Position numbers and translations under genes: made by a program
Assembly: GCA_907163375.1 (NCBI GenBank)
Contig: CAJQUW010006771.1
Span: 186,001-250,000 of the forward strand
Reading direction: 5' to 3'
Origin: Prostheceraeus crozeri
Lineage: Eukaryota; Platyhelminthes; Polycladida; Euryleptidae
DNA: 64,000 bases
In this document: positions 1 through 64,000 of the stretch, one piece after another
How positions within the stretch are numbered: the first letter of the stretch is position 1
How the letters are laid out: every line of letters starts with the position of its first letter
Notes under the pieces: model-generated
The model's database searches: none
Seen by the model: the letters and a program-made list of their open reading frames with translations, nothing else
What the model was told of the DNA's origin: nothing

Positions 1-1
1 C

Positions 2-443
2 GGTGGTGAGTTTACTGGCAACATGCGCCGCAGACTGTTGAAACGTGTTGATAGTCTGAGAGATGTCGGACATAGTTCTCCACAACACACATCGTTGATT
101 GACCAGTTCGCAAAATTGCTTTCTGCGTTCGATGTTGTTGTCAATCAATGTTTCGGTAAAATTCTTTACCCAGATTTTGAAGAATCTATCAAAAACTTTC
201 AGAACGCATACTTACAGACTGGAATAAACGTGACTACAGCAGTTCACAGTGTTCGTACACTTGGTTCAATTTTGCAAGCTTAAGAAGTGCAGTTTGGCAC
301 ATTTTAGCGAACAAGCGTCAGAAGCTGTGCACTCCGATTTTGATCGATTGTGGCTATCGTGTGGAAAAGTTGGCTATAATCATGACAAATTCAAAACTCG
401 TCTCTTGGACTGTGTAATAAGGTATAATTCACGGCACCAGTAA
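2..443 (+). pseudogene. Repeat-derived protein fragment, frameshifted
   Basis: An open frame enters from the window edge and runs to about 250. It then continues in another frame from about 249 to 443, so one frameshift splits it. The second part has the motif HFSEQASEAVHSDF and ends in RYNSRHQ. As I recall, this layout (FSEQ, then VH-DF, then YNS-H) is common in uncharacterised repeat-derived proteins of aquatic invertebrates. I do not know its function. The 5' part lies outside the window. No terminal repeats are visible here, so the parent element cannot be classified. Confidence 0.45.
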
Positions 444-2079
444 ATTTTCACAAATCATAACTCGAGTGTTCATTGTTTAAGTTAGTGTCTCAACCATTTG
501 TAATTTTCTGATTGTCATTTTACGGTAGGTGATGGATATTACAATTTATGTCCTTTTTTCTGTTGTGAAATGGCCTTATAGAATAGATGGATATAGGTAC
601 TCGTACATATAGCATGCATGAAAATAATGATTTTTGTACTATTAGATAAATGAATGCAGTCAACATTTGTTTTCTATCTAATTGTTATGGTCGAGTATTT
701 TCTTTATTTCATATCATAGAAACGATATGGACACGTATCTGCAGTATTGATTCGGTAAATAGGATCAAGGATGATATAAATTACACTACATTTATATAAA
801 TTTCCGTAGACCAACTACATGACGGTACTTGTGTAATCATGTTCTACATAAATAGTAGGCCTATTTAATTTCTCGAAATCCTCGGGCCATATGGATATCT
901 ATGGCATTGTAGATTCTTACTTTATTCAGATAAAACAATAATAGTGCTTAATTAAGTAAATTGTGCTACGATGGTGCTGCACTGCCAACTGATTTAGCTT
1001 CACATTTGTGAAAATTGTTTTTTTTGTGGTGCAAAAATGGTCATTTCAGGTCAATATCGATATCTATGATTTTTTCGAAAATAGCTCTTAGAGGATTTCG
1101 GAGACATATCACACGAGTAACTGTATACCCTAAGGATCTCAAAAATAGCCTGCAATAAGGGGTCACATTTTAAAAGTTTTAGACCCCCTTCCGGTGAAGT
1201 GTGCACTGTGTTGGTATCCGGGCCCCAATTTTGACATAAAAACCGGTGGAGTTATTTACAAGAGGAAACATCCCAAGTCGTTGCTTTTATCAGCTTGATA
1301 GCAAGCCGTGATTTACAAGCGTTTTGCAATGGAGATGTTTAGGTGCCACCCATGACAAGATAGCCAAGACTCAACCGATTGGCGTTCAAAGTGCTACGTT
1401 GAGAACTGTGTCAAATGCCCAACATGAGTTACCCCAGAGGTTTCGATTTGAAATATAACACACTCCCTTGCCACACTTATCACTACGGCATCATCCGCCG
1501 TCCCGAAGAAACACCCTGTCATTGGAATATTACAGCAAAACTCTCCGTGCCATACTCGCTTTGAGTGAAAAGCCGCTTGTATCATGTAAAGACTGGCTCG
1601 TACACACTTATACATGCCTTCATTGACTTCAGCAGGGTCGAAAACCCCAGAAAAATTCCGAAAATAATGAATTTAAATTATTCAGCATTTAGTACTACTT
1701 ATGAAATTTTATAAGTAGTCTGTCACTATAGGTCTGATCAATAGCGATGGAATCTTTTTTGAATCAAGCCAAAAGGACGTGTAGAAGCAAAGTTACAAGC
1801 CTTTAAAGTTTTGGAGTCTTTTATGGCCTGGAGACGAAGGCCATCTCCTGGCTAACCTTTAAGTCTGACGCCTTTGCTGATATCAGCAATGAAATTTTCT
1901 AAGTCGGTTTAACCTGTAATTTGGAATGTCCGATGCCATCATCGGAGCTTCGGAGAGACGACCTACCTTTGACAATCTCTCTCGTCTTAATGAAAAGTCT
2001 CATTCGGTTCCCAGCTTATATAGTTTGTGGCGATCAGCTGATGACGTAATCTTCATCATCCAAAACTTTAAACACGTAT
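444..2079. other. Gene-free AT-rich stretch
   Basis: No coding region, RNA gene or clear repeat boundary is visible. The only reading frames are short and carry no recognisable motif. The last few hundred bases grade into the repeat that follows. Confidence 0.5.
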
Positions 2080-3260
2080 ATCTCCGGTTCTAGTGCTCCG
2101 ATTGACTTCAAATTTTGACAGTCACGTTTTCTCGCTCTCACTGTCTGCGATGACCAGAAGCCGAGTTGAAAAAACTCTGTCGTTTTTTCAATGGTTCAAA
2201 AATCTTGGAAAATGCGCAAAAATTCGATTTTTAACATGCTCTCATTCGGAAACGAAACCTTCCACGAATCTGAAAAGATAGGATACTAGAGAACAAGGTG
2301 CGGTCTTGCCCCTAAAAGAAACCCGAGCTCTTCATTTACTTCCATTCCTGAGTGAGTCGTCATCAAAGTAGACTACAATTTAACATTTTCACGAAAAAAT
2401 CCCGTGTGGAGACCCAGTGTGAAGAAAATTTTTGACTTTTACTCTCCGATTCACTTGAAACTCAACCTCTAGATGCAGAATTGCACGCTAATTCCAAATC
2501 TGGTCTCCGTTTTCCCATCCGAGGCTTCGTTCACCCGCTAGATGCATTTTCATAAAAATTCTAACTCTGTCGTTTTTCGGTGATGGGCAAAAATCTTAAA
2601 GTCACTGTCACACCCCAACGCACGAACGTAGGGACACGCCGTTCTTCCATTGAATTTTATCACTCTTAGCTTTCAAACGAGCTATTGCACGACTTTCTAC
2701 GATCTCTAGAACCAAAGTTGGAAGTCTCGTCCAGAGGGGGGGTCAGAACTTTTTCTCTCCGATTGAGCTGGAAACAACCGTCCTAATCGAAAATTTCACG
2801 TAGACTCCAAATCTGCCCTCCGTTTTCCATCCGAGGCCTCCTTCATGCCGAAAAACGGCCTTTCTCATCCCAAAACGTCCAAAACCCACCTTTTTCTAAC
2901 TCTGGCGGTTTTCAGAGATTCCTACCCTTGCCTCACAGGAGAACTCCTCCTTCCTTCCTTCCTTCCTTCCAAACCCAAAATTTCACGTAGACTCCGAATC
3001 TGCCCTCCGGTTTCCCATTCGAGCACTCCTTTATGTCGAAAAACGGCCTTTCTCATCCCAAAACGACCAAAACCCACCTTTTCTAACTCTGTCATTCCTA
3101 GATTCCCACCTTTGCCTCACAGGAGAACTCCTCCTTCCTTCCTTCCTTCCTTCCAGAAGGGGGTAGGGAACGTTTTCCTCCTCACGGACCCATTCCTCCC
3201 AACACATCCTTGGCCATCTCCCTTCTTCCTTCCTTCCAGAGGGGGGGCTGAGTCAGCATG
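2080..3260 (-). repeat. Degenerate relative of the Polinton subterminal repeats
   Basis: On this strand the text reads through cues such as ctccgattgacttg, ccgttttcccatccgagg, aactctgtcgttttt, tagctttcaaacgagctatt and gatctctagaaccaaagttgg. The same cues, in the same order, appear on the opposite strand at about 5770-6250 inside the left end of the Polinton. The stretch therefore looks like an older, inverted copy of that subterminal region, perhaps a solo end of a related element. From about 2790 it contains two tandem units of roughly 187 bp, each ending in a run of CCTT repeats (about 2949-2970 and 3134-3156). The homology is by eye and divergence is substantial. Confidence 0.6.
2790..3165. 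repeat. Two tandem ~187-bp units with CCTT microsatellite
   Basis: Unit one starts with aaaatttcacgtagactcc at 2790 and unit two with the same word at 2977. Both continue through gaaaaacggcctttctcatc and cctcacaggagaactcctcc, then end in (CCTT)n. An apparent 138-residue open frame here is only the translation of the repeat. Confidence 0.75.
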
Positions 3261-3261
3261 A

Positions 3262-5000
3262 TGACTCATCGTTGCACATTTTGTCCTTGATTTTGTCAGG
3301 GGATTACTACTAAAAGCATTTCACCTTCAAACATTCCACATTTAAACATAACATATTCACTACTGATCGCTTTCAGAATTCTAAGCAGGAACAATGTGAT
3401 GCATGAAGTATTGTAAGTCTGTATTACCGGTGCGACACTTATGATAAGTTTCTTAACTCTATTTTATGTTCTATTCTAAGCACGTACAATAAAAATATCA
3501 ATTGCATCCAATTAGGAATATGAGAGGTGCATTTCATGTAATGGGTCTAATAGAGTCATTATTCAAATTGATAATAGGCTACTCGTATTATGCGACTATG
3601 TAGGCCCAAGTAGCCGAATTCGATAAAGTGAAAAATGCAAAACTTGGAATGAGTCTGTTCAAACACTGATGGTAAATAATTACAATTAATTGATTGATGA
3701 TGACAATCAACTGCAGTCATCAAATAATTACGATTAATTGATTGGCATAGCTACATAATTGTAATTAATTGATTACCTCCTGTTGCAATTAAAATCAATT
3801 GATCGCTTACCCAAAATAATTGCAGTGAATTTTCAACATCCCATGACAATATCACGCATGTCATCTGCCAGCTGTCAGGCCCTTTTCTCCCTTCTATTCC
3901 AAAACTCTATCCTCAGCATTCCTCTTCTCTTGGTCGTAAGACTTTCAATCCTCAAAGCATACCCCTTCTTATTCCTCTTGTGTGTCATGCTTCATAGTCA
4001 CCTGTGTCAATAAGCGATAATGTTTAATGTATATCTCAACCATTGGATGCTGCCGGTTGCTTTTTATCAGGCATCCGATGTTCTGTCCAACTTTTTCTCC
4101 AAATCTACATTTCGCATGCCTCTAGTCGTCTGATGTCATAAGGCTCCACATCTCCGATTCAAACAGCAGCACACTCCAAATTAAGGTCATTCGTCATCCA
4201 TCTGCCTTCGAACAGTCTTGTCCATGGAGCTGCTCAATAACTCTTTTCTCGATTAGAGGTCCTCAGTTTTATAGAGGTTAATTGACGTAAATTTTTCAAA
4301 ATTTCAAAATTTCAACGATATGGCACTGCGATTACAATTATCGAACCGCGTCTGAAATTATTCTTGCATTCTGAAAGTCCAAAGAAATTGCTTCCTGACA
4401 TCGTTGACAAAGTTGATGAACTTGAGTTGAAACTTGATAATAGCAGGGACATCTATGAGAGCATTAATGCATGTAACAGAAAAATGAATTGTTTACAACT
4501 TGTTTCATGGTTTTATCCTGGTGCGCACAAACTACTGTCATTTCCACTATCACATTGCAGTTCTCTGCATTTTCATCAGTGTATTTATAAAGTGGATCTT
4601 GCATTGACAAACTTTGTATTGAATGTATTGAGATATCATTGCAGTTCCTCGCACTAGTGTAAGAACTCATTATCATGCAGGAAATGTTTATTACCGCATA
4701 GTTTTCAGTGTTTCCACCATACAAGGATATCCATGCACCATAATTGAAAGAAGTCTATGTTATTTGAAACACGTGACGCGAAACGTCAAATGTTTTAAGT
4801 ACCTAACATAGACAGTGAGTTCAAATACAGGTGGAAGCACGACAAGCTATGCGGCATTATATGCTCATTGACAAAATGTTTGAAACATTTACTTCTTAAA
4901 ATTCTTTCATTTTTGACTGGTATATATACATGTATGTATGACACCTTGATAATTTAGTCACAATCTCCACCAAGTCGCTAGCACAGAAAAACAACGCATG
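3262..5000. other. Gene-free stretch with AATTAATTGATT motif cluster
   Basis: No supported gene. At about 3675-3800 the word aattaattgatt recurs with attacaatt-type spacers, giving a small AT-rich tandem-like cluster. Short frames at 3783-4013 and 4364-4657 have no recognisable motifs. Confidence 0.45.
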
Positions 5001-5014
5001 TAGCAGATTCAACT

Positions 5015-5099
5015 TTAATAGAGCGTGTACCCCCCTCTAGCTTCAATACATTCAGTAATCCGAGAAGGCATGGATTCACAAAGCTTCTGAATGAAGGAT
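5015..5099 (-). pseudogene. Tc1-like transposase, C-terminal fragment (5' side of Polinton)
   Basis: This piece encodes the last ~27 residues of a Tc1-type transposase, ending ESMPSRITECIEARGG, then four residues and a TAA. Its N-terminal part lies 22 kb away at 27247-28181 on the same strand. The frame is continuous if the Polinton and one copy of the aaggat duplication are ignored. This proves that the Polinton inserted into a pre-existing Tc1 element. Confidence 0.93.
5094..5099. repeat. 6-bp target-site duplication, left copy (aaggat)
   Basis: The six bases directly before the left TIR are identical to the six directly after the right TIR (27247-27252). A 6-bp duplication is the usual footprint of Polinton integrase. 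Confidence 0.95.
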
Positions 5100-5735
5100 A
5101 GTAGTAAGTAAAACTCCACTTCTGGATAGCGCAAGATGGCCGCCATCGAAAAGTCGCTGACGTCCCCCCCCCCTCCTGTCCGTCGAGTCGGGCGTGGTGT
5201 GGCGTCGTGTTGCTTCGAGTCTGACGTCCCCCCCCCTCTGGCCGGCCGTCGTAGCGCGCGGTGATGTGCTGTCCAGGTTGGCGTGGTGTGCCGGCCAGTT
5301 TGGGAGGGTGGACCGTCGTAGCTCACCTGAAAAAATCCTAAGTGTCAGAGTGACTTTGTATGGACGAAATTTTGAAAATTTTCCAAAGTGTGGCATTTCG
5401 ACCTGGGACCTTCACCAAAACATTTTTCATCAAATTTCACTGACCCCCCACCCAACAGCAATCTTCTAACTTTGGTTCTAGTGGACGGATTTTGTCTTAC
5501 AGCTACTCGTTTGAAAGAGGAGAAAAAACTGCTCGACGACATTTTTGCCGCGAGTCAATCGGACCAGCCGTTCAAAAGTTAGAGCTGTTACAAGATTTTA
5601 GGTCGGAGCTCACCTGAAAAAATCCTAAGTGTCAGAGTGGCTTTGTGTGGGTAAAAGTTTGAAAATTTTCCAAAGTGTGGCATTTCGACCTGGGACCCTC
5701 ACCAAAGTTTGTTTCATCAAATTTCAGGGACCCCC
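5100..5735 (+). repeat. Polinton left terminal inverted repeat with internal tandem units
   Basis: The outer ~230 bp match the right end almost exactly, apart from C-run lengths and a few substitutions. From about 5330 it holds tandem units of roughly 280-290 bp. Each starts ctgaaaaaatcctaagtgtc, passes gtggcatttcgacctgggacc and a C-run, then ttctaactttggttctagtgg and cggaccagccgttc. The second unit starts near 5617. The right end has one more unit, so the two TIRs differ in repeat number. Open frames read across this region on either strand are not genes. Confidence 0.9.
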
Positions 5736-6300
5736 CCCCCTCGGGAGAGCTAGCTTCGATCTTGGCTTCCAGTGGACGGATTTTGTCATGCAATAGCTCG
5801 TTTGAAAGCTAAGAGTGAGACAAATTCACTGAAAGAATCGGCTTCGTTTAGATGTGAGACACCATTTAAGATTTGGGAGATTGGCGAAAAAACGACAGAG
5901 TTCGAATTTTGGTCGTTTTGGGCTGTAGCGCCAAAACGAACCATCGGATGGGAAAACGGACGCCAGATTCGGATTCAGCGTGAAATTCTGCATCGGTATG
6001 GTGAGTTTCAAGTCAATCGGAGAGAAAAATGTTCGCCTAGGTCCCCCCCCCCGGCACCGATCTTCCAACTTTGGTTCTAGAGATCGTAGAAAGTCGTGCA
6101 ATAGCTCGTTTGAAAGCTAAGATTGAGACAAATTCAGTGAAAGAAACGGCTTGTTCATATCTGTCTTCGTTTAGATGTGAGACGCCATTTAAGATTTTGG
6201 GAGATTGACGAAAAACGACAGAGTTAGAACTTCCCAAGAAACAGCTCCAGCGGGCGAATGAAGGCTCGGATTGGTAAACGAAGGCCAGATTTGGAATCAA
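5736..6300 (+). repeat. Polinton left subterminal repeat region
   Basis: Two diverged units carry the cues tagctcgtttgaaagctaag (about 5798 and 6100) and gacaccatttaagatt / gacgccatttaagatt (about 5858 and 6181), separated by a C-run. The 2080-3260 repeat is related in inverted orientation. I see no coding capacity. Confidence 0.65.
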
Positions 6301-6311
6301 CTTGATGTTAT

Positions 6312-6360
6312 TGTCCAATGAGGATCATCATCCAATGAGAATCAAGCATTTCTATATAAA
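6312..6360 (+). promoter_or_regulatory. Left early-type promoter: two CCAAT boxes and TATATAAA
   Basis: CCAAT occurs at 6315 and 6332, each in the context TCCAATGAG. TATATAAA follows at 6353-6360, and the leader exon lies about 100 bp downstream. The same octamer TATATAAA drives the rightmost leftward gene (26022-26029). The element encodes a TBP-like protein that could act on such boxes; that link is inference. Confidence 0.75.
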
Positions 6361-6460
6361 TAGCGAGCCTTCCACAGTGAGAATCATTCCATCGTTGAAT
6401 CACACGAGTGACGGACGCACATTTCCTCTCTCTAGTTCCCTATTCTATTATCCAACTAAA

Positions 6461-7143
6461 ATGGTAAGTCGCTACTTTCCTCCCTCTCCTCCCTTGAACG
6501 TAAACTTAATACAATCTTTTTTCATTTTCAGGCATCTACTCCATCTGCTGCACTAGTAGGAAAAAATGGCGGTCAAACGTTACAAGGTTCGCTACGATCA
6601 GATCATCTACAACTGAGGCCAGTGGAAGAAACAACCAAGGTACATAATCCTACACCGCTACAGCGTAAATTTAAACAAGTCTTGCGTTATGACGATCATA
6701 GCGTAGTACTCCAAACGGGAATGCTCCCTTCCACGGATGTCAAGATAATGCACAATCAGTATGGGGACTACATACTGATCCCCGTGAGTCCGTACATTCG
6801 CCACCAACTTGATATTATTGAGGAGTACGTGACATTAAATATGGACATTCCTACTCCTCTTGCTCAAGAGTGGAAGGCGAGAGATGACAAGGATACTCCC
6901 TATAGAAAGATTTGGGATGGCAATCAAATTTGCCTACCGATATCACATTGGTGCACTTACTATAAGAAGGAGGGAGATCATTCAACACCCATCACATGCG
7001 ACGAGCTCGGAGAAGGTACTTGGGATATCCTTTTCAAAGTGAATGGACTATATTATGGTCGGCACAAGGATAATAAAATAGCCTCTCCATGCATATGGAA
7101 TCCATCCTATATATTCCAAAACCACACAACGTGGACGACATAA
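6461..7143 (+). CDS. Polinton early-type protein, spliced start codon, function unknown
   Basis: The gene consists of ATG (6461-6463) followed at once by GTAAGT, a 68-bp pyrimidine-rich intron ending TTTTCAG at 6531, and an open frame from 6532 to the stop at 7143. That gives about 204 residues beginning M-ASTPSAALVG. The body has a hydrophobic-polar pattern such as YGDYILIPVSPYIRHQL and, near the end, GTWDILFKVNGLYYG. I do not recognise a family. Its position as first gene behind a strong promoter suggests an early product, and a DNA-binding role is possible but not shown. No ATG fits the frame upstream within exon 2, which is the main support for splicing. Confidence 0.75.
6464..6531 (+). 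other. 68-bp intron directly after the start codon
   Basis: The donor is ATG|GTAAGT and the acceptor TTTCATTTTCAG|GCATCT, with a run of pyrimidines between them. Splicing joins the start codon to GCA TCT ACT in the frame that stays open to 7143. The polymerase gene at the other side of the element has the same design. Confidence 0.8.
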
Positions 7144-7191
7144 TTGATCAAATCCTTAACAGCAGTGATACGAAGCGCAAGTCGGAGAAGA

Positions 7192-7392
7192 ATGCTGCAT
7201 CAAAACGCAAATCAAAGAAGGAGAATTACTAGTCCTTTCCTAACTCTACCCTATGACAATTCGCTTATGTGCTTTGAGTGTCGTAGACGTGGTCTTATTA
7301 GATACATTTTACTTCTTCGTTGCCATCATATCATTTGTGTATTTTGTCGTGAAAAGCATCGATGTAATTCTTCATTTTGTAATATGTTATAG
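7192..7392 (+). CDS. Small RING-like zinc-finger protein 1
   Basis: A 66-residue frame begins at the first ATG. The N-terminal third is basic. The rest has CFEC, then RCHHIICVFC, then CNSSFC, so cysteines and a histidine fall as C-x2-C, C-x-H-x2-C-x2-C and a final C pair, as in RING fingers. RING domains of this type usually act as ubiquitin E3 ligases. In a virus-like element a role in altering host proteins is plausible but unproven. It starts only 48 bp after the preceding stop and precedes an exonuclease-like gene on the same strand. A second small RING-like gene lies at 8632. Confidence 0.55.
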   Translation: MLHQNANQRRRITSPFLTLPYDNSLMCFECRRRGLIRYILLLRCHHIICVFCREKHRCNSSFCNML

Positions 7393-7420
7393 AACGTTTC
7401 CTTAGATGTGTAAATTTCCG

Positions 7421-7426
7421 TTTTAG
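7421..7426 (+). promoter_or_regulatory. Candidate 3' splice site for the exonuclease-like gene
   Basis: TTTTAG|GCTTCT is in frame with the downstream protein. Joining it to the ATG leader exon at 6463 would add M-A-S-I-I-I before the motif I strand. That would make the left unit alternatively spliced from one leader. RNA evidence is needed; the sequence only makes it possible. Confidence 0.45.
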
Positions 7427-7975
7427 GCTTCTATCATCATTTTTATGGATTGTGAGGGTGAACCTGTACAGGAGCTCAGTGCTATTGCTATGAACAATTG
7501 GACATATCAGATTGTCAGTGTCTATCATCAACATGCCAACTGCAATCCCAATGTTGATCAATGGGCGAGAAAACACATTCATGGACTTAATCTGAAATAT
7601 TTGCAAGACTATGGCTTTTCTTGTGAGAGTGCTCTTCTTATTGACTTTAAACGATGGTTAGCTGCTTTCAATGTTATACGCATCTTTTGTAATAATCCTG
7701 GTGAGGAGGGGAAAGTATTTCCCAATCTAATCATTGATGATATTTTGCTCCCGCCTTGGGATAGTAGAGTGAATCAACACTACCATGAAGTCACGAAACG
7801 TTTTAAGGATTTGTCTGTTCCTATTTTGTCTGTTCGTTGTAGTAGCTACGTTCATAACCAATGCTTCTTTCCTCCTTACCTCAACACTGCCAAAGTCCTG
7901 TATGGTTATCATTGCTCGCTGTATGATAGTTACCAGCTGTATCTATTTTATCTGTTTCAAACCATTGATTTATAA
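7427..7975 (+). CDS. DEDDh-type 3'-5' exonuclease-like protein
   Basis: The frame is open from a splice-acceptor-like TTCCGTTTTAG ending at 7426. The first codons GCT TCT mirror the M-A-S start of the first gene, so the same ATG leader exon may be spliced here; otherwise translation starts at the ATG at 7445. Near the N-terminus IIIFMDCEGEPVQELSAI fits exonuclease motif I (D-x-E). A middle stretch reads ARKHIHGLN. Near the C-terminus HCSLYD gives the H-x4-D of motif III. Motif II is unclear: FCNNPGEE sits where an Asp would be expected. The length of about 183 residues suits a single-domain enzyme. Likely role: trimming or proofreading DNA during replication, or degrading nucleic acid. Confidence 0.65.
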   Translation, partial: ASIIIFMDCEGEPVQELSAIAMNNWTYQIVSVYHQHANCNPNVDQWARKHIHGLNLKYLQDYGFSCESALLIDFKRWLAAFNVIRIFCNNPGEEGKVFPNLIIDDILLPPWDSRVNQHYHEVTKRFKDLSVPILSVRCSSYVHNQCFFPPYLNTAKVLYGYHCSLYDSYQLYLFYLFQTIDL

Positions 7976-8062
7976 TGCATGCTTGTTACCGTTATTCAAT
8001 ATATGTTACTATGAGAAGAGTTGTTGTTTTCATGCAATGGATGGGTTAGATAAAGGGCGATC

Positions 8063-8473
8063 ATGTCTTTCTCAAACGACTGCGGAACATTACATTTTCA
8101 TAGGCAAAGTTTAAAAGGAGCTGTTCAAGATTATGTGATAAATTTTCATAAAGATGAGACCGACATCGAAGCAGTGGTCGATGATGCTAGCACTCCATTT
8201 CTAGAGTTAATGAATACATTCTCTGATAGCATTGTCATGGCGCGATTAGTTGCGAAAATTAAGTTTAGTCATTTTGGAAAGGAAGAGGTGGAAAGTCGCT
8301 CTTTCCATTTTGCTTCTTATTCAATGGAAGTGGTAGATCACCCCGAAGAATTTTTTAAAAGACATATGATAAAAATTGCTGAACGTCTTAACGCATTTAA
8401 CCATCATGGTAGCAGTCTAGTGATTGAAGCGATTTCAGATATTCACATTCAACTTTCCATAAAGAAAAATTGA
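8063..8473 (+). CDS. Stand-alone homologue of the polymerase N-terminal domain
   Basis: The protein has 136 residues, beginning at ATG after a short gap. Its second half can be aligned by eye with residues ~170-260 of this element's own polymerase N-terminal part. Both contain S-x-EVVD, then an acidic/aromatic pair, a helix with H, FN followed by S-x-L, and a final I-x-I-x-LS strand. I know this domain as the segment in front of the zinc finger in Polinton-type polymerases of invertebrates, sometimes also found alone. Its biochemical role is unknown. Because the two copies are in one element, partner or regulatory function with the polymerase is a reasonable guess. The frame is intact. Confidence 0.55.
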   Translation: MSFSNDCGTLHFHRQSLKGAVQDYVINFHKDETDIEAVVDDASTPFLELMNTFSDSIVMARLVAKIKFSHFGKEEVESRSFHFASYSMEVVDHPEEFFKRHMIKIAERLNAFNHHGSSLVIEAISDIHIQLSIKKN

Positions 8474-8631
8474 AAATACAGTGGTACTTGATTGTAGCAC
8501 AACTGGTTTTCGAGCTATGTCTGCTCACTCTCGAAGTATATTCCTTCTGTACATGCGTCTATTATTTAGAAAAGGCTAGCAAATTCATATCTTCAAAAAG
8601 ACTTGCTATAGACATCAGTAACGGTGAAACT

Positions 8632-8799
8632 ATGTGTTGTGATGTATGTAAGCGAAAGGATGGAAATGAAAAGCGCATCTTCAAGAGATGTAAGCATGCT
8701 TTTTGTCAACGCTGTTTCATACGTAATTGCATTCAACTTTGCAAATGTAACCACTGTGATATTGCTCATTTCGAGTGTCACTTATGTCGCAATAGTTAG
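8632..8799 (+). CDS. Small RING-like zinc-finger protein 2
   Basis: A 55-residue protein starts at the ATG before MCCDVC. Cysteine/histidine groups are CCDVC, RCKHAFCQRC, CKCNHC and CHLC, which satisfy a RING-type C3HC4 spacing with an extra pair. The frame is open upstream to 8470 without an ATG that would suit, so a spliced extension is possible. It ends just before the octamer-like element that precedes the core-protein gene. Role as for the other RING-like gene: candidate ubiquitin ligase, unproven. Confidence 0.5.
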   Translation: MCCDVCKRKDGNEKRIFKRCKHAFCQRCFIRNCIQLCKCNHCDIAHFECHLCRNS

Positions 8800-8804
8800 T
8801 ACCT

Positions 8805-8812
8805 ATGCAAAT
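8805..8812 (+). promoter_or_regulatory. Octamer-like late motif (ATGCAAAT) before the core-like gene
   Basis: The motif lies 46 bp upstream of the start at 8851. It is one of six such sites, each shortly upstream of a virion or late-type gene. ATGCAAAT is also the binding site of POU/Oct factors. Confidence 0.5.
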
Positions 8813-8850
8813 GTGGTAAAGATAGGTTTTAGCAAATACTAACACGGAAA

Positions 8851-9201
8851 ATGGCGAAACGTAAAAGTCAAAAGTCTTCAAAGTTTTCTTCAGCCATTCA
8901 AGCTCTCCGACGAATGAAAGCAAATCAGCGATACAATGCTATACGACATGCCAACGATAAATTCATTCGTGAAATTATTTCTCATGTCAGAAAGTTGAGG
9001 ACGAAGAAATTAGCCCCAAAACAACGAAAGTTACTTAAGCGATATGCTACGAAATTGCGTTTCATCTCCAATCCTAAAGTCACCCTTCAAAGAAAGAGGA
9101 AAACTCTAACACAAAAGGGCGGTTTCCTTTCAGCAATACTTCCAATGTTAGCTCCTGTCGTGGGCAACCTATTGGGTAATATCTTTGGCTCTAGGCGTTA
9201 A
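8851..9201 (+). CDS. Basic core-like protein (pX-like)
   Basis: The protein has 116 residues and is very rich in Lys and Arg through residues 1-90 (AKRKSQKSSK at the start, LQRKRKTLTQK later). It ends with a GGFL motif and a hydrophobic segment, GGFLSAILPMLAPVVGNLLG, and a short basic tail. A basic body followed by GGFL and a hydrophobic C-terminal stretch recalls the precursor of the adenovirus minor core protein. Similar small proteins are common in invertebrate Polintons. The likely role is condensing the packaged DNA, with a membrane-active or processed tail. It is followed 31 bp later by the packaging ATPase. Confidence 0.65.
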   Translation: MAKRKSQKSSKFSSAIQALRRMKANQRYNAIRHANDKFIREIISHVRKLRTKKLAPKQRKLLKRYATKLRFISNPKVTLQRKRKTLTQKGGFLSAILPMLAPVVGNLLGNIFGSRR

Positions 9202-9203
9202 TT

Positions 9204-9211
9204 ATGCAAAT
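9204..9211 (+). promoter_or_regulatory. Octamer-like late motif (ATGCAAAT) before the ATPase
   Basis: It lies 29 bp upstream of the ATPase start and just past the stop of the core-like gene. Context attATGCAAATgttg. Confidence 0.5.
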
Positions 9212-9232
9212 GTTGAATCTCAAAGTATTAAA

Positions 9233-9850
9233 ATGGATTTCAGACTTCAATGTGATAAAGTTCTGACTGTATCAGGTCCATCTCATGCAGGTAAAACTGT
9301 TTTCACGCTGAATTTATTGGATAAAAGAAGGGATTTGTTTAAGGAACCTATCAATCGAGTGATTTGGTGTTATGGTATTTATCAACCGTCGCTGTTTCAG
9401 GAATTGCAAAGTCGCAACTTTATTCGACATGAAGGAATTATTGCAGTGGATAAACTTCAGTCTAATGATGTTGTTGTATTGGATGATTTATTAAAAGAAA
9501 GTAAGAATTCAAAAGATGTTACAGATATGTTCACTCGTGCAGCACATCATAAAAGGTGCTTTATCATCTATATCACACAAAATTTGTTTCCTGATGGAAA
9601 AGAAGCTCGTACACGAAACCTGAATACACACTATTATGCTATTTTCAAGAATCCGCGAGATAAAAGTCAATTCGAAATTTTAGCGCGACAAGTTGCACCC
9701 AGAGGATCAAAAGCCTTAATTGAAATTTTTCAAGCAGCTACTGAAAAACCACACGGTTACTTATTCATTGACTTTACGCAAGAGTGTCCGGAAGAATTTA
9801 GATTTCGAAGTGATATTTTGAAAACTCCCATGATTATCTACAAACTATGA
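9233..9850 (+). CDS. FtsK/HerA (A32-type) genome-packaging ATPase
   Basis: A 205-residue protein starts at the first ATG of the frame. Walker A is GPSHAGKT at residues 15-22. Walker B is VVVLDD at 80-85 with two acidic residues. A sensor-like ITQN lies at 114-117. The size and the order strand, P-loop, DD, ITQN match the single-domain packaging ATPases of Polintons and related DNA viruses, which pump the genome into the capsid. The frame is intact. It overlaps the following gene by four bases (ATGA). An open stretch upstream without ATG (from 9185) is not part of it. Confidence 0.92.
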   Translation: MDFRLQCDKVLTVSGPSHAGKTVFTLNLLDKRRDLFKEPINRVIWCYGIYQPSLFQELQSRNFIRHEGIIAVDKLQSNDVVVLDDLLKESKNSKDVTDMFTRAAHHKRCFIIYITQNLFPDGKEARTRNLNTHYYAIFKNPRDKSQFEILARQVAPRGSKALIEIFQAATEKPHGYLFIDFTQECPEEFRFRSDILKTPMIIYKL

Positions 9851-10539
9851 GTTCTTATTCTCGCATGATTGTTATTCCTCAGGATGAATATGTACAATTG
9901 ACTGCCATGCAGCAAGTAAAGCAACCTCTTGCAAATCAAATGTATAGGAAAGAAATAGATTATCAGCAAAATGTTCACATCAAAGATCCACATCGTGCTG
10001 TATTATTACAATCGGAAACTGTTGAGCAATTGAAAAACTTGAAGAATAAGATGCGTGACTCTGTATCGACTGCTACACCTTTAGCATCTCGCGCACATGC
10101 CATATCTCTTTTCAACAGTATTGAACCCCACCTCAATGTAAATGATAGAGGAGAAATCATTACAGATGAAAATAAAGTGATTGATGCTTCACGTTATGAA
10201 GACTTGATTCAGTATGCGACACGTAGAAAGCGCCGTCAGGGCTATGTTCTACCTGGTTGGTCATACTTTCTTAAACTATTGAAAAAGCATAATGTACCAA
10301 AATTTGCTTTGAATAATGAGACATTGAAAGAACTTGATTCAACAGTGGCTACTGCTCCAATGCTTCAGGCGATGAAAATGCCAACAAATTGGTTTAAGAC
10401 GTCACCTGCTACATCCCCTCCCACACTCACTAAGCAAACAAGAGGAAGAACTCGACGTAGATCTACATCACCACTAAAACTAGTAAAAGGAAAACGTAAA
10501 ACAGCTCCTCCCAGGAAATACATGTTCTCAGACTATTAA
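9847..10539 (+). CDS. Conserved Polinton protein of unknown function, basic C-terminus
   Basis: The protein has 230 residues and an intact frame. The N-terminal half is polar and helical (VEQLKNLKNKMRDSV). A central motif RRKRRQGYVLPGWSYF at about residues 127-142 is one I remember from proteins beside the ATPase or integrase in invertebrate Polintons. The C-terminal 50 residues are Ser/Thr/Arg/Lys-rich (RGRTRRRSTSP) and look like a nucleic-acid-binding or phosphorylated tail. It starts inside the ATPase stop codon, so both may be translated from one message. A virion or packaging role is likely from position; no enzyme motif is visible. Confidence 0.7.
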   Translation: MSSYSRMIVIPQDEYVQLTAMQQVKQPLANQMYRKEIDYQQNVHIKDPHRAVLLQSETVEQLKNLKNKMRDSVSTATPLASRAHAISLFNSIEPHLNVNDRGEIITDENKVIDASRYEDLIQYATRRKRRQGYVLPGWSYFLKLLKKHNVPKFALNNETLKELDSTVATAPMLQAMKMPTNWFKTSPATSPPTLTKQTRGRTRRRSTSPLKLVKGKRKTAPPRKYMFSDY

Positions 10540-10586
10540 TATGAAGCAGATGTGTTCCTTGCCATGTAATGAGCCGCCAGAGGTGA

Positions 10587-11807
10587 ATGTCGTTGTCACT
10601 TACATTTGCTGCGCCAGCTCTCACAATGAAACCCCTAAGCAATGTGAACACGATCGCAAAACCGCTAAAGCTAAATGCTGCAGTTGATATAAATGTAGAA
10701 AGGCAAGAAAACAAAAAGATGAGAAGGAGGAAAAAGAGTCAGTCGTCATCGGCTGAACGTTTGAAGTCAATCTATTATGATGTAAAACATCCGGCAGGAT
10801 TTGCATCTATCAAGAAATTATCAAAAGCCAGTGGTCTTCCACAATCACAAGTGAAACGATGGTTAAAGGGTCAGGCTACCTATACACTCCACAAACAAGC
10901 GAAAAAGAAGTACCGCACCCGCCATTATATTGTTCATGACATCGATGAACAGTGGCAAGCAGATTTGTGTGATGTTGCCTCCATTTCAAAACATAACTCG
11001 GGTAATAATTTTATTTTAACCGTCATTGATATTTTCTCGCGTTATGCGTGGGCTCAACCTTTAAAAACTAAAGAAGGGAAAGGAGTAGCAAAAGCATTCC
11101 AAACAATTTTTCGAGAAGGTCGCATTCCAAAAAGAATTCAGAGTGATCAAGGAAAAGAGTTTGAAAATCAGCATGTGAGAAGATTATTTGAGAGGCATGA
11201 CATTGAGTTGTTTAGTGTAAACAGTGCTTATAAAGCTGCACTCGTTGAACGTTTTAATCGCACATTAAAAAATCGCTTGTGGCGACATTTTATTGCCAAC
11301 TTGACACAAAATTGGACAAAGGTTCTACAAGATGCACTCCATGCCTACAATCACTCTATCCATCGTTCTATTGGACTCAGACCAGTAGATGTAAATGCTG
11401 ACAATGTATATAAAGTGCGCGAATCATTCCAACGTAAACGCACTCATGTGGAAAGTGATGTGAAAATTGGTGATAAAGTTCGTATCTCAAAAGTGAAGAG
11501 TGTTTTTGCTAAAGGGTACCTTCCGAATTGGACAGAAGAGGTATTTACAGTATCAAGGATTAATCAAAAAGACTCTCCGACCACCTACAAGTTGAAAGAT
11601 TACGATAATGAAGAAATTGAGGGTAGCTTTTACCGCGATGAGATTGAGGTAGTCACTGAAAGTGAAACATATTTGGTAGAGAAAATCATTCGATGTAAAA
11701 AACGACAAGGTGAAGAATGGTGTCTTGTTCAATGGACTGGTTATCCTTCAAGTATGAACTCTTGGATGCGTCGTGCCGACATCTTTCATCTAAGTGATCG
11801 ACAGTGA
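10587..11807 (+). CDS. Polinton DDE integrase with C-terminal chromodomain
   Basis: The protein has 406 residues. After a basic N-terminus it has a helix-turn-helix-like region (about 55-100, ending VKRWLKGQATYTLHK). The catalytic core follows: D126 in WQADLCD, D187 in IQSDQGKEF and E221 in LVERFNRTLK. This is a retrovirus-type D,D-E triad with 33 residues between the last two. Residues ~290-350 form an SH3-like C-terminal domain. A chromodomain at about 362-398 contains YLVEKII, then VQWTGYPSSMNSW. The enzyme inserts the element and makes the 6-bp duplication seen at its ends. The chromodomain may direct it to marked chromatin. The frame is intact. I chose the ATG at 10587; the next in-frame ATG (10626) is also possible. 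Confidence 0.95.
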   Translation: MSLSLTFAAPALTMKPLSNVNTIAKPLKLNAAVDINVERQENKKMRRRKKSQSSSAERLKSIYYDVKHPAGFASIKKLSKASGLPQSQVKRWLKGQATYTLHKQAKKKYRTRHYIVHDIDEQWQADLCDVASISKHNSGNNFILTVIDIFSRYAWAQPLKTKEGKGVAKAFQTIFREGRIPKRIQSDQGKEFENQHVRRLFERHDIELFSVNSAYKAALVERFNRTLKNRLWRHFIANLTQNWTKVLQDALHAYNHSIHRSIGLRPVDVNADNVYKVRESFQRKRTHVESDVKIGDKVRISKVKSVFAKGYLPNWTEEVFTVSRINQKDSPTTYKLKDYDNEEIEGSFYRDEIEVVTESETYLVEKIIRCKKRQGEEWCLVQWTGYPSSMNSWMRRADIFHLSDRQ

Positions 11808-11810
11808 TTC

Positions 11811-11818
11811 ATGCAAAG
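11811..11818 (+). promoter_or_regulatory. Octamer-like late motif (ATGCAAAG)
   Basis: It lies 38 bp upstream of the ATG at 11849 of the broken small basic protein and directly after the integrase stop. Confidence 0.45.
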
Positions 11819-11848
11819 TTGTAACTAACAATGTTTAGGGCTTGAGCT

Positions 11849-12302
11849 ATGAATCCAACTGCCTCATTTTATTCACGACCTCCTATGTAAGTGGTGGAGG
11901 ACAAATTTACATCGGCGCTCGCCGCCAACGTGGAGGTAGCATACGTGGTGCACTGAAATCTGTTGTAGCACCTCTCATATCCAATGTCGGTAGATCTTTA
12001 AAAAAAATGTTTTAAGTAATGCCGTTGGCTTTGCTGGTGATGTTGCTAGTGATCTTTTCAGAGGTAGAAGTTTTAAGAGCAGTTTGTTGAATCGTGGGAA
12101 GGAACGCGGTTTAAAAACATTGAAGCAGACCTTTGCTGGTGTTACTCAAGGAAAGAAATCGCCTAAACGAATGAATAAAGGAAGGAGGAAACATCGCGGA
12201 GCTGGTAAGGTGCGATCTTCAGTCAAAAGGCATTCACGCAAACGTCGCAGAGGCTCTAATCATTCATCAGGCGCTAAACGACGACGCTGCCATAACTTCT
12301 AA
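11849..12302 (+). pseudogene. Small basic Polinton virion-type protein, two frameshifts
   Basis: Reading starts MNPTASFYSRPP and meets TAA at once (about 11885). The next frame carries a glycine-rich GGGQIYIGARRQRGG and continues to a run of eight A at 12000-12007, where it stops again. A third frame then continues with GFAGDVASDLFRG and ends in a Lys/Arg-rich tail (RRKHRGAGKVR, KRHSRKRRR) at 12302. The order GARRQRG, hydrophobic helix, glycine-rich helix, basic tail is typical of a protein encoded just before the capsid gene in many Polintons, which by position may be the counterpart of a minor internal capsid protein. As read it is broken twice; the A-run is also where sequencing errors are most likely. 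Confidence 0.6.
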
Positions 12303-12304
12303 TT

Positions 12305-13540
12305 ATGGAGTGTAAAACTTCCGGGTTTTGTTTGTTTGATCAACAAGCCATATAGACAGATATTCTTAGTTCAAGTATTGCAGATTATCATCCTCGAACA
12401 GCTGAGAATGCTGGCCCCATTGAATTTGTTATTCCTGGTGGTAGTGATGACTACATAGATTTGAGTTATGCGATGCTTGATTTGAGGTTTAGAATTCAGC
12501 AAGTAGATGGAACTGCTATTGACGATGCACATAAAGTTGGACTGAACAATTTACCATTGACTACATTACTTCGCGATGTTTCTCCAACGATTGGAGAGCA
12601 GCAGGTGGAAGGTGGTCAAAGCGATTATTCCTATAAATCATATTTCAATCATGTATCACAGTTTCATCCAGCAGCACAAAAAAGTCATATGGAAGCCATG
12701 GGATGGTACAGAGATGAAGCAGGAAAATTTGATGTTGAAACAAACAGTGGCTTTGTAAAGCGATCTGCTATGATTAAAGATAGTAGAGTATGTCAGCTAT
12801 ATGGTCCGCTGAATTTAGACTTCTTTAGACAGTCAAAGTTTTTACCCTGTAATACCAGCATGCGACTCAAGCTGACATTGAATAAGCCTGAATTTGCGAT
12901 GAATGCATTTGCTAAAGTTGACAATTTTAGAATTCATGTGGAAGATATTGCACTTTACATTCGTCGAGTAGTACCGAATCCAAGTGTCATTAGAGGGCAT
13001 GCTGAAAGTCTTAACCGCCAAAATGCCATTTACCCCGTTCAGCATACAAAGCTTCTCACCTTTACAATTCCAAAAGATCAAAAGAGTTTCATGAAAGATG
13101 GCCTCTTTCCATCGGAAGCACCGAAGCTCCTCATGGTGGCAATGGTTGAAAATGATGCATTTAATGGTAATATAAAGAAGAATCCTTTCAATTTTAAACA
13201 CAATCAGTTAAGTGAAATTGCTTTACGTGTAAATGGTGTGAGTCATCCTGGTCCACCCTACAAACCAGATTTTGCTTCGGATCAATTTATGCGCAGTTAT
13301 GTTGATTTTATGGATGTCTTTGGCTTTTACAATACGGATGACACCAACGGACTGACTATGAAAGAGTTTAAGAGTGGATATACTATTTATGCATTTGATT
13401 TGACTGCTGACAGCGATATTAGTGCACCCTATCGTCAAGCGAACGTGCCTCATAATATTCGTTTGGATTTGACGTTCAAAAGAACACTGCCTGAGACGAT
13501 CAATGTATTAATTTATGCAGTCTTCGATTCAAATATTTAA
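12305..13540 (+). pseudogene. Polinton major capsid protein, early in-frame stop
   Basis: The frame runs from ATG 12305 to 13540 (about 410 codons) with a single TAG at 12353-12355, codon 17. After the stop it continues without a break: GPIEFVIPGG and YIDL, then strands typical of a double jelly-roll protein, ending in INVLIYAVFDSNI. The GPIEF...YIDL N-terminus and the final VLIYA-FD strand are what I know from the proteins annotated F54H12.2-like, which are the Polinton (and adintovirus) major capsid protein. It would form the hexagonal capsomers of an icosahedral shell. An internal methionine would lose the first strands. A splice bypass of the stop is conceivable (an AG lies at the TAG) but not supported. 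Confidence 0.8.
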
Positions 13541-13581
13541 ATTACAAAGTATCGTGACGTGATTCTTCAGTATAATCGTTA

Positions 13582-14058
13582 ATGAGTTGGTTGACTGCTG
13601 ACGATGATGTTGGTTGACTGCTTAAAACTAAAGTGCAGCGTAATGCAGACGAAGCGACGTTGAAAGCTTTCGATAATGTCTATTCACTCGATACCTTACC
13701 ACCTGCAGTAAATCACTATCCCATCTTTATTGTGCTAAACACTCATTCGCAGAATTTAGGCGGTGAGCATTGGAAAGCGATCTTTATTGGAGAAGACCGA
13801 CGTAGTGAACTATTTGACTCTCTTTCTCAACCTCCAAATATACCAACACAGCAGTGGTTGAGAAAAAATACGCGTCAATATCAGCGAAATGAAAGCATAC
13901 TAAAACATCCACTTTCATCAACGTGTGGTGCTTTTTTACTGTACTTCATCTTAAAACGTTTACATTTATCTCGATTTGTATCTGTTATTCAAAACTTTTC
14001 ATGTAATCCTTCCTCTAATGAAAAAATGATTTGTAAGTTCTATCATGATTTGAAATAA
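13582..14058 (+). pseudogene. Adenovirus-type cysteine protease, early in-frame stop
   Basis: The frame begins ATG at 13582, meets TGA at 13615-13617 (codon 12), then stays open to 14058. Downstream it has the family signatures: a strand ending FIVLNTHSQN, GEHWKAIFI with the catalytic His, SELFDSL with the acidic partner, and SSTCGAFLLYFIL with the nucleophilic Cys. Such proteases mature capsid precursors in adenoviruses and Polintons and belong to the Ulp1-like clan. The word ggttgactgc is repeated around the stop, suggesting a small duplication there. Translation from a later start would keep the catalytic core but miss the first strand. It ends with AATAAA overlapping the stop codon. Confidence 0.85.
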
Positions 14059-14089
14059 AAACATCATGTTGGAAAATTTGTTTTTTATT
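14054..14089. terminator. Facing polyadenylation signals (protease / TBP-like gene)
   Basis: AATAAA lies at 14054-14059 on the plus strand, overlapping the protease stop codon. On the minus strand it lies at 14084-14089, overlapping the stop of the TBP-like gene. The two convergent units end within 40 bp of each other. Confidence 0.75.
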
Positions 14090-14630
14090 TTACAGTCCGC
14101 TGGGTACGTACATACTCGATGAGATAGTCTAGGATCACATTTGCTTGTACGTGAGATTTTAGTCCAGTAATGATCACTTTACTATTATGAAAGATTGCAA
14201 CATGCACAGGTAACCAACAACTAATGAGAGCTGCAGGAAAATGTTCGGGTTCATAACACAAATTGTAACTGCTGCTACGAATCTTCAAAAATGATACACT
14301 TTCACTCAATTGAGTAGAGATCACCATATTGTCCACAGTCAGATTCGACATCACACACCTCTCCCTCTTCCATATCCGACGTAGTAGTCTCTGTAGCTCT
14401 AAGCGCATTGACTGCGCCGATGAATGAGAAAGGGCGCCGAGAATCTGTACAGTCCCATTTGGGAAGAGTAGAAGATTCCGTGAATTGTTCATCTTCACCA
14501 CTAACATTTGAGGACGGCCCGGGTAATACTTGCTGTTTGGAAGGTGTTGGTGTAATGTTGTGAGATCGATTTTGGTGTAGAGTCTGAAGCGACGGAGAAT
14601 GTTGACGATGGTGTAGCGATGGCGCTTCAT
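14085..14630 (-). CDS. TATA-binding-protein-like (TBP-like) protein, two-repeat fold
   Basis: A 181-residue protein starts at MKRHRYTIVNIL. It follows the TBP core through both halves. The first half has IVNI, a DL helix, NSKYYPGRPQMLVVKM, then LLLFPNGTVQILGA and a Ser-containing helix. The second half has LTVDNMVIS, CYEPEHFPAALI, a proline before a strand, then AIFHNSKVIITGLKS and a closing helix. NMV-S, YEPE-FP and F-x-x-(S)K-V-x-x-TG are hallmark TBP elements. The Phe residues at LLF, EHFP and AIF that would kink DNA are kept; the fourth, in the first half, is replaced by Pro. It would bind TATA boxes and nucleate transcription. The frame is intact. Its 5' part overlaps, in another frame, the tail of the neighbouring PC4-like gene. 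Confidence 0.82.
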   Translation of the reverse strand: MKRHRYTIVNILRRFRLYTKIDLTTLHQHLPNSKYYPGRPQMLVVKMNNSRNLLLFPNGTVQILGALSHSSAQSMRLELQRLLRRIWKRERCVMSNLTVDNMVISTQLSESVSFLKIRSSSYNLCYEPEHFPAALISCWLPVHVAIFHNSKVIITGLKSHVQANVILDYLIEYVRTQRTVK

Positions 14631-14952
14631 GATGAAAAAATGAGTAAATTGAGCGATGTACCTTCCTTTTATACTTTTTCCAACTACCTTGATGAAATGT
14701 GAAGTTAGTATGAAGTTGGGAATGATAGAGTTGAATTCGCCGTTTGTTGACGCGCAGCCAGATGCGATTTCCAATACGTGAATGTCTTTTCATATAGAAG
14801 TATTTCAAATCCTTCATGATATGATGTAAAGATTGAAAATGACGATAAGATAAAGCAAACTCTCTTCTCACATTTCCAGTTGAATCTTTGAAATAGACGT
14901 TTCGATCATGATCCGTTTCAATACGTTGTAGTGAATCTAATTTCCAACTCAT
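14302..14952 (-). CDS. PC4-like transcription coactivator-type protein, copy 1, with acidic tail
   Basis: The protein has 216 residues. Residues 1-110 are paralogous to the next gene upstream: W-x-LDSLQ-I at the start, GNV-FK-S-G, a helix with FQSLHHIMKDL-YF, R-G-x-WL, IQLYHS and W-KYKR-HRSIYSF. The core motif (basic strand, glycine, R-x-x-LS, then a helix starting at an aromatic residue and ending DL) resembles the PC4/p15 single-stranded-DNA-binding domain that assists TBP-dependent transcription. The match is by eye. Residues 110-216 are Ser/Thr/Pro-rich and then acidic (DMEEGEVCDVESD) and are coded over the TBP-like gene in another frame. Such an acidic tail fits an activator, but its reality needs checking. 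Confidence 0.5.
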   Translation of the reverse strand: MSWKLDSLQRIETDHDRNVYFKDSTGNVRREFALSYRHFQSLHHIMKDLKYFYMKRHSRIGNRIWLRVNKRRIQLYHSQLHTNFTFHQGSWKKYKRKVHRSIYSFFHHEAPSLHHRQHSPSLQTLHQNRSHNITPTPSKQQVLPGPSSNVSGEDEQFTESSTLPKWDCTDSRRPFSFIGAVNALRATETTTSDMEEGEVCDVESDCGQYGDLYSIE

Positions 14953-14974
14953 GCTGCGTGGTAGTCATGTCTGA

Positions 14975-15331
14975 TTAAGATTTGCATAGTAGGGTGATGA
15001 ACTCACGACGAATAAATGTCATGATGGAGCGATGTATGTATCTTCTATACTTCTCCCAATTGTATTTGCGAAATGAGAAACAGTTTGCGGAATGAGAATG
15101 GTAGATTTGAATTTCATTTCTGTAATGTTGAAGCCAAACTTGATCACCCAAGGAGATGAATCTTAATGTTTCAAAATATTCCAAATCTCTCATGATATCA
15201 TTGAGGTTGACAAATTGTCGCCATGTTAATGTAATACCTCTTGATGTATGACCATGAGAATTTTTGAAATGTACGTTTCCATCACGATCAACTCTGATAT
15301 ATTGTAGAGAGTCCAAAATCCAAGTCTTCAT
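14975..15331 (-). CDS. PC4-like transcription coactivator-type protein, copy 2
   Basis: A 118-residue protein starts at MKTWILDSLQ. It contains YIRVDRDGNVHFKNS, then RGITLTWRQFVNLNDIMRDL, then LGDQVWL, IQIYHS and WEKYRRYIHRSI. The RGITLT-x-x-QF helix is the part closest to PC4 proteins, which bind melted DNA as dimers and help RNA polymerase II initiate. It is a tandem paralogue of copy 1 without the long acidic tail. Only 35 bp separate its start from the divergent gene at 15367, and that gap includes TATAAAA. The intact frames of both copies and of the TBP-like gene contrast with the damaged virion genes. Confidence 0.55.
   Translation of the reverse strand: MKTWILDSLQYIRVDRDGNVHFKNSHGHTSRGITLTWRQFVNLNDIMRDLEYFETLRFISLGDQVWLQHYRNEIQIYHSHSANCFSFRKYNWEKYRRYIHRSIMTFIRREFITLLCKS
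14980..14987 (-). promoter_or_regulatory. Octamer-like late motif (ATGCAAAT), minus strand
   Basis: It lies 35 bp upstream of the start of PC4-like copy 1, at the very end of copy 2. It is the only minus-strand member of the set and points toward its gene like the others. Confidence 0.45.
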
Positions 15332-15337
15332 GATGTT

Positions 15338-15366
15338 ATGCAAAGTCGCAGATCAGCAATATAAAA
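15338..15366 (+). promoter_or_regulatory. Octamer-like motif and TATAAAA between divergent genes
   Basis: ATGCAAAG lies at 15338-15345, 29 bp before the start at 15367. ATATAAAA immediately precedes that ATG. The short divergent gap must serve both the PC4-like gene leftward and the virion-type gene rightward, so part of each promoter overlaps coding sequence. Confidence 0.5.
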
Positions 15367-16763
15367 ATGTCGTTTTATCATATTTTGCTTAGCAATGCGG
15401 CCGCAAATAGATTTGCTAGTAATCGAGCCGCACTCTTTTCTACTCCCATTGATCATACACAACAGCTAAATGGAAATTGGGAAGTGGGTGTCACTCAACT
15501 TGTTTATAGCAACTGTGTCTATACTTTTGATCATGAGGTGATGACTATTAATATGAGACGCACAGCTGCTTACCAATGTGAAAAGGGCTGCCGAGTATAC
15601 ATTCCACAGTGGCCAAAGAAAGATCTCTTATCATGTAAAAAGTTTATATATGATTTCTTGAATAAAGCGTGTAAACATATTGTCCAATTTACTCCGCACA
15701 ATGATGATCATAATTATGTACATCATGTAGTTGAGAAAGATTGGATTGTTGGATTAAGTCCAAGTTTAAGAAATGATTTAGGTTACCTCGCTAGCGCCTT
15801 AACAAGCTATGATAATTTTAATGTTAATTACCACATAAGTGGTCATAAACAGTTAATATATCGAGAGGAAGCTTATTATGTAGATCTTATTCCAAGAAAT
15901 GAGAAGACGTTGGTGAAGAAGATTGTGATTAAGCCAAGAAAGACGAACATGACTCCTGAAACATTATTGAAGAAATTTAATTATCTCCTTCGAGTTGATG
16001 GTAAACAAGTGGCAACATTGACTTATATCAAATCATCTAATCATATTGCAATAAGTAAATTAAATGATGATGATCTAGTATTAGTTTGTTCAAAAGATTT
16101 TCATCAGTTCTTACGACATCATTCTGCAGCTGTTCATGGAAAATTTGATATGCAACATTTACCATGTGAAAGGTCAAATCAATTTGATACAGAATGGACC
16201 GTATCTTTATACAGAAAGTGTGTAGAGCCTTTCGGTGGTATCTTACATGAAACAAGAGTGTTGATGCCTCGCATTATTACTTCGGTTAAATTGGTTGTAG
16301 ATTATTTAAATGAAGTGATTAATGAGCAACATATTTCATTTTCTGAAAAAGAAGGTGTTTTTTCTCTCACTATAAGTGGAAAAGGTATTGAACTAATTAT
16401 GGATAAAACTCTAATGGACATTTTGGGTTTTGATCAAAATATCCTTAAAAGTGGTACTGTAACCAAAGCTAGCGCAGACATGTCGCTATCGCGTCGTATT
16501 AACTATTTTCAGATATATTCCAATATTGGTGAAGATGTACGTGTGGGAGATGTTGAAGCTCCATTGCTAGCAATGATAACATACCAGCCAAAAAGCTGCA
16601 GATTTTATCTGAGTATACTTTCAAGAAAGTGCATTATACAAAGCTGAAATCAAACTACATCCCACAAATTGATATTGCCATTTATGACGATGCTGGTGCG
16701 TTGATTCCTTTTCATAAAGATGCTGTGACAAGTATCACACTCCATTTCCGAATGAAGAGTTAA
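15367..16763 (+). pseudogene. Virion-type Polinton protein (WEVG family), copy 1, 3' frameshift
   Basis: About 426 residues read cleanly from ATG. They open with a strand, then SNAAANRF and LNGNWEVGVTQLVYSNCVY. The motif L-x-G-x-WEVG-x-x-x-x-x-Y near the N-terminus marks a family I know from many invertebrate Polintons. Two later segments each end in L-x-x-LGF-type turns (MDILGFDQN), and near the end VGDVEAPLL is typical. At about 16585-16600 the frame shifts. The other frame then carries IDIAIYDDAGALIPF and ends LHFRMKS at 16763, the expected family C-terminus. It is probably a structural or host-attachment protein of the particle (inference from position and repeats). Confidence 0.7.
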
Positions 16764-16770
16764 TGCAAAA
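16763..16770 (+). promoter_or_regulatory. Octamer-like late motif (ATGCAAAA)
   Basis: It lies 40 bp upstream of the ATG at 16803 and overlaps the end of the preceding gene. ATGCTAAT and an AATATATTTT stretch follow it. Confidence 0.45.
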
Positions 16771-16802
16771 GTATGCTAATATATTTTTCCAATGTGAATA
16801 AT

Positions 16803-18323
16803 ATGGAAAGTGAAAATAAGGACTCGTTTCTAATCTACTTACCCAGTAATGCTTCTATGAATAAATTTCCCAAAAATAAACCATCAGACTATCGAGTAGA
16901 ATTAAATCGCCCACTACATTTAGAAGGTGAATGGGAGGTTGGCGTTTCTAGTATTTGCTATGATAGCAATATTCAGAATGTGAATGATTTGGAAGAAATG
17001 ATATTGACTCCTCGCACCCATGATTGAATAACGATGAATAATGCATTCCAGTTCCCATACAATTTAACATCAGATGGAAAGTGGAACTATGAATGGATTC
17101 AGATAAAATCAGATTATTATGAACCATTTGGGAATGAGAAAATTATTAAGGCATTCAATAGTGGTAATACTTCCATCATGAAGAATAGAAATCAGAAAGC
17201 TTATGAGTTTACTATCTATCATTGGAGTGGGAGAGAGTTCCTTCGCTTTCATTGTTTTACTAAAGGTCTTACACTGAGGTTGGATAATGAATTCTATCCA
17301 CATCTCGGTTTTGGTCATGGACTACATCTAACGTCAATTGCTACTGCAAATGTTAAAAAAGTTTATTCAAATCGAATCAACAAATTTCATTATAGATTTA
17401 AAATATTTGATGAAGATGTTGTAGAATGCGAAGAACGCATCATTTTGAAAAAGCGTGGTGTTCAACCTTTATCACTTACTGAGTTAGTAAAACGATGGGA
17501 TGAGACTGTGGGTAAGAAGTATGGAGAGAAAATTATGGCGGACAAAAATAAGTTGGTTATTCAGAAATATAATGACAAACTTACAGTTTATTTCTCTCCA
17601 ACCTTGCGTCATTTTGTAAGACATCCAACCCCTATTATTGGAAGCGGTCTGGTGTATGCTTCTCATGAATATCACACTAAAGCTGATTCAGTTAATGATG
17701 AATGGTGGGTGGATATCTATGGTGATCGCATCAAGAAAATTTACCAGTCTTATGAAGAATCTAAAGTTGCTATCAATATAATGCCGCGTCTATATCATAC
17801 AGTTGAAAGCTTCATTCATGTAGTAAATCCTTATATACAACAGAAGTTGAAGCATGTGATGAAAAGTAAATATGATGTAAAGACACACCACATTTCGTTT
17901 TCAATTGAAAATCAACGCGTTGTTCTGAAACTGGGCGATGACATTCAATGTCAATTGAGTAAAAATTTGAAAAAACTCTTTGGTTTTTCAATGCTACAAA
18001 CTGTGTTTACTGCTGCGCATACGATTGGTATAGAAACAACAATGACACTTGAGAAACATGAACAGCACCTTTACATTCAAAGTGATTTGATTCTACCTAT
18101 TTCTGTTGGTGAGAAAAAAGAATACATTTTACGCGATTTCATTCATGATAAAGACGCTTCATATGGAATAGTCGAGAAGATGTTTGAATCTATTTTCTAT
18201 CATCCCGTCGTCAAACAAACTATACCCTCTATTGCTATCAAAATTACCAATGGTTTACAAGAGTGCATCCATGTGAAAGATACTAAATCCCTCGTAACTT
18301 TAGTGTTTCGGAAAACAAAGTGA
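16803..18323 (+). pseudogene. Virion-type Polinton protein (WEVG family), copy 2, in-frame stop
   Basis: The start is MESENKDSFLIYLPSNASMN, followed by HLEGEWEVGVSSICYDSN, the family motif. A TGA at 17025-17027 interrupts the frame after 74 codons. The same frame then continues open to 18323. Later segments include HLGFGHGL, LFGFSMLQ and VGEKKEYILRDF, matching the repeated LGF and VG-LL features of copy 1, and the C-terminus SLVTLVFRKTK fits the family end. The two copies are diverged tandem paralogues. Length without the stop (~506 codons) exceeds copy 1. Probably a second particle protein; no enzymatic motif is visible. Confidence 0.7.
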
Positions 18324-18338
18324 AGTCATTGTGATATG

Positions 18339-18352
18339 TTTATTGAAATAAA
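18339..18352. terminator. Overlapping polyadenylation signals on both strands
   Basis: AATAAA reads at 18347-18352 on plus, and as its complement at 18339-18344 on minus. The plus signal is 24 bp after the virion-type copy 2. The minus signal is about 160 bp past the polymerase stop. Confidence 0.7.
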
Positions 18353-21300
18353 AATATGTATATGAAAAAGTCTTTTCACAGATATAGGGGGAATGAGCTG
18401 ACTGTAGGCATATATTCACAAGGAAGAAACGATCTCATGCGATACATAAAACAACCATGTATATCTACAAAAAGCAACATCAAAATACTCAGTTAAAGTT
18501 GATTATGTCAATACATCTCCTGAATGTGGTAGCGTGAGTTTTATTCTTTTGGGTGGAGGTATGTTTGTGTCAGGATGTCCATGTGGAAGAGATGTGTTAT
18601 GACCTATCCAACACCTCTTATCTTCCCATGCTGAAAGTGCTCGTTTCTTGAACGTGTGCGTTTTCACAGTATGAACTTGAGATTTTAAGATTGTCATATT
18701 GACAAACGTTATAGTTTTATTTTTATAGGCCTTCTTATAGGATCGATGTTTCATTTTGTGAACAATGGATTTTGATATACCTTTAGCACGCTTAATACTA
18801 TCTGCACATTCTTTTAATTTCATGGAATACATTTTAGGACGGAGGAGAATCATTTCATCTATTTTCTTTCCTGCTGTTTCATCCTTAAAACAACCAAGTT
18901 TGGCTTTATTCTGTATGGAATAGAGTGGATGAGTGGGATTGTAGTTAGATGTGTCGAAATATTTTTCTAATGACTTAGCTACTTCATTAAAATTTAAATC
19001 TTTTTGAGTGGTAATTCCTAAAAAGAAACTATCTGTATCACCACCCAACAAACGAACCTCTTTTACGAGAGGGCATGGTTTTAATATTTTGTAGAAGAGT
19101 TGATACATTTCAAGCTTGGAATAATCTAAAACGGCTTGCCCAATATAGATGGGTTTGCACAACTCAACTTCAGATTTTATCATTTTAACACCTACAAGAT
19201 CCTCATCGATGATGTCTCTATCAATGAAAAGAGGTGATGAGGTCAATTTGTGATATTTTTGTTCATCAACGACTAGTTTGTAGTTCATACGTTTTCTAAC
19301 ATCCTCCATGGTCTTTCCGAAAAGATTGTTATTCTTATATTTATAAAAATCCTTTTCAAAATTATTTTGGACTAGTGCACGTTTTTGACTGTTACTATCT
19401 ATGTAAGGTTTGAGGAAGGCTTTCTGTCTAAATTTGATAATGCGGTGAACTGACTTTAGAAGCATGCCCATTTCTAAATAGAATTTTAGTATGCAGAAGT
19501 GCACGAGATAATTTTTCTTATCATATTGGGTGAGTAAAAGTTTGCGGCATGGTTTGTACCTTGGCTGTCCACACTCTGTTAAGTTATTATGAAATTGTGA
19601 CATGAATGGTGAAAACATATCTTCAGTCACTTCACCAGATTCAGGTGCGAGTGGGAAATCAGCAGTTTTATTTTTAATGCTATTTGGATAAATCAAATCC
19701 ACTTCAAAATAATATCCACAATCACCTTCATCTGGAATCTTCAGTATGTTTGAAGGGTTGGAGTAATACTCAAGCTCATCTTGATTTAACCAACTAAACT
19801 CGGAATGAGGTAGTGGTTTAGACAGTGAACTGCCATATAAATTATTTTGGTCATAGTACTTTAGGTGGATATGATCATCACCAACTGTTTTAGATTTTAT
19901 ATGATGTTTATTTACAAATGTGAGACCACCGCGTATTCCGCGCTCAAATATATTATACATCTCCGGGTCTTGTAAGAGATGAATGGTCTCACCAGTCATT
20001 TTAAAGGCTGATTTAAAGGACATGGCTGGTAGACTGACAAAGTGGACAGGATCTAATTTGTCTTCTTCTAATGCCACTCGTCGAAATTCCTGAAAGACAT
20101 CAGCCAGCAAAATGACATCTAATTCTAAGTAAGCGATCATATAATCGCCAAACGTTTTACAATCAAATTTTAACCATGCCTCTTGAGCATGTTCATAGTC
20201 CTCTACTGGACAATCTTCACCCGTCAAATCGTTTTTGAATTTGTCAATGGAAGGAAGGGTTGTTTCATTTAGTTTAGACATTGAGCTAAAATACGCATAG
20301 GGAAAGACTTCTTTGCGAGTGATTATTTCATCCGTTAAGTTTGGATAGTGTTTCTTCAAAGTTTGACTATGGGGAAGAAACTTGAGATTACGAACGAGAG
20401 AAGCTAGTGACGCTGACATGAATTGAAATGAATCTAAATATTTTATTTCGAAGAAGACTGTCTTATTTTCTTTAGTTTTATCAACTGGTACTTTTGCTGT
20501 CATTGCCATGAATTTTTCTCTCGTTTGCGCTATTACATTAAACTGCACCGATTTCATCTGGCTCAACCCTCCTTTTATGAGCATATGACTGTCATAGCCC
20601 TTAAAGTTATGAAAAATGACGGGTAGTACACGACGTCTCAACCTAAGTGAAAAGTTACATTTGGAGCAGAGTGCGTTTCTAAATTTACCAGTGATGTGAT
20701 CATGATCACGCACTTTCTTAATTTTATCGTCATCAAACGTTTTATGACATTTAGGACAGGATGTGCAACTTTCAAATTTTTGTTTGTCTTCATCTGACAT
20801 ATGTAGTGACTTACGCTGCAATTGGGAATCATATGATTGTTGAAATTTAGCAGCTTTATCGAGAAATTCTAGAAATTTTGAAATGCAATCTTCACCTTGC
20901 CAAGTATGCATTTTGTTTTGTCTATTCCTAAAGTGGTCATGCCATACTTCATAGCAGGATATGGCTGCTGGCTTGTGGATGATATCATCAATGTAGCATT
21001 CTATGTCTGCGTAAATGACACGCAGGAGACTTAATTCGTCACCATTATCCCTATGTGAAAATATTTTATCTTTGGGCATGCGTTCCATTTGTAATTTACC
21101 TCGCTTGCACCATTCATGGTGAGTTTCAAATTTATCTTACTCCAAAAGGAGCGGATGCAGCGGTCGCATACAAAATGTTCACCTCTTTTAGAGTGCCCCA
21201 AGTGAGTGTACAAGCGAGAGATTTTGGGAATACCACAGTAGTGCCATTCCTCGCTATCATCTTGTTTTACTAATAAGAGGTTGACTACACGTTCAAAACA

Positions 21301-22286
21301 AGTTGAACGTGAATTATAGCGGGCACCCTTCAACCCCTTCTCCCCCACGTGAACGACAATTTTAATCTTATTATGTTTTTCGAACGTTTCTACATCTTTG
21401 ATTTTCATGTTGTTACTATCACAACCTTCAAAGTCTAGTTCATCCTCCCACTGTCTATAGCTATAGGTATGATTTCGATTCGCGTTGATATCATTATAGT
21501 GAAGGATGGATAGGACTGCATATTTGAAACACTGTGATTTACAATCGACATTGATGACAGCTTTCTTATTATACAACGTTTTTGGTAGTTTAAATGTGCC
21601 TCGAGCTGCATGACTTTCTAATAGGGAAATTTTGAATATGGCTGAGTCCACACCATCAAAAATGAGAGCGCTGTCGCGTTGATTGAATTTATCTACAGTT
21701 GATTTTAAATATTGAATGTGAAAATTTAGCCAAGACTCGCAGTCTACAACTTCAGTTGCGGAAGAGGAAGGAACATGAAACTGTATTCTCTCCGTCACTT
21801 GACCCGTTTGAAAATCTATCGTAATATATTTTAGTTTAAGGTAGATGAGCGCCTTCATTCTAAAATTGTCTAAATTGTTGAAGAGCGCTTCGATAATGTT
21901 AGAATTTTGAAGGAGCCACTCAGGAAAATCTACTATTTGAGTATTGGACTCCATGCAGTAGTCGCGTACTAAATTATTATGTGAAACATTAATGAGGGAG
22001 ATGGTAGAGGTACCGTTGGTGTAGTGATCATTTGCATGCGTGTGTTGAAGTCTGTGCGAAGATCGCTGAAAGTGACTATCAAAAGAAAGAGGGCACAAAT
22101 CGCAAGGAAAGGAGATGTCATCGTCAGAATCAACTTCACCTCCGGAGATTGACGCCGCTTTGCGTTGACAAACACGTTGTTTGATGTGTCGAAGGAGACT
22201 GTGCTTCCTTGTAAACATATGTCCGCAGTCGGCACATTCCCACTCGTTGCCTTGTCGCGAGAGTCCTGAGCTGGAACTCACATCAC

Positions 22287-22345
22287 CTGAAAGAGAAATC
22301 ATTCTATCATCTCTGTTCAAGTCTCAGTGTATTGTTACAACCTAC
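22287..22345 (-). other. Polymerase intron 2, 59 bp
   Basis: Minus strand donor CAAA|GTAGGT and acceptor TCTCTTTCAG|GTGATG. The 61-nt exon before it leaves one base, which completes a Ser codon with the GT of the next exon, so phase is preserved. The nearby alternative donor (GTTGTA) would create a stop. Confidence 0.65.
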
Positions 22346-22406
22346 TTTGACTTAACAACTCTAAACTTTCCTCGAGAAGGGAGGGCGTTGGTGATGAAGT
22401 TGATGC

Positions 22407-22473
22407 CTGAAATTGAGGAAGATGCTATTAGCCACACGTTTGAGGGAGATGAGTGAAGAAATTTTCAACTTAC
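22407..22473 (-). other. Polymerase intron 1, directly after the start codon
   Basis: Minus strand: GAAATG|GTAAGT ... CTCAATTTCAG|GCATCA, 67 bp. The same ATG|GTAAGT and CAG|GCATC(T/A)AC architecture is used by the left unit at 6461. The joined product begins M-ASTSSPTPS. Confidence 0.75.
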
Positions 22474-22544
22474 CATTTCAACGAAATCGAGTTTAAGGTT
22501 GATACTTCAACAAGATAGAGACTTCACGAGAGAGCAGTTCATAT

Positions 22545-22733
22545 GTACGCCTCAAATATAGAATTCGCCAGAGAACACTTCACTTATATGTCACAAAGAC
22601 AGAGTGAAATGACACGAATGTCACTTTACATATATACTTTCATATTCATCATTCATAGGCTGTTCATTCTGATTGGTTGCTTGTTGATACTTAAGAATTA
22701 GAAAACATTTCAAAGTTATTATTCACAGTCAAC
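22545..22733. promoter_or_regulatory. Divergent promoter region between polymerase and 22734 gene
   Basis: A CCAAT box reads leftward (ATTGG on plus at 22672-22676). TATA-like words lie at about 22628-22636 (GTATATATG on minus) and 22556-22563. The spacing would give the polymerase a leader of roughly 50-130 nt. No clear TATA box is seen for the rightward gene. Confidence 0.4.
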
Positions 22734-23180
22734 ATGACAAGCCCTCCGACAACACCAAACACAAAATTCTCTTCTCCATGCTCAACACCAAAGGCGCTCG
22801 TTGCACCAAACGCTCCAACGAAGGGGAAGGTAGAGAAGGTGTACCGACTGGACAATATCAGAAAGTTGCCATTACCAGCGGACGACGAAGAGAGTGTATG
22901 TGAGAAGGAGTGTCCCGACTTAACAGGCGAAAGGTGGAAGTATCTCCAGTACGATACTGACGATGTGATGGAGATCACCAGCACCAAATTCCTCCACCAA
23001 TTATGGGAATGGTACACCCCTAACTACCAGCCACGAACTATGGCGGAGTGCGAGTATATCGACAAAGTGAGGCTCGCAGTGGAAGAACGATTAAAGCAAG
23101 TGAACTGCTTTTGTTATCTATGTGAAGCCAGACTCTGGGACGATATTGACGATGAAGACTTTTTGAAATACATGCCATAA
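22734..23180 (+). CDS. Hypothetical Polinton protein with CxxC pair
   Basis: The protein has 148 residues, an intact frame and an unspliced ATG. The N-terminal 40 residues are Thr/Pro/Ser-rich (MTSPPTTPNTKF). A middle part reads ECPDLTGERWKYLQY. The C-terminus has CFCYLCEARLWDDIDDEDF, where CxxC may bind zinc and the acidic end may be an activation-type tail. I do not recognise the family. It is transcribed divergently from the polymerase, so it may be a replication or regulatory accessory. AATAAA overlaps its stop codon. Confidence 0.6.
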   Translation: MTSPPTTPNTKFSSPCSTPKALVAPNAPTKGKVEKVYRLDNIRKLPLPADDEESVCEKECPDLTGERWKYLQYDTDDVMEITSTKFLHQLWEWYTPNYQPRTMAECEYIDKVRLAVEERLKQVNCFCYLCEARLWDDIDDEDFLKYMP

Positions 23181-23192
23181 TAAATTTTTATT
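23179..23192. terminator. Polyadenylation signals on both strands after the 22734 gene
   Basis: AATAAA overlaps the stop at 23179-23184 on plus. Its complement lies at 23187-23192 on minus, the same back-to-back layout as at 18339-18352. Confidence 0.6.
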
Positions 23193-23237
23193 TCGTATTA
23201 TCTTTGCTTTCATACTAACTTACTTGAACGGGGCTTC

Positions 23238-23641
23238 AGTGGATGATTTAACCATGTATACTTTTTCATTTGGAAATAGCAGCACGCTTAGTCTAACTTG
23301 TAAATCTTATAACATTTCACATGGGCGATGATAATAGATGAAATAGTGTTAAATAAAATTAAGATGGCTTACACTTCTGATACAGGGATAGCAATCGACT
23401 GCGATCCATGTGTAAAGAGCTTGTTAGACTACGGATACACTTAAGTGGATGATTTAACCATGTATACTTTTTCATTTGGAAATAGTAGCACGCTTAGTCT
23501 AACTTGTAAATCTTAAAACATTTCATATGGGCGATGATGATAGATGAAATAGTGTCAAATAAAATTAAGATAGCTTACACTTCTGATACAGGGATAGCAA
23601 TCGACTGCGATCCATGTGTAAAGAGCTTGTTAGACTACGGA
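23238..23641 (+). repeat. Tandem duplication, two ~198-bp units (period 206)
   Basis: Units at 23238-23435 and 23444-23641 differ at only a few positions, separated by 8 bp. Each contains a presumed promoter stretch and the first codons of the following gene. In unit one the inner start context is AAGATGGCTTAC. In unit two the same place reads AAGATAGCTTAC, so the ATG is lost, although an upstream in-frame ATG remains. Confidence 0.85.
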
Positions 23642-24130
23642 AGAGAGAAGTGTGTTATGTTGCGTGTGGCGCGTGAGTGTCCTCCCATTTCATTCCATTC
23701 ATCAATTCGTCTCATTGATAGAGACAGGTAGAACTCATGGTTCTCATAAAGTATGCAATGGAAAGTTTTAGGCAACCTTCGACAGTTGGCTAAATGTCGC
23801 CCTGACGCGAATGCATACTACGTTGAGACAGAGGCAATCACTTGCAAACATGACGCAGAGAGGTTAAACAAGATTGACCATTGCCGAATGTCCCTTGCGG
23901 TATACATAGCTACGGGTTTCACCGCCGCCATTTACAGGAACGCCCGTCGAAAGGAAGTATTACACCGAACTTCATTTGCAACGTTGAAGTTGACTGATAG
24001 CAGATTCAACTTAATGATAGTATTCGCCATTCCGAAGAGTGCCCAGGGCAAACCGCGTGGAGGTTCTATCATGTCTTGCCCCATGGTGGCCCTTAAGAGA
24101 GCCGATGGTTCGTTCTCGGGAGTGTCGTGA
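23534..24130 (+). pseudogene. Hypothetical Polinton gene split by two stops
   Basis: One frame is open from 23534 to a TAG at 23729-23731, has TAA at 23747-23749, and is then open from the ATG at 23753 to 24130. The first part (IAIDCDPCVKSLLDYG) has a CDPC pair. The second part (125 residues) reads CRPDANAYYVETEAITCKHDAERL and SRFNLMIVFAIPKSAQGK. It is either one gene broken twice or two genes in the same frame. I cannot identify a family. The start lies in the duplicated unit, so the duplication probably disturbed its control. Confidence 0.45.
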
Positions 24131-24219
24131 TGGGGTGGTGAAGGCGGGCAAAGATCTGCAATGAAAATGATATGTATTAGAACAGGATATACTATCTTAT
24201 TTACTTTTCACTTACCAAG

Positions 24220-25398
24220 TTAGCCATCCTTTGGCAGTCTCGCGCGCTTTCTGACAGAGAATTTGTGCAGATGACCGCGCATTCTCAGGCTGGCATGTAG
24301 GCATTTTTTCGTTGGATGGCCGTTATAACAAATTATAGACTCGTCCAGATTTCGGTTGACGAGTACTTCACCGTCCAAATGATTATTCCGAATAGGGATG
24401 TGAAACTCAAACAACCTATCCTCATTCACACGATTCCACTCATCCCTCATGCGCTCCAACTTCTCATACGCCTGCCTCTCATCACCCCGCCGAGCCACAG
24501 TCCTCTCCAACTCAACATTCCTCGCTCTCAACACACTCATCTCCTTCATCATCTCCTCAAACTTCGCTTCTGCATCTCTCATTCTTCTCTCCGCAGCACT
24601 CGCCCTCTTCTCACAGTCATCATTCTTCTCTTCCAACTCTCGCGTCTTATTCTTCAAATCAGTCACACTACACCTCATTCGAATATTCTCATCCGCTACC
24701 TCCTTCGACTTCAGTTCCTTCTTTTTCAACTCATCCAACTCCTTCACGACTTCATCCTTCACCTTCTTCAAACTCTCATACTTATTCACCAACAAATCAT
24801 GCGCCATCTGCTGCGATACATGCCTCTTCTCTTCATCCTTCAACCACCTCGCAGACTGCTTACGTATCCCACCACTCTTCACTTTTGGGGAAGATGAGCT
24901 CTGCGGGGGGTCGGTGATGACAATGTTTGACACCTCCGACGACGAAGAGCTCAACTTCCTCACACGCTTCCTCACACGCTCCCTATCTAAATCCACATCA
25001 TCCTCATCATCACTCTCAAGCACTCTCTTTCGCCCAATCTCAGCCTCCAACGACGCAACTGCTCTCGCCAACTCATCATTCTCAACAACATTCTCAACAA
25101 CATTCTCAACCTTACCCTCTCGCTCTATCGCCAACATTCGCTCCCTCTCTTCCACAATCAACTGCGTGAATCGCAAGTCATTCACCAAACCTTCACGACA
25201 GTCAGCATGCACTCTGTAAAAACGCGCCTCATCCTCATCACCCTTCAACACTCTACACTTCACACACGCAACCCTATTCAGGATAATCATGTGGTCGGTG
25301 CCCGCCTTCTTGACATGCGCCTTGGCGTCCGCACTGCGATTGATTCGCCCAGAGGTACACATTTTAATATGAAATTTGCGGTTCTTATCGTTAGCCAT
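24220..25398 (-). CDS. Long coiled-coil Polinton protein with N-terminal Cys motif
   Basis: The protein has 392 residues and an intact frame. Residues 1-75 include VACVKCRVLKG and a later Cys. Residues 75-290 alternate charged helices (ELDELKKKELKSKEVADEN, ERRMRDAEAKFEEMMKEM) with a Ser-rich linker, typical of coiled coils. The C-terminal 80 residues include FEFHIPIRNNHLDGEVLVNRNLD and a Cys/His pair, then a basic end (SVRKRARLPKDG). It could be a scaffold, tether or filament-like protein; I know no homologue. Base bias makes long antisense frames here, which I do not count. A strong TATA box and leader intron lie upstream. Confidence 0.7.
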   Translation of the reverse strand: MANDKNRKFHIKMCTSGRINRSADAKAHVKKAGTDHMIILNRVACVKCRVLKGDEDEARFYRVHADCREGLVNDLRFTQLIVEERERMLAIEREGKVENVVENVVENDELARAVASLEAEIGRKRVLESDDEDDVDLDRERVRKRVRKLSSSSSEVSNIVITDPPQSSSSPKVKSGGIRKQSARWLKDEEKRHVSQQMAHDLLVNKYESLKKVKDEVVKELDELKKKELKSKEVADENIRMRCSVTDLKNKTRELEEKNDDCEKRASAAERRMRDAEAKFEEMMKEMSVLRARNVELERTVARRGDERQAYEKLERMRDEWNRVNEDRLFEFHIPIRNNHLDGEVLVNRNLDESIICYNGHPTKKCLHASLRMRGHLHKFSVRKRARLPKDG

Positions 25399-26290
25399 GC
25401 CTGAGATTTCTTGTTAACTGTAAGATAATGGAATTTGTATAAGTTTGGAGTCATGTAGTACAGTCATATTCCTAAAGCATTACACTTAGTGAGGAATGAT
25501 AGATTTGAGTATAGTGAGTGGCACTCGATCCCGTCGACAGCCCGAAGGCCTTGTACTGATCACTAGGGAAGTGAGAGATCTTCCCCGATACCCGCTCTTT
25601 ACAGCTGAAGACATCATTGTCACTGCCCCGAAGTGGTAACAGCAACGCCGAGTCAAAGGTAGTGATCAGTAGCTGGGATCTAACCCCTCAAAGCTGCCTT
25701 AGACTTAGTTAAATTTCAAATCTGATAGCAGATTTGAACTCAGCATACTTGAAAACCTTAGTCTACATGTTAAAACTTTGAAAAAACTGAAAATTAAGAA
25801 TTTTTAAAAAAGTCCCCATTTTACTACTCATACTACTTTTAAAAAAATTTATCAGTAGTAAAGACACTATCAAACTCTATCATACAAACTTTGAAGTAAG
25901 AAGATAGGTTGCCTACTTCAAAAGATAGAGTCTTTTGAACCACCCGATATCGGGAGCTCAGAGCGACGACCGTCGCTTACCTCGTCTTTCGATGAAGTGA
26001 TGAGACTTACGTTCTCGGGGGTTTATATATGCTCGGAAGAAAACTTAAAATGCCTCTATCTCCTAAAGCATTCATCGTAGCGACATGCGGTTTGTTGCAA
26101 ACGATTCGTCTCATCATTTTCTATCATATGACACCTGAACCATTCTCATATGACCACGGGAAGTCGGTCCGTCAGCACATGTCCATGTAACATGCCACAA
26201 GTGAAAAAATTCCTAAGTGTGAGAGCTCCAGTGTGTGGAAAATTTTGAAAAATCTAAAACTTCCGAATTTCGACCTGGGACCTTTACCAA
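25399..26290 (-). promoter_or_regulatory. Right promoter and candidate leader intron
   Basis: On minus, TATATAAA lies at 26022-26029. A donor GACGAG|GTAAGC follows at 25981/25980. Candidate acceptors are CTTACAG (exon from 25417) and AATCTCAG|GCATGG (exon from 25400), the latter two bases before the start codon of the coiled-coil gene. This implies an intron of about 560-580 bp with no coding content. A GC-richer block at about 25520-25690 inside it resembles no RNA gene I can name. The TATA octamer is identical to that of the left unit. Confidence 0.55.
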
Positions 26291-27246
26291 AACATTTTTC
26301 ATCAAATTTCACTGAACCCCCTCCCCCCCTCGTTCAGAGAAATTTGATGAAAAATGTTTTGGTGACGGTCCCAGGTCGAAATTCCACACTTTGGAAAATT
26401 TTCAAACTTTTACCCATACAAAGCCACTCTGACACTTAGGATTTTTTCAGGTGAGCGAGCTCCGACCTAAAATCTTGTAACAGCTCTAACTTTTGAACGG
26501 CTGGTCCGATTGACTCGCGGCAAAAATGTCGTCGAGCAGTTTTTTCTCCTCTTTCAAACGAGTAGCTGTAAGACAAAATCCGTCCACTAGAACCAAAGTT
26601 AGAAGATTGCTGTCGGGGGGGGGGTCAGTGAAATTTGATGAAAAAAATTTTTTTTTTCGAAGAGGTCGAAAATCGAAACACTGGAAATTTTCATCAAAAT
26701 TCCATACAAAGTCACCACTTGGACATTAGGATTTTTTTTTTTCGGTGAGCTCCCTAAAAATCTTTTGACAGGCTCTAACGAACGGCTGGTCCGATTGATC
26801 GCAAAAAAACAAAAAAAAAGCAGTTTTTCATTTCCTTTCTCAAAGTAGTAGTAGTAATGAAACCAAATCCACGTCCACTAGAACCAGAGTTAGAAGTCGG
26901 GGGGGGTCAGTGAAATTTGATGAAATATGTTTTGGTGAAGGTCCCAGGTCGAAATGCCACACTTTGGGAAATTTTCAAAATGTTGTCCATACAAAGTCAC
27001 TCTGACACTTAGGATTTTTTCAGGTGTGATCCGACAGTCCACCCTCCCAACCTGGCCGGCACACCACGCCAACCTGGACAGCACATCACCGCGCGCTACG
27101 ACGGCCGGCCAGAGGGGGGACGTCAGACTCGAAGCAACACGACGCCACACCACGCCCGACTCGACGGACAGGAGGGGGGGGGACGTCAGCGACTTTTCGA
27201 TGGCGGCCATCTTGCGCTATCCAGAAGTGGAGTTTTACTTACTACT
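26275..27246 (-). repeat. Polinton right terminal inverted repeat with an extra unit
   Basis: Read from the outside it matches the left TIR, then shows three subterminal units instead of two. The middle unit (about 26460-26755) or its neighbour is diverged and contains odd homopolymer runs (T and A runs at 26641-26660 and 26730-26740). These may be mutation or sequencing noise. Inner sequence at 26290-26330 ends in a C-run and then reverses into a copy pointing the other way. Confidence 0.85.
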
Positions 27247-27252
27247 AAGGAT
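27247..27252. repeat. 6-bp target-site duplication, right copy (aaggat)
   Basis: It is identical to 5094-5099 and lies immediately outside the right TIR. Confidence 0.95.
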
Positions 27253-28181
27253 GTTTCAAGGAGAAGCCACTGCTCTGTCAGTCTTTCAGAGAGAATCTTC
27301 AGGGACACTGGTGGAAGTGAATAGCGGTCTCTCACTCGCCGACCAAGCTCGTCCCAGACTTGTTCAATGGGTGACAAGTCAGGTGAGCGTGCAGGCCAGT
27401 CAAGGGTTTGAATGTTCAATCTCCTAACAGTGGCAATGACAGCCGAGGAGCGATGTGGTTTTGCGTTGTCGTCTTGGAAGACGAGATCCTCCACCCTGAC
27501 CACTGGGGCAACAACAGGAAGCACAATTTCATTGAGATACCTCTCTCCAGTCAACGTGCCTTTGATGATGAATGCTGTCGTTCGTCCGCCATGCCAAATG
27601 CCACCCCACAGCATAACACTTCCATCACCATATCTGTCGTGTTCTTTAATACAGCATGGGGCAAAGCGTTCACCTGGAAGACGATGCACTCTGACACGAC
27701 CGTCATTGAAATCCAGAGTGAATTTCGATTCATCGGTCCACAAGACTTTCTGCCAGTGATGGTCATTCCATGAGCGATGGGCATCACACCAGGCAACTCG
27801 TCTTCTGCGGTGCTCAAAACTCAATGGAATTAGGACAGCTGATCGTCGCGATTGAATTGCAGCTTCTCACAATCTTAGGTAAGCCGTTCGAACGCTACAG
27901 TCTATATTTGAGGCACTCTTCCAGTGCACAACTAGCTTTGGGACTGACACAAATCTATTCCTCTTTGCAGCTAAAACTAGTCGTGCGTCTGTTCTTCCTG
28001 CAGACTTTCTTGGTCGACCAGATCCTTTCTTCTTTTTAACATCTCCTTCTGCTTTCCATCGACACCACCACCTCCAAACAACGACTCTCGATAGTTGCAG
28101 CTCTTCGGCAACACTCGCACAACTTCTACCACAACGAATCATTCCAATAGCCATACCTCTGGTAAACTGATCTTGTGCCAT
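27247..28181 (-). pseudogene. Tc1-like transposase, N-terminal and catalytic part, interrupted by the Polinton
   Basis: The start is MAQDQFTRGMAIGMIRCG, with a paired-like helix-turn-helix (SCASVAEELQLSR) and a GRPRK hook. A TGA at 27864-27866 stands where an Arg codon would be expected in Tc1 proteins; the frame is otherwise open. Catalytic signatures follow: WTDESKF (first Asp), FQDDNAKPH (second Asp) and SPDLSPIEQVWDE (Glu, DD34E type). The frame then runs into the Polinton TIR at 27246, and the missing C-terminus lies at 5015-5099. The element was probably already dead or aging at insertion, because of the TGA, unless that arose later. I did not find its terminal inverted repeats. Confidence 0.93.
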
Positions 28182-30592
28182 TTTATTTTACAAAAGCTGG
28201 ATTTCAGTTCACGTTTATGTTCAATTTGCAAAAGCAATTGTGACAGTTGTATCGATATCAAAATTTGAAATTTGACCACCATAGATCTTTCTCCATTCTC
28301 TAATGTGTTGAATGGTAATACATAGAAAGCGAGATATTGCATGATACCTGATAAAAAATGAAACAAACTTCAATTCAAGCCAATGATTGTTTGTTTCATT
28401 AATTATGCCAATGAGTATATTTTCTGTTTCGCCTTTCTATTTTTCAAGTCATTCTTTTACTGGAATATTGCCCCTTGTCTAAAGATCATCCACATAAAAG
28501 CAATATAAAATTTGCATCATACATCACTACATCAGCTACGGGACGACAAAGAAAGAATTTCTTTAAAACGCTCTACACGTTTGTGAATTCTATACGCTCA
28601 TCATTTTGAAATATCGCTCCCATAGTACACTTTGTTATACGCTTGAACCACTCGGAATCAATCTCATATTGCCAGATTTCTATGACTCGATTATCGGACT
28701 TGGAAAGAAGCCGGTGAATGTAGCTCAGCTCCGGTAGCAAAACGAAAAGATCTCCTTTCACAGAATACGTTTCTCCATTGTGCCGTTATTTCGGACAATG
28801 GCATGCATTTTGGTCACTGGTTTGCGCTGATTATGATTCTGACATCAGAATTGGCATTTGGAACAAAATTATGTTCGACGATTTTTTTATCGTTCAAGAA
28901 AATTGCTCTGGAGGCGATCCCGACGATACGATTTCATCGTTGAACGATTTATCGTTGAGAAAATCGGGCTAATGTGAACAGCAGCTATGCTATATATGCA
29001 CAGCGATTTTTTATTTCAATTGATAGTCACCGTCATCGCGCTAATGTGAGCGAACATGAAAATCGTTCTGGTAGTGATTTCGACGAACGCTACCTGCGGC
29101 GGGGTCGCTAACGATCCGATCGCATATTTTAAATACTTTATGCTGCATTAAAGACTTCATTTCTCATGGCAAGTAAGTACAGCTACTATAACTGATATTC
29201 GCACGACAGAAGATGACAAAAATATTAGCAGACTTTTTTAATAACCTATGAAGAATTGATATACAAGCAAAACATATCACATCACTGATACAGTGGGTTC
29301 TAAAGTAGAAACATTTATAGCTGACCTATGCTTAGATGTAGGCCTACATTCCGGATTTATATAGAAGTGTAGCCAGCAAAACGAATAACTGAAGTCAAAA
29401 GAAATAATGCAAATAGCAGAACTACTCTATAATGTTTCTACTAGCCAATTTGATTATCTTCAAAGATTATCGTATGCATGAAATTACAACTTATTCTTTC
29501 ACGTCTTTAGTTTGATTGATCAATTGTGCACAGTGGGAATAGACCTCATATCCCTGTAAAGATGAGATGGCTTGTCTGTAATCATAGGCTTCAGAAATAA
29601 ATTTTCCTGTATTCTGTAAGCAACACCTTTGAGACCTGTCTGAGCGATTATCAGGTTGAAATTACGTTCATAAATGAGCTCAACACAATCGATCTTGGTG
29701 ATGCTAATCGAACACGTTCGGATCACACTGTCTGTTGCGTCCCTGTAAGTTACCCTTGGTTCTATTTAACTGGTATACAAACACCGGTCTTTTGTCATCT
29801 ATTACCTCACAGTCGTAATGCTGACAGAGAAGCCAGTTGGCTCAATTACTTCGTGAAAGAGAAAACTGAAGAGCTGCTTTCTTACGAGTGCTCATAAATG
29901 ATTGACTGCAGCATATCTAACTGATTGCTATGGAAATTAATTGATCGCGCTAATGATTTAAAGATTCTGTTATTCAAGGTTTGAAGATGAAGAAAAATCG
30001 TCTATGCAGTGCATAATCTCTTCCAAGGACTACCTGATTTGCTTCCCTGACCTCAGGACCAAACATACAAGTAATTAAGAACACAACCGGGTATGCTTGC
30101 AGAATGAGATAGAATGCAATTAAGATATTGGTTTGGGTGCTCCCACTCTAACCGGGTCAAGCTTTAACGTCACCCTGCAAAGTCTGTAACAAAATTTCCG
30201 CCGCTCATAAATAGCCTACAAGAGTGTATGCCTGTATGCCTACAGGCATACAGTTTGAGTGAACTGTAAGCTTGTGCATAGACCACAATAGACCTTTACC
30301 TGATTGCTTATTATCTCATTCCACAATCAGCCAGCATGTAACACTCGCTAATGAGTTTCAATTTTTTGAATATTAACAAATTACTGATGTTTGGGGCCGC
30401 TGCGAGTGCGACCCAACCGAAAGCAACGCTGCATTTTCCTCCGCATCCATCCGGTCAAGAATTTAAATTTAAACATGCAATTTTGAAAGATCCCATGGTT
30501 TCTTTTCAAATAGAGATGAAAAATTCTTGCGCATTTGTTCATTCTTATCAAAAGTAAAGAAACTTCAGTAAAAGTTGTTGCAAAAGTTATCG
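28182..30592. other. Gene-free stretch with ATCGTT-rich patch and small hairpin
   Basis: No supported gene. A patch at about 28870-29120 is rich in atcgtt/aacgat and gcgctaatgtgag words, like the inside of a miniature transposon, but I could not find its ends. A 22-bp hairpin (ctgtatgcct, 2-nt loop, aggcatacag) lies at 30232-30253. Confidence 0.4.
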
Positions 30593-31274
30593 CACAGTAG
30601 CCAGAACGAGTTTCTGCAAGGAATGAGACCGAAAATAAGACTTTCATACAATGATGCACACCACATTCCTACTACGAATCTGCACGTCTGCCGAGATAGT
30701 GAGCTTATCATCTTGTCAGACAGGATCAAATGAAACACATATAAATCCAATTAGACGCAGATTGCAGTTTCTGGCAAAAAAATATATTTCCTATGTTTTT
30801 TCTTGACAACTGAAAAGTACTAAGTCTAGAGTCATAAATTTCGACATGATGTGACTTCACGTCATTTTTTATCATGCTCATAAACATTTATACATGGAGC
30901 TTAACACATTCAAATTTGGCAAGCCTCCTAATGTCGGCAAACAACAATGTTAGCCCACTTTATCCGCACTGAAACATTCTCGCATACATTGCTGATTAGC
31001 GGCTTGAAATTATCACATACACCTGATAGAAAATTACCTGAAGACGCATCATGACGGAAATTATGGCTCAGTTGACACGAGAAAACATAAGAGATATATT
31101 TTTTGCCAGACTCTGCAATCTGCGTCTAATTGGATTAACTTTCTTTGATCCTCGGCAGTTATCTCGGCAGACGTGCAGATTCGTAGTAGGCATGGGGTGT
31201 GCAACTGTACATCACTCTGTGAGAGTCTTATTTTCGGTCTCGTCCTGCAGAAAGTCGCTTTGGCTGTCAGACTA
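30593..31274. mobile_element. Palindromic MITE family, copy 1
   Basis: The left end reads agtagccagaacgagtttctgc and the right end is its inverted counterpart (gcagaaagtcgctttggctg). Inside lie gaccgaaaataagacttt, a polypyrimidine and ATG-rich middle, and the reversed left arm from about 31040. It is one of four copies in this window with the same arms and order. No protein is coded, so it must be moved by another element. Confidence 0.7.
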
Positions 31275-34200
31275 TTGCCTGTAAATAAGTCCTTTGTCAT
31301 TAATGACTAGAAGTTGAAAGCCTATCCATCATTCTGATTTAATAAGAACTGGAATGCAAAACTATTGAACAATTAATTTTTCGAGAGCATGCTCTTCCTG
31401 TAACGCTGAAGCTAGCGAAATAATTCTAGCCTTCAGACCACCCTAAAAAAGGGTTAGAAAACGTCACAAGGAAGAGGGCTTGTTAAGATCTATCGTTCGA
31501 TTATGACATTGAAAGAATGAGGGTATAAGGAAGCTTAGAGATAAATAAAGTTTAAAACAGAAGAAAATATCAAACTATCAAATTTGGACAACGCTCACAA
31601 AGTCGTGAATTTGTGTATAAAAATCCTATACAGTATGTTGAAAATGTACAAACCTAACATATCTGGCCATCCTTCCTTCGTAGCCTATATGCAATGTGCC
31701 GGTGGAGAAGCAAGTGGCATTAGTTGGTGCAAGTTGTCATGATTTGATATTGGAGAATTAATGGTAGGCATAGAACTTAATTGAGAAAATATGATAATGA
31801 ATACCATAAAACATGAAAATTTGTTCGATCACAATTCCCCATATACATGTTCATGCATGGTGCATCAATATTACACATGGAAGATGAAATATTGGACCAA
31901 TATTCAGTTTATTCAACAATCGTAAAAAGTCTAAATGTGAAAATCTTCAACTACCGTAATCATACTTATAACGCACTACTGAGGGTTTTTTGAGGTGCTT
32001 TGATTTCAAGCGGCTTCATGGAGCGGTCAAAATCAACCCCGCATCATTGAAGACGCATTCACTTTGAGAGCTTGACGCTTGCATCACCAGCACTTTGCGT
32101 GTGACTCGGCATATAATCGGGTATGACTTTTAATTTTCCTTCGTAAATAACATGGGATTTTCAACCCACAAGACCAAATCTTCTGTATCACTTCCCTGAG
32201 GATAACCTGCATTTTCCCAGTCAAGATTCCTTAATTTGTATGCTGATTTAGTGATTTTTAGATTTACGAAAATGAGCAAACAGGCAATTCTTTACCCACT
32301 TAATTTGAGGTTCAATTTCCACATGCATATCGTCTCCATCACTTGAAATAGGACACTCATCATCTTTTTTCCGAATTGATAAGAATTTTCAGAACATTTT
32401 TTGCATCTTTCAAAACTTATTTGCTTTCTTTTTCATCACTATCTCTTTTTTCCAGATTCCGAAATGTAGGATCTAACGCCGTGGTGAGTTTTGCAACTGG
32501 TGTCATTATAGTCCAATACTTTTCGTTCACTTCGTTCAGGGCCTATATTCATATTCAAAGATTTTGCAAAGTCATTATCTGACTCATCACTACAGAAGTC
32601 AACTATTCCATAGTAGGCTACGTTGGAATAACGTTCTGTGGAGTAGGGATTTAGCATGTTCTATAACATCAAAATCGCCTATTTTACCTAAGTATGTACT
32701 CGTACATATGTATATAAGTTATACAGTTATACATATATTTTAACACTTTGCTATTTACATTTACCAAATTTGGCTCAGATCCATTAATTTGAAATTGAAA
32801 TCTTTAAATCAAATATGATGAAAGCAAAAGCTAAATTATCGACTTGCAATTTCAATCATTCTGCAATAATTAAAGTATTCGTGACATATTCTTGGTTTCT
32901 TTTACGGAACCTCATGTTCCGCCTCCCACTTAGTCATATTCAGTCATCATTGAATGGTTGATTAAGGGCGATAATATACATATAATTATGTCAATTGCCT
33001 ATTTGGCAGACTGCACCGGTACCGATGCCAGACCACTAATACCGGCACCGGTATTAACAGTGGTCCGGTAATGGTGAGCCGGTTCCATCTCTGGACAAAA
33101 GACGATGGCTGTGACAGAGTAGCTGCAATTAATTGATTGGTGCCCTCTATTTGTACATTGGGTATCTATTTTAGTGACTGCATCGCACCTTTGATTTTTT
33201 GAGATACCGGACTAACATCCCTAATATTTTCTAGTGCCTCTCTTCTAAAGTTGAAGTTGATTAGCTTTAATGTCTACTGCTGGATTCTTCTTTATGATTA
33301 GTTGACACATAATCAACCAATCTTGCTTGAATATTTTGTTTTCGTGTCCATAAAACCGTGCGTTCTCAATCATCAGCTCCGAATGAAATCATGGAACTTC
33401 TAGAATTGTTGCTACCTTTGGCTGCTCTTGCACTAACGATTGGGTTTCATCAGTCTTATGGAATGGAGGATGGTCTATCTGCGAGAATAGCGGAAAATCC
33501 ATTTGCAATCCAATTCGAAGAATAAACAGCCCCAGATGTTCTGGAATTCCGGTGGGAGACAGGAAGGCTATGATACCTAAAGGATGCATTAATTCATCAA
33601 CCAACCTTCCTAACTATCGAGCAGTAATTAAAAGTATACCACGGAGAAGATCGGCAGTTTCTACTTTTGGAAATTACTTTCTCCTGCGGGTTCAAAATCC
33701 AACAAGACTACTTAAAATTAGTTCCGACAATCCTCGACACGATGAGGTTTGCTTTTTTTTCGGTTGGCATGGGACTGCTCTCAAAAAGGCCTTTTTGAAA
33801 GTAGATACCAAATCTGAGGGTTGGAACACAGAACAGGAATTCTGCGCCGGAACTACCTCAACAGTTCAAGGAATTCAAAGATAAAGGTGGTCCTATGGTG
33901 TGTAGGCGCGAAGGAAAGTACATTTACTTGTTGGCTGGCTTAACCTGGTAAACGGAAACACGTTTCGGTTCTATAAGATTATTCGCGGAACAACATTTCC
34001 ATCCAATCAATAACACATGCAATAAATTGAACTCGTACCGACCAATATTCGAAATATGCGTTCAATATCATAAGCTCTTGTATATTTGCCATTATGGATG
34101 GTGGTGGTTCTCAAAAGTATATTCCCATTTTGAATTAAAAATCTGAAAAATTAAATTCAAAATATGAATCAAGTTTGATCGTTCATACTATGAAAAGGAG

Positions 34201-36470
34201 GGGTAACGTGAGTGGACTTTGGTGACATAATACTTTCTTGGAGGTTGTATTATACATTCACTTTAGGCCCAAGCTCTGGTGGATTAAAGCGTTTGGAATC
34301 AATCCACTTTGACGACGAGGCAGGGCCTGGATCTATCATAGGTATGTGCTGTATGTATTGACTTTTAATATTTTTCAAATAATAGACATCGAATGTTTCC
34401 TGCTTTCATGGTGTTGATAGATTTAATCGACAGTAACATTGTGCAATACACTCTCGCAGTACTGTTCATTGTATCAAAGGAAAGACAAAAAGACTTCATG
34501 CTGTATTTTTCTGAATAAGATACAGCTTGTACTGTCAATTGAATAGCTGCATTGTGAGAGGGGAGAAGAGAAGTTTTAAAGCAATTTTTAAAAATTGCAC
34601 AACTGCTTTTAAACACTATCTTATGACTAAGCGTTATAGGCTTACATTGTTTTAAACCATTGTTATACTTGGTTGCAAAACATTGCCATTAAGCAAGGCA
34701 TGACCTAATTGGGAAACCAGTAATTGATGAGCAGAGCATGATGCTTTTCGATAGGTGCCTATTGATATTGAGATGCTGAATCCCTATGTACATGTACATT
34801 GTACAATTCACATAACACACATCAGGGCACCAACTATGTATTATATATATCAAATTCACATTTTGACGAAAATTTTCTGGAAGAAATTTATTTTTCTTAA
34901 ATAATCTCATAACCAAATGTGTTGATTTCTTTTGAGCACAAGTGTACATGTAAGTTAATTTAGACATCAATGAACGAGACTTGACCCTTGATCGGATGTG
35001 ATGACAAAAATTTTATTTATTTGATTGCAACAGATGGAAATTCCTCCTATAAGTGAATTTCATGCAATTGGTCATTTGTTTTTATGAGTTATGCATAAAG
35101 GATCAGCAGCTGAAGAATCAAAATCGCGATAGTGCATATTTTGAAATTTTTAGGTTGTAACAATGGTTACTACCTTTCTTAATAGATTGCTGCAGAGGCG
35201 GATACGAAGGCTTTGATTGCTGCCAAGATATTGAGTTGCTGTCGGCAATTGTGGGTAACATGATGAGCTGAGCAGGTAGTTGAACTTCCGAATATCAAGC
35301 TGTCGACATTACATGCCCTACATTTCACTCATCAAAATGGTCTTTTTCCGATTGATGATTTTTTCAACTTGGTTGATGCGATAAAGAAATGATTTCTTTT
35401 ATCTGCCAATGCAGTTGCTCCAATCAATAGGGTTAAATCGGGTAATATCGACAGTTTAGGCACTTTTCCAAAGTGATGCTTTAGAACTTCAGGAACTCAT
35501 CCATGCGCGCGGTAAATTGCAATAGAAGTTGGGTGGACCGATTCTGAACATGAAACACTTTTAGGGCTCTTCCGGCTGCATTTCTCGGTTTGATATGAAC
35601 TGCATTATGATGTCCAAAAAATCTTCCCCTACTCGAATCTATTAATCCATCGATCTAATTTCTGATTCTAGGTGATAGTTAAGGTGTGCAGCCAAAAATG
35701 ATATTCGTTTAACATGGACACATTTCAGGATATTATCTGTCTGAAAATGAGAAACTTCATCACTCTCCGCTGTCTTACACGCTTGCATTGCATGCATGAA
35801 ACATGTGCGGAATCCTTCGTCGTTTTTGACGCAACGCAGATGGATTCGGGACTGCTTTCAATCTATGAAATTTCAACTAAATCAGACAACAAAAAAAACA
35901 ACAAATGTGCAAAGTTTCGTTTCATATAATGTGTAATGTCTTTAGTTTATTTTACTTTCCTTTTCAACGCTTCTTCTTGGGAATGTCGATATTATGCGAA
36001 TATCATTATAGTTTACACACCTTGCACTTCACTTAGAATCATAATTTAAATCGATGAAGTAAGCTAGAATAGATTACTTGGATATCACAGTTCATATCAA
36101 AACTAAGAAATACAGCCGTGAGAGCCAGAAAAACCATTTTATTGTCAATAATACCCGATTTTACCCTACATAGAAATCATAATATGCCATTTCTTTGATT
36201 ATTTACTTATTTCTCAGAATTAGGGGAGCATACTCTATTAAAAAAATTTTAAAAGCCTGTTTGACAGGTTTTAAGCTGTATCTCACGGTTTTGTTGTTAA
36301 ATACCCCTTTCCTATAAAACCCTTCGGCTAAATTTAAGAACCCTTCTGATTAATTAAAAACCTTTTTGCAATAATCTTAACATCCTTATAATGACCCTGT
36401 AAACTGTAACAATGTGACCACTATTGCACATGCATGAAAATTTGACTTCCTACATCCTTTGTGATGTTGT
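31275..36470. other. Gene-free stretch
   Basis: No coding region or RNA gene is supported over 5 kb. One imperfect hairpin at about 33028-33069 pairs ccagaccactaataccgg with ccggtattaacagtggtccgg. Short open frames carry no recognisable motifs. Confidence 0.5.
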
Positions 36471-36474
36471 GATA

Positions 36475-37828
36475 CGAGGTGTGTCAGAAAAGTATCCGGA
36501 CTGTGCCTGCTGTTCAAGCAAGAAATAGAAAATCGATAATCCGGTTACGTAATTAGAGACGGGTAACCACTCTGTCCAAATGAACGCCGAATCAGCCATC
36601 TCTACAGCCATTGTGTGCGTCTCGCAGGCGGTTGATTACAACTCATCGAAGTCATCTCGTTTTGTCACCTCTTAAGCGCGATGAATGTTTTCGACTGCAC
36701 ATTTCGTTATGGCATTAGAGCAGCGAACGAATTTGAAATTCTTGGTCCGCCTGGGAAAGTCTCTACGGAAGCATTCAAAATGCTGTAATTAGTTTACGGG
36801 GACGAAACAATGGCCCGGTCTTCGGTTTTTGAGTGGCACAAACGATTCAGAGACGGACTCGAGGAAGTGGAGGACGCCGCCGGGAGTGGAAGACCATCGA
36901 TCAGCAGAACGGAGGAGAACGTTGATCGCGAAAGACAGATGATTCGGAAGGATCGTCGGCTGACTGTAAAGATGATAGCTGACAGTCTAAGCATCAATCG
37001 AGATTGCGTCTGGAAGATCATCACAGAAGACTTGGGCATGCGAGAGATCTGCGCAAAGATGGTCCCGAAGCTGCTGAACGACGACCAGAAGGAGCGGCGT
37101 GTCCAAGTGTGTGAGGACATCATCGAGCGCCTCGAAACCGAACCGAACTTGCTAGCAAAGGTCATCACGGGCGATGAGTCATGGGTCTTTGAGTACGACC
37201 CAGAAACGAAGCGTCAAAGTTGCGAGTGGAAAAGTCCTGGGTCACCGAGGCCACAGAAAGCGAGACATCAAGATCCAAAATCAAACTCTTGTTGATCGCC
37301 TTCTTCGATATCAGAGGAATTGTCCACGCTGAATTCTTACCGCAAGGTCAAACGGTCAACCAGCATGTCTACAAAGAGATCTTACGACGTTTGTTCCGAT
37401 CAGTGCGTGAGAAGAGGAGAGACTTGTGGCTGGACAGCTCGTGGATGCTTCATCATGACAACGCGCCGGCTCACAACGCTCTGAGCATTCGTCAGTTCTT
37501 GGCCGAGAAGAACGTCACCGTCCTTGATCAACCTCCGTACTCCCCCGACCTAGCTCCGTGCGATTTTTTTCTATTCCCCAAGCTGAAAGAAGTGATCAAA
37601 GGAACACATTTTTCGGATGTGGAGACCATCAAGAAGGCCGTGACGACGGAACTCCGCAAGATCCCGCAAGATTCCTTCCAGGAGTGCATGAACGCATGGC
37701 AGAAGAGGATGAAGAAGTGTGTTAGACTCGGAGGGTGTTACTTTGAAGGGGAGAGTGCTTAAATTTTTGCTGTATTTCAAAATAAAGTTTTTGTGAACAC
37801 AGTCCGGATACTTTTCTGACACACTTCG
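36475..37828 (+). mobile_element. mariner element, complete ends, 1,354 bp
   Basis: The left end is CGAGGTGTGTCAGAAAAGTA and the right end, reversed, is CGAAGTGTGTCAGAAAAGTA. The arms continue into tccggactgtg. TA flanks both sides (36473-36474 and 37829-37830), the mariner target duplication. It contains a single broken transposase gene on the plus strand. Confidence 0.95.
36709..37762 (+). pseudogene. mariner transposase, frameshifted
   Basis: The start is MALEQRTNLKFLVRLGKS. The frame is then lost by one base near 36760 and a TAA follows at about 36786 in the corrected frame. It is open again from MARSSVFEWHKRFRDG, and a second frameshift occurs around 37265-37280. Signatures: a helix-turn-helix (DSLSINRDCVWKII), VITGDESWVFEYDPE (first Asp), LHHDNAPAHNA (second Asp) and YSPDLAPCDFFLFPKLK (third Asp), so DD34D as in mariner. 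At least three lesions make it inactive. Confidence 0.93.
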
Positions 37829-37856
37829 TAAGTTATCAATCGAAGTACAAGATACT

Positions 37857-38020
37857 CTCTACAAGATGAGCCCAATCTTGAAACAGCTACAATTTGTGGT
37901 GCGTTATAACATGTATTGTCTGGACTAATAGCGCGTATATATACGCTACTAGTCCAGGCAATACATGTTTTAGTGAGCCACAAATTGCAATAGTTTCAAG
38001 CGTGGGTTCATCTTGTAGAG
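37857..38020. repeat. Fold-back palindrome, ~164 bp
   Basis: The arms start ctctacaagatga and read toward a perfect centre GCGTATATATACGC at 37933-37946. They pair over nearly their full length with few mismatches (caatttgtgg, acatgtattg, ctggacta on each side). It lies 28 bp beyond the mariner and could form a long hairpin. It is probably a fold-back MITE. Confidence 0.85.
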
Positions 38021-39899
38021 AACACATTCCTCATCAACATAACAAAAATCTAGGAAATCAAGTTAGTGGAGCAACCTGAACTTCCCACTTGAAGTCACGA
38101 GTCTTTTCGAAATATAAAAATACGCTCACTCCAATGACATCGCAGATAAAGATAGCAACAGCCAATCAAAATGAAGTACTGTAGCTTTGTCTCATTTACT
38201 GCATTTACCGTTCACATGGCTGTCACCAATACCAGCCATGTTTTCTGAATTACTTCCTTTCCAAGCGGCTAGATTTATTAGTCATTAGTATAAGAATACT
38301 TCTGTATATCTGCAGATGCAAACTGATGCAGATTTGTGCGGTACAAGTTAAGCTACAAATCTGCGAGTTTTACCATCTGCAAACGATGACTTTTTGCAAC
38401 TACTGGCTTGTGAAAACGCATAGCTGTTCAAGCCGCTAGGTCAAAAACGCTTCTACGTACCCGCGTCTTGTAGATAACTTTCTTGGGCACCTGTAGGGTG
38501 CAAATTGATAAAGATTTGCATAAGTTAGGACACAAATTTTCCGTTTTTCCATCAAGAGACGAAGCATTTTTGGAAGCACTCTCTTGTGAATATGCGTAGA
38601 AATTAAAGCATATACTTGTATATCAAAGACACGTTTGCGCATGCATATCATCTGATACACATTCTAAGGCACCTGTAGATGGAAGTTGATGCAGATTTGC
38701 CTATAGCAAGGGAAAAATTTGAGAGTATTTCTTGAAGTGTAATTCGCTGTAGATTGTCTGAACTGCAACTCCTGAATAGACTTTGACGAGAAGTTCTAGT
38801 GGTTCTACGGTTTGAACAATCAGCTCATTGATCCTCTATTTCTTTCCACATCAAAAAATTTGGCAGGGTAATCAAGAATCCTTGATTAGTCATCAAAAAC
38901 CCTTTGATGCCCCAGCAACCTTTAATTAGAATTCTAAGAGCCCTTTCTCCTATGAACAACCCATTTTTCACGTAAAACCCCTCTAAAATTCAAGAAGCCA
39001 TTAATTTAAATTTAAGAACGCCCCTAAAACCCTGATAAGAACTCTTATTTTATGCTTGAAATGAGTCGCCTTTAATAGTTTGACGATATTATCAGCAGGT
39101 TGCGTGATAGGAAAAGGTCATTCTTTTTCTGTTTCAAGTAGGCATAAAGTGAAGGGTTTCAAGCAGTTTTAGAAATATTCATGTGACATCAACGAATTTC
39201 TGCCATTCACTTTTGTAAAATTGAAATCTTATTATCAACAGCATCATTATTTGGAGAACTCGAATATTGTGTAATTTTTTTTCTTGAATGGAGTTAATTA
39301 TGGTTTGGCACGATTAACGCATGAAGCGTTCAGCGGTATTCAGCCTGATGTTCAAACCCAATAATCAGCAAGATATCCAATTCTGCAATTAATAGGAATT
39401 CTAGACCGCTATGCAACAGAGAAGTTAATGGAGCGTAAGAATGTCTAACTCAAAGCTTTTGCTATGAAAACTAAATTGAAATTTAAAAGTGAAATGCTTG
39501 AAAATCATCATAAGCCAGTTGCAAGCTACACATGACAACAATTTAACAAACGCGTTCGGATAAACATATTATCTACATGTTTGACCTAAATAATGGTTAG
39601 TCACCTCAACCATACTGGTTAGTTTACTAATAGGCCTACAGATGGAATCAGAGCTCGAAGCGGGCCCGGGCCTTGGGCTATATGAGGCTATTACAAAAAA
39701 CTCCGTTTTTACAATTATACCTATATTTAAAGAATATCACAACACCGGCACTTAATTCAGACTTTGGAAATAAGTTTCGTCGTAAACTACTTTGAAAAAT
39801 GTATCGTTTGTTGTAAACCCGACGACATCGTTGATTTATGCGACGGCATCCTGAGATAACGATTAGAAAATCACAGAACATGAACACAGGGAGAGCTCA
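38021..39899. other. Gene-free AT-rich stretch
   Basis: Nothing codes here as far as I can see. Words around ttgataaagatttgc / gatgcagatttgc recur at about 38320, 38505 and 38685, hinting at a diverged tandem repeat of about 180 bp. Confidence 0.4.
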
Positions 39900-41213
39900 A
39901 AAGTTGAACTCTGTCATTTAGTGACTACTTCTCGAAACTGGAGACGTGTCTCACCGATTCTGACTTGATGAACCGTCCTGACAGAATCTACAATATGGAC
40001 GAAAATGGCTGCCGTCTTACTCTTCATCACCAACAAAGCGTGATTGCTGAAAGAGGTCAAAAGCGAGTACATGTTGTCGCTTCTGAGCATGCTGAAAATG
40101 TGACTGTTGTGGCGTGTGCTAACGCCATCGGTGACGCAATTCCCCTATGATTCTGTTCAAATGAATTCGCAGAAAGCCCGAGTATGGAGATGACTTACCG
40201 CCACACGCCGAATTTCAGATGACGCCCAAAAGAAGTATGACAACCAGTACCTTCATTCTGTGGTTAAAGCACTTTGCCAAGTACAAAACAGAGGGAACAT
40301 GTCTTCTCATATTTGACGGCGCATCATCTCACCTGGATCCAGACATCGTGCAAGAGGCTAATGCCCATGACATCAAGCTATTTTGCTTGCCCAGCAATAC
40401 TACACACTTCAACCAATGGACAGAAGTGTGTTCCGAGCGTTCGAACAGTATTGGGAGCAGGAGGTAATGGATTTCCTAAAGAATCATCCTGGTGAGAGAA
40501 TTTCGAAAGAACGATTTGGAAAATTGTTCAGTCCAGTGTGGCAGAAATCGCTGACCCCAAAGAACGTAATCAGCGGATTCAGGGTCACAGGAATCTTCCC
40601 GTTCAACAGCAACGTTATGCCAGAAAGAGCTTTCGCCCCAAGTGATGTGTCATACAGGTCCTCAGATTCAGTCTCTCAACTGCCGCATGAATCCGAACAA
40701 GAAGCAGACATCGCATCGTCGACATTGAGTGTTAGTGACCTTCAGGAACCTGATCCATCGACCGTGTCGTCGACATCAAGTGTTGGTGACCTTCAAGAAT
40801 CCGATCCCACCACACCGGTCAGAAGTCCTGTCAGATCACCCAATGTAAGTTTTCACTGTATCATGAGCACTCCAAAGCTCGTGCGAAAGTCTGATTCAGG
40901 CAAGCGCAAGCAAAGCCTTACGTACAAAGCGCAATTGCTGACGAAGGAGCTTTTTGCTACTAAAAAGCGCTTCAAGCAAACACCTCTCCTGTCGAAAAAA
41001 CAAACGAGAAGGTCTAAGTCTAGGCCTAGAAGAGAGGAAAAAATTGAAGATGAATCATGGTACTGCAAAATCTGTGAGGAGGATGAGCGGTTAGACATGA
41101 GAAAGTGCGTGGCATGCGATGACTGGATACACGAGGACTGTGTTGGTCTAGGTCAAGCAGGCGACGAAGAATTTCAATTCATCTGCCCAGACTGTGCCAG
41201 CGTAGGCCTGTAG
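39900..41213 (+). pseudogene. pogo-like (DDE_1) transposase with C-terminal PHD finger, broken
   Basis: A 5'-truncated gene. The catalytic parts are RIYNMDENG (first Asp), LLIFDGASSHLD (second Asp) and, after a frameshift near 40390-40410, LQPMDRSVFRAFE (third Asp). A further break occurs at about 40147-40218. The family tail GFRVTGIFPFNSN is followed by a Ser/Asp-rich linker with two near-copies of SSxSVxDLQExDP, a basic region, and a PHD finger (WYCKICEED, C-x-AC, WIHEDCVG, FICPDC). CENP-B/Jerky/pogo transposases with a PHD domain are common in invertebrates; the finger would read histone tails. No terminal repeats were found. Confidence 0.85.
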
Positions 41214-42933
41214 GGTTGTCTTTATGATTCATGATGCTGGTACCCAGTGTAATAGTGGTTACCAAATGCATGGTTTTACCATATGTAATTCTTTTCGTGT
41301 TAAAATATCTTTTTGCTTTTCAGTAAGAGTCTATGATTTTCAATCAGCACTTGTTTTTGCTTTGTTGCATAACTGGGTTACCTATGATTTGCATCTTTAG
41401 TCTTAATTCACTTAATTGGACCTGACCATATTGCACTTATGTACGTAATAGAAGGCGAATGTAAACCTTAAGAAGCATTCAAATGTCCTAAAGACTTATA
41501 AGCTACGTAAATTGGAGACATTAAATGAAAATAAAAGTGGGCCTTATTACCAACCCGTGTTGCTAATCGATGCGAGCTTCTAACATATGAGAACTGCACC
41601 AGAAGTAGATAATTTGAATGTAAATTCATAGCATTTTTTCAAAAACTCAAGACTGTAGAGCAAAAAATCTGTTAGGTGGGCCTTATTCACCTCACCCACC
41701 TTAGATCCTTACTCTGAGCAGGTAGGCCTACAAATGCATTCATGCATTTCAAATCATGCTGTGAAACGATTAATGACCAGTTATTGGTCATCATAATGGC
41801 TGCGCTGAAGCTGTTCACAGGGTACAAGACTATATGCCCAAACCAAGACGAGCATTGCCGGAATGAATGCAATAATTGCAATGCTAAAATTTTTGTTAAA
41901 TCTAATGCAGTTAATCGACCAATCTGTATGCAATTAGACCAGTAATGTAGAATCCAAAAATGGGGAATTTTGAAAATCCTGCAATTTGATTCATGAAGTC
42001 TCAGCTGGCAATCTGAACAAATCTATATATTAGTTTCATACACCTTTAATCCTTTGATTAACTACAACGACGAACCATTGCTCGTTACAATTGAATAGGC
42101 CTATAAAGGCCCAAGTTGTTATGTCATTAGTTATTTGAAAAAGTGAAGCAGAAGGTTAGGGAAATTTGGAAATTTACAAATTTAACCATTTCACTATGTC
42201 TTCGTTTCTGACGATATTTTATGGTTTGTGTAAAACCCAGGATTGCACTGTTAGTTCTCAGAAAATTATGAACCTATTTTTTGATAACGATATCGCGCGC
42301 GGTCTTGCAACATTGGTTCACTGGATAACTAGTGGTCACTTAGCCGATAATTAATCCATCATGAAAACAATAAAAATGAGACGAAGCGAGGCTGCTTAAT
42401 GATTGCAAAATCATGTCTGAAATGTCATGAGACAGGCCTATTTAGCTGAAATGACAATTTTTGAATAATTTAACCCGTTAAAGATATTTCGGTTTATATC
42501 ACAATTCTAAAGCCTATATGTCAAAGTAGCTTGATGGTCTCCCTCCTGCACGTATTGTCTTATGAGCTAATGCATGCTCTCTTAATAAGTTAGCAATACA
42601 TATTCGACCAAAAATTGACTAACATGTATAGCCTAGATATTTTATCCAAGAACCCATATAAATCAACTAAAACAGGTTGGCCTATAGAGTTGTCAGCTAA
42701 CTAGATGAGAAAAACATATTCGCTAAGGTGATTCATGATTGAATAAAAGTTTTCCTTGCATTGCATGTCACTCAATGAATAATGACCATGTGAAACCTAG
42801 TCAAAAAGAGTCAAATAATTTCCTTTCCAGGATTGTGCTTCCATTCTAATTTTGACTACCGGTATCGTAATTCAATTCAACAGAATGATCCTATGCTTAT
42901 TCATCAAATTACATATGACCATGAGATACATCG
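41214..42933. other. Gene-free stretch after the pogo-like fragment
   Basis: No gene is supported. The first part is presumably the 3' flank of the pogo-like element, but its end is not recognisable. Confidence 0.4.
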
Positions 42934-43582
42934 TTTGGCAACCGTAACAAGTTTTTGCAGGGAACGAGGCCGAAAATGAAACTTTCACAGAATCATCCTC
43001 TACCTAGTACGAATAATCTACTATGCGTGTCTGTCCTCTTCCTGTAGACACGATCAAAGGAAAACACATGCTAATCCAATGGCATGCAGATTGCAGTTCT
43101 TGGTCAAAATTAAATTTTCTATGTTTTCTCTGATTAAGCGAAAAGTACTAAGCGCATGAGTCATATTTTTTGACATGGAACGTCTTCAGGTCATTTCCTA
43201 TCATGCTCATACATATGAAGCTAAACACATTCAGAATCGTCAGCAAACACAAGCATTTTAATCCACATTCGCGTATAAATTGCCAATCAGAATCATGATA
43301 GTAAGACATGTGCAACATCATAGTAAATAATTTGAAGACATGCCATGTCAAATATTATGGCTCTATACTTAGTATTTTTTAAGTAAATAACCGAAAACAT
43401 AGAGAATTTAATTTAACCAAAAAATTGCAATCCACGTCCCATTGGATAAACATGTGGTGTAACCGTGTAAGAAAGGAAGAAGAACCAGGTAGAACTCGGC
43501 AGAGTGAAGATTCATAGTTGGCATAGCATGTGCATCACTCTTTGAAAGTCTCATTTTTGGCCTCGCTCTGGCTACCGGACTA
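42934..43582. mobile_element. Palindromic MITE family, copy 2
   Basis: The left arm (ttttgcagggaacgaggccg) and the right arm (tttttggcctcgctctggct) are inverted relatives of the other copies. The right end lacks part of the arm. The internal order (cgatcaaaggaaaacacatg, then tttctatgttttctct) is the same as in copies 3 and 4. Confidence 0.65.
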
Positions 43583-46500
43583 ATATTGCTATCTAGAAAT
43601 TCAAATAGAGCGACAGCAAAATCATTTTCTTCCATTTCTGTAGTGAAGTGAGATGCAAGCCTGCGAAGCCCATCGGAACTCTTCACAATATCTTAATACA
43701 CAACAACAGCAGTTCTGTCATTACCGCAGGCAAAACAATTAAATTGTAATCAATGACTTGATTGTTCTTTTATCTTGGACGGTAAGCACGCACCTGTAGT
43801 ATTTCCGGGTCATCCGCACACGGTCAGTGAAGCGTGCTGCGCCTGTCACAGACCACTTCACTCTCATAACCACTCCGCTGAGCTTTAGATTTGCGGCTCA
43901 CTAAAGCTGATGATTAATGTCATAGCGACAGAAGAAGACCGGTGAAGGGAAAACAGCAGACTGACGGTGTCTTGTGTAATTTGAATATTTACACATCTAA
44001 CCAACCGTTGAGGCGGTTGCAAATATTGCACAGAAGCATGACAACCGAGTGTATGTCCACAGCTGAGCAAACGACATAAAATTTCATGCAGAAGACAATT
44101 AAAATGATAAAGCGTGATGACATATACGCCAACATGGCACGACCGAAATATCAAAATGAGGAACAAGATTTGAAGGGAAGGAGATCGCAAGAAAGAAAAG
44201 GCCCAGAGCATAAATCGAATAGGTAGAAAATAGACGAAAATCAATGCGTGGGAGTGAAGCAGAACAGATATATGCGAGGATATAAAAGTAAATTCAAAGA
44301 CTATGGATTTACAGAATATGTTGCGCACTTATGAAATCAAAAGGCTTCAGGTCTTGGCCACAATAGTGGACTCACATAGCAGAAGTCATGTACATCTATA
44401 TTTTCCACAGAATAGTGAAATGATTGATATCTGCTCATTTACAAACAACTTACACTGTAAAATAGATTCTGGCTGCTGACTTGAGTGCGCACAGTTATAA
44501 TAGAGATTAACGTCTTATCGAGTATTGTCCATAGTCTTTGAGCAAGCTTATAAAAAGTATCAACAAAGGAAATGTCATCTGACAATTCTATAAAAATATC
44601 TGTACACAAAAAATCATCACGGAAACATTTTCAACTTCGGTATCAGGTGGGCGCTCCACCATAAGTCCAATCGATGCTTGACAAAACTGTGAAGGTGATT
44701 TGTGAGCCACAGGATTCAAGCTATCGCTACGAAATACAAGGGATGTTATTGCAATAATTTGGGAGCGTTTCAAAATATTGGGTAAGGACTCACAGAAAAA
44801 TTTCCAAGACTAAGAACAAAGATGAATGTCACAGAAATCAGAGATACTGAGCAACTGATATTCATCAACATTTCATGACATAGAGCATGTCTCATACTAA
44901 GTTTATGAGGGATCGAAACAGCAAAACTTAAATATCAAGTAATCCAACAAATGTCTTTGAGTTAGATGTGATATTTATCAGACTATCAGCAGATTATATT
45001 GCCAACGAGAGGCTTTAAGAAGGTGATAAGAACAGAGGCAACACTGCAGCAAGGGAATCGATTGTTGTCTCTTGATCAAAAAATTAGCTATGCGGTACAA
45101 TATATAGCAATGTCTCATGACTTCCATCATTACCAAAGGGCAGAATACTGGTTTCCATGCCGTTCGATTTCCATGTGTGGAAGCAATGATTTGATATCTT
45201 TGATGATTGATTCTTTCTTGTGACTGAGATAAAAGTTTTTAATTTCTTTAATAATTGTCAATTGATGCTCCGCTTGACACTAAAATTTTCAAGAGCTTCA
45301 TTAGCCCTTTGAGCCCGAAGGTAAATCTGATGCATGTTGCAACTACTCATGACGTGTAGCGAACGTCATTCGCTCATAGCTGCAACTCCACAGCCGCTGA
45401 GTGATCAGGGGGAGAACAATGCGGCGATAACTTGCACACGTCATGTGCTGTTTGGACAGTTCTGTCAGTTGTTAGCTGCATCTGCATGACGTAGACCGAA
45501 AGCATAGGATCTCAAGAGGTTAAATTTGCATAATATCTACTGAAAAGATGCTGCTCTGATGACGTCACAGCACTATACATGCATGCATACATAAACAGTG
45601 AATGTCAATGACGAGATCGGATTTCTGTGGTCCTTACAATATCGAAGATCATTCAAAAATATAAAGTAACATCAAACCATAGACATCGAATTTTCGCCTT
45701 TCCCTCATTTCTGTGGGCTAGTGATCGATTAGGGATCAAAGTCGTTGTATGGGGATGTTGTACTGAGTAAACAGTTGGGAACAATTGATTAGCTGATGCT
45801 AACTCTTGGCATCTCTTTTGCGTAGCTGCGAAAAAATTCGTGGTGCAGCACTTGCTAGTGAACGATGCCGTTACGCAGACTGATCCTGATGCAAACATCC
45901 TGATCACCTATTTATTAGCTAGTGATCAGATGTGAAAGATCCTATGACGTCGTTCAAATGTGTACATTTGGTGCAGTAAAGCAAATAATGTACATATAGT
46001 ACATGTATTCTAGCAAAATTTTTCTTAGATATTGTACCATACATACCCTTAAAGGCTTGGCGATGTTACCAACCTCCTGAGAAAGTGCATTATGTGAGTC
46101 TCAAATCTGACGTTTTTCAATGCCATAGAAAGTTGTTTCAATATGTGCACAGATAACCGTTAATACGATTGCAATCACTGTCATAGTACCTCCATGCATA
46201 ATCTACCTTTCTATGATGCTCATGACGTAAGTCAAAATTGATGCTACTCACTGAAGCTGCCTGGTGTCAAATAAAAATTCGATGTCTAAGGTTGGGACGT
46301 GGGAGATTGATTTACAAGACCATTGTAGAAGTTTTCAAGCTCATACAATGCATAAATGTCCACAAATGTTTTTATGAAGCACAGAAAAGTAAACTGTGAA
46401 TCTTAGAGGTGAACTTCACAAGAAGTACGTCATGTTGTCACGACGCGAATGCAATGACGGAGGCGGAGTCTCGTAGTTGATGGAGTACGATTCGATTGAT

Positions 46501-49500
46501 CCCTGAGAATGGAAATAAGAGGAGATTAGCTCCGAATAAACTAAGCATGGGAGTAGCATTCACATCTCTATGAAAGAAAATGAGGCGTGACGTGTCGAGA
46601 ACTTACTTTTTGAGGCATTATATCTGCACATATGGAGGAGAGGGATATTAAATGGAACAATTAATAAATACTATAGGAAAAGACTTCATTGATTTTCAAA
46701 ATAAAATCACTTCGTTGTAAAATTATATTTTTCTTTGATTTACAATATGATATAACAAATGAGATCATCAACATTTCAACACACAGAGTATAGACCTACA
46801 CCAGTTTTTGCAGCTACTCCATGAGTTAATATCAGTACAAGTAATATCTATTCATCTCGTGACCTAGGCCACGAATTTGTGATTTCCATCTATCCAAGTG
46901 AACCTTTATTGAAAGATGTTGCTATATGATGATTCTTACTTCTAGGCAATTTATACCTTGATAATATATATATACTTTGATTTCAAAACGATCCCTTATT
47001 TCGCTGTAACTTCACTTATCTATACAATTACTGAAACAAAATTAGCACAGTCATGCAACTGAAGCATTAGTTATTTAAATCTGCGCAAATATAAATTTAT
47101 TCTTCCATGTTTAGACCTAAATCACCGGCGTTAGCGTTATCGTTATTAAGTCATTGATTCCTCACAACAGCGTCTTGTTGGTAAAAACATATTGGATAAG
47201 ATAGCACAAAATAAATTTATCATATCCTAACTTAATATTCCACATTATTTAATGTTTTCGTAATCAATAGTACGAAAACTATCTTCAGAAGTATGAATTT
47301 CGAACATGCAAGTCAAAAGATTCACGGGACAGACTCATGGCCTTGATTTGAGAGGATGTACTTGAATTTCTTCAAGTCACAACGGTTTACATGCGATGGA
47401 AGCCGAACATATCTTGTAAGGGACTACAACAGCGAAATTTGATTCGTACATCGATAGCTAGGCTATAATAACACATTGTAATAGCACATAATGTATAGCT
47501 CGCAATGAAACATTTACTACTGTGAGCATCTCATGAACGAACTGTGCTGTTTACATCTACGAAAGAAAAATGATAACATCGATATTTAAAGTAAAATAAT
47601 CAAATCCAAAAATTATGCACATTTTCATAAAAAGTACTTTAGTGCATGTGTATTTAAAAAGTCTCATGAAGTTAATAGCGAATATAGTTAGAACGCAACT
47701 CCAATTCAAAACGTCGTCAGCATCAAATAAGCGTGTGTAGTTATTGATAAACCATGCATTAGGCTTTATATGTATACAAGTGGAGCGTGTTTAGGAACAC
47801 ATGAGCTCTAACTTTTTTCTCAGCGGAGGAAAATTGATCGATGATCCTACGGCTCGAGGCACACTCGACCACTATTTTTGCGTTTAGGTTGATTTGCTGA
47901 ATCAATACAACGTGCACTTCTTTCGCAACCTTAAATTTCAACATTTTCCACAGCCTTGCACTAGAAGTTAATTATTCGATCTGACATGCTGTATACAAGG
48001 CTGGACCCTCCATAAAATTGCGGTAGAATTCGTTCATATCAGTACCTTAATGGACAAGGCAAAAGTACACCAACACTGCATACTAATGTTTGGTCAGATA
48101 TACATGTGCAATTTAGTGACTCTTCAGCCTATTATCATCAAGTTGCTGAATTTACTTTGATATTTCTATCTTGTGATATGCAAGTAAAATATATAAGATA
48201 TTTTCTTTTAAAATATCAACGGTGCCTAAATTGGGCAGTCAATGAAATGAAGTATAAAGTGAGCGTACTTAAAAGAGCACCCAAAGAACATTGTGCCAAT
48301 TTTTCAGCATAGGATATACTTGAAAGTAGTGTTGTTTCGATAATTTTAATGCCTTTGTTCTGAATGTTTCAATTGCATGCGAATGTGCGTCATTACAGCT
48401 GATGCTGAAACTGAATTTGTGTCGTCACAATTCTGTCGTTCAATAGGTTACCAAACTGAAATATGCTAAAGACAGTAACGTCTGATCTCAGGGAGGCAGA
48501 TTCAGTCTGTGATCTCTGAGTAAAAGTATGCACGACGATCCATCACACCGGCGTTCCAATCTCAACAGAGGGAGTCTTAACCAATGCGACACTTCCTCCC
48601 TAGATTTTTGCGATGTGTTGAATAGCCATTCTTCACTGTCTGCTATTGCATCCTCGTATATTCCAGTGTCCTGTGTCCAATTTCCAATGTCCTATATTCC
48701 TATGTCTGCTTAATCTATTAACTGCTGAGTTATTTCAAAAATTAATTCGGTTGCATTCATTGGAAATGGAAGCAAATACTGTCATTTTCATCAATTTATG
48801 ATTACAATACATGCTGCTTGTCCTACACATGATGCGGCTGATAACATAAGTTTTTTCTGTACTGAAATGTAACTGAGTATACAGTTGGAAAATTAATCAA
48901 ATATATAAGAAACCGATATATGCGAATCCCACTACATCTGATGAGCTTTTCTAGATAGGCTATATATGGCCTCTTCGGTCAGTGAAGCATCAACATTAAA
49001 ATTCAATTTATATCAGTCGTTGAGTATATAATGTTATCTATATCCGTGTAATATTCAATAAGTATTCATTTTAGGGTTAGTGTGAACATAAAAGCAGATT
49101 AGGATTTCGCATTACGAAGTTTTTCAACTGACTGCCTTCTGCAGCACATCGACTTCCTGCCATCCGCAGACCGACACGCTGCACCGTGCTTGAGAAAGTG
49201 TTACCAGCTATTGACATTAATTGTGGCATAGATAGTGGTCAATCAAAATTGACAAAATTACAATGATACCTAAGCATCATTCTGACATGAAAATTCATCT
49301 ATTCCTACTGAGTGCAAGTGCTTCCTTTATCCTTCATACAGGAATTTGGCCGAGTGACGTCACTGAGCCGCGTCACTTAACTGTGGCCACAATGCCAATT
49401 TGCCTGCCATGCTCTCATGCAAAGTGAGCGCTGTGGCTTTATAATTGAAGGCGTGGCTGAAATAACTGGTTCAGAGCAGTAGTTGGGTAACTTGCTGACA

Positions 49501-51235
49501 GTAGGTGAGAAAAGCCAAATCAACTTTTGGGAATATTAAAATGTTATAGAAGGAGCAATGAATTGATCATGACTGCATGGATAAGCTTACTGCGTTGCCA
49601 TATATATCTGGTCAACTCTATTCTATGCGAATCCTGGATAGTCAGTAAGACTGTGGATCAACATTTAGAGGCAGTGAGGAATCTGGTGTAAAACGTGACT
49701 GAAGTTAGCGGAACAATTTTTCAGTCTCGCTGATAGGCGTAGTAAATTAATTTTATTTTGTCGATAATTGATCCAATTTGTTGAGCTGATCACAAGTATG
49801 CGCTTCATTTCACATAACAATGCAGTTTTTAACTGGGAATCTGGGAAATCTGAAGAATAAGGAAAATTCTTTGGATCAAAAGTGGTTCCGCGAACTTCAC
49901 AATCAGATCGCAGAAAAAGTAACATACGGATTTCCGGTTGAAAACTTAATTGTTATGAAAAATGAAACATATACTCGTGATCAACCCAACAAATTGGATC
50001 AGGTAGTGAAAAAATAAAATTGATTTGCTGCGCCTATCAGCGCGACTAAGAAATTGGTTCTGCTGAGTGGTTCCCCTCACTTCACAGTGGAACCATTTTT
50101 ACTTGAATTTCTAAAAGAAACGACTGTGAATTTGTGGAATCTGAGCCCAGAGACTGAAATTGTTAGAATAGAAGTTGTATTCTATGAATCCCACTGTAAT
50201 AAAGAGTAGTTTCGCTGGGTTGTTCCGCTAACTTCACACACACGTTTTCTAAATAGAATTCAGCTATTAACGTTGTCGACACATGCAAGTTTTTATCACA
50301 AACAAGACCTGTGACTGATTTTGTTAAGCAATGTCAACTCGATGTCTGAAAGAACCACACTGGAAATTGTTTTGGTTCAAATCAGCATTGTTCATGCAAT
50401 TCATCGTCAAGCAAAACAATAGTAGTGATCGCGATAAGTGTGTTTTTCAAAAACATTGCTTGTCGATTTAGTCGAATTCTTCAATTGGACCTACTACCCG
50501 TTACGCCAATTTTTATGGGTTGTCAAAAATCAATTGAGATTACGTTAGAATGAGCGATCAATTAATTTTTATTGACACAGAAATCAATCAATTTTAATTT
50601 GATGTCACAAAAGATGTATTTGACCACATGGTGAGTAGAACCAGTACAGGAATTCATAATTGGGTACGCTTTAAGAGTCACGTGTGTGTCATGAGAAAGC
50701 TTTACTGAATATTGCAACAAACACCAATGATTCAAACTTCTGCAGGCTATCAGTTTGTGGTCATTTTTTTGGAGTGAAGTATCTAACGCAAAGCTGCAGC
50801 ACGTTCGTACATTTTTATCCTCTATTTTCTTGCTACATAAATGAGGGTAAACTCGATGCCAAATTATGAATCTGTTGCATCATCTGATGGATCTTATTCG
50901 GAAATTAACTCATGCTGATATTCTCCGAAATCTTATCTCATGCTGTCAATATTCCCGAAAATTTCCACGTTAACAAAAAGATGGCGAAAAGAGTACAAGC
51001 CATTTAGCCAATTAATTGCAAACATTCGACAACAATCTGCTTTGGAGTCAGCGATAAATTGCCAAAATGTCAAGAATGGTTCGTTGTCACAACAAATTAA
51101 TTGCAATTATTCGGTCAACACAGGTAATGCACAAATCAAGTGCAAATGGATTGTAACGCCGTATCTTCCGGATCTCAATTCGTCTATCAAGATTCGAATA
51201 CAAGTCAGTTAGAAAAAGTCTTCTGCAGACTTCTT
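43583..51235. other. 7.6-kb gene-free stretch
   Basis: Only short frames without motifs. I find no RNA gene and no paired transposon ends. This could be host intergenic or intronic sequence or very old repeats. Confidence 0.45.
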
Positions 51236-51893
51236 AAAACGAGCTTCTGCAGGGAACAAGGCCGGAAATGAGACTTTCACAGAATAATGTACACCCTAAG
51301 CAAACTATGAATCTACACGTCTGCCGAGTTCTACATGTCTCCTCTTTATATCAGACACGACCAAAGGAAAACATAAGTTTATCCAATGGGACGCAGATTA
51401 AAGTTTTAGGCAAAAATGAAATTTTCTACGTTTTCTCAGATTAAGTGGAAAGCAGGGATCCCAGAGTCATAATTTTTGACAAGAAATGTCTTCAGGTCAT
51501 TTCCTATCATGTCAATGCACCCCTGTTTATGAGGCTAAATACATTCAGATTTGGCAAGCCTTCTAATGTCGGCAAACACAAGCATTTAGAGCAATTTAGT
51601 CCACAGTTAACATTCTCGCATGCATTGCAGATCTTATGTCAAAATTATGACTCTGGGCGCAGCACTTTTCGCTAAATCAGAGAAACCATAGAAAATTTCA
51701 TTTAACTAAAAACTTCAATATATGTCCCATTGGACTAGCATGTGTTTTCCTTTGATAGTGTCTGACAAGAAGTGAGACTAACTAGAACTCGGCAGACGCT
51801 CAGATTCGTAGTAGGCATGTTATTGGTGCATGTTATTCTGCAAAAGTCTCATTTTCGGTCTCATTCCCTGCAGAAACTCGTTGTGGCTGCCTA
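51236..51893. mobile_element. Palindromic MITE family, copy 3
   Basis: It starts near aacgagcttctgcagggaac and ends near ttccctgcagaaactcgttg, which are inverted copies. Between them lie tcagacacgaccaaaggaaaac and its reverse. Confidence 0.75.
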
Positions 51894-52045
51894 AACAAGT
51901 GCTCTATTCATGCGGCCAGACAGGCACAACAAAAGAAGAGTTGATGAACATGTTCTGCATAGCCTTTCTAAGAATGCACAACGCAATGCGCGTAGGAGAC
52001 AGCAGATCACTATCAAACCAATCGCCAAGCAATAGCCATAGAGTA

Positions 52046-53684
52046 CAGGTTTTTCCAGTCAGGTTCATAGCTATCTCAATCAAGTTCGTTTTAGTTCAAT
52101 CAATTTCGTTCTAATGCGTAAGTTAACATCTATTGCAATCAAGTTAACGTTATGCAATCTTCTTTCAATCAAATTCGTTGTAGTTCATTCTTGTTCACAG
52201 ATATGAATGAAGTTCATACATAAGCCAATCTACTTCACTATATATCAATCAAGTTCGTCAAAAACTTTTCGTTTAAGATATGTCTAGCAATCTCAGCTCT
52301 ACCAGCTCTGAAAACTCAACCCGACGAGGACCCTATGCCAAGATAAGCATCGACCTTAAAGAACGTCTTATCGCGGAATGGGAAGATGGAAAAGACATAG
52401 TTGAAGTGTCAAGCCTCCTTGGTATCAAATTCTCTTCCGCCCGGTCCATAATAGCAAAATATTGTTCGTGTGATGGAGCTATCAGCGATGCAAGGAGGGA
52501 GACGTGAAGAGCGGGTAAAGCTTACGGATAATGTGGTGAGCGAAATTGTAGAGCTGGTCGAGCGTCATCCTGACTACACTTTAAGTTTAAGTGTAATAAG
52601 TTTAAGTCAGTTGCGTTTTTCTTTATCTGTTGCCAGAATTTCATGGGCTTTAGAAAAACAACTTATCACCATGAAGAAGTTGGAGGACTGCCCCGCTAAT
52701 CGCAACACATTGGTGACAAAGCAAAAACGATCCTCTTACGCCGAATGGTATTTGGAAACAGCGGTCAACCGGGCGCTTGTATACGTTGATGAGACTTGTT
52801 TTAATATTTATTCAAAGCGCACCCGAGGAAGAGCCTTAAAGGGCAGGCCAGCAGTTCGGCAAGTCAATGGGTACCGTGGTCCAAATCTAAATTTGGTGAT
52901 GGCAATTTCAGCTGGGGTCGGTGTCGTATATTACGAGCTTCAAAGGGGTTGTATGACAAGTACGTGTAAAGTCAAACAAATTTCGCAGATATTATTTTTG
53001 CATGTAGAATATGTAAGTTTTCAAATTTCAGGCGAAAGATTCGGACATTTTATGGATAATCTCAAGACAATACTACGTGAGTGCAATGTAATCGATGGCA
53101 CGATCGTGATCGATAACGCTCCAGTACATCACGGAGCCGTATCTGAGTGTGACGATGATGAAATCCCCGTTAAGTTTTTACCTCCATACAGTCCATTCCT
53201 GAACCCCATTGAAAATGCCTTTGGTGTTTTCAAGCTTAAATTGCGAGCTGTCCTACGTGAGGATTCGACCAGGGAGAGGCTTGACAACCCGACATCGCGG
53301 AACATCGCTTGCAGCTTCTTACTGACTTATCCTCCTCAATAATCGAGGATCAAGAGACAATAAGTACCGAAAAGGTTAACCACATGTGCAACCACGTGAT
53401 GAGGTACATGCATCGTTGCTTTGCCATGGCCGACATTATACAATAGCTTGAGATGCTTAATTATAAATTTGGAATGAACTTGATTGTATTCTATACATTT
53501 TGATTTTTATAGTTACGAAATTGATTGAAATAAAGAGTTGTCAAACATATGCGCGAACTTGATTGATTATTTGCGCTACAGGTTGAAATAGAAATCAAAT
53601 TGATTGAAATAACTCCAATGGTAGAAATTGATTGAACTAAAACGAACTTGATTGAGTTAGCTATGAATCTGACTGGAAAAACCT
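52046..53684 (+). mobile_element. IS630/Tc1-mariner-type DNA transposon, 1,639 bp
   Basis: Terminal inverted repeats of about 65 bp start CAGGTTTTTCCAGTCAG on both sides. They continue through caatcaagttcgttttagtt, which is repeated as variants further in. TA flanks both ends (52044-52045 and 53685-53686). It contains one transposase gene. Confidence 0.93.
52280..53342 (+). pseudogene. IS630/Tc1-mariner-type transposase, one frameshift and a candidate intron
   Basis: The N-terminus has a helix-turn-helix (IVEVSSLLGIKFSSARSII). A frameshift occurs at about 52490-52500. The second frame continues GGRREERVKLTD and holds VYVDETCFNIYSKRTRGRA (first Asp), IVIDNAPVHHG (second Asp) and LPPYSPFLNPIENAFG (Glu). 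A 72-bp stretch (52960-53031) starts GTACGT, ends AAATTTCAG, keeps frame if removed, and adds residues that I would not expect in this family, so it is probably an intron. The C-terminus may be cut short by a stop at 53340. Confidence 0.85.
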
Positions 53685-53686
53685 GT

Positions 53687-55386
53687 ATGTCGGTCTATAT
53701 ATGGAGTAATACATCGCCTTTGTGATAGCAGTTTCGATTTTTGTAAATGAACTCTTTTTGATATCTAGTTTCACTTGTGAGATGAGCATACAATGTATTT
53801 ACTGTTTTGGAGAATTACCGAGACAGTGACTGCTTGAAAAGAGGTGATGTTTTTCAATGATGAAAGTGACATTAGGGCTCATTTCTGTCAACAAGAGCAT
53901 TATATACATGTACGCTGATCATATACATATTACCCGATACAGATAGAGAAAAGCATCACAATCACAATGATCATCAATATGGGTTCACAGCATCATTTCA
54001 ATAAAAATTTAGAGTTGATTTCTCACAATATCATAAAATCATACCTAAAAATTTTGATCAATCCACATGTACATGTACATAGGAATATCAATAAGTTGAA
54101 TTCTAGTCACCGATTATGCTGTGATTTTGACCATTTATAACGCAGTTCTACACAGCTATTTTTGACCTAAGAATGCATTCTGCTGGTCAATAATGTAGAC
54201 ATATGTAAACTTAACAGATCCATAGGATTTTAGTTATGAACCAATTTTGCTAAGTTCACAAACTTAAAAAGTGAGCCAAGAAACAGAAGTTTTCAATTTT
54301 TCGCATGAATACTTTATGATAATTCTGTTCACGAAATTTCCTTGGTGAAATTTCCTTTGAAATTCTATCTTAATTTCCTATTTAGTTGAATGACTTGTGT
54401 CTCTTATCAAATGGATTGATTTAAATTTGACATTTAATAAGTTTCATACTTCTTAGATACTAAAGCCCATATTCTCGTGTAGGTGGCAAGTGCACACTGC
54501 AGTAACTTGAAAATTTTACCCTTTTAGAAATTGATCAAATAGCTTTTCACCTAAGGGACACCATCTTTGTAAAACATTGAATCTTATAGCATAAAGTCCA
54601 TCAACATTTTTTCTAGCATATTTTTGAGTTGACATGTCGCTATTATGTCGCTAATCTATGCCAATAACATCTGCTGTGAGGAGCAATAGTGTGACATGGG
54701 TCGTCATCAATGCTTCTTTTTCTGTACCGCCTGTCTAGCTGTGAGGACAGAGCACTTGTTTAACTTTCTAACCTACTTGTGTTAGATTTCTGGACAGATC
54801 TTTGGACAAAACTTGTGTCATATTCATGTTCATCATAACAAACCCAACAACAAATCTTCGTTGTGATTATGCAAAGAAGAAATGAAATCATTTGATGAAA
54901 ACCCATAATTCAGAATCGACAATTGTTTGCCTAAATGCATATGAGTGGCTCATTATCTTGGTTTGTTCAACTATTGAAGTTTTTTGTATGCAAATTTTTT
55001 GGAAGAAGTCAAAGTAGCGTCAGTTGATTCATTGTAAAGCCAATTCCAGTGTGCAGCTGATTAATTTTGCATTGTAAATAGCACCTGTTAGATGTCTATT
55101 AAGCCTTTATCTCATTAATCAACTGACCTGCTGTTACTTGACCTATGTAAATGATACAGATTTTGGAAATGCAGTGAATGAAAACCTGCCGGTAAATTCG
55201 AAATGAGGCTCCTGTTGAGAAAGAATAATGAAAACAAATCGACAATAACTGACTTGATGAGCAAAAATTAAGATATTAAGAAATCACTGCCTCGGACAAA
55301 AAGATGTATTACCAGTCACCGCAGTCTCCATAATGCATACGTAACACAAATACCGGAATATGGAAATATCAGAGAACTATGATTAA
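53687..55386. other. Gene-free AT-rich stretch
   Basis: No coding region, RNA gene or repeat boundary found. Confidence 0.45.
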
Positions 55387-56109
55387 TAGTCCGGCAGCAG
55401 GAACGAGCTTCTGCAGGGAACGAGGCCGGAAATGAGATTTCCCCAAAATGATGTACACCTTATGCCTACTGCGAATCTGCGCATCTGCTGAGCTTTAGTT
55501 ACTTCCTGTTCTTGTCAGACATGATAAAAGAAAAACACCCGTTAATTCAATGGAACGCAGATTGAAGTTTTTGGATAAAATTAATTTTTCTATGTTTTCT
55601 CTTACCAACTGAAAATTACGAAGTCTAGAGCCATAGTTTTTGACATAGAATGTCTTCAAGTCATTTCTTATCGTGTTCATGCGCCCCTGTCTATGAAGCT
55701 GAACACATTCTGATTTGGAAAGCCTCCTGATGTCGTCAAACACCAACATGTTAACCCACTTCATCCACACTGAACCACATTCTCGCATACATCGCCGATC
55801 AGAAGCATAATGATATCACTAACACATGATGGGAAATGACCCGAAGACGTATCATGCCAAAAATTGTGGCCCTAGACTTTTTACTTTTCAGTTAATAAGA
55901 AAAAAACATAGAAAAATTCATTTTTGCCAAAAACTGCAATCTGTGTCCTTTTGCATTAGCATGTGTTGTTTGTTCGTGTCAGACAGATAAAAAGAAATGA
56001 CTAGAACTCGACATACGCGTGGATTCGTATTCATGGGGTGTACATCATTCTGTGAAAGTCTCATTTTCGGCATCGTTCCCTGCAGAAACTCGGTCTGGCT
56101 GCCGCACTA
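55387..56109. mobile_element. Palindromic MITE family, copy 4 (clearest ends)
   Basis: The left end is TAGTCCGGCAGCAGGAACGA and the right end, reversed, is TAGTGCGGCAGCCAGACCGA, so the ends begin at a TA target site. Both arms continue ctgcagggaacga, and inside lie inverted partners such as atcatgccaaaaattgtggc. At 723 bp it is the best copy for defining the family. Confidence 0.8.
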
Positions 56110-57016
56110 TATATAAGACTACGTCATGGAGCATGAAATTATGGACGATTTTTATGCCTTGTAAAGTATGATTACCATCATCTTCTAAATTTGAGGAACT
56201 GAAATGTCATGATATTTACGCTGACGTGACAACATCGTACAATGTGTTTTTAGGGTCGTTGGAAATATCTAGTAAGTATATTTTTATTAATTTTCGTTTT
56301 TTCGGTAAAATGTATGCTAGTGTTTATCCGGATCCATTATCAAAATTTCAGCGGCTAGCATAACCAAATTTCTTAAGAAAATATCATTTATGACTTTGGC
56401 CTTCAGATTTTCAGCAAGCAATATTTCAGATGTGAATTATTGGTTAAAACCTCGCATATGTTCTACCAAGTAATATTTCATATGTGCATTAATGGTTGCA
56501 GTAATACCTCACGTGCTTAATATCTCACTTGAATTATCTCTAATTACACACCCTTCATGGGTTCAATTTCTATTTGAAAATATATAGGCGATGGTAGAAG
56601 AATATTAAAAAACACATGCAAATATGCCATTTTGGAAAAGTGCCGTGATCTATGGACAGCTTCTTCTTCTTTCAGAATAGCTGCACTTTTGACACAAAGT
56701 AGCAAACAACCAATAGCCTTGAAATGACACATGAGACATTGCTCCCCCTTCGTATAATTATTGAAAGAGCATAATGCGGACCAGATACCAAAGATACCTG
56801 ACAATGCTGTTCTTGAATATCACTTTTCTCTCAACTCTAAATGTTCACAGGGTTAGAACATGGATATCTAGATTTCTATACAAAGACATGGGGAAATTGT
56901 TCATTTCAGTGGACAGAGTTGAAGGCGTGTTGCGAACAAGCGTAGAAATTAAATCCGAAGTAGATTATGCTTTTACATGTATCTGAATTCTCACTCGTCC
57001 CTTTATACGTCCTTGT
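56110..57016. other. Gene-free stretch
   Basis: No supported feature. Confidence 0.4.
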
Positions 57017-57393
57017 GGTCCAGAAGATGCTGGGTTGGACGGTTTCCGCTTGATGATTCCCCTCCACATCTGGCGATCGCATACATCAGCTTCTTGAGCA
57101 CCAACACTTCTCAGATCTTCGTCCATCACATTACGTCAACTCTTTCTTTGACGTCTAACAGCACGTTTGCCAGCAACTTTGATCACCGTGACTTTCTTGA
57201 CCCATTCTGACTCGCTCTTTCTCTGTACATGACCAAACCAACGCAACCTCTGTCTTCTGATGGAATCTAACTGATGGTTCTGTCGCAGTTCTATGTAGTA
57301 CATGTCGCAACAGGTTTTCAAGCCTGTATACTGAAATGGACAGATTCCCTTATGTCTTGTTGCAGATATCTTTATCTCCTTGTTTAGAATCAT
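57017..57393 (-). pseudogene. Non-LTR retrotransposon (LINE) 3' end of ORF2
   Basis: The minus strand encodes RRQRLRWFGHVQRK, then WVKKV, GKRAVRRQRKS, an in-frame TGA, then DLRSVGAQEADVCDRQMWRG and a proline-containing end. RLRWFGHV, GKR-x-x-RQRK and DR-x-W-R are the standard closing motifs of many RTE/jockey-like reverse transcriptase proteins. Only the last ~120 codons remain. Confidence 0.85.
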
Positions 57394-59383
57394 GGATTAT
57401 CCCCGGTCCGCAATGATGTTATGGACAGCAGACAAAGTGTAGAAATTTCCTAATTATATACATGTAAATTTCTGATATGTATAGCACATTAGCATTCATA
57501 ACTTTTTGTAGAATTATGTACAATGCGAACCAACAAACAAGCAAGATTGTAATATGGTGTGCATAATATAATAATATAATTATAACATCCTTGGGCGCGC
57601 GCCCTCAGATATATTGTTTATTAAGAACCTCCCTCGTGATCCATATTACCAACTTGTCATGACAACGACGATATGAAAAATGTCACAGGGCAACATTTTT
57701 ACCTTGCCCATCTGGGAGATCAAGATAATGTCACATACAAATAAACGTATAATCATAATGTTGGCTACAATCCCAACGTCCCAAGCGATGCTTGCCAAAA
57801 GACAGAATTTTCCTGGTTATTCTGTGAACCCAGGCGGCCAAGAAAACCATAGAGAACCTTGTCGACTTCGTGGCCGCGGATTTCTACATTATCTTCTTCT
57901 ATTTGGTTCATAGCATACCTATTATCCGACTTCTACTGTTCTGACTCAAAATGATGCTCAGGAAATTGACAGTAACGTAGTTGCTCCTAAAATTGATACT
58001 TCTATTCAGATGAGATGTAATGCATTTCTTCATTTCTTCTGGATGCACTGCTGATTGTCAATAATTATTGCAATAAACAATATCAACACCTGAATAGTGA
58101 GAAAACAAGGTATTTGTTCCAATGATATTAATTTGAGGTTTGCAGATTGTTGATAAAATCCCGGCATTTAATTTGTGAATGAACTTTGATTATCACAGAT
58201 GACCGTGATCAACGGTGGTGATCAAAAAGTCTTTTAGTAAATGGGAAAACATCAAACAAAAAAATATCATTACAAGAGGTAAAGAGGAGAAAAGTTACGT
58301 TTTGTGTTTACTACATTCACGTAACACATTTTTTTCAATTTGAAATCAATCTTCAAATAACCAATGCTAAAATCACAAACCATTAACTTTACAACGAATG
58401 AATGACAGCCAAACGTTGCGTGATGACAGGCCTAACTACCGAGCACTGTTGCAAAATACTTTTGTGCACATGCAATTTTGCTTCAATTATTAAAGAACTG
58501 AGACTATTTGATGGTTTGTGATCTATTGACAATACCTTGCGTGCAGCGGAAAATGGGTGCTAAAATCAAATAAAATATTCATCATCTTACATTATTTGTT
58601 CGATGATTATCTTCAGCTTTCTGCTAGAAATAAATAGTTATTTGCTAAGTTGAGAACGAATTCTGATTTAGGTGAAAATTTTATAGATAGAACAGAAAGG
58701 TCGTGAAGTTTGTCAAAGCAGACCACGGAAGTTGAAGATAGCAGACTCTATCGCAAGAGTACACAATGACAACATAGATGCACGCGCTAAGTACAACGCT
58801 GGTAAACAATTGTCAGATTCGAACGTGGCTGTCAGAGTTAAACTTAAATCTTGCATATTTTTGTTAGTCTTTCATGATGAGGCAATACGACTTAAATAGC
58901 CTTTTGAAATACTTGTAGTTTGATTTTTCGAACATGAGTAGCCCTTGAGCAGTCAGCAGTCTCAAAACGCAAAAAAGTCCTTAGCAGTGGATACCTATGC
59001 GGTAAGGAATGAAAGATGAAAATCTGCATAATGTCTGTCTCACCAGTAATTGCTAGATTGCTCAACTAATTCGATGTTCATTATCGGTCGTATTGACATC
59101 AGTGGCCAAAGCTAAAATATACAATGGCACCCCTCTTAGCTACCACCTTTCTAAAGAAATCATGTGTTATAATTTCAAGTGGCTTTAGAGGGGCTTCAGT
59201 GTACTTGTATTTTGTGTTTTAAGCGCACAATTCACGATTAACGTATTTCGATCTTCAAGCTTTGTTTGGAAAAACGGCCTGTTCAACATGGCATGTTCAA
59301 TGCACAATATTTATTCTTCAGTTTTGAAGTTCGGGAATATCCAGCACTCTCGAGATTCTCTTGCTTATTTATGTAAAAATTAT
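57394..59383. other. Gene-free stretch
   Basis: No coding region is supported. An (ata)n-like AT patch lies near 57565-57585, followed by GGGCGCGCGCCC, a short GC palindrome at about 57593-57603. Confidence 0.4.
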
Positions 59384-59397
59384 ATTCGCCTGATATT
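59384..59397. repeat. 14-bp duplication flanking the Penelope-like element, left copy
   Basis: attcgcctgatatt here recurs at 61189-61202. About 36 bp of extra sequence lie between this copy and the start of the homologous left arm, which is not unusual for Penelope-like insertions. Confidence 0.75.
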
Positions 59398-59586
59398 ATA
59401 TAAGAGATGGCTGAAGGCGGGAGGACCATAATGAATCAATGATGTGAAAAAATCAGCTTTCTCTCCCGAGTAATTTAATGCCACTAAATAATTACGAATA
59501 AAAAATATGTACACAGCCGACGTTTCGGGTCCAGACCCTTTCTCAAGGCAAGGCAGCAATAAAATGACACTGTCTAAACTGGCTCG

Positions 59587-60150
59587 TTAGATACGCAGTA
59601 TAGCTCCGGTTGTCTCATGACGTCTGTTCATTTTAGGATGGCACTTATTGATTAATTGCGATTCCACCACGCTTGTTTCAACAGGATCATTTAAGCAGCG
59701 AAGAAATTCAACCTCAAAATCATCAATCGAACCGTTAACAAGACAGGTCTTACTGTGTTCAGACAAAGCACTTACATCATTTTTATTACGAATACTGAGA
59801 CTGTGTTCGTTGTATCTAATGTAGAATGGTCTAGCAGTTTTACCTATATATTTATCACCACACTTTCTACAAGAGAATTGATATACAACACACGATGTCT
59901 CACAGTTATGATTTTGGGATAGCTTGTTGCATATTCTACAATCATTGTGTTTGCTTTTTTTGCCTTTTTTCTTCAAAACATTACACAGTTTTTTGTTGCC
60001 CGTACTGACGAGACGGACATTCAACCTATGTTTTCTTATTTGGTAATTAATTTTCCGATTAAGACTGTCGCTTATAAACGGTAGCTTCAAAATGCTTTTT
60101 TTATCATCGTTGATTTTACTAGTTTTATTTTTTTGGGTATTTCTATCAGA
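59587..60150 (-). pseudogene. PLE GIY-YIG endonuclease fragment, left arm
   Basis: The frame is open from the junction. It begins inside a Lys/Asn-rich linker, then a CxxC-H zinc-binding segment (NDCRICNKLSQNH), and the GIY-YIG nuclease core: CVVYQFSCRKCGDKYIGKTA, R-x-x-x-H (RYNEHSLSI), and a Glu in VESQLINKC. The reverse-transcriptase part is missing. It differs from the right arm at only a few residues. Confidence 0.9.
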
Positions 60151-61038
60151 TTGATCAATTCGATTGATGACAACATAAAGTTTACCATTGAAAACCCCGA
60201 AGATGGGTTACTGAATTTTTTAGATTTAAGCATTTGGTTAGAGAATAGGAAAATCATGCACAAAAAATATGTAAAAGACATATCGTCTGGCAATGCTTTG
60301 AAAAAAGATAGTTGGCTACCGAGCTCCGTCAAAACTAATTTCGTAAAGCAGAGCATTATGGACACACGTAATCGATGTAGTTCAACGCTCTCTGATAACA
60401 TTAAAATGGAATCGGAGAAAAAATGTAAAGAAAATTTAAAATTTAATGGATACACTAATAAGGATTTGAGTGTGTCTGATAGAAATACCCAAAAAAATAA
60501 AACTAGTAAAATCAACGATGATAAAAAAAGCATTTTGAAGCTACCGTTTATAAGCGACAGTCTTAATCGGAAAATTAATTACCAAATAAGAAAACATAGG
60601 TTGAATGTCCGTCTCGTCAGTACGGGCAACAAAAAACTGTGTAATGTTTTGAAGAAAAAAGGCAAAAAAAGCAAACACAATGATTGTAGAGTATGCAACA
60701 AGCTATCCCAAAATCATAACTGTGAGACATCGTGTGTTGTATATCAATTCTCTTGTAGAAAGTGTGGTGATAAATATATAGGTAAAACTGCTAGACCATT
60801 CTACATTAGATACAACGAACACAGTCTCAGTATTCGTAATAAAAATGATGTAAGTGCTTTGTCTGAACACAGTAAGACCTGTCTTGTTAACGGTTCGATT
60901 GATGATTTTGATGTTGAATTTCTTCGCTGCTTAAATGATCCTGTTGAAACAAGCGTGGTGGAATCGCAATTAATCAATAAGTGCCATCCTAAAATGAACA
61001 GACGTCATGAGACAACCGGAGCTATACTGCGTATCTAA
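60151..61038 (+). pseudogene. PLE reverse-transcriptase tail and GIY-YIG endonuclease, right arm
   Basis: The frame starts abruptly at the junction with LINSIDDNIKFTIENPEDG and NFLDLSIWLENRK, which fits the end of the PLE reverse transcriptase. A linker, the NDCRVCNK zinc segment and the same GIY-YIG core follow, to ILRI and a stop. Such enzymes nick DNA and prime reverse transcription. 5'-truncated. Confidence 0.9.
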
Positions 61039-61188
61039 CGAGCCAGTTTAGACAGTGTCATTTTATTGCTGCCTTGCCTTGAGAAAGGGTCTGGACCCGA
61101 AACGTCGGCTGTGTACATATTTTTTATTCGTAATTATTTAGTGGCATTAAATTACTCGGGAGAGAAAGCTGATTTTTTCACATCATTG

Positions 61189-61202
61189 ATTCGCCTGATA
61201 TT
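61189..61202. repeat. 14-bp duplication flanking the PLE, right copy
   Basis: attcgcctgatatt, identical to 59384-59397. Confidence 0.75.
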
Positions 61203-61359
61203 TCAAACAATACTTTCATGAGTTCACAGCTGTGATTATGTGGCTTGAGTGTTTTGACTCGAATGTGTAGTGATCTCGGAAACCTGATGATGTGCATGCC
61301 TTAATACGTTTTAAAGCACCATTTTCTTTATGACAGTCGTCCTTTTTGAGAGGCCAATA

Positions 61360-62514
61360 CAGTCAACCTCGCTTAACTCGATATCCTAGGGACTGATTTT
61401 TTTTATCGAGTTATCCGATTTTGCAAGATAACTCCATATTTCATGTGGTATTATCATCGGCTTATCAAATTTTAATTTGATAATTATTGTAAGTTTAACC
61501 TAAGCTTATTTCCCAATGCACACAAAATATAAAACAACGTTTTTATAAAAAGTCCAATTTTATTTATACAAGTCAAATTACATGTATTCAATTTTGACAA
61601 GGCACATGTATAAACCGGTCACTGTTTGGAGAAGAATTCAGTTAACAAAGTCTGTTTTCTAGTTTTACTCACCGCTTTGCTCTCAATGAAAGCCAGGAGT
61701 TGATTCGCCATGTTGATGTGAGATTCACTGGCACTATCATGATGAAGCATGTATTTCTGTAGTTTCTGAGCAGAAAGAAGCGCCTCCTTTGCTGAAACGT
61801 CAATACGAGATTCCGTCTCATCATCGCTGTCATCTTCTTCAACGGTGGATGTTGTGACTTCTGATATAATATCTCCATCTGTTACATTATTACTGACAGC
61901 CACGTTTTCATCGATGTTCAAGAAGTCGTTGACATCCAGGACAAGTGTTGGAAAAGCCTCTCGAAGACGATCGAATATTTTTTGCCGAAGTCGACCTCGC
62001 AACACTCTTGTAGTTCACTATTCTCAACTGCATTAAGAGTCAGTTCATCAGAGAACCCAGCTTCGCGGAAACAATTTCTCACAGTATCAGCAGAGACGGC
62101 GCTCCATGACTCTTTAATCAGAATCAAAGAATCGAGTAAAGTGAAAGAAAAACTCACATTTTCATCGTGCGATTTCAGACGTTTGACGGCCAGTTTTTTT
62201 CGATAGTGGTGCTTCATGTTCTTAATAATTCCACAGTCCATAGGTTGAGTTCGAGGTGTTGTGTTTAGTGGCAGAAAGCAAAGGTGGATATTCTATAGAC
62301 CGTCCACTGTTTTTAGACCGTCCGATAATTTAGTAAACGGGCGTAAAATTTTATCGAGTTAACCGAGTTATCAATATACTATATCGAGATAGCCGAAGTC
62401 GTTTAACTTTATAATCAATGGCAAGATAATTGGGACATATAAATATTATCGAATAAACCGAGGTATCGAGTTATCCGTGATCGAGCTAAGCGAGGTTGAG
62501 ACTGTATATCGCTC
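61360..62514 (-). mobile_element. Tigger/pogo-type transposon, internally deleted, 1,155 bp
   Basis: The terminal repeats are CAGTCAACCTCGCTTAACTC and, reversed, CAGTCTCAACCTCGCTTAGC. TA flanks both ends (61358-61359 and 62515-62516). The interior keeps only the 3' part of the transposase, so the copy cannot move itself. Confidence 0.93.
61619..62290 (-). pseudogene. Tigger/pogo transposase C-terminal part with PCNA-binding motif
   Basis: It begins near LPLNTTPRTQPMDCGIIKN, which contains the last catalytic Asp region (QPMD), followed by HHYRKK and SWSAVSADTVRNCFREAGF, a typical DDE_1 tail. A frameshift lies around 61960-62000. The end is acidic and Ser-rich and closes with QTLLTEFF, a Q-x-x-L-x-x-F-F PIP box. 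Drosophila pogo transposase is known to bind PCNA through such a box. The catalytic N-terminal two thirds are deleted. Confidence 0.88.
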
Positions 62515-62516
62515 TA

Positions 62517-64000
62517 CAACGCGCGGTTAATTATATGCAAGGCATGCACCTATATGCATGCCCATTATCATTTACTTCATCAAGACAACCATTATATGGA
62601 TTGTTTGGATTGAAGCTATCACGCTCTTCCTCCGAATGCAGCGCGTGAAGAAAGGCTCTTCTATGTGCTAAACGTGTAGCATGCTCTTTCATGAATATTC
62701 ACTCTTCTTTCAATATTGCTTTTCTTTGGTGACTTCTATAAATTATTTCTATAATGTTTTTATGTAGCGCTGGCTGACAGTAGTCCAAAATGGTAAAGAA
62801 ACCGATCATCATCAAGAGCATGCCGACGGTTCTGCCCGATTGAATATCACCATGAATCCTTTTGATGACCAAGTAGCAATTATTTTAATTTTGCAAATAA
62901 TCGTTTATTTACATAGCCTTATTTATTTACGCAAACCTTCCTCTCACATGATTAGACATGAGTGATATCTTCGATTCCTTACCGCATAGATAGGCCATAA
63001 AGACAGATATTTATCTGTACATTTCAATAGCATTAAGTTGTACATTTTAAGTGTTTTTTATCCTTTTATAGCGAATAGGAATCCATATCAAATGATACAG
63101 TTTAGCTATGGCAAATTTTATACCTTATACTTAAATCGTTATTTGAAATGCATTTTACTTTTACATTCTATGGGTTGTGAAATAAGCTGTGAAACCGAGC
63201 TCTTCTTCAGCACAATCAACAGTTGTAGCTGATGAAATTTGTTTTCTTCACTAGTTCATTAATAAATGAAAAGGCCGCATTACGTATTAATGTTGATGTT
63301 TTACGACCGGATCTAGCGACATGCTTCGCCTGCTCTCTGTCAGGTTATGCAAGGGACTGAAGAGTCAAGTGTGCAATACAGAAGATGACAGTTCACATAG
63401 AAATCAATGACGCAGTCATAGATATCCGACACTCTATTACTAGTAAAGAGCTAGAGTGGACATGCATATTGAAAGCAATGCTACGTCGTGGACACGTGTT
63501 GTCATGACCTAAACGATGGCGGCTGACAATGGCTAGGCACAGGAACTTTGTCAGCGTACTTTGTAAATAGTCACGATTATTATAATTTCTCATTAAATAT
63601 CAAATCATTTTGTTAAATCACTCTCAATACATCGCCTTACGGCAAGGAGTCAGGAATTAGATTACTTTTAAGGTCTAGCAACGTTGACATAAATCGGTGC
63701 CTGAACGAGCAGCTGAAATTGCCACCAACAAACAGCTGTGCTTACTTAAACAAAGCAGAACGTCGGATTGCTATGTATGCAACATTCTATGTAACGAAGT
63801 GAAATTTACAGGGAGAGTAGAATTTCTTTACTCAATTTTAACACAGGGAAAAGAAAAGTCAGCATGGAGTAAGTAAACACAGAAGCTGAACTGGAGCATC
63901 CCGTTTAATGCATTATGTCTCTAAACATTATGTTGGAGAAGGGCCGGAAGTTTATCAGTTGTTGAAAGAAGCAGCCATATTCTGTATTACACACACCCTT
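62517..64000. other. Gene-free stretch to window end
   Basis: No coding region, RNA gene or transposon end is supported here. Confidence 0.45.

What the first reader, a model, noticed from the sequence alone, without database searches (positions are those of the whole stretch)
14085..14630. A Polinton that encodes a TBP-like transcription factor
The 181-residue product follows the TBP core through both symmetrical halves (IVNI..., NGTVQILGA; NMVIS, YEPEHFP, SKVIITGLKS). I do not know TBP as a normal Polinton gene. Large DNA viruses carry TBP-like proteins, so a virus-like transposon with its own TBP would control its own promoter choice. The frame is intact while virion genes around it are damaged.
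Basis: partly seen in the sequence, partly recalled or inferred. Interest (0 to 1): 0.93.

Follow-up and report, generated by a model that had tools for sequence, protein, structure and literature searches.

The report
Polinton carrying its own TATA-binding protein
A virus-like mobile element, present in many copies in a large eukaryotic genome, carries its own version of the protein that marks where genes start to be read, with one half kept standard and the other half changed, so it may choose its own promoters.

Summary
Confirmed. The minus-strand ORF 14085-14630 is a genuine two-repeat TBP (Pfam E 4e-21; AlphaFold model with TBP topology, pLDDT 92). It lies inside a Polinton-type element with ~0.7-kb inverted repeats and a 6-bp target duplication (5100-27246), beside the putative protease and capsid genes. 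355 database proteins match its profile; 23 placed in a tree with 12 cellular and viral-contig TBPs form one clade (100/100) of unresolved origin. In six of six other genomic copies read, TBP sits between protease and ORF B. In 98 family members the C-terminal repeat keeps the canonical DNA- and TFIIB-contact residues in 96-98, while the N-terminal repeat has Pro for one intercalating Phe (97) and lost two groove-contact residues (98). ATGCAAA sits 29-46 nt upstream, in sense, of 6 of 18 element genes; the TBP gene has TATAAAAGG at -43. Best explanation: a viral core-promoter factor recruiting host TFIIB and Pol II. That it reads ATGCAAA is a hypothesis. Viral TBPs are known from herpes-, giant and mirusviruses; my paper searches, in an incomplete library, found none for Polintons. 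That TBP is specially preserved is not shown: the putative capsid gene is unbroken in 5 of 5 other copies.

The parts
14085..14630 (-). TBP-like protein gene, 181 aa, both TBP repeats
5100..27246 (.). Polinton-type element, 22.1 kb, termini AGTAGT...ACTACT
   Evidence: inverted repeats
5094..5099 (.). left target-site duplication AAGGAT
27247..27252 (.). right target-site duplication AAGGAT
5100..5808 (+). left terminal inverted repeat
   Evidence: 83.5% over 729 aligned columns
26551..27246 (-). right terminal inverted repeat
14302..14952 (-). ORF B: product of unknown fold; its frame runs on 108 codons through the N-terminal part of the TBP gene
14975..15331 (-). ORF A: paralogue of ORF B (43% identity over 112 residues)
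13633..14058 (+). putative Ulp1/adenovirus-type cysteine protease, convergent with TBP
   Evidence: Pfam Peptidase_C48 only E 0.05, below cut-off; His and Cys motifs by eye
12305..13540 (+). putative major capsid protein gene, broken here by an in-frame stop near its start and ending early
   Evidence: 425-aa relatives, 723 hits; stops; capsid fold not tested
10587..11807 (+). rve-type integrase with chromodomain
   Evidence: Pfam rve 6e-11, Chromo 4.7e-6
9233..9850 (+). putative packaging ATPase
   Evidence: Walker motifs by eye; Pox_A32 E 0.03 only
18503..22323 (-). putative protein-primed DNA polymerase B with endonuclease VII domain, in two overlapping frames
   Evidence: Endonuclease_7 2.6e-6; polymerase motifs by eye only
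15367..16647 (+). element gene of unknown function, distant paralogue of 17034
16803..18323 (+). element gene of unknown function, split here by an in-frame stop
8805..8811 (+). ATGCAAA, 46 nt before gene 8851
9204..9210 (+). ATGCAAA, 29 nt before the putative ATPase gene
11811..11817 (+). ATGCAAA, 38 nt before gene 11849
14981..14987 (-). ATGCAAA, 35 nt before ORF B
15338..15344 (+). ATGCAAA, 29 nt before gene 15367
16763..16769 (+). ATGCAAA, 40 nt before gene 16803
14665..14673 (-). TATAAAAGG, 43 nt before the TBP start codon, inside ORF B

Best explanation
The gene is an authentic TBP homologue that belongs to a lineage of Polinton-type elements. Most likely it works as the element's own core-promoter factor. 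The saddle binds the minor groove of a TATA-like element, the conserved C-terminal stirrup (E127, E129, F131, P132) recruits host TFIIB, and host RNA polymerase II is thereby brought to the element's genes. The changed N-terminal half (Phe to Pro, Val to Gln, Thr to Leu at positions that touch DNA in cellular TBP) would shift preference away from the host TATA box, so the element could express its own genes as a separate class. Shown: the homology, the location, the family-wide residue changes. Inferred: DNA and TFIIB binding, promoter choice. A guess: that ATGCAAA is its site, and that its own gene is switched on by host TBP through TATAAAAGG. The roles of the named TBP residues are recalled, not from a call.
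For: Pfam and PDB matches; confident TBP-topology model. In 98 family proteins of 150 aa or more, out of 121 held, residues equivalent to yeast F116, F190, F207 and E188 are kept in 98 of 98, E186 in 96, N159 in 96, T215 in 97; F99 is Pro in 97, V122 is Gln in 98, T124 is Thr in 0 of 98. TBPs from IMG/VR viral contigs keep F99 in 7 of 8 readable rows of 10, so the change was not seen there. TBP lies between the protease gene and ORF B in 6 of 6 pieces from other copies. A contig of 12,876 bases is the longest listed for both a 91% TBP half and a 98% capsid-type protein. ATGCAAA in sense at -29 to -46 in 6 of 18 upstream stretches; a 7-mer that common arose in 4 of 5000 sets of random element stretches and 10 of 5000 sets upstream of random ATGs.
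Against: No binding, expression or TFIIB test. ATGCAAA is not enriched in the window as a whole (25 against 24 expected) and is absent before 12 of 18 genes, among them the putative capsid, integrase, protease, polymerase and TBP genes. I chose the gene starts and found the motif after looking. ATGCAAAT is also the octamer of host POU factors (recalled). The window copy has His where 88 of 98 family proteins have Leu in the TFIIB stirrup; 23 of 26 other copies have Leu there, so this copy may be impaired.
Confidence: 0.65

Rival explanations
1. The protein is a decoy or inhibitor: it keeps the TFIIB-binding C-terminal half but cannot bend TATA DNA properly, so it sequesters TFIIB and represses host transcription.
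For: N-terminal DNA-contact residues changed in 97 or 98 of 98 members while the TFIIB stirrup is kept.
Against: The C-terminal half also keeps its DNA-contact residues, and the central Asn of both halves is kept (N69 in 86 of 86 readable rows, N159 in 96 of 98), which a pure TFIIB decoy would not need.
Confidence: 0.15
2. Promoter choice in the element rests on host POU-type factors at the octamer ATGCAAAT; the TBP only boosts ordinary TATA promoters or serves replication or packaging.
For: 3 of the 6 motifs are the full octamer ATGCAAAT.
Against: Position (-29 to -46) and fixed orientation suit a core element better than an enhancer site; 3 of 6 lack the final T.
Confidence: 0.15
3. A host TBP gene or pseudogene captured once by this copy, of no use to the element.
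For: None found beyond the isolated window view.
Against: 150 scored copies in the genome, TBP with the same neighbours in 6 of 6 read, 355 database relatives, and 23 of them as one clade on a branch of 2.1 substitutions per site.
Confidence: 0.02

Closest known systems
Cellular TBP (PF00352), archaeal and eukaryotic
   Same: Two repeats, saddle topology, C-terminal DNA and TFIIB contacts, central Asn of both repeats
   Different: N-terminal repeat has Pro, Gln and Leu/Met/Phe/Ile for F99, V122 and T124 (yeast numbering); long separate branch
TBPs of giant viruses and mirusviruses (PMC12085832 and PMC10132985, passages read)
   Same: Virus-encoded TBP
   Different: Those viruses have far larger genomes with other transcription genes. 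The TBPs I fetched from IMG/VR contigs, virus type not determined, keep F99 (7 of 8 readable) and fall outside the clade; one (L033) attaches next to it with weak support, 64/44, and five group with archaeal TBPs
Beta/gamma-herpesvirus TBP-like protein (BcRF1/ORF24; review PMC4893493, passages read)
   Same: A virus that depends on host Pol II uses its own TBP-like protein at an altered TATA element (TATT) of late genes: the closest functional parallel
   Different: Identity to TBP only around 10% per the review; six viral proteins needed (abstract start of PMC7498053); here homology is plain and no such complex is known
Polintons/Mavericks
   Same: Inverted repeats, 6-bp duplication, integrase, putative polymerase, protease, ATPase and capsid genes
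   Different: A TBP is not mentioned in the five Polinton or virus-diversity papers whose main text I searched

Membership tests
TBP (PF00352) | Match above curated cut-off, two repeats | tested here: met
   75 bits against 22.9, two stretches
TBP (PF00352) | Saddle fold | tested here: met
TBP (PF00352) | Four intercalating Phe | tested here: not met
   Three of four; F99 position is Pro in 97 of 98. TBP-related factors of animals are recalled to vary here too, so this limits the TATA claim, not the homology
TBP (PF00352) | Binds TATA DNA and TFIIB | not testable with these tools
   Residues for TFIIB contact kept in 96 and 98 of 98
Polinton | Long terminal inverted repeats and 6-bp target duplication | tested here: met
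Polinton | Retroviral-type integrase | tested here: met
   rve 6e-11 plus chromodomain
Polinton | Protein-primed DNA polymerase B | tested here: inconclusive
   Motifs by eye; no Pfam or PDB polymerase match
Polinton | Ulp1-type protease and packaging ATPase | tested here: inconclusive
   Peptidase_C48 E 0.05, Pox_A32 E 0.03, both below cut-off
[quoted passage not shown]
   425-aa conserved protein in the expected place; only one PDB match, E 2.7, unrelated; fold not modelled
Herpesvirus TBP-like protein | Part of a six-protein viral preinitiation complex at TATT boxes | not tested
   No search for the other five proteins was made

The most novel reading that the evidence does not exclude
Polintons of this lineage run a two-class transcription programme with host Pol II: host TBP starts the viral TBP gene through a TATAAAAGG box hidden in ORF B, and the asymmetric viral TBP then reads a private core element, TATGCAAA, in front of a second class of genes (putative ATPase, small basic proteins, ORF B, the 15367/16803 pair). 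This would be a parallel to the herpesvirus TATT system in an element of only 22 kb.
Probability: 0.25. Interest if true: 0.92.

Novelty: new variant of a known kind. Interest (0 to 1): 0.76.

Why it matters
Polintons are placed near the origin of many eukaryotic DNA viruses, yet how they direct transcription was not described in the passages I read. A TBP in a 22-kb element without an RNA polymerase gene that I could recognise shows that TBP capture is not confined to giant viruses, mirusviruses and herpesviruses. It gives a natural TBP with one standard and one altered half, which makes the question of how the TBP halves set TATA specificity directly testable. With 150 or more copies, one genome carries many genes for a relative of a general transcription factor.

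Tried and rejected
PC4-like reading of ORF A and ORF B: plausible by eye, but no Pfam PC4 match, hhalign against human PC4 probability 1%, E 0.055, and a model of pLDDT 47. Its strand/helix string fits two PC4-like units, but at that confidence it proves nothing; I do not claim it.

Overprinting of the TBP N-terminal half by ORF B: the frame stays open 108 codons, matched in 0 of 20,000 synonymous redraws and 5 of 20,000 within-gene permutations. Silent TBP changes among 27 copies are rarer there (11 of 75 sites) than in the rest (19 of 48; Fisher P 0.0024). Against it: with only the 21 fully colinear copies the difference is 10 of 75 against 10 of 48, P 0.32; changes in the ORF B frame are 16 amino-acid-changing to 1 silent; and among 26 copies ORF B has an internal stop in 4 and gaps in 5. 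Left open.

Selection on TBP from copies: pN/pS 0.18, but the copies were chosen by protein score, so this is biased and not used as proof. Likewise 149 of 150 scored copies without a stop are the best of 11,855 first-look candidates, and the six copies (no TBP stop in 6 of 6) come from that list.

Other Polintons with TBP in the viral and prokaryote collections: no hit with A1, the polymerase (25), the capsid-type protein (26, 37, 38) or the second TBP clade (126); these scans start from a few short patterns and can miss relatives. The origin of the family (host, archaeal or viral) is not resolved. The larger tree contained a 9-residue stub (L034) and is superseded; one search left out L034 and the cut L037, and both trees left out L035 and L036 as near-duplicates.

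Why 15 listed relatives (P0107 to P0121) are only the C-terminal half: either gene callers cut them because of the ORF B overlap, or the frame is broken there. Not resolved, as their DNA could not be read.

Full report
What is there. The minus-strand ORF at 14085-14630 encodes 181 residues. Pfam TBP scores 75 bits, cut-off 22.9, E 4.2e-21, over both repeats. The 35 matches among solved structures are TBPs of archaea and eukaryotes or fusions with them. An AlphaFold2 model from 32 sequences has mean pLDDT 92.3 and shows the repeated strand-helix-four strands-helix order of TBP, with the short helix of the second half missing. A comparison of folds with the PDB could not be run, the tool being closed.

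Where it is. Inverted repeats of about 0.7 kb end at 5100 and 27246 and are flanked by the same six bases, AAGGAT: a 22.1-kb insertion. Inside lie an integrase with chromodomain and a putative ATPase, protease, capsid gene and polymerase. The last four assignments rest on motifs, size and position, with sub-threshold Pfam scores or none; I call them putative. 26 bases lie between TBP and the convergent protease gene, and the TBP stop codon overlaps an AATAAA polyadenylation-like signal (by eye). Upstream on the same strand are two paralogues, ORF A and ORF B, 43% identical.

Copies in the genome. The window belongs to an unnamed assembly of 2.05 Gb; 150 TBP matches were scored, the window's own and 149 at 97-98% protein identity, the best of 11,855 candidates. 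Ten-kb pieces around six other copies all hold TBP between the protease gene and ORF B, followed by ORF A and the 15367 and 17034 genes. Integrase and the full putative capsid gene are present in 5 of 6, the sixth (L043) being disrupted there; ATPase matches are in 5 of 6 and polymerase matches in 5 of 6. In the window the putative capsid gene has an in-frame stop near its start and an early end and two other genes are broken. In 5 of 5 other copies with a full capsid span it has no stop, whereas integrase has one in 3 of 5 and the 17034 gene has stops in 2 of 3 whole spans read; TBP has none in 6 of 6, but these copies were picked by TBP score. So special preservation of TBP is not shown.

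Relatives elsewhere. 31 database proteins match the single sequence and 355 the profile (120 listed). All 120 listed carry Pfam TBP; sources are ena, lgn and jgi. Their contigs could not be opened. Two indirect signs of the same context. One short length, 1196, also coincides and is taken as chance. Second, of 18 relatives with residues upstream of the usual start, six (P0003, P0037, P0039, P0049, P0051, P0054) show, like the window, an Ile-Lys pair at the same distance before the start Met and then F-x-H, as expected if ORF B's 3' end overlaps there in each. P0075 has the pair one residue off; the other 11 are too short or differ (counted by eye after dropping 7 of its 25 rows in which the pattern had matched further in). 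This is weak evidence.

What is special. In 98 family proteins of 150 aa or more (of 121 held), the second repeat is canonical at positions that, from recalled structural work, intercalate (yeast F190, F207), line the groove (N159, V161, T215) or touch TFIIB (E186, E188): kept in 96 to 98 of 98. In the first repeat F116 is kept in 98 and N69 in all 86 readable, but F99 is Pro in 97, V122 is Gln in 98, and T124 is Leu, Met, Phe or Ile in 98. TBPs fetched from 12 IMG/VR viral contigs, 10 used, keep F99 in 7 of 8 readable rows; their virus types are not determined. A tree of 35 sequences puts the 23 family members together with support 100/100 on a branch of 2.1 substitutions per site; its attachment is unresolved. 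The window copy itself has His at the TFIIB-stirrup Leu; 23 of 26 other copies have Leu (1 His, 1 Arg, 1 not found).

Promoters. In stretches of 70 nt before 18 gene starts of the element, ATGCAAA occurs in six, all in sense and 29-46 nt before the start. Of the eight exact matches inside the element these are six. The largest 7-mer count reached six in 4 of 5000 sets of random element stretches and 10 of 5000 sets upstream of random ATGs. The window as a whole shows no excess, and 12 of 18 genes lack it, among them the putative capsid, integrase, protease and polymerase genes. The TBP gene has TATAAAAGG 43 nt before its start, inside ORF B.

Mechanism. The simplest reading is a viral core-promoter factor: the C-terminal half binds DNA and TFIIB as usual, the N-terminal half has changed specificity. 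The link with ATGCAAA is a hypothesis with clear tests; host POU factors at the octamer ATGCAAAT are the main rival. A TFIIB decoy is a second rival. The nearest known system is the beta/gamma-herpesvirus TBP-like protein at TATT boxes (PMC4893493, passages read), whose authors write that these were the first viral TBP-like proteins characterised, giant viruses excepted. Mirusviruses also carry TBP (PMC10132985, passages).

Print check. Full-text searches gave: Polinton with TATA-binding protein 3 papers, with TATA-box binding 3, with TFIIB 8; Maverick with TATA-binding protein and virus 2; polinton-like virus with TBP 2. I read matching passages in PMC10675990, PMC12085832, PMC4602308, PMC11464507, PMC7786948 and PMC10132985; none reports a Polinton TBP in those passages (PMC10675990 notes sporadic TBP genes in elements of putative mirusvirus origin). 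PMC2612703 and six of the eight TFIIB papers were seen only as listings. PMC11071308, PMC11071296, PMC10120064, PMC4642659 and PMC4028283 do not contain the words TBP or TATA in the main text. The library lacks most subscription papers and two Polinton papers I asked for, so absence from print is not shown.

Changes made on recheck: tree and gene-order statements narrowed to what was sampled, IMG/VR TBPs no longer called giant-virus, the 21-copy overlap test, the early end of the capsid frame and the stirrup residue of other copies added.

Noticed in passing
window 14302-14630: ORF B's frame stays open through the N-terminal half of the TBP gene, far beyond chance under synonymous redraws; fewer silent TBP changes there in 27 copies, but not significantly in the 21 colinear ones. 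Possible overprinted gene.
   Followed up: partly
window 14975-15331 and 14638-14952: Tandem paralogues upstream of TBP with a strand-rich pattern that looks PC4-like by eye; not supported by profile comparison or model.
   Followed up: partly
G000: A 2.05-Gb genome with at least 149 further copies of this TBP gene at 97-98% protein identity, suggesting recent amplification.
   Followed up: partly
window 23234-23641: Two 202-nt tandem copies, 97% identical, spacing 206, towards the right end of the element.
   Followed up: no
window 36810-37762, 52470-53342, 27186-27824: DDE transposase remnants outside or at the edge of the element; GIY-YIG fragments at 59587-61038.
   Followed up: no
P0107 to P0121: 15 listed relatives consist of about the C-terminal TBP half alone (88-90 aa); the seven whose sequences I read start at the same place within a residue or so.
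   Followed up: partly
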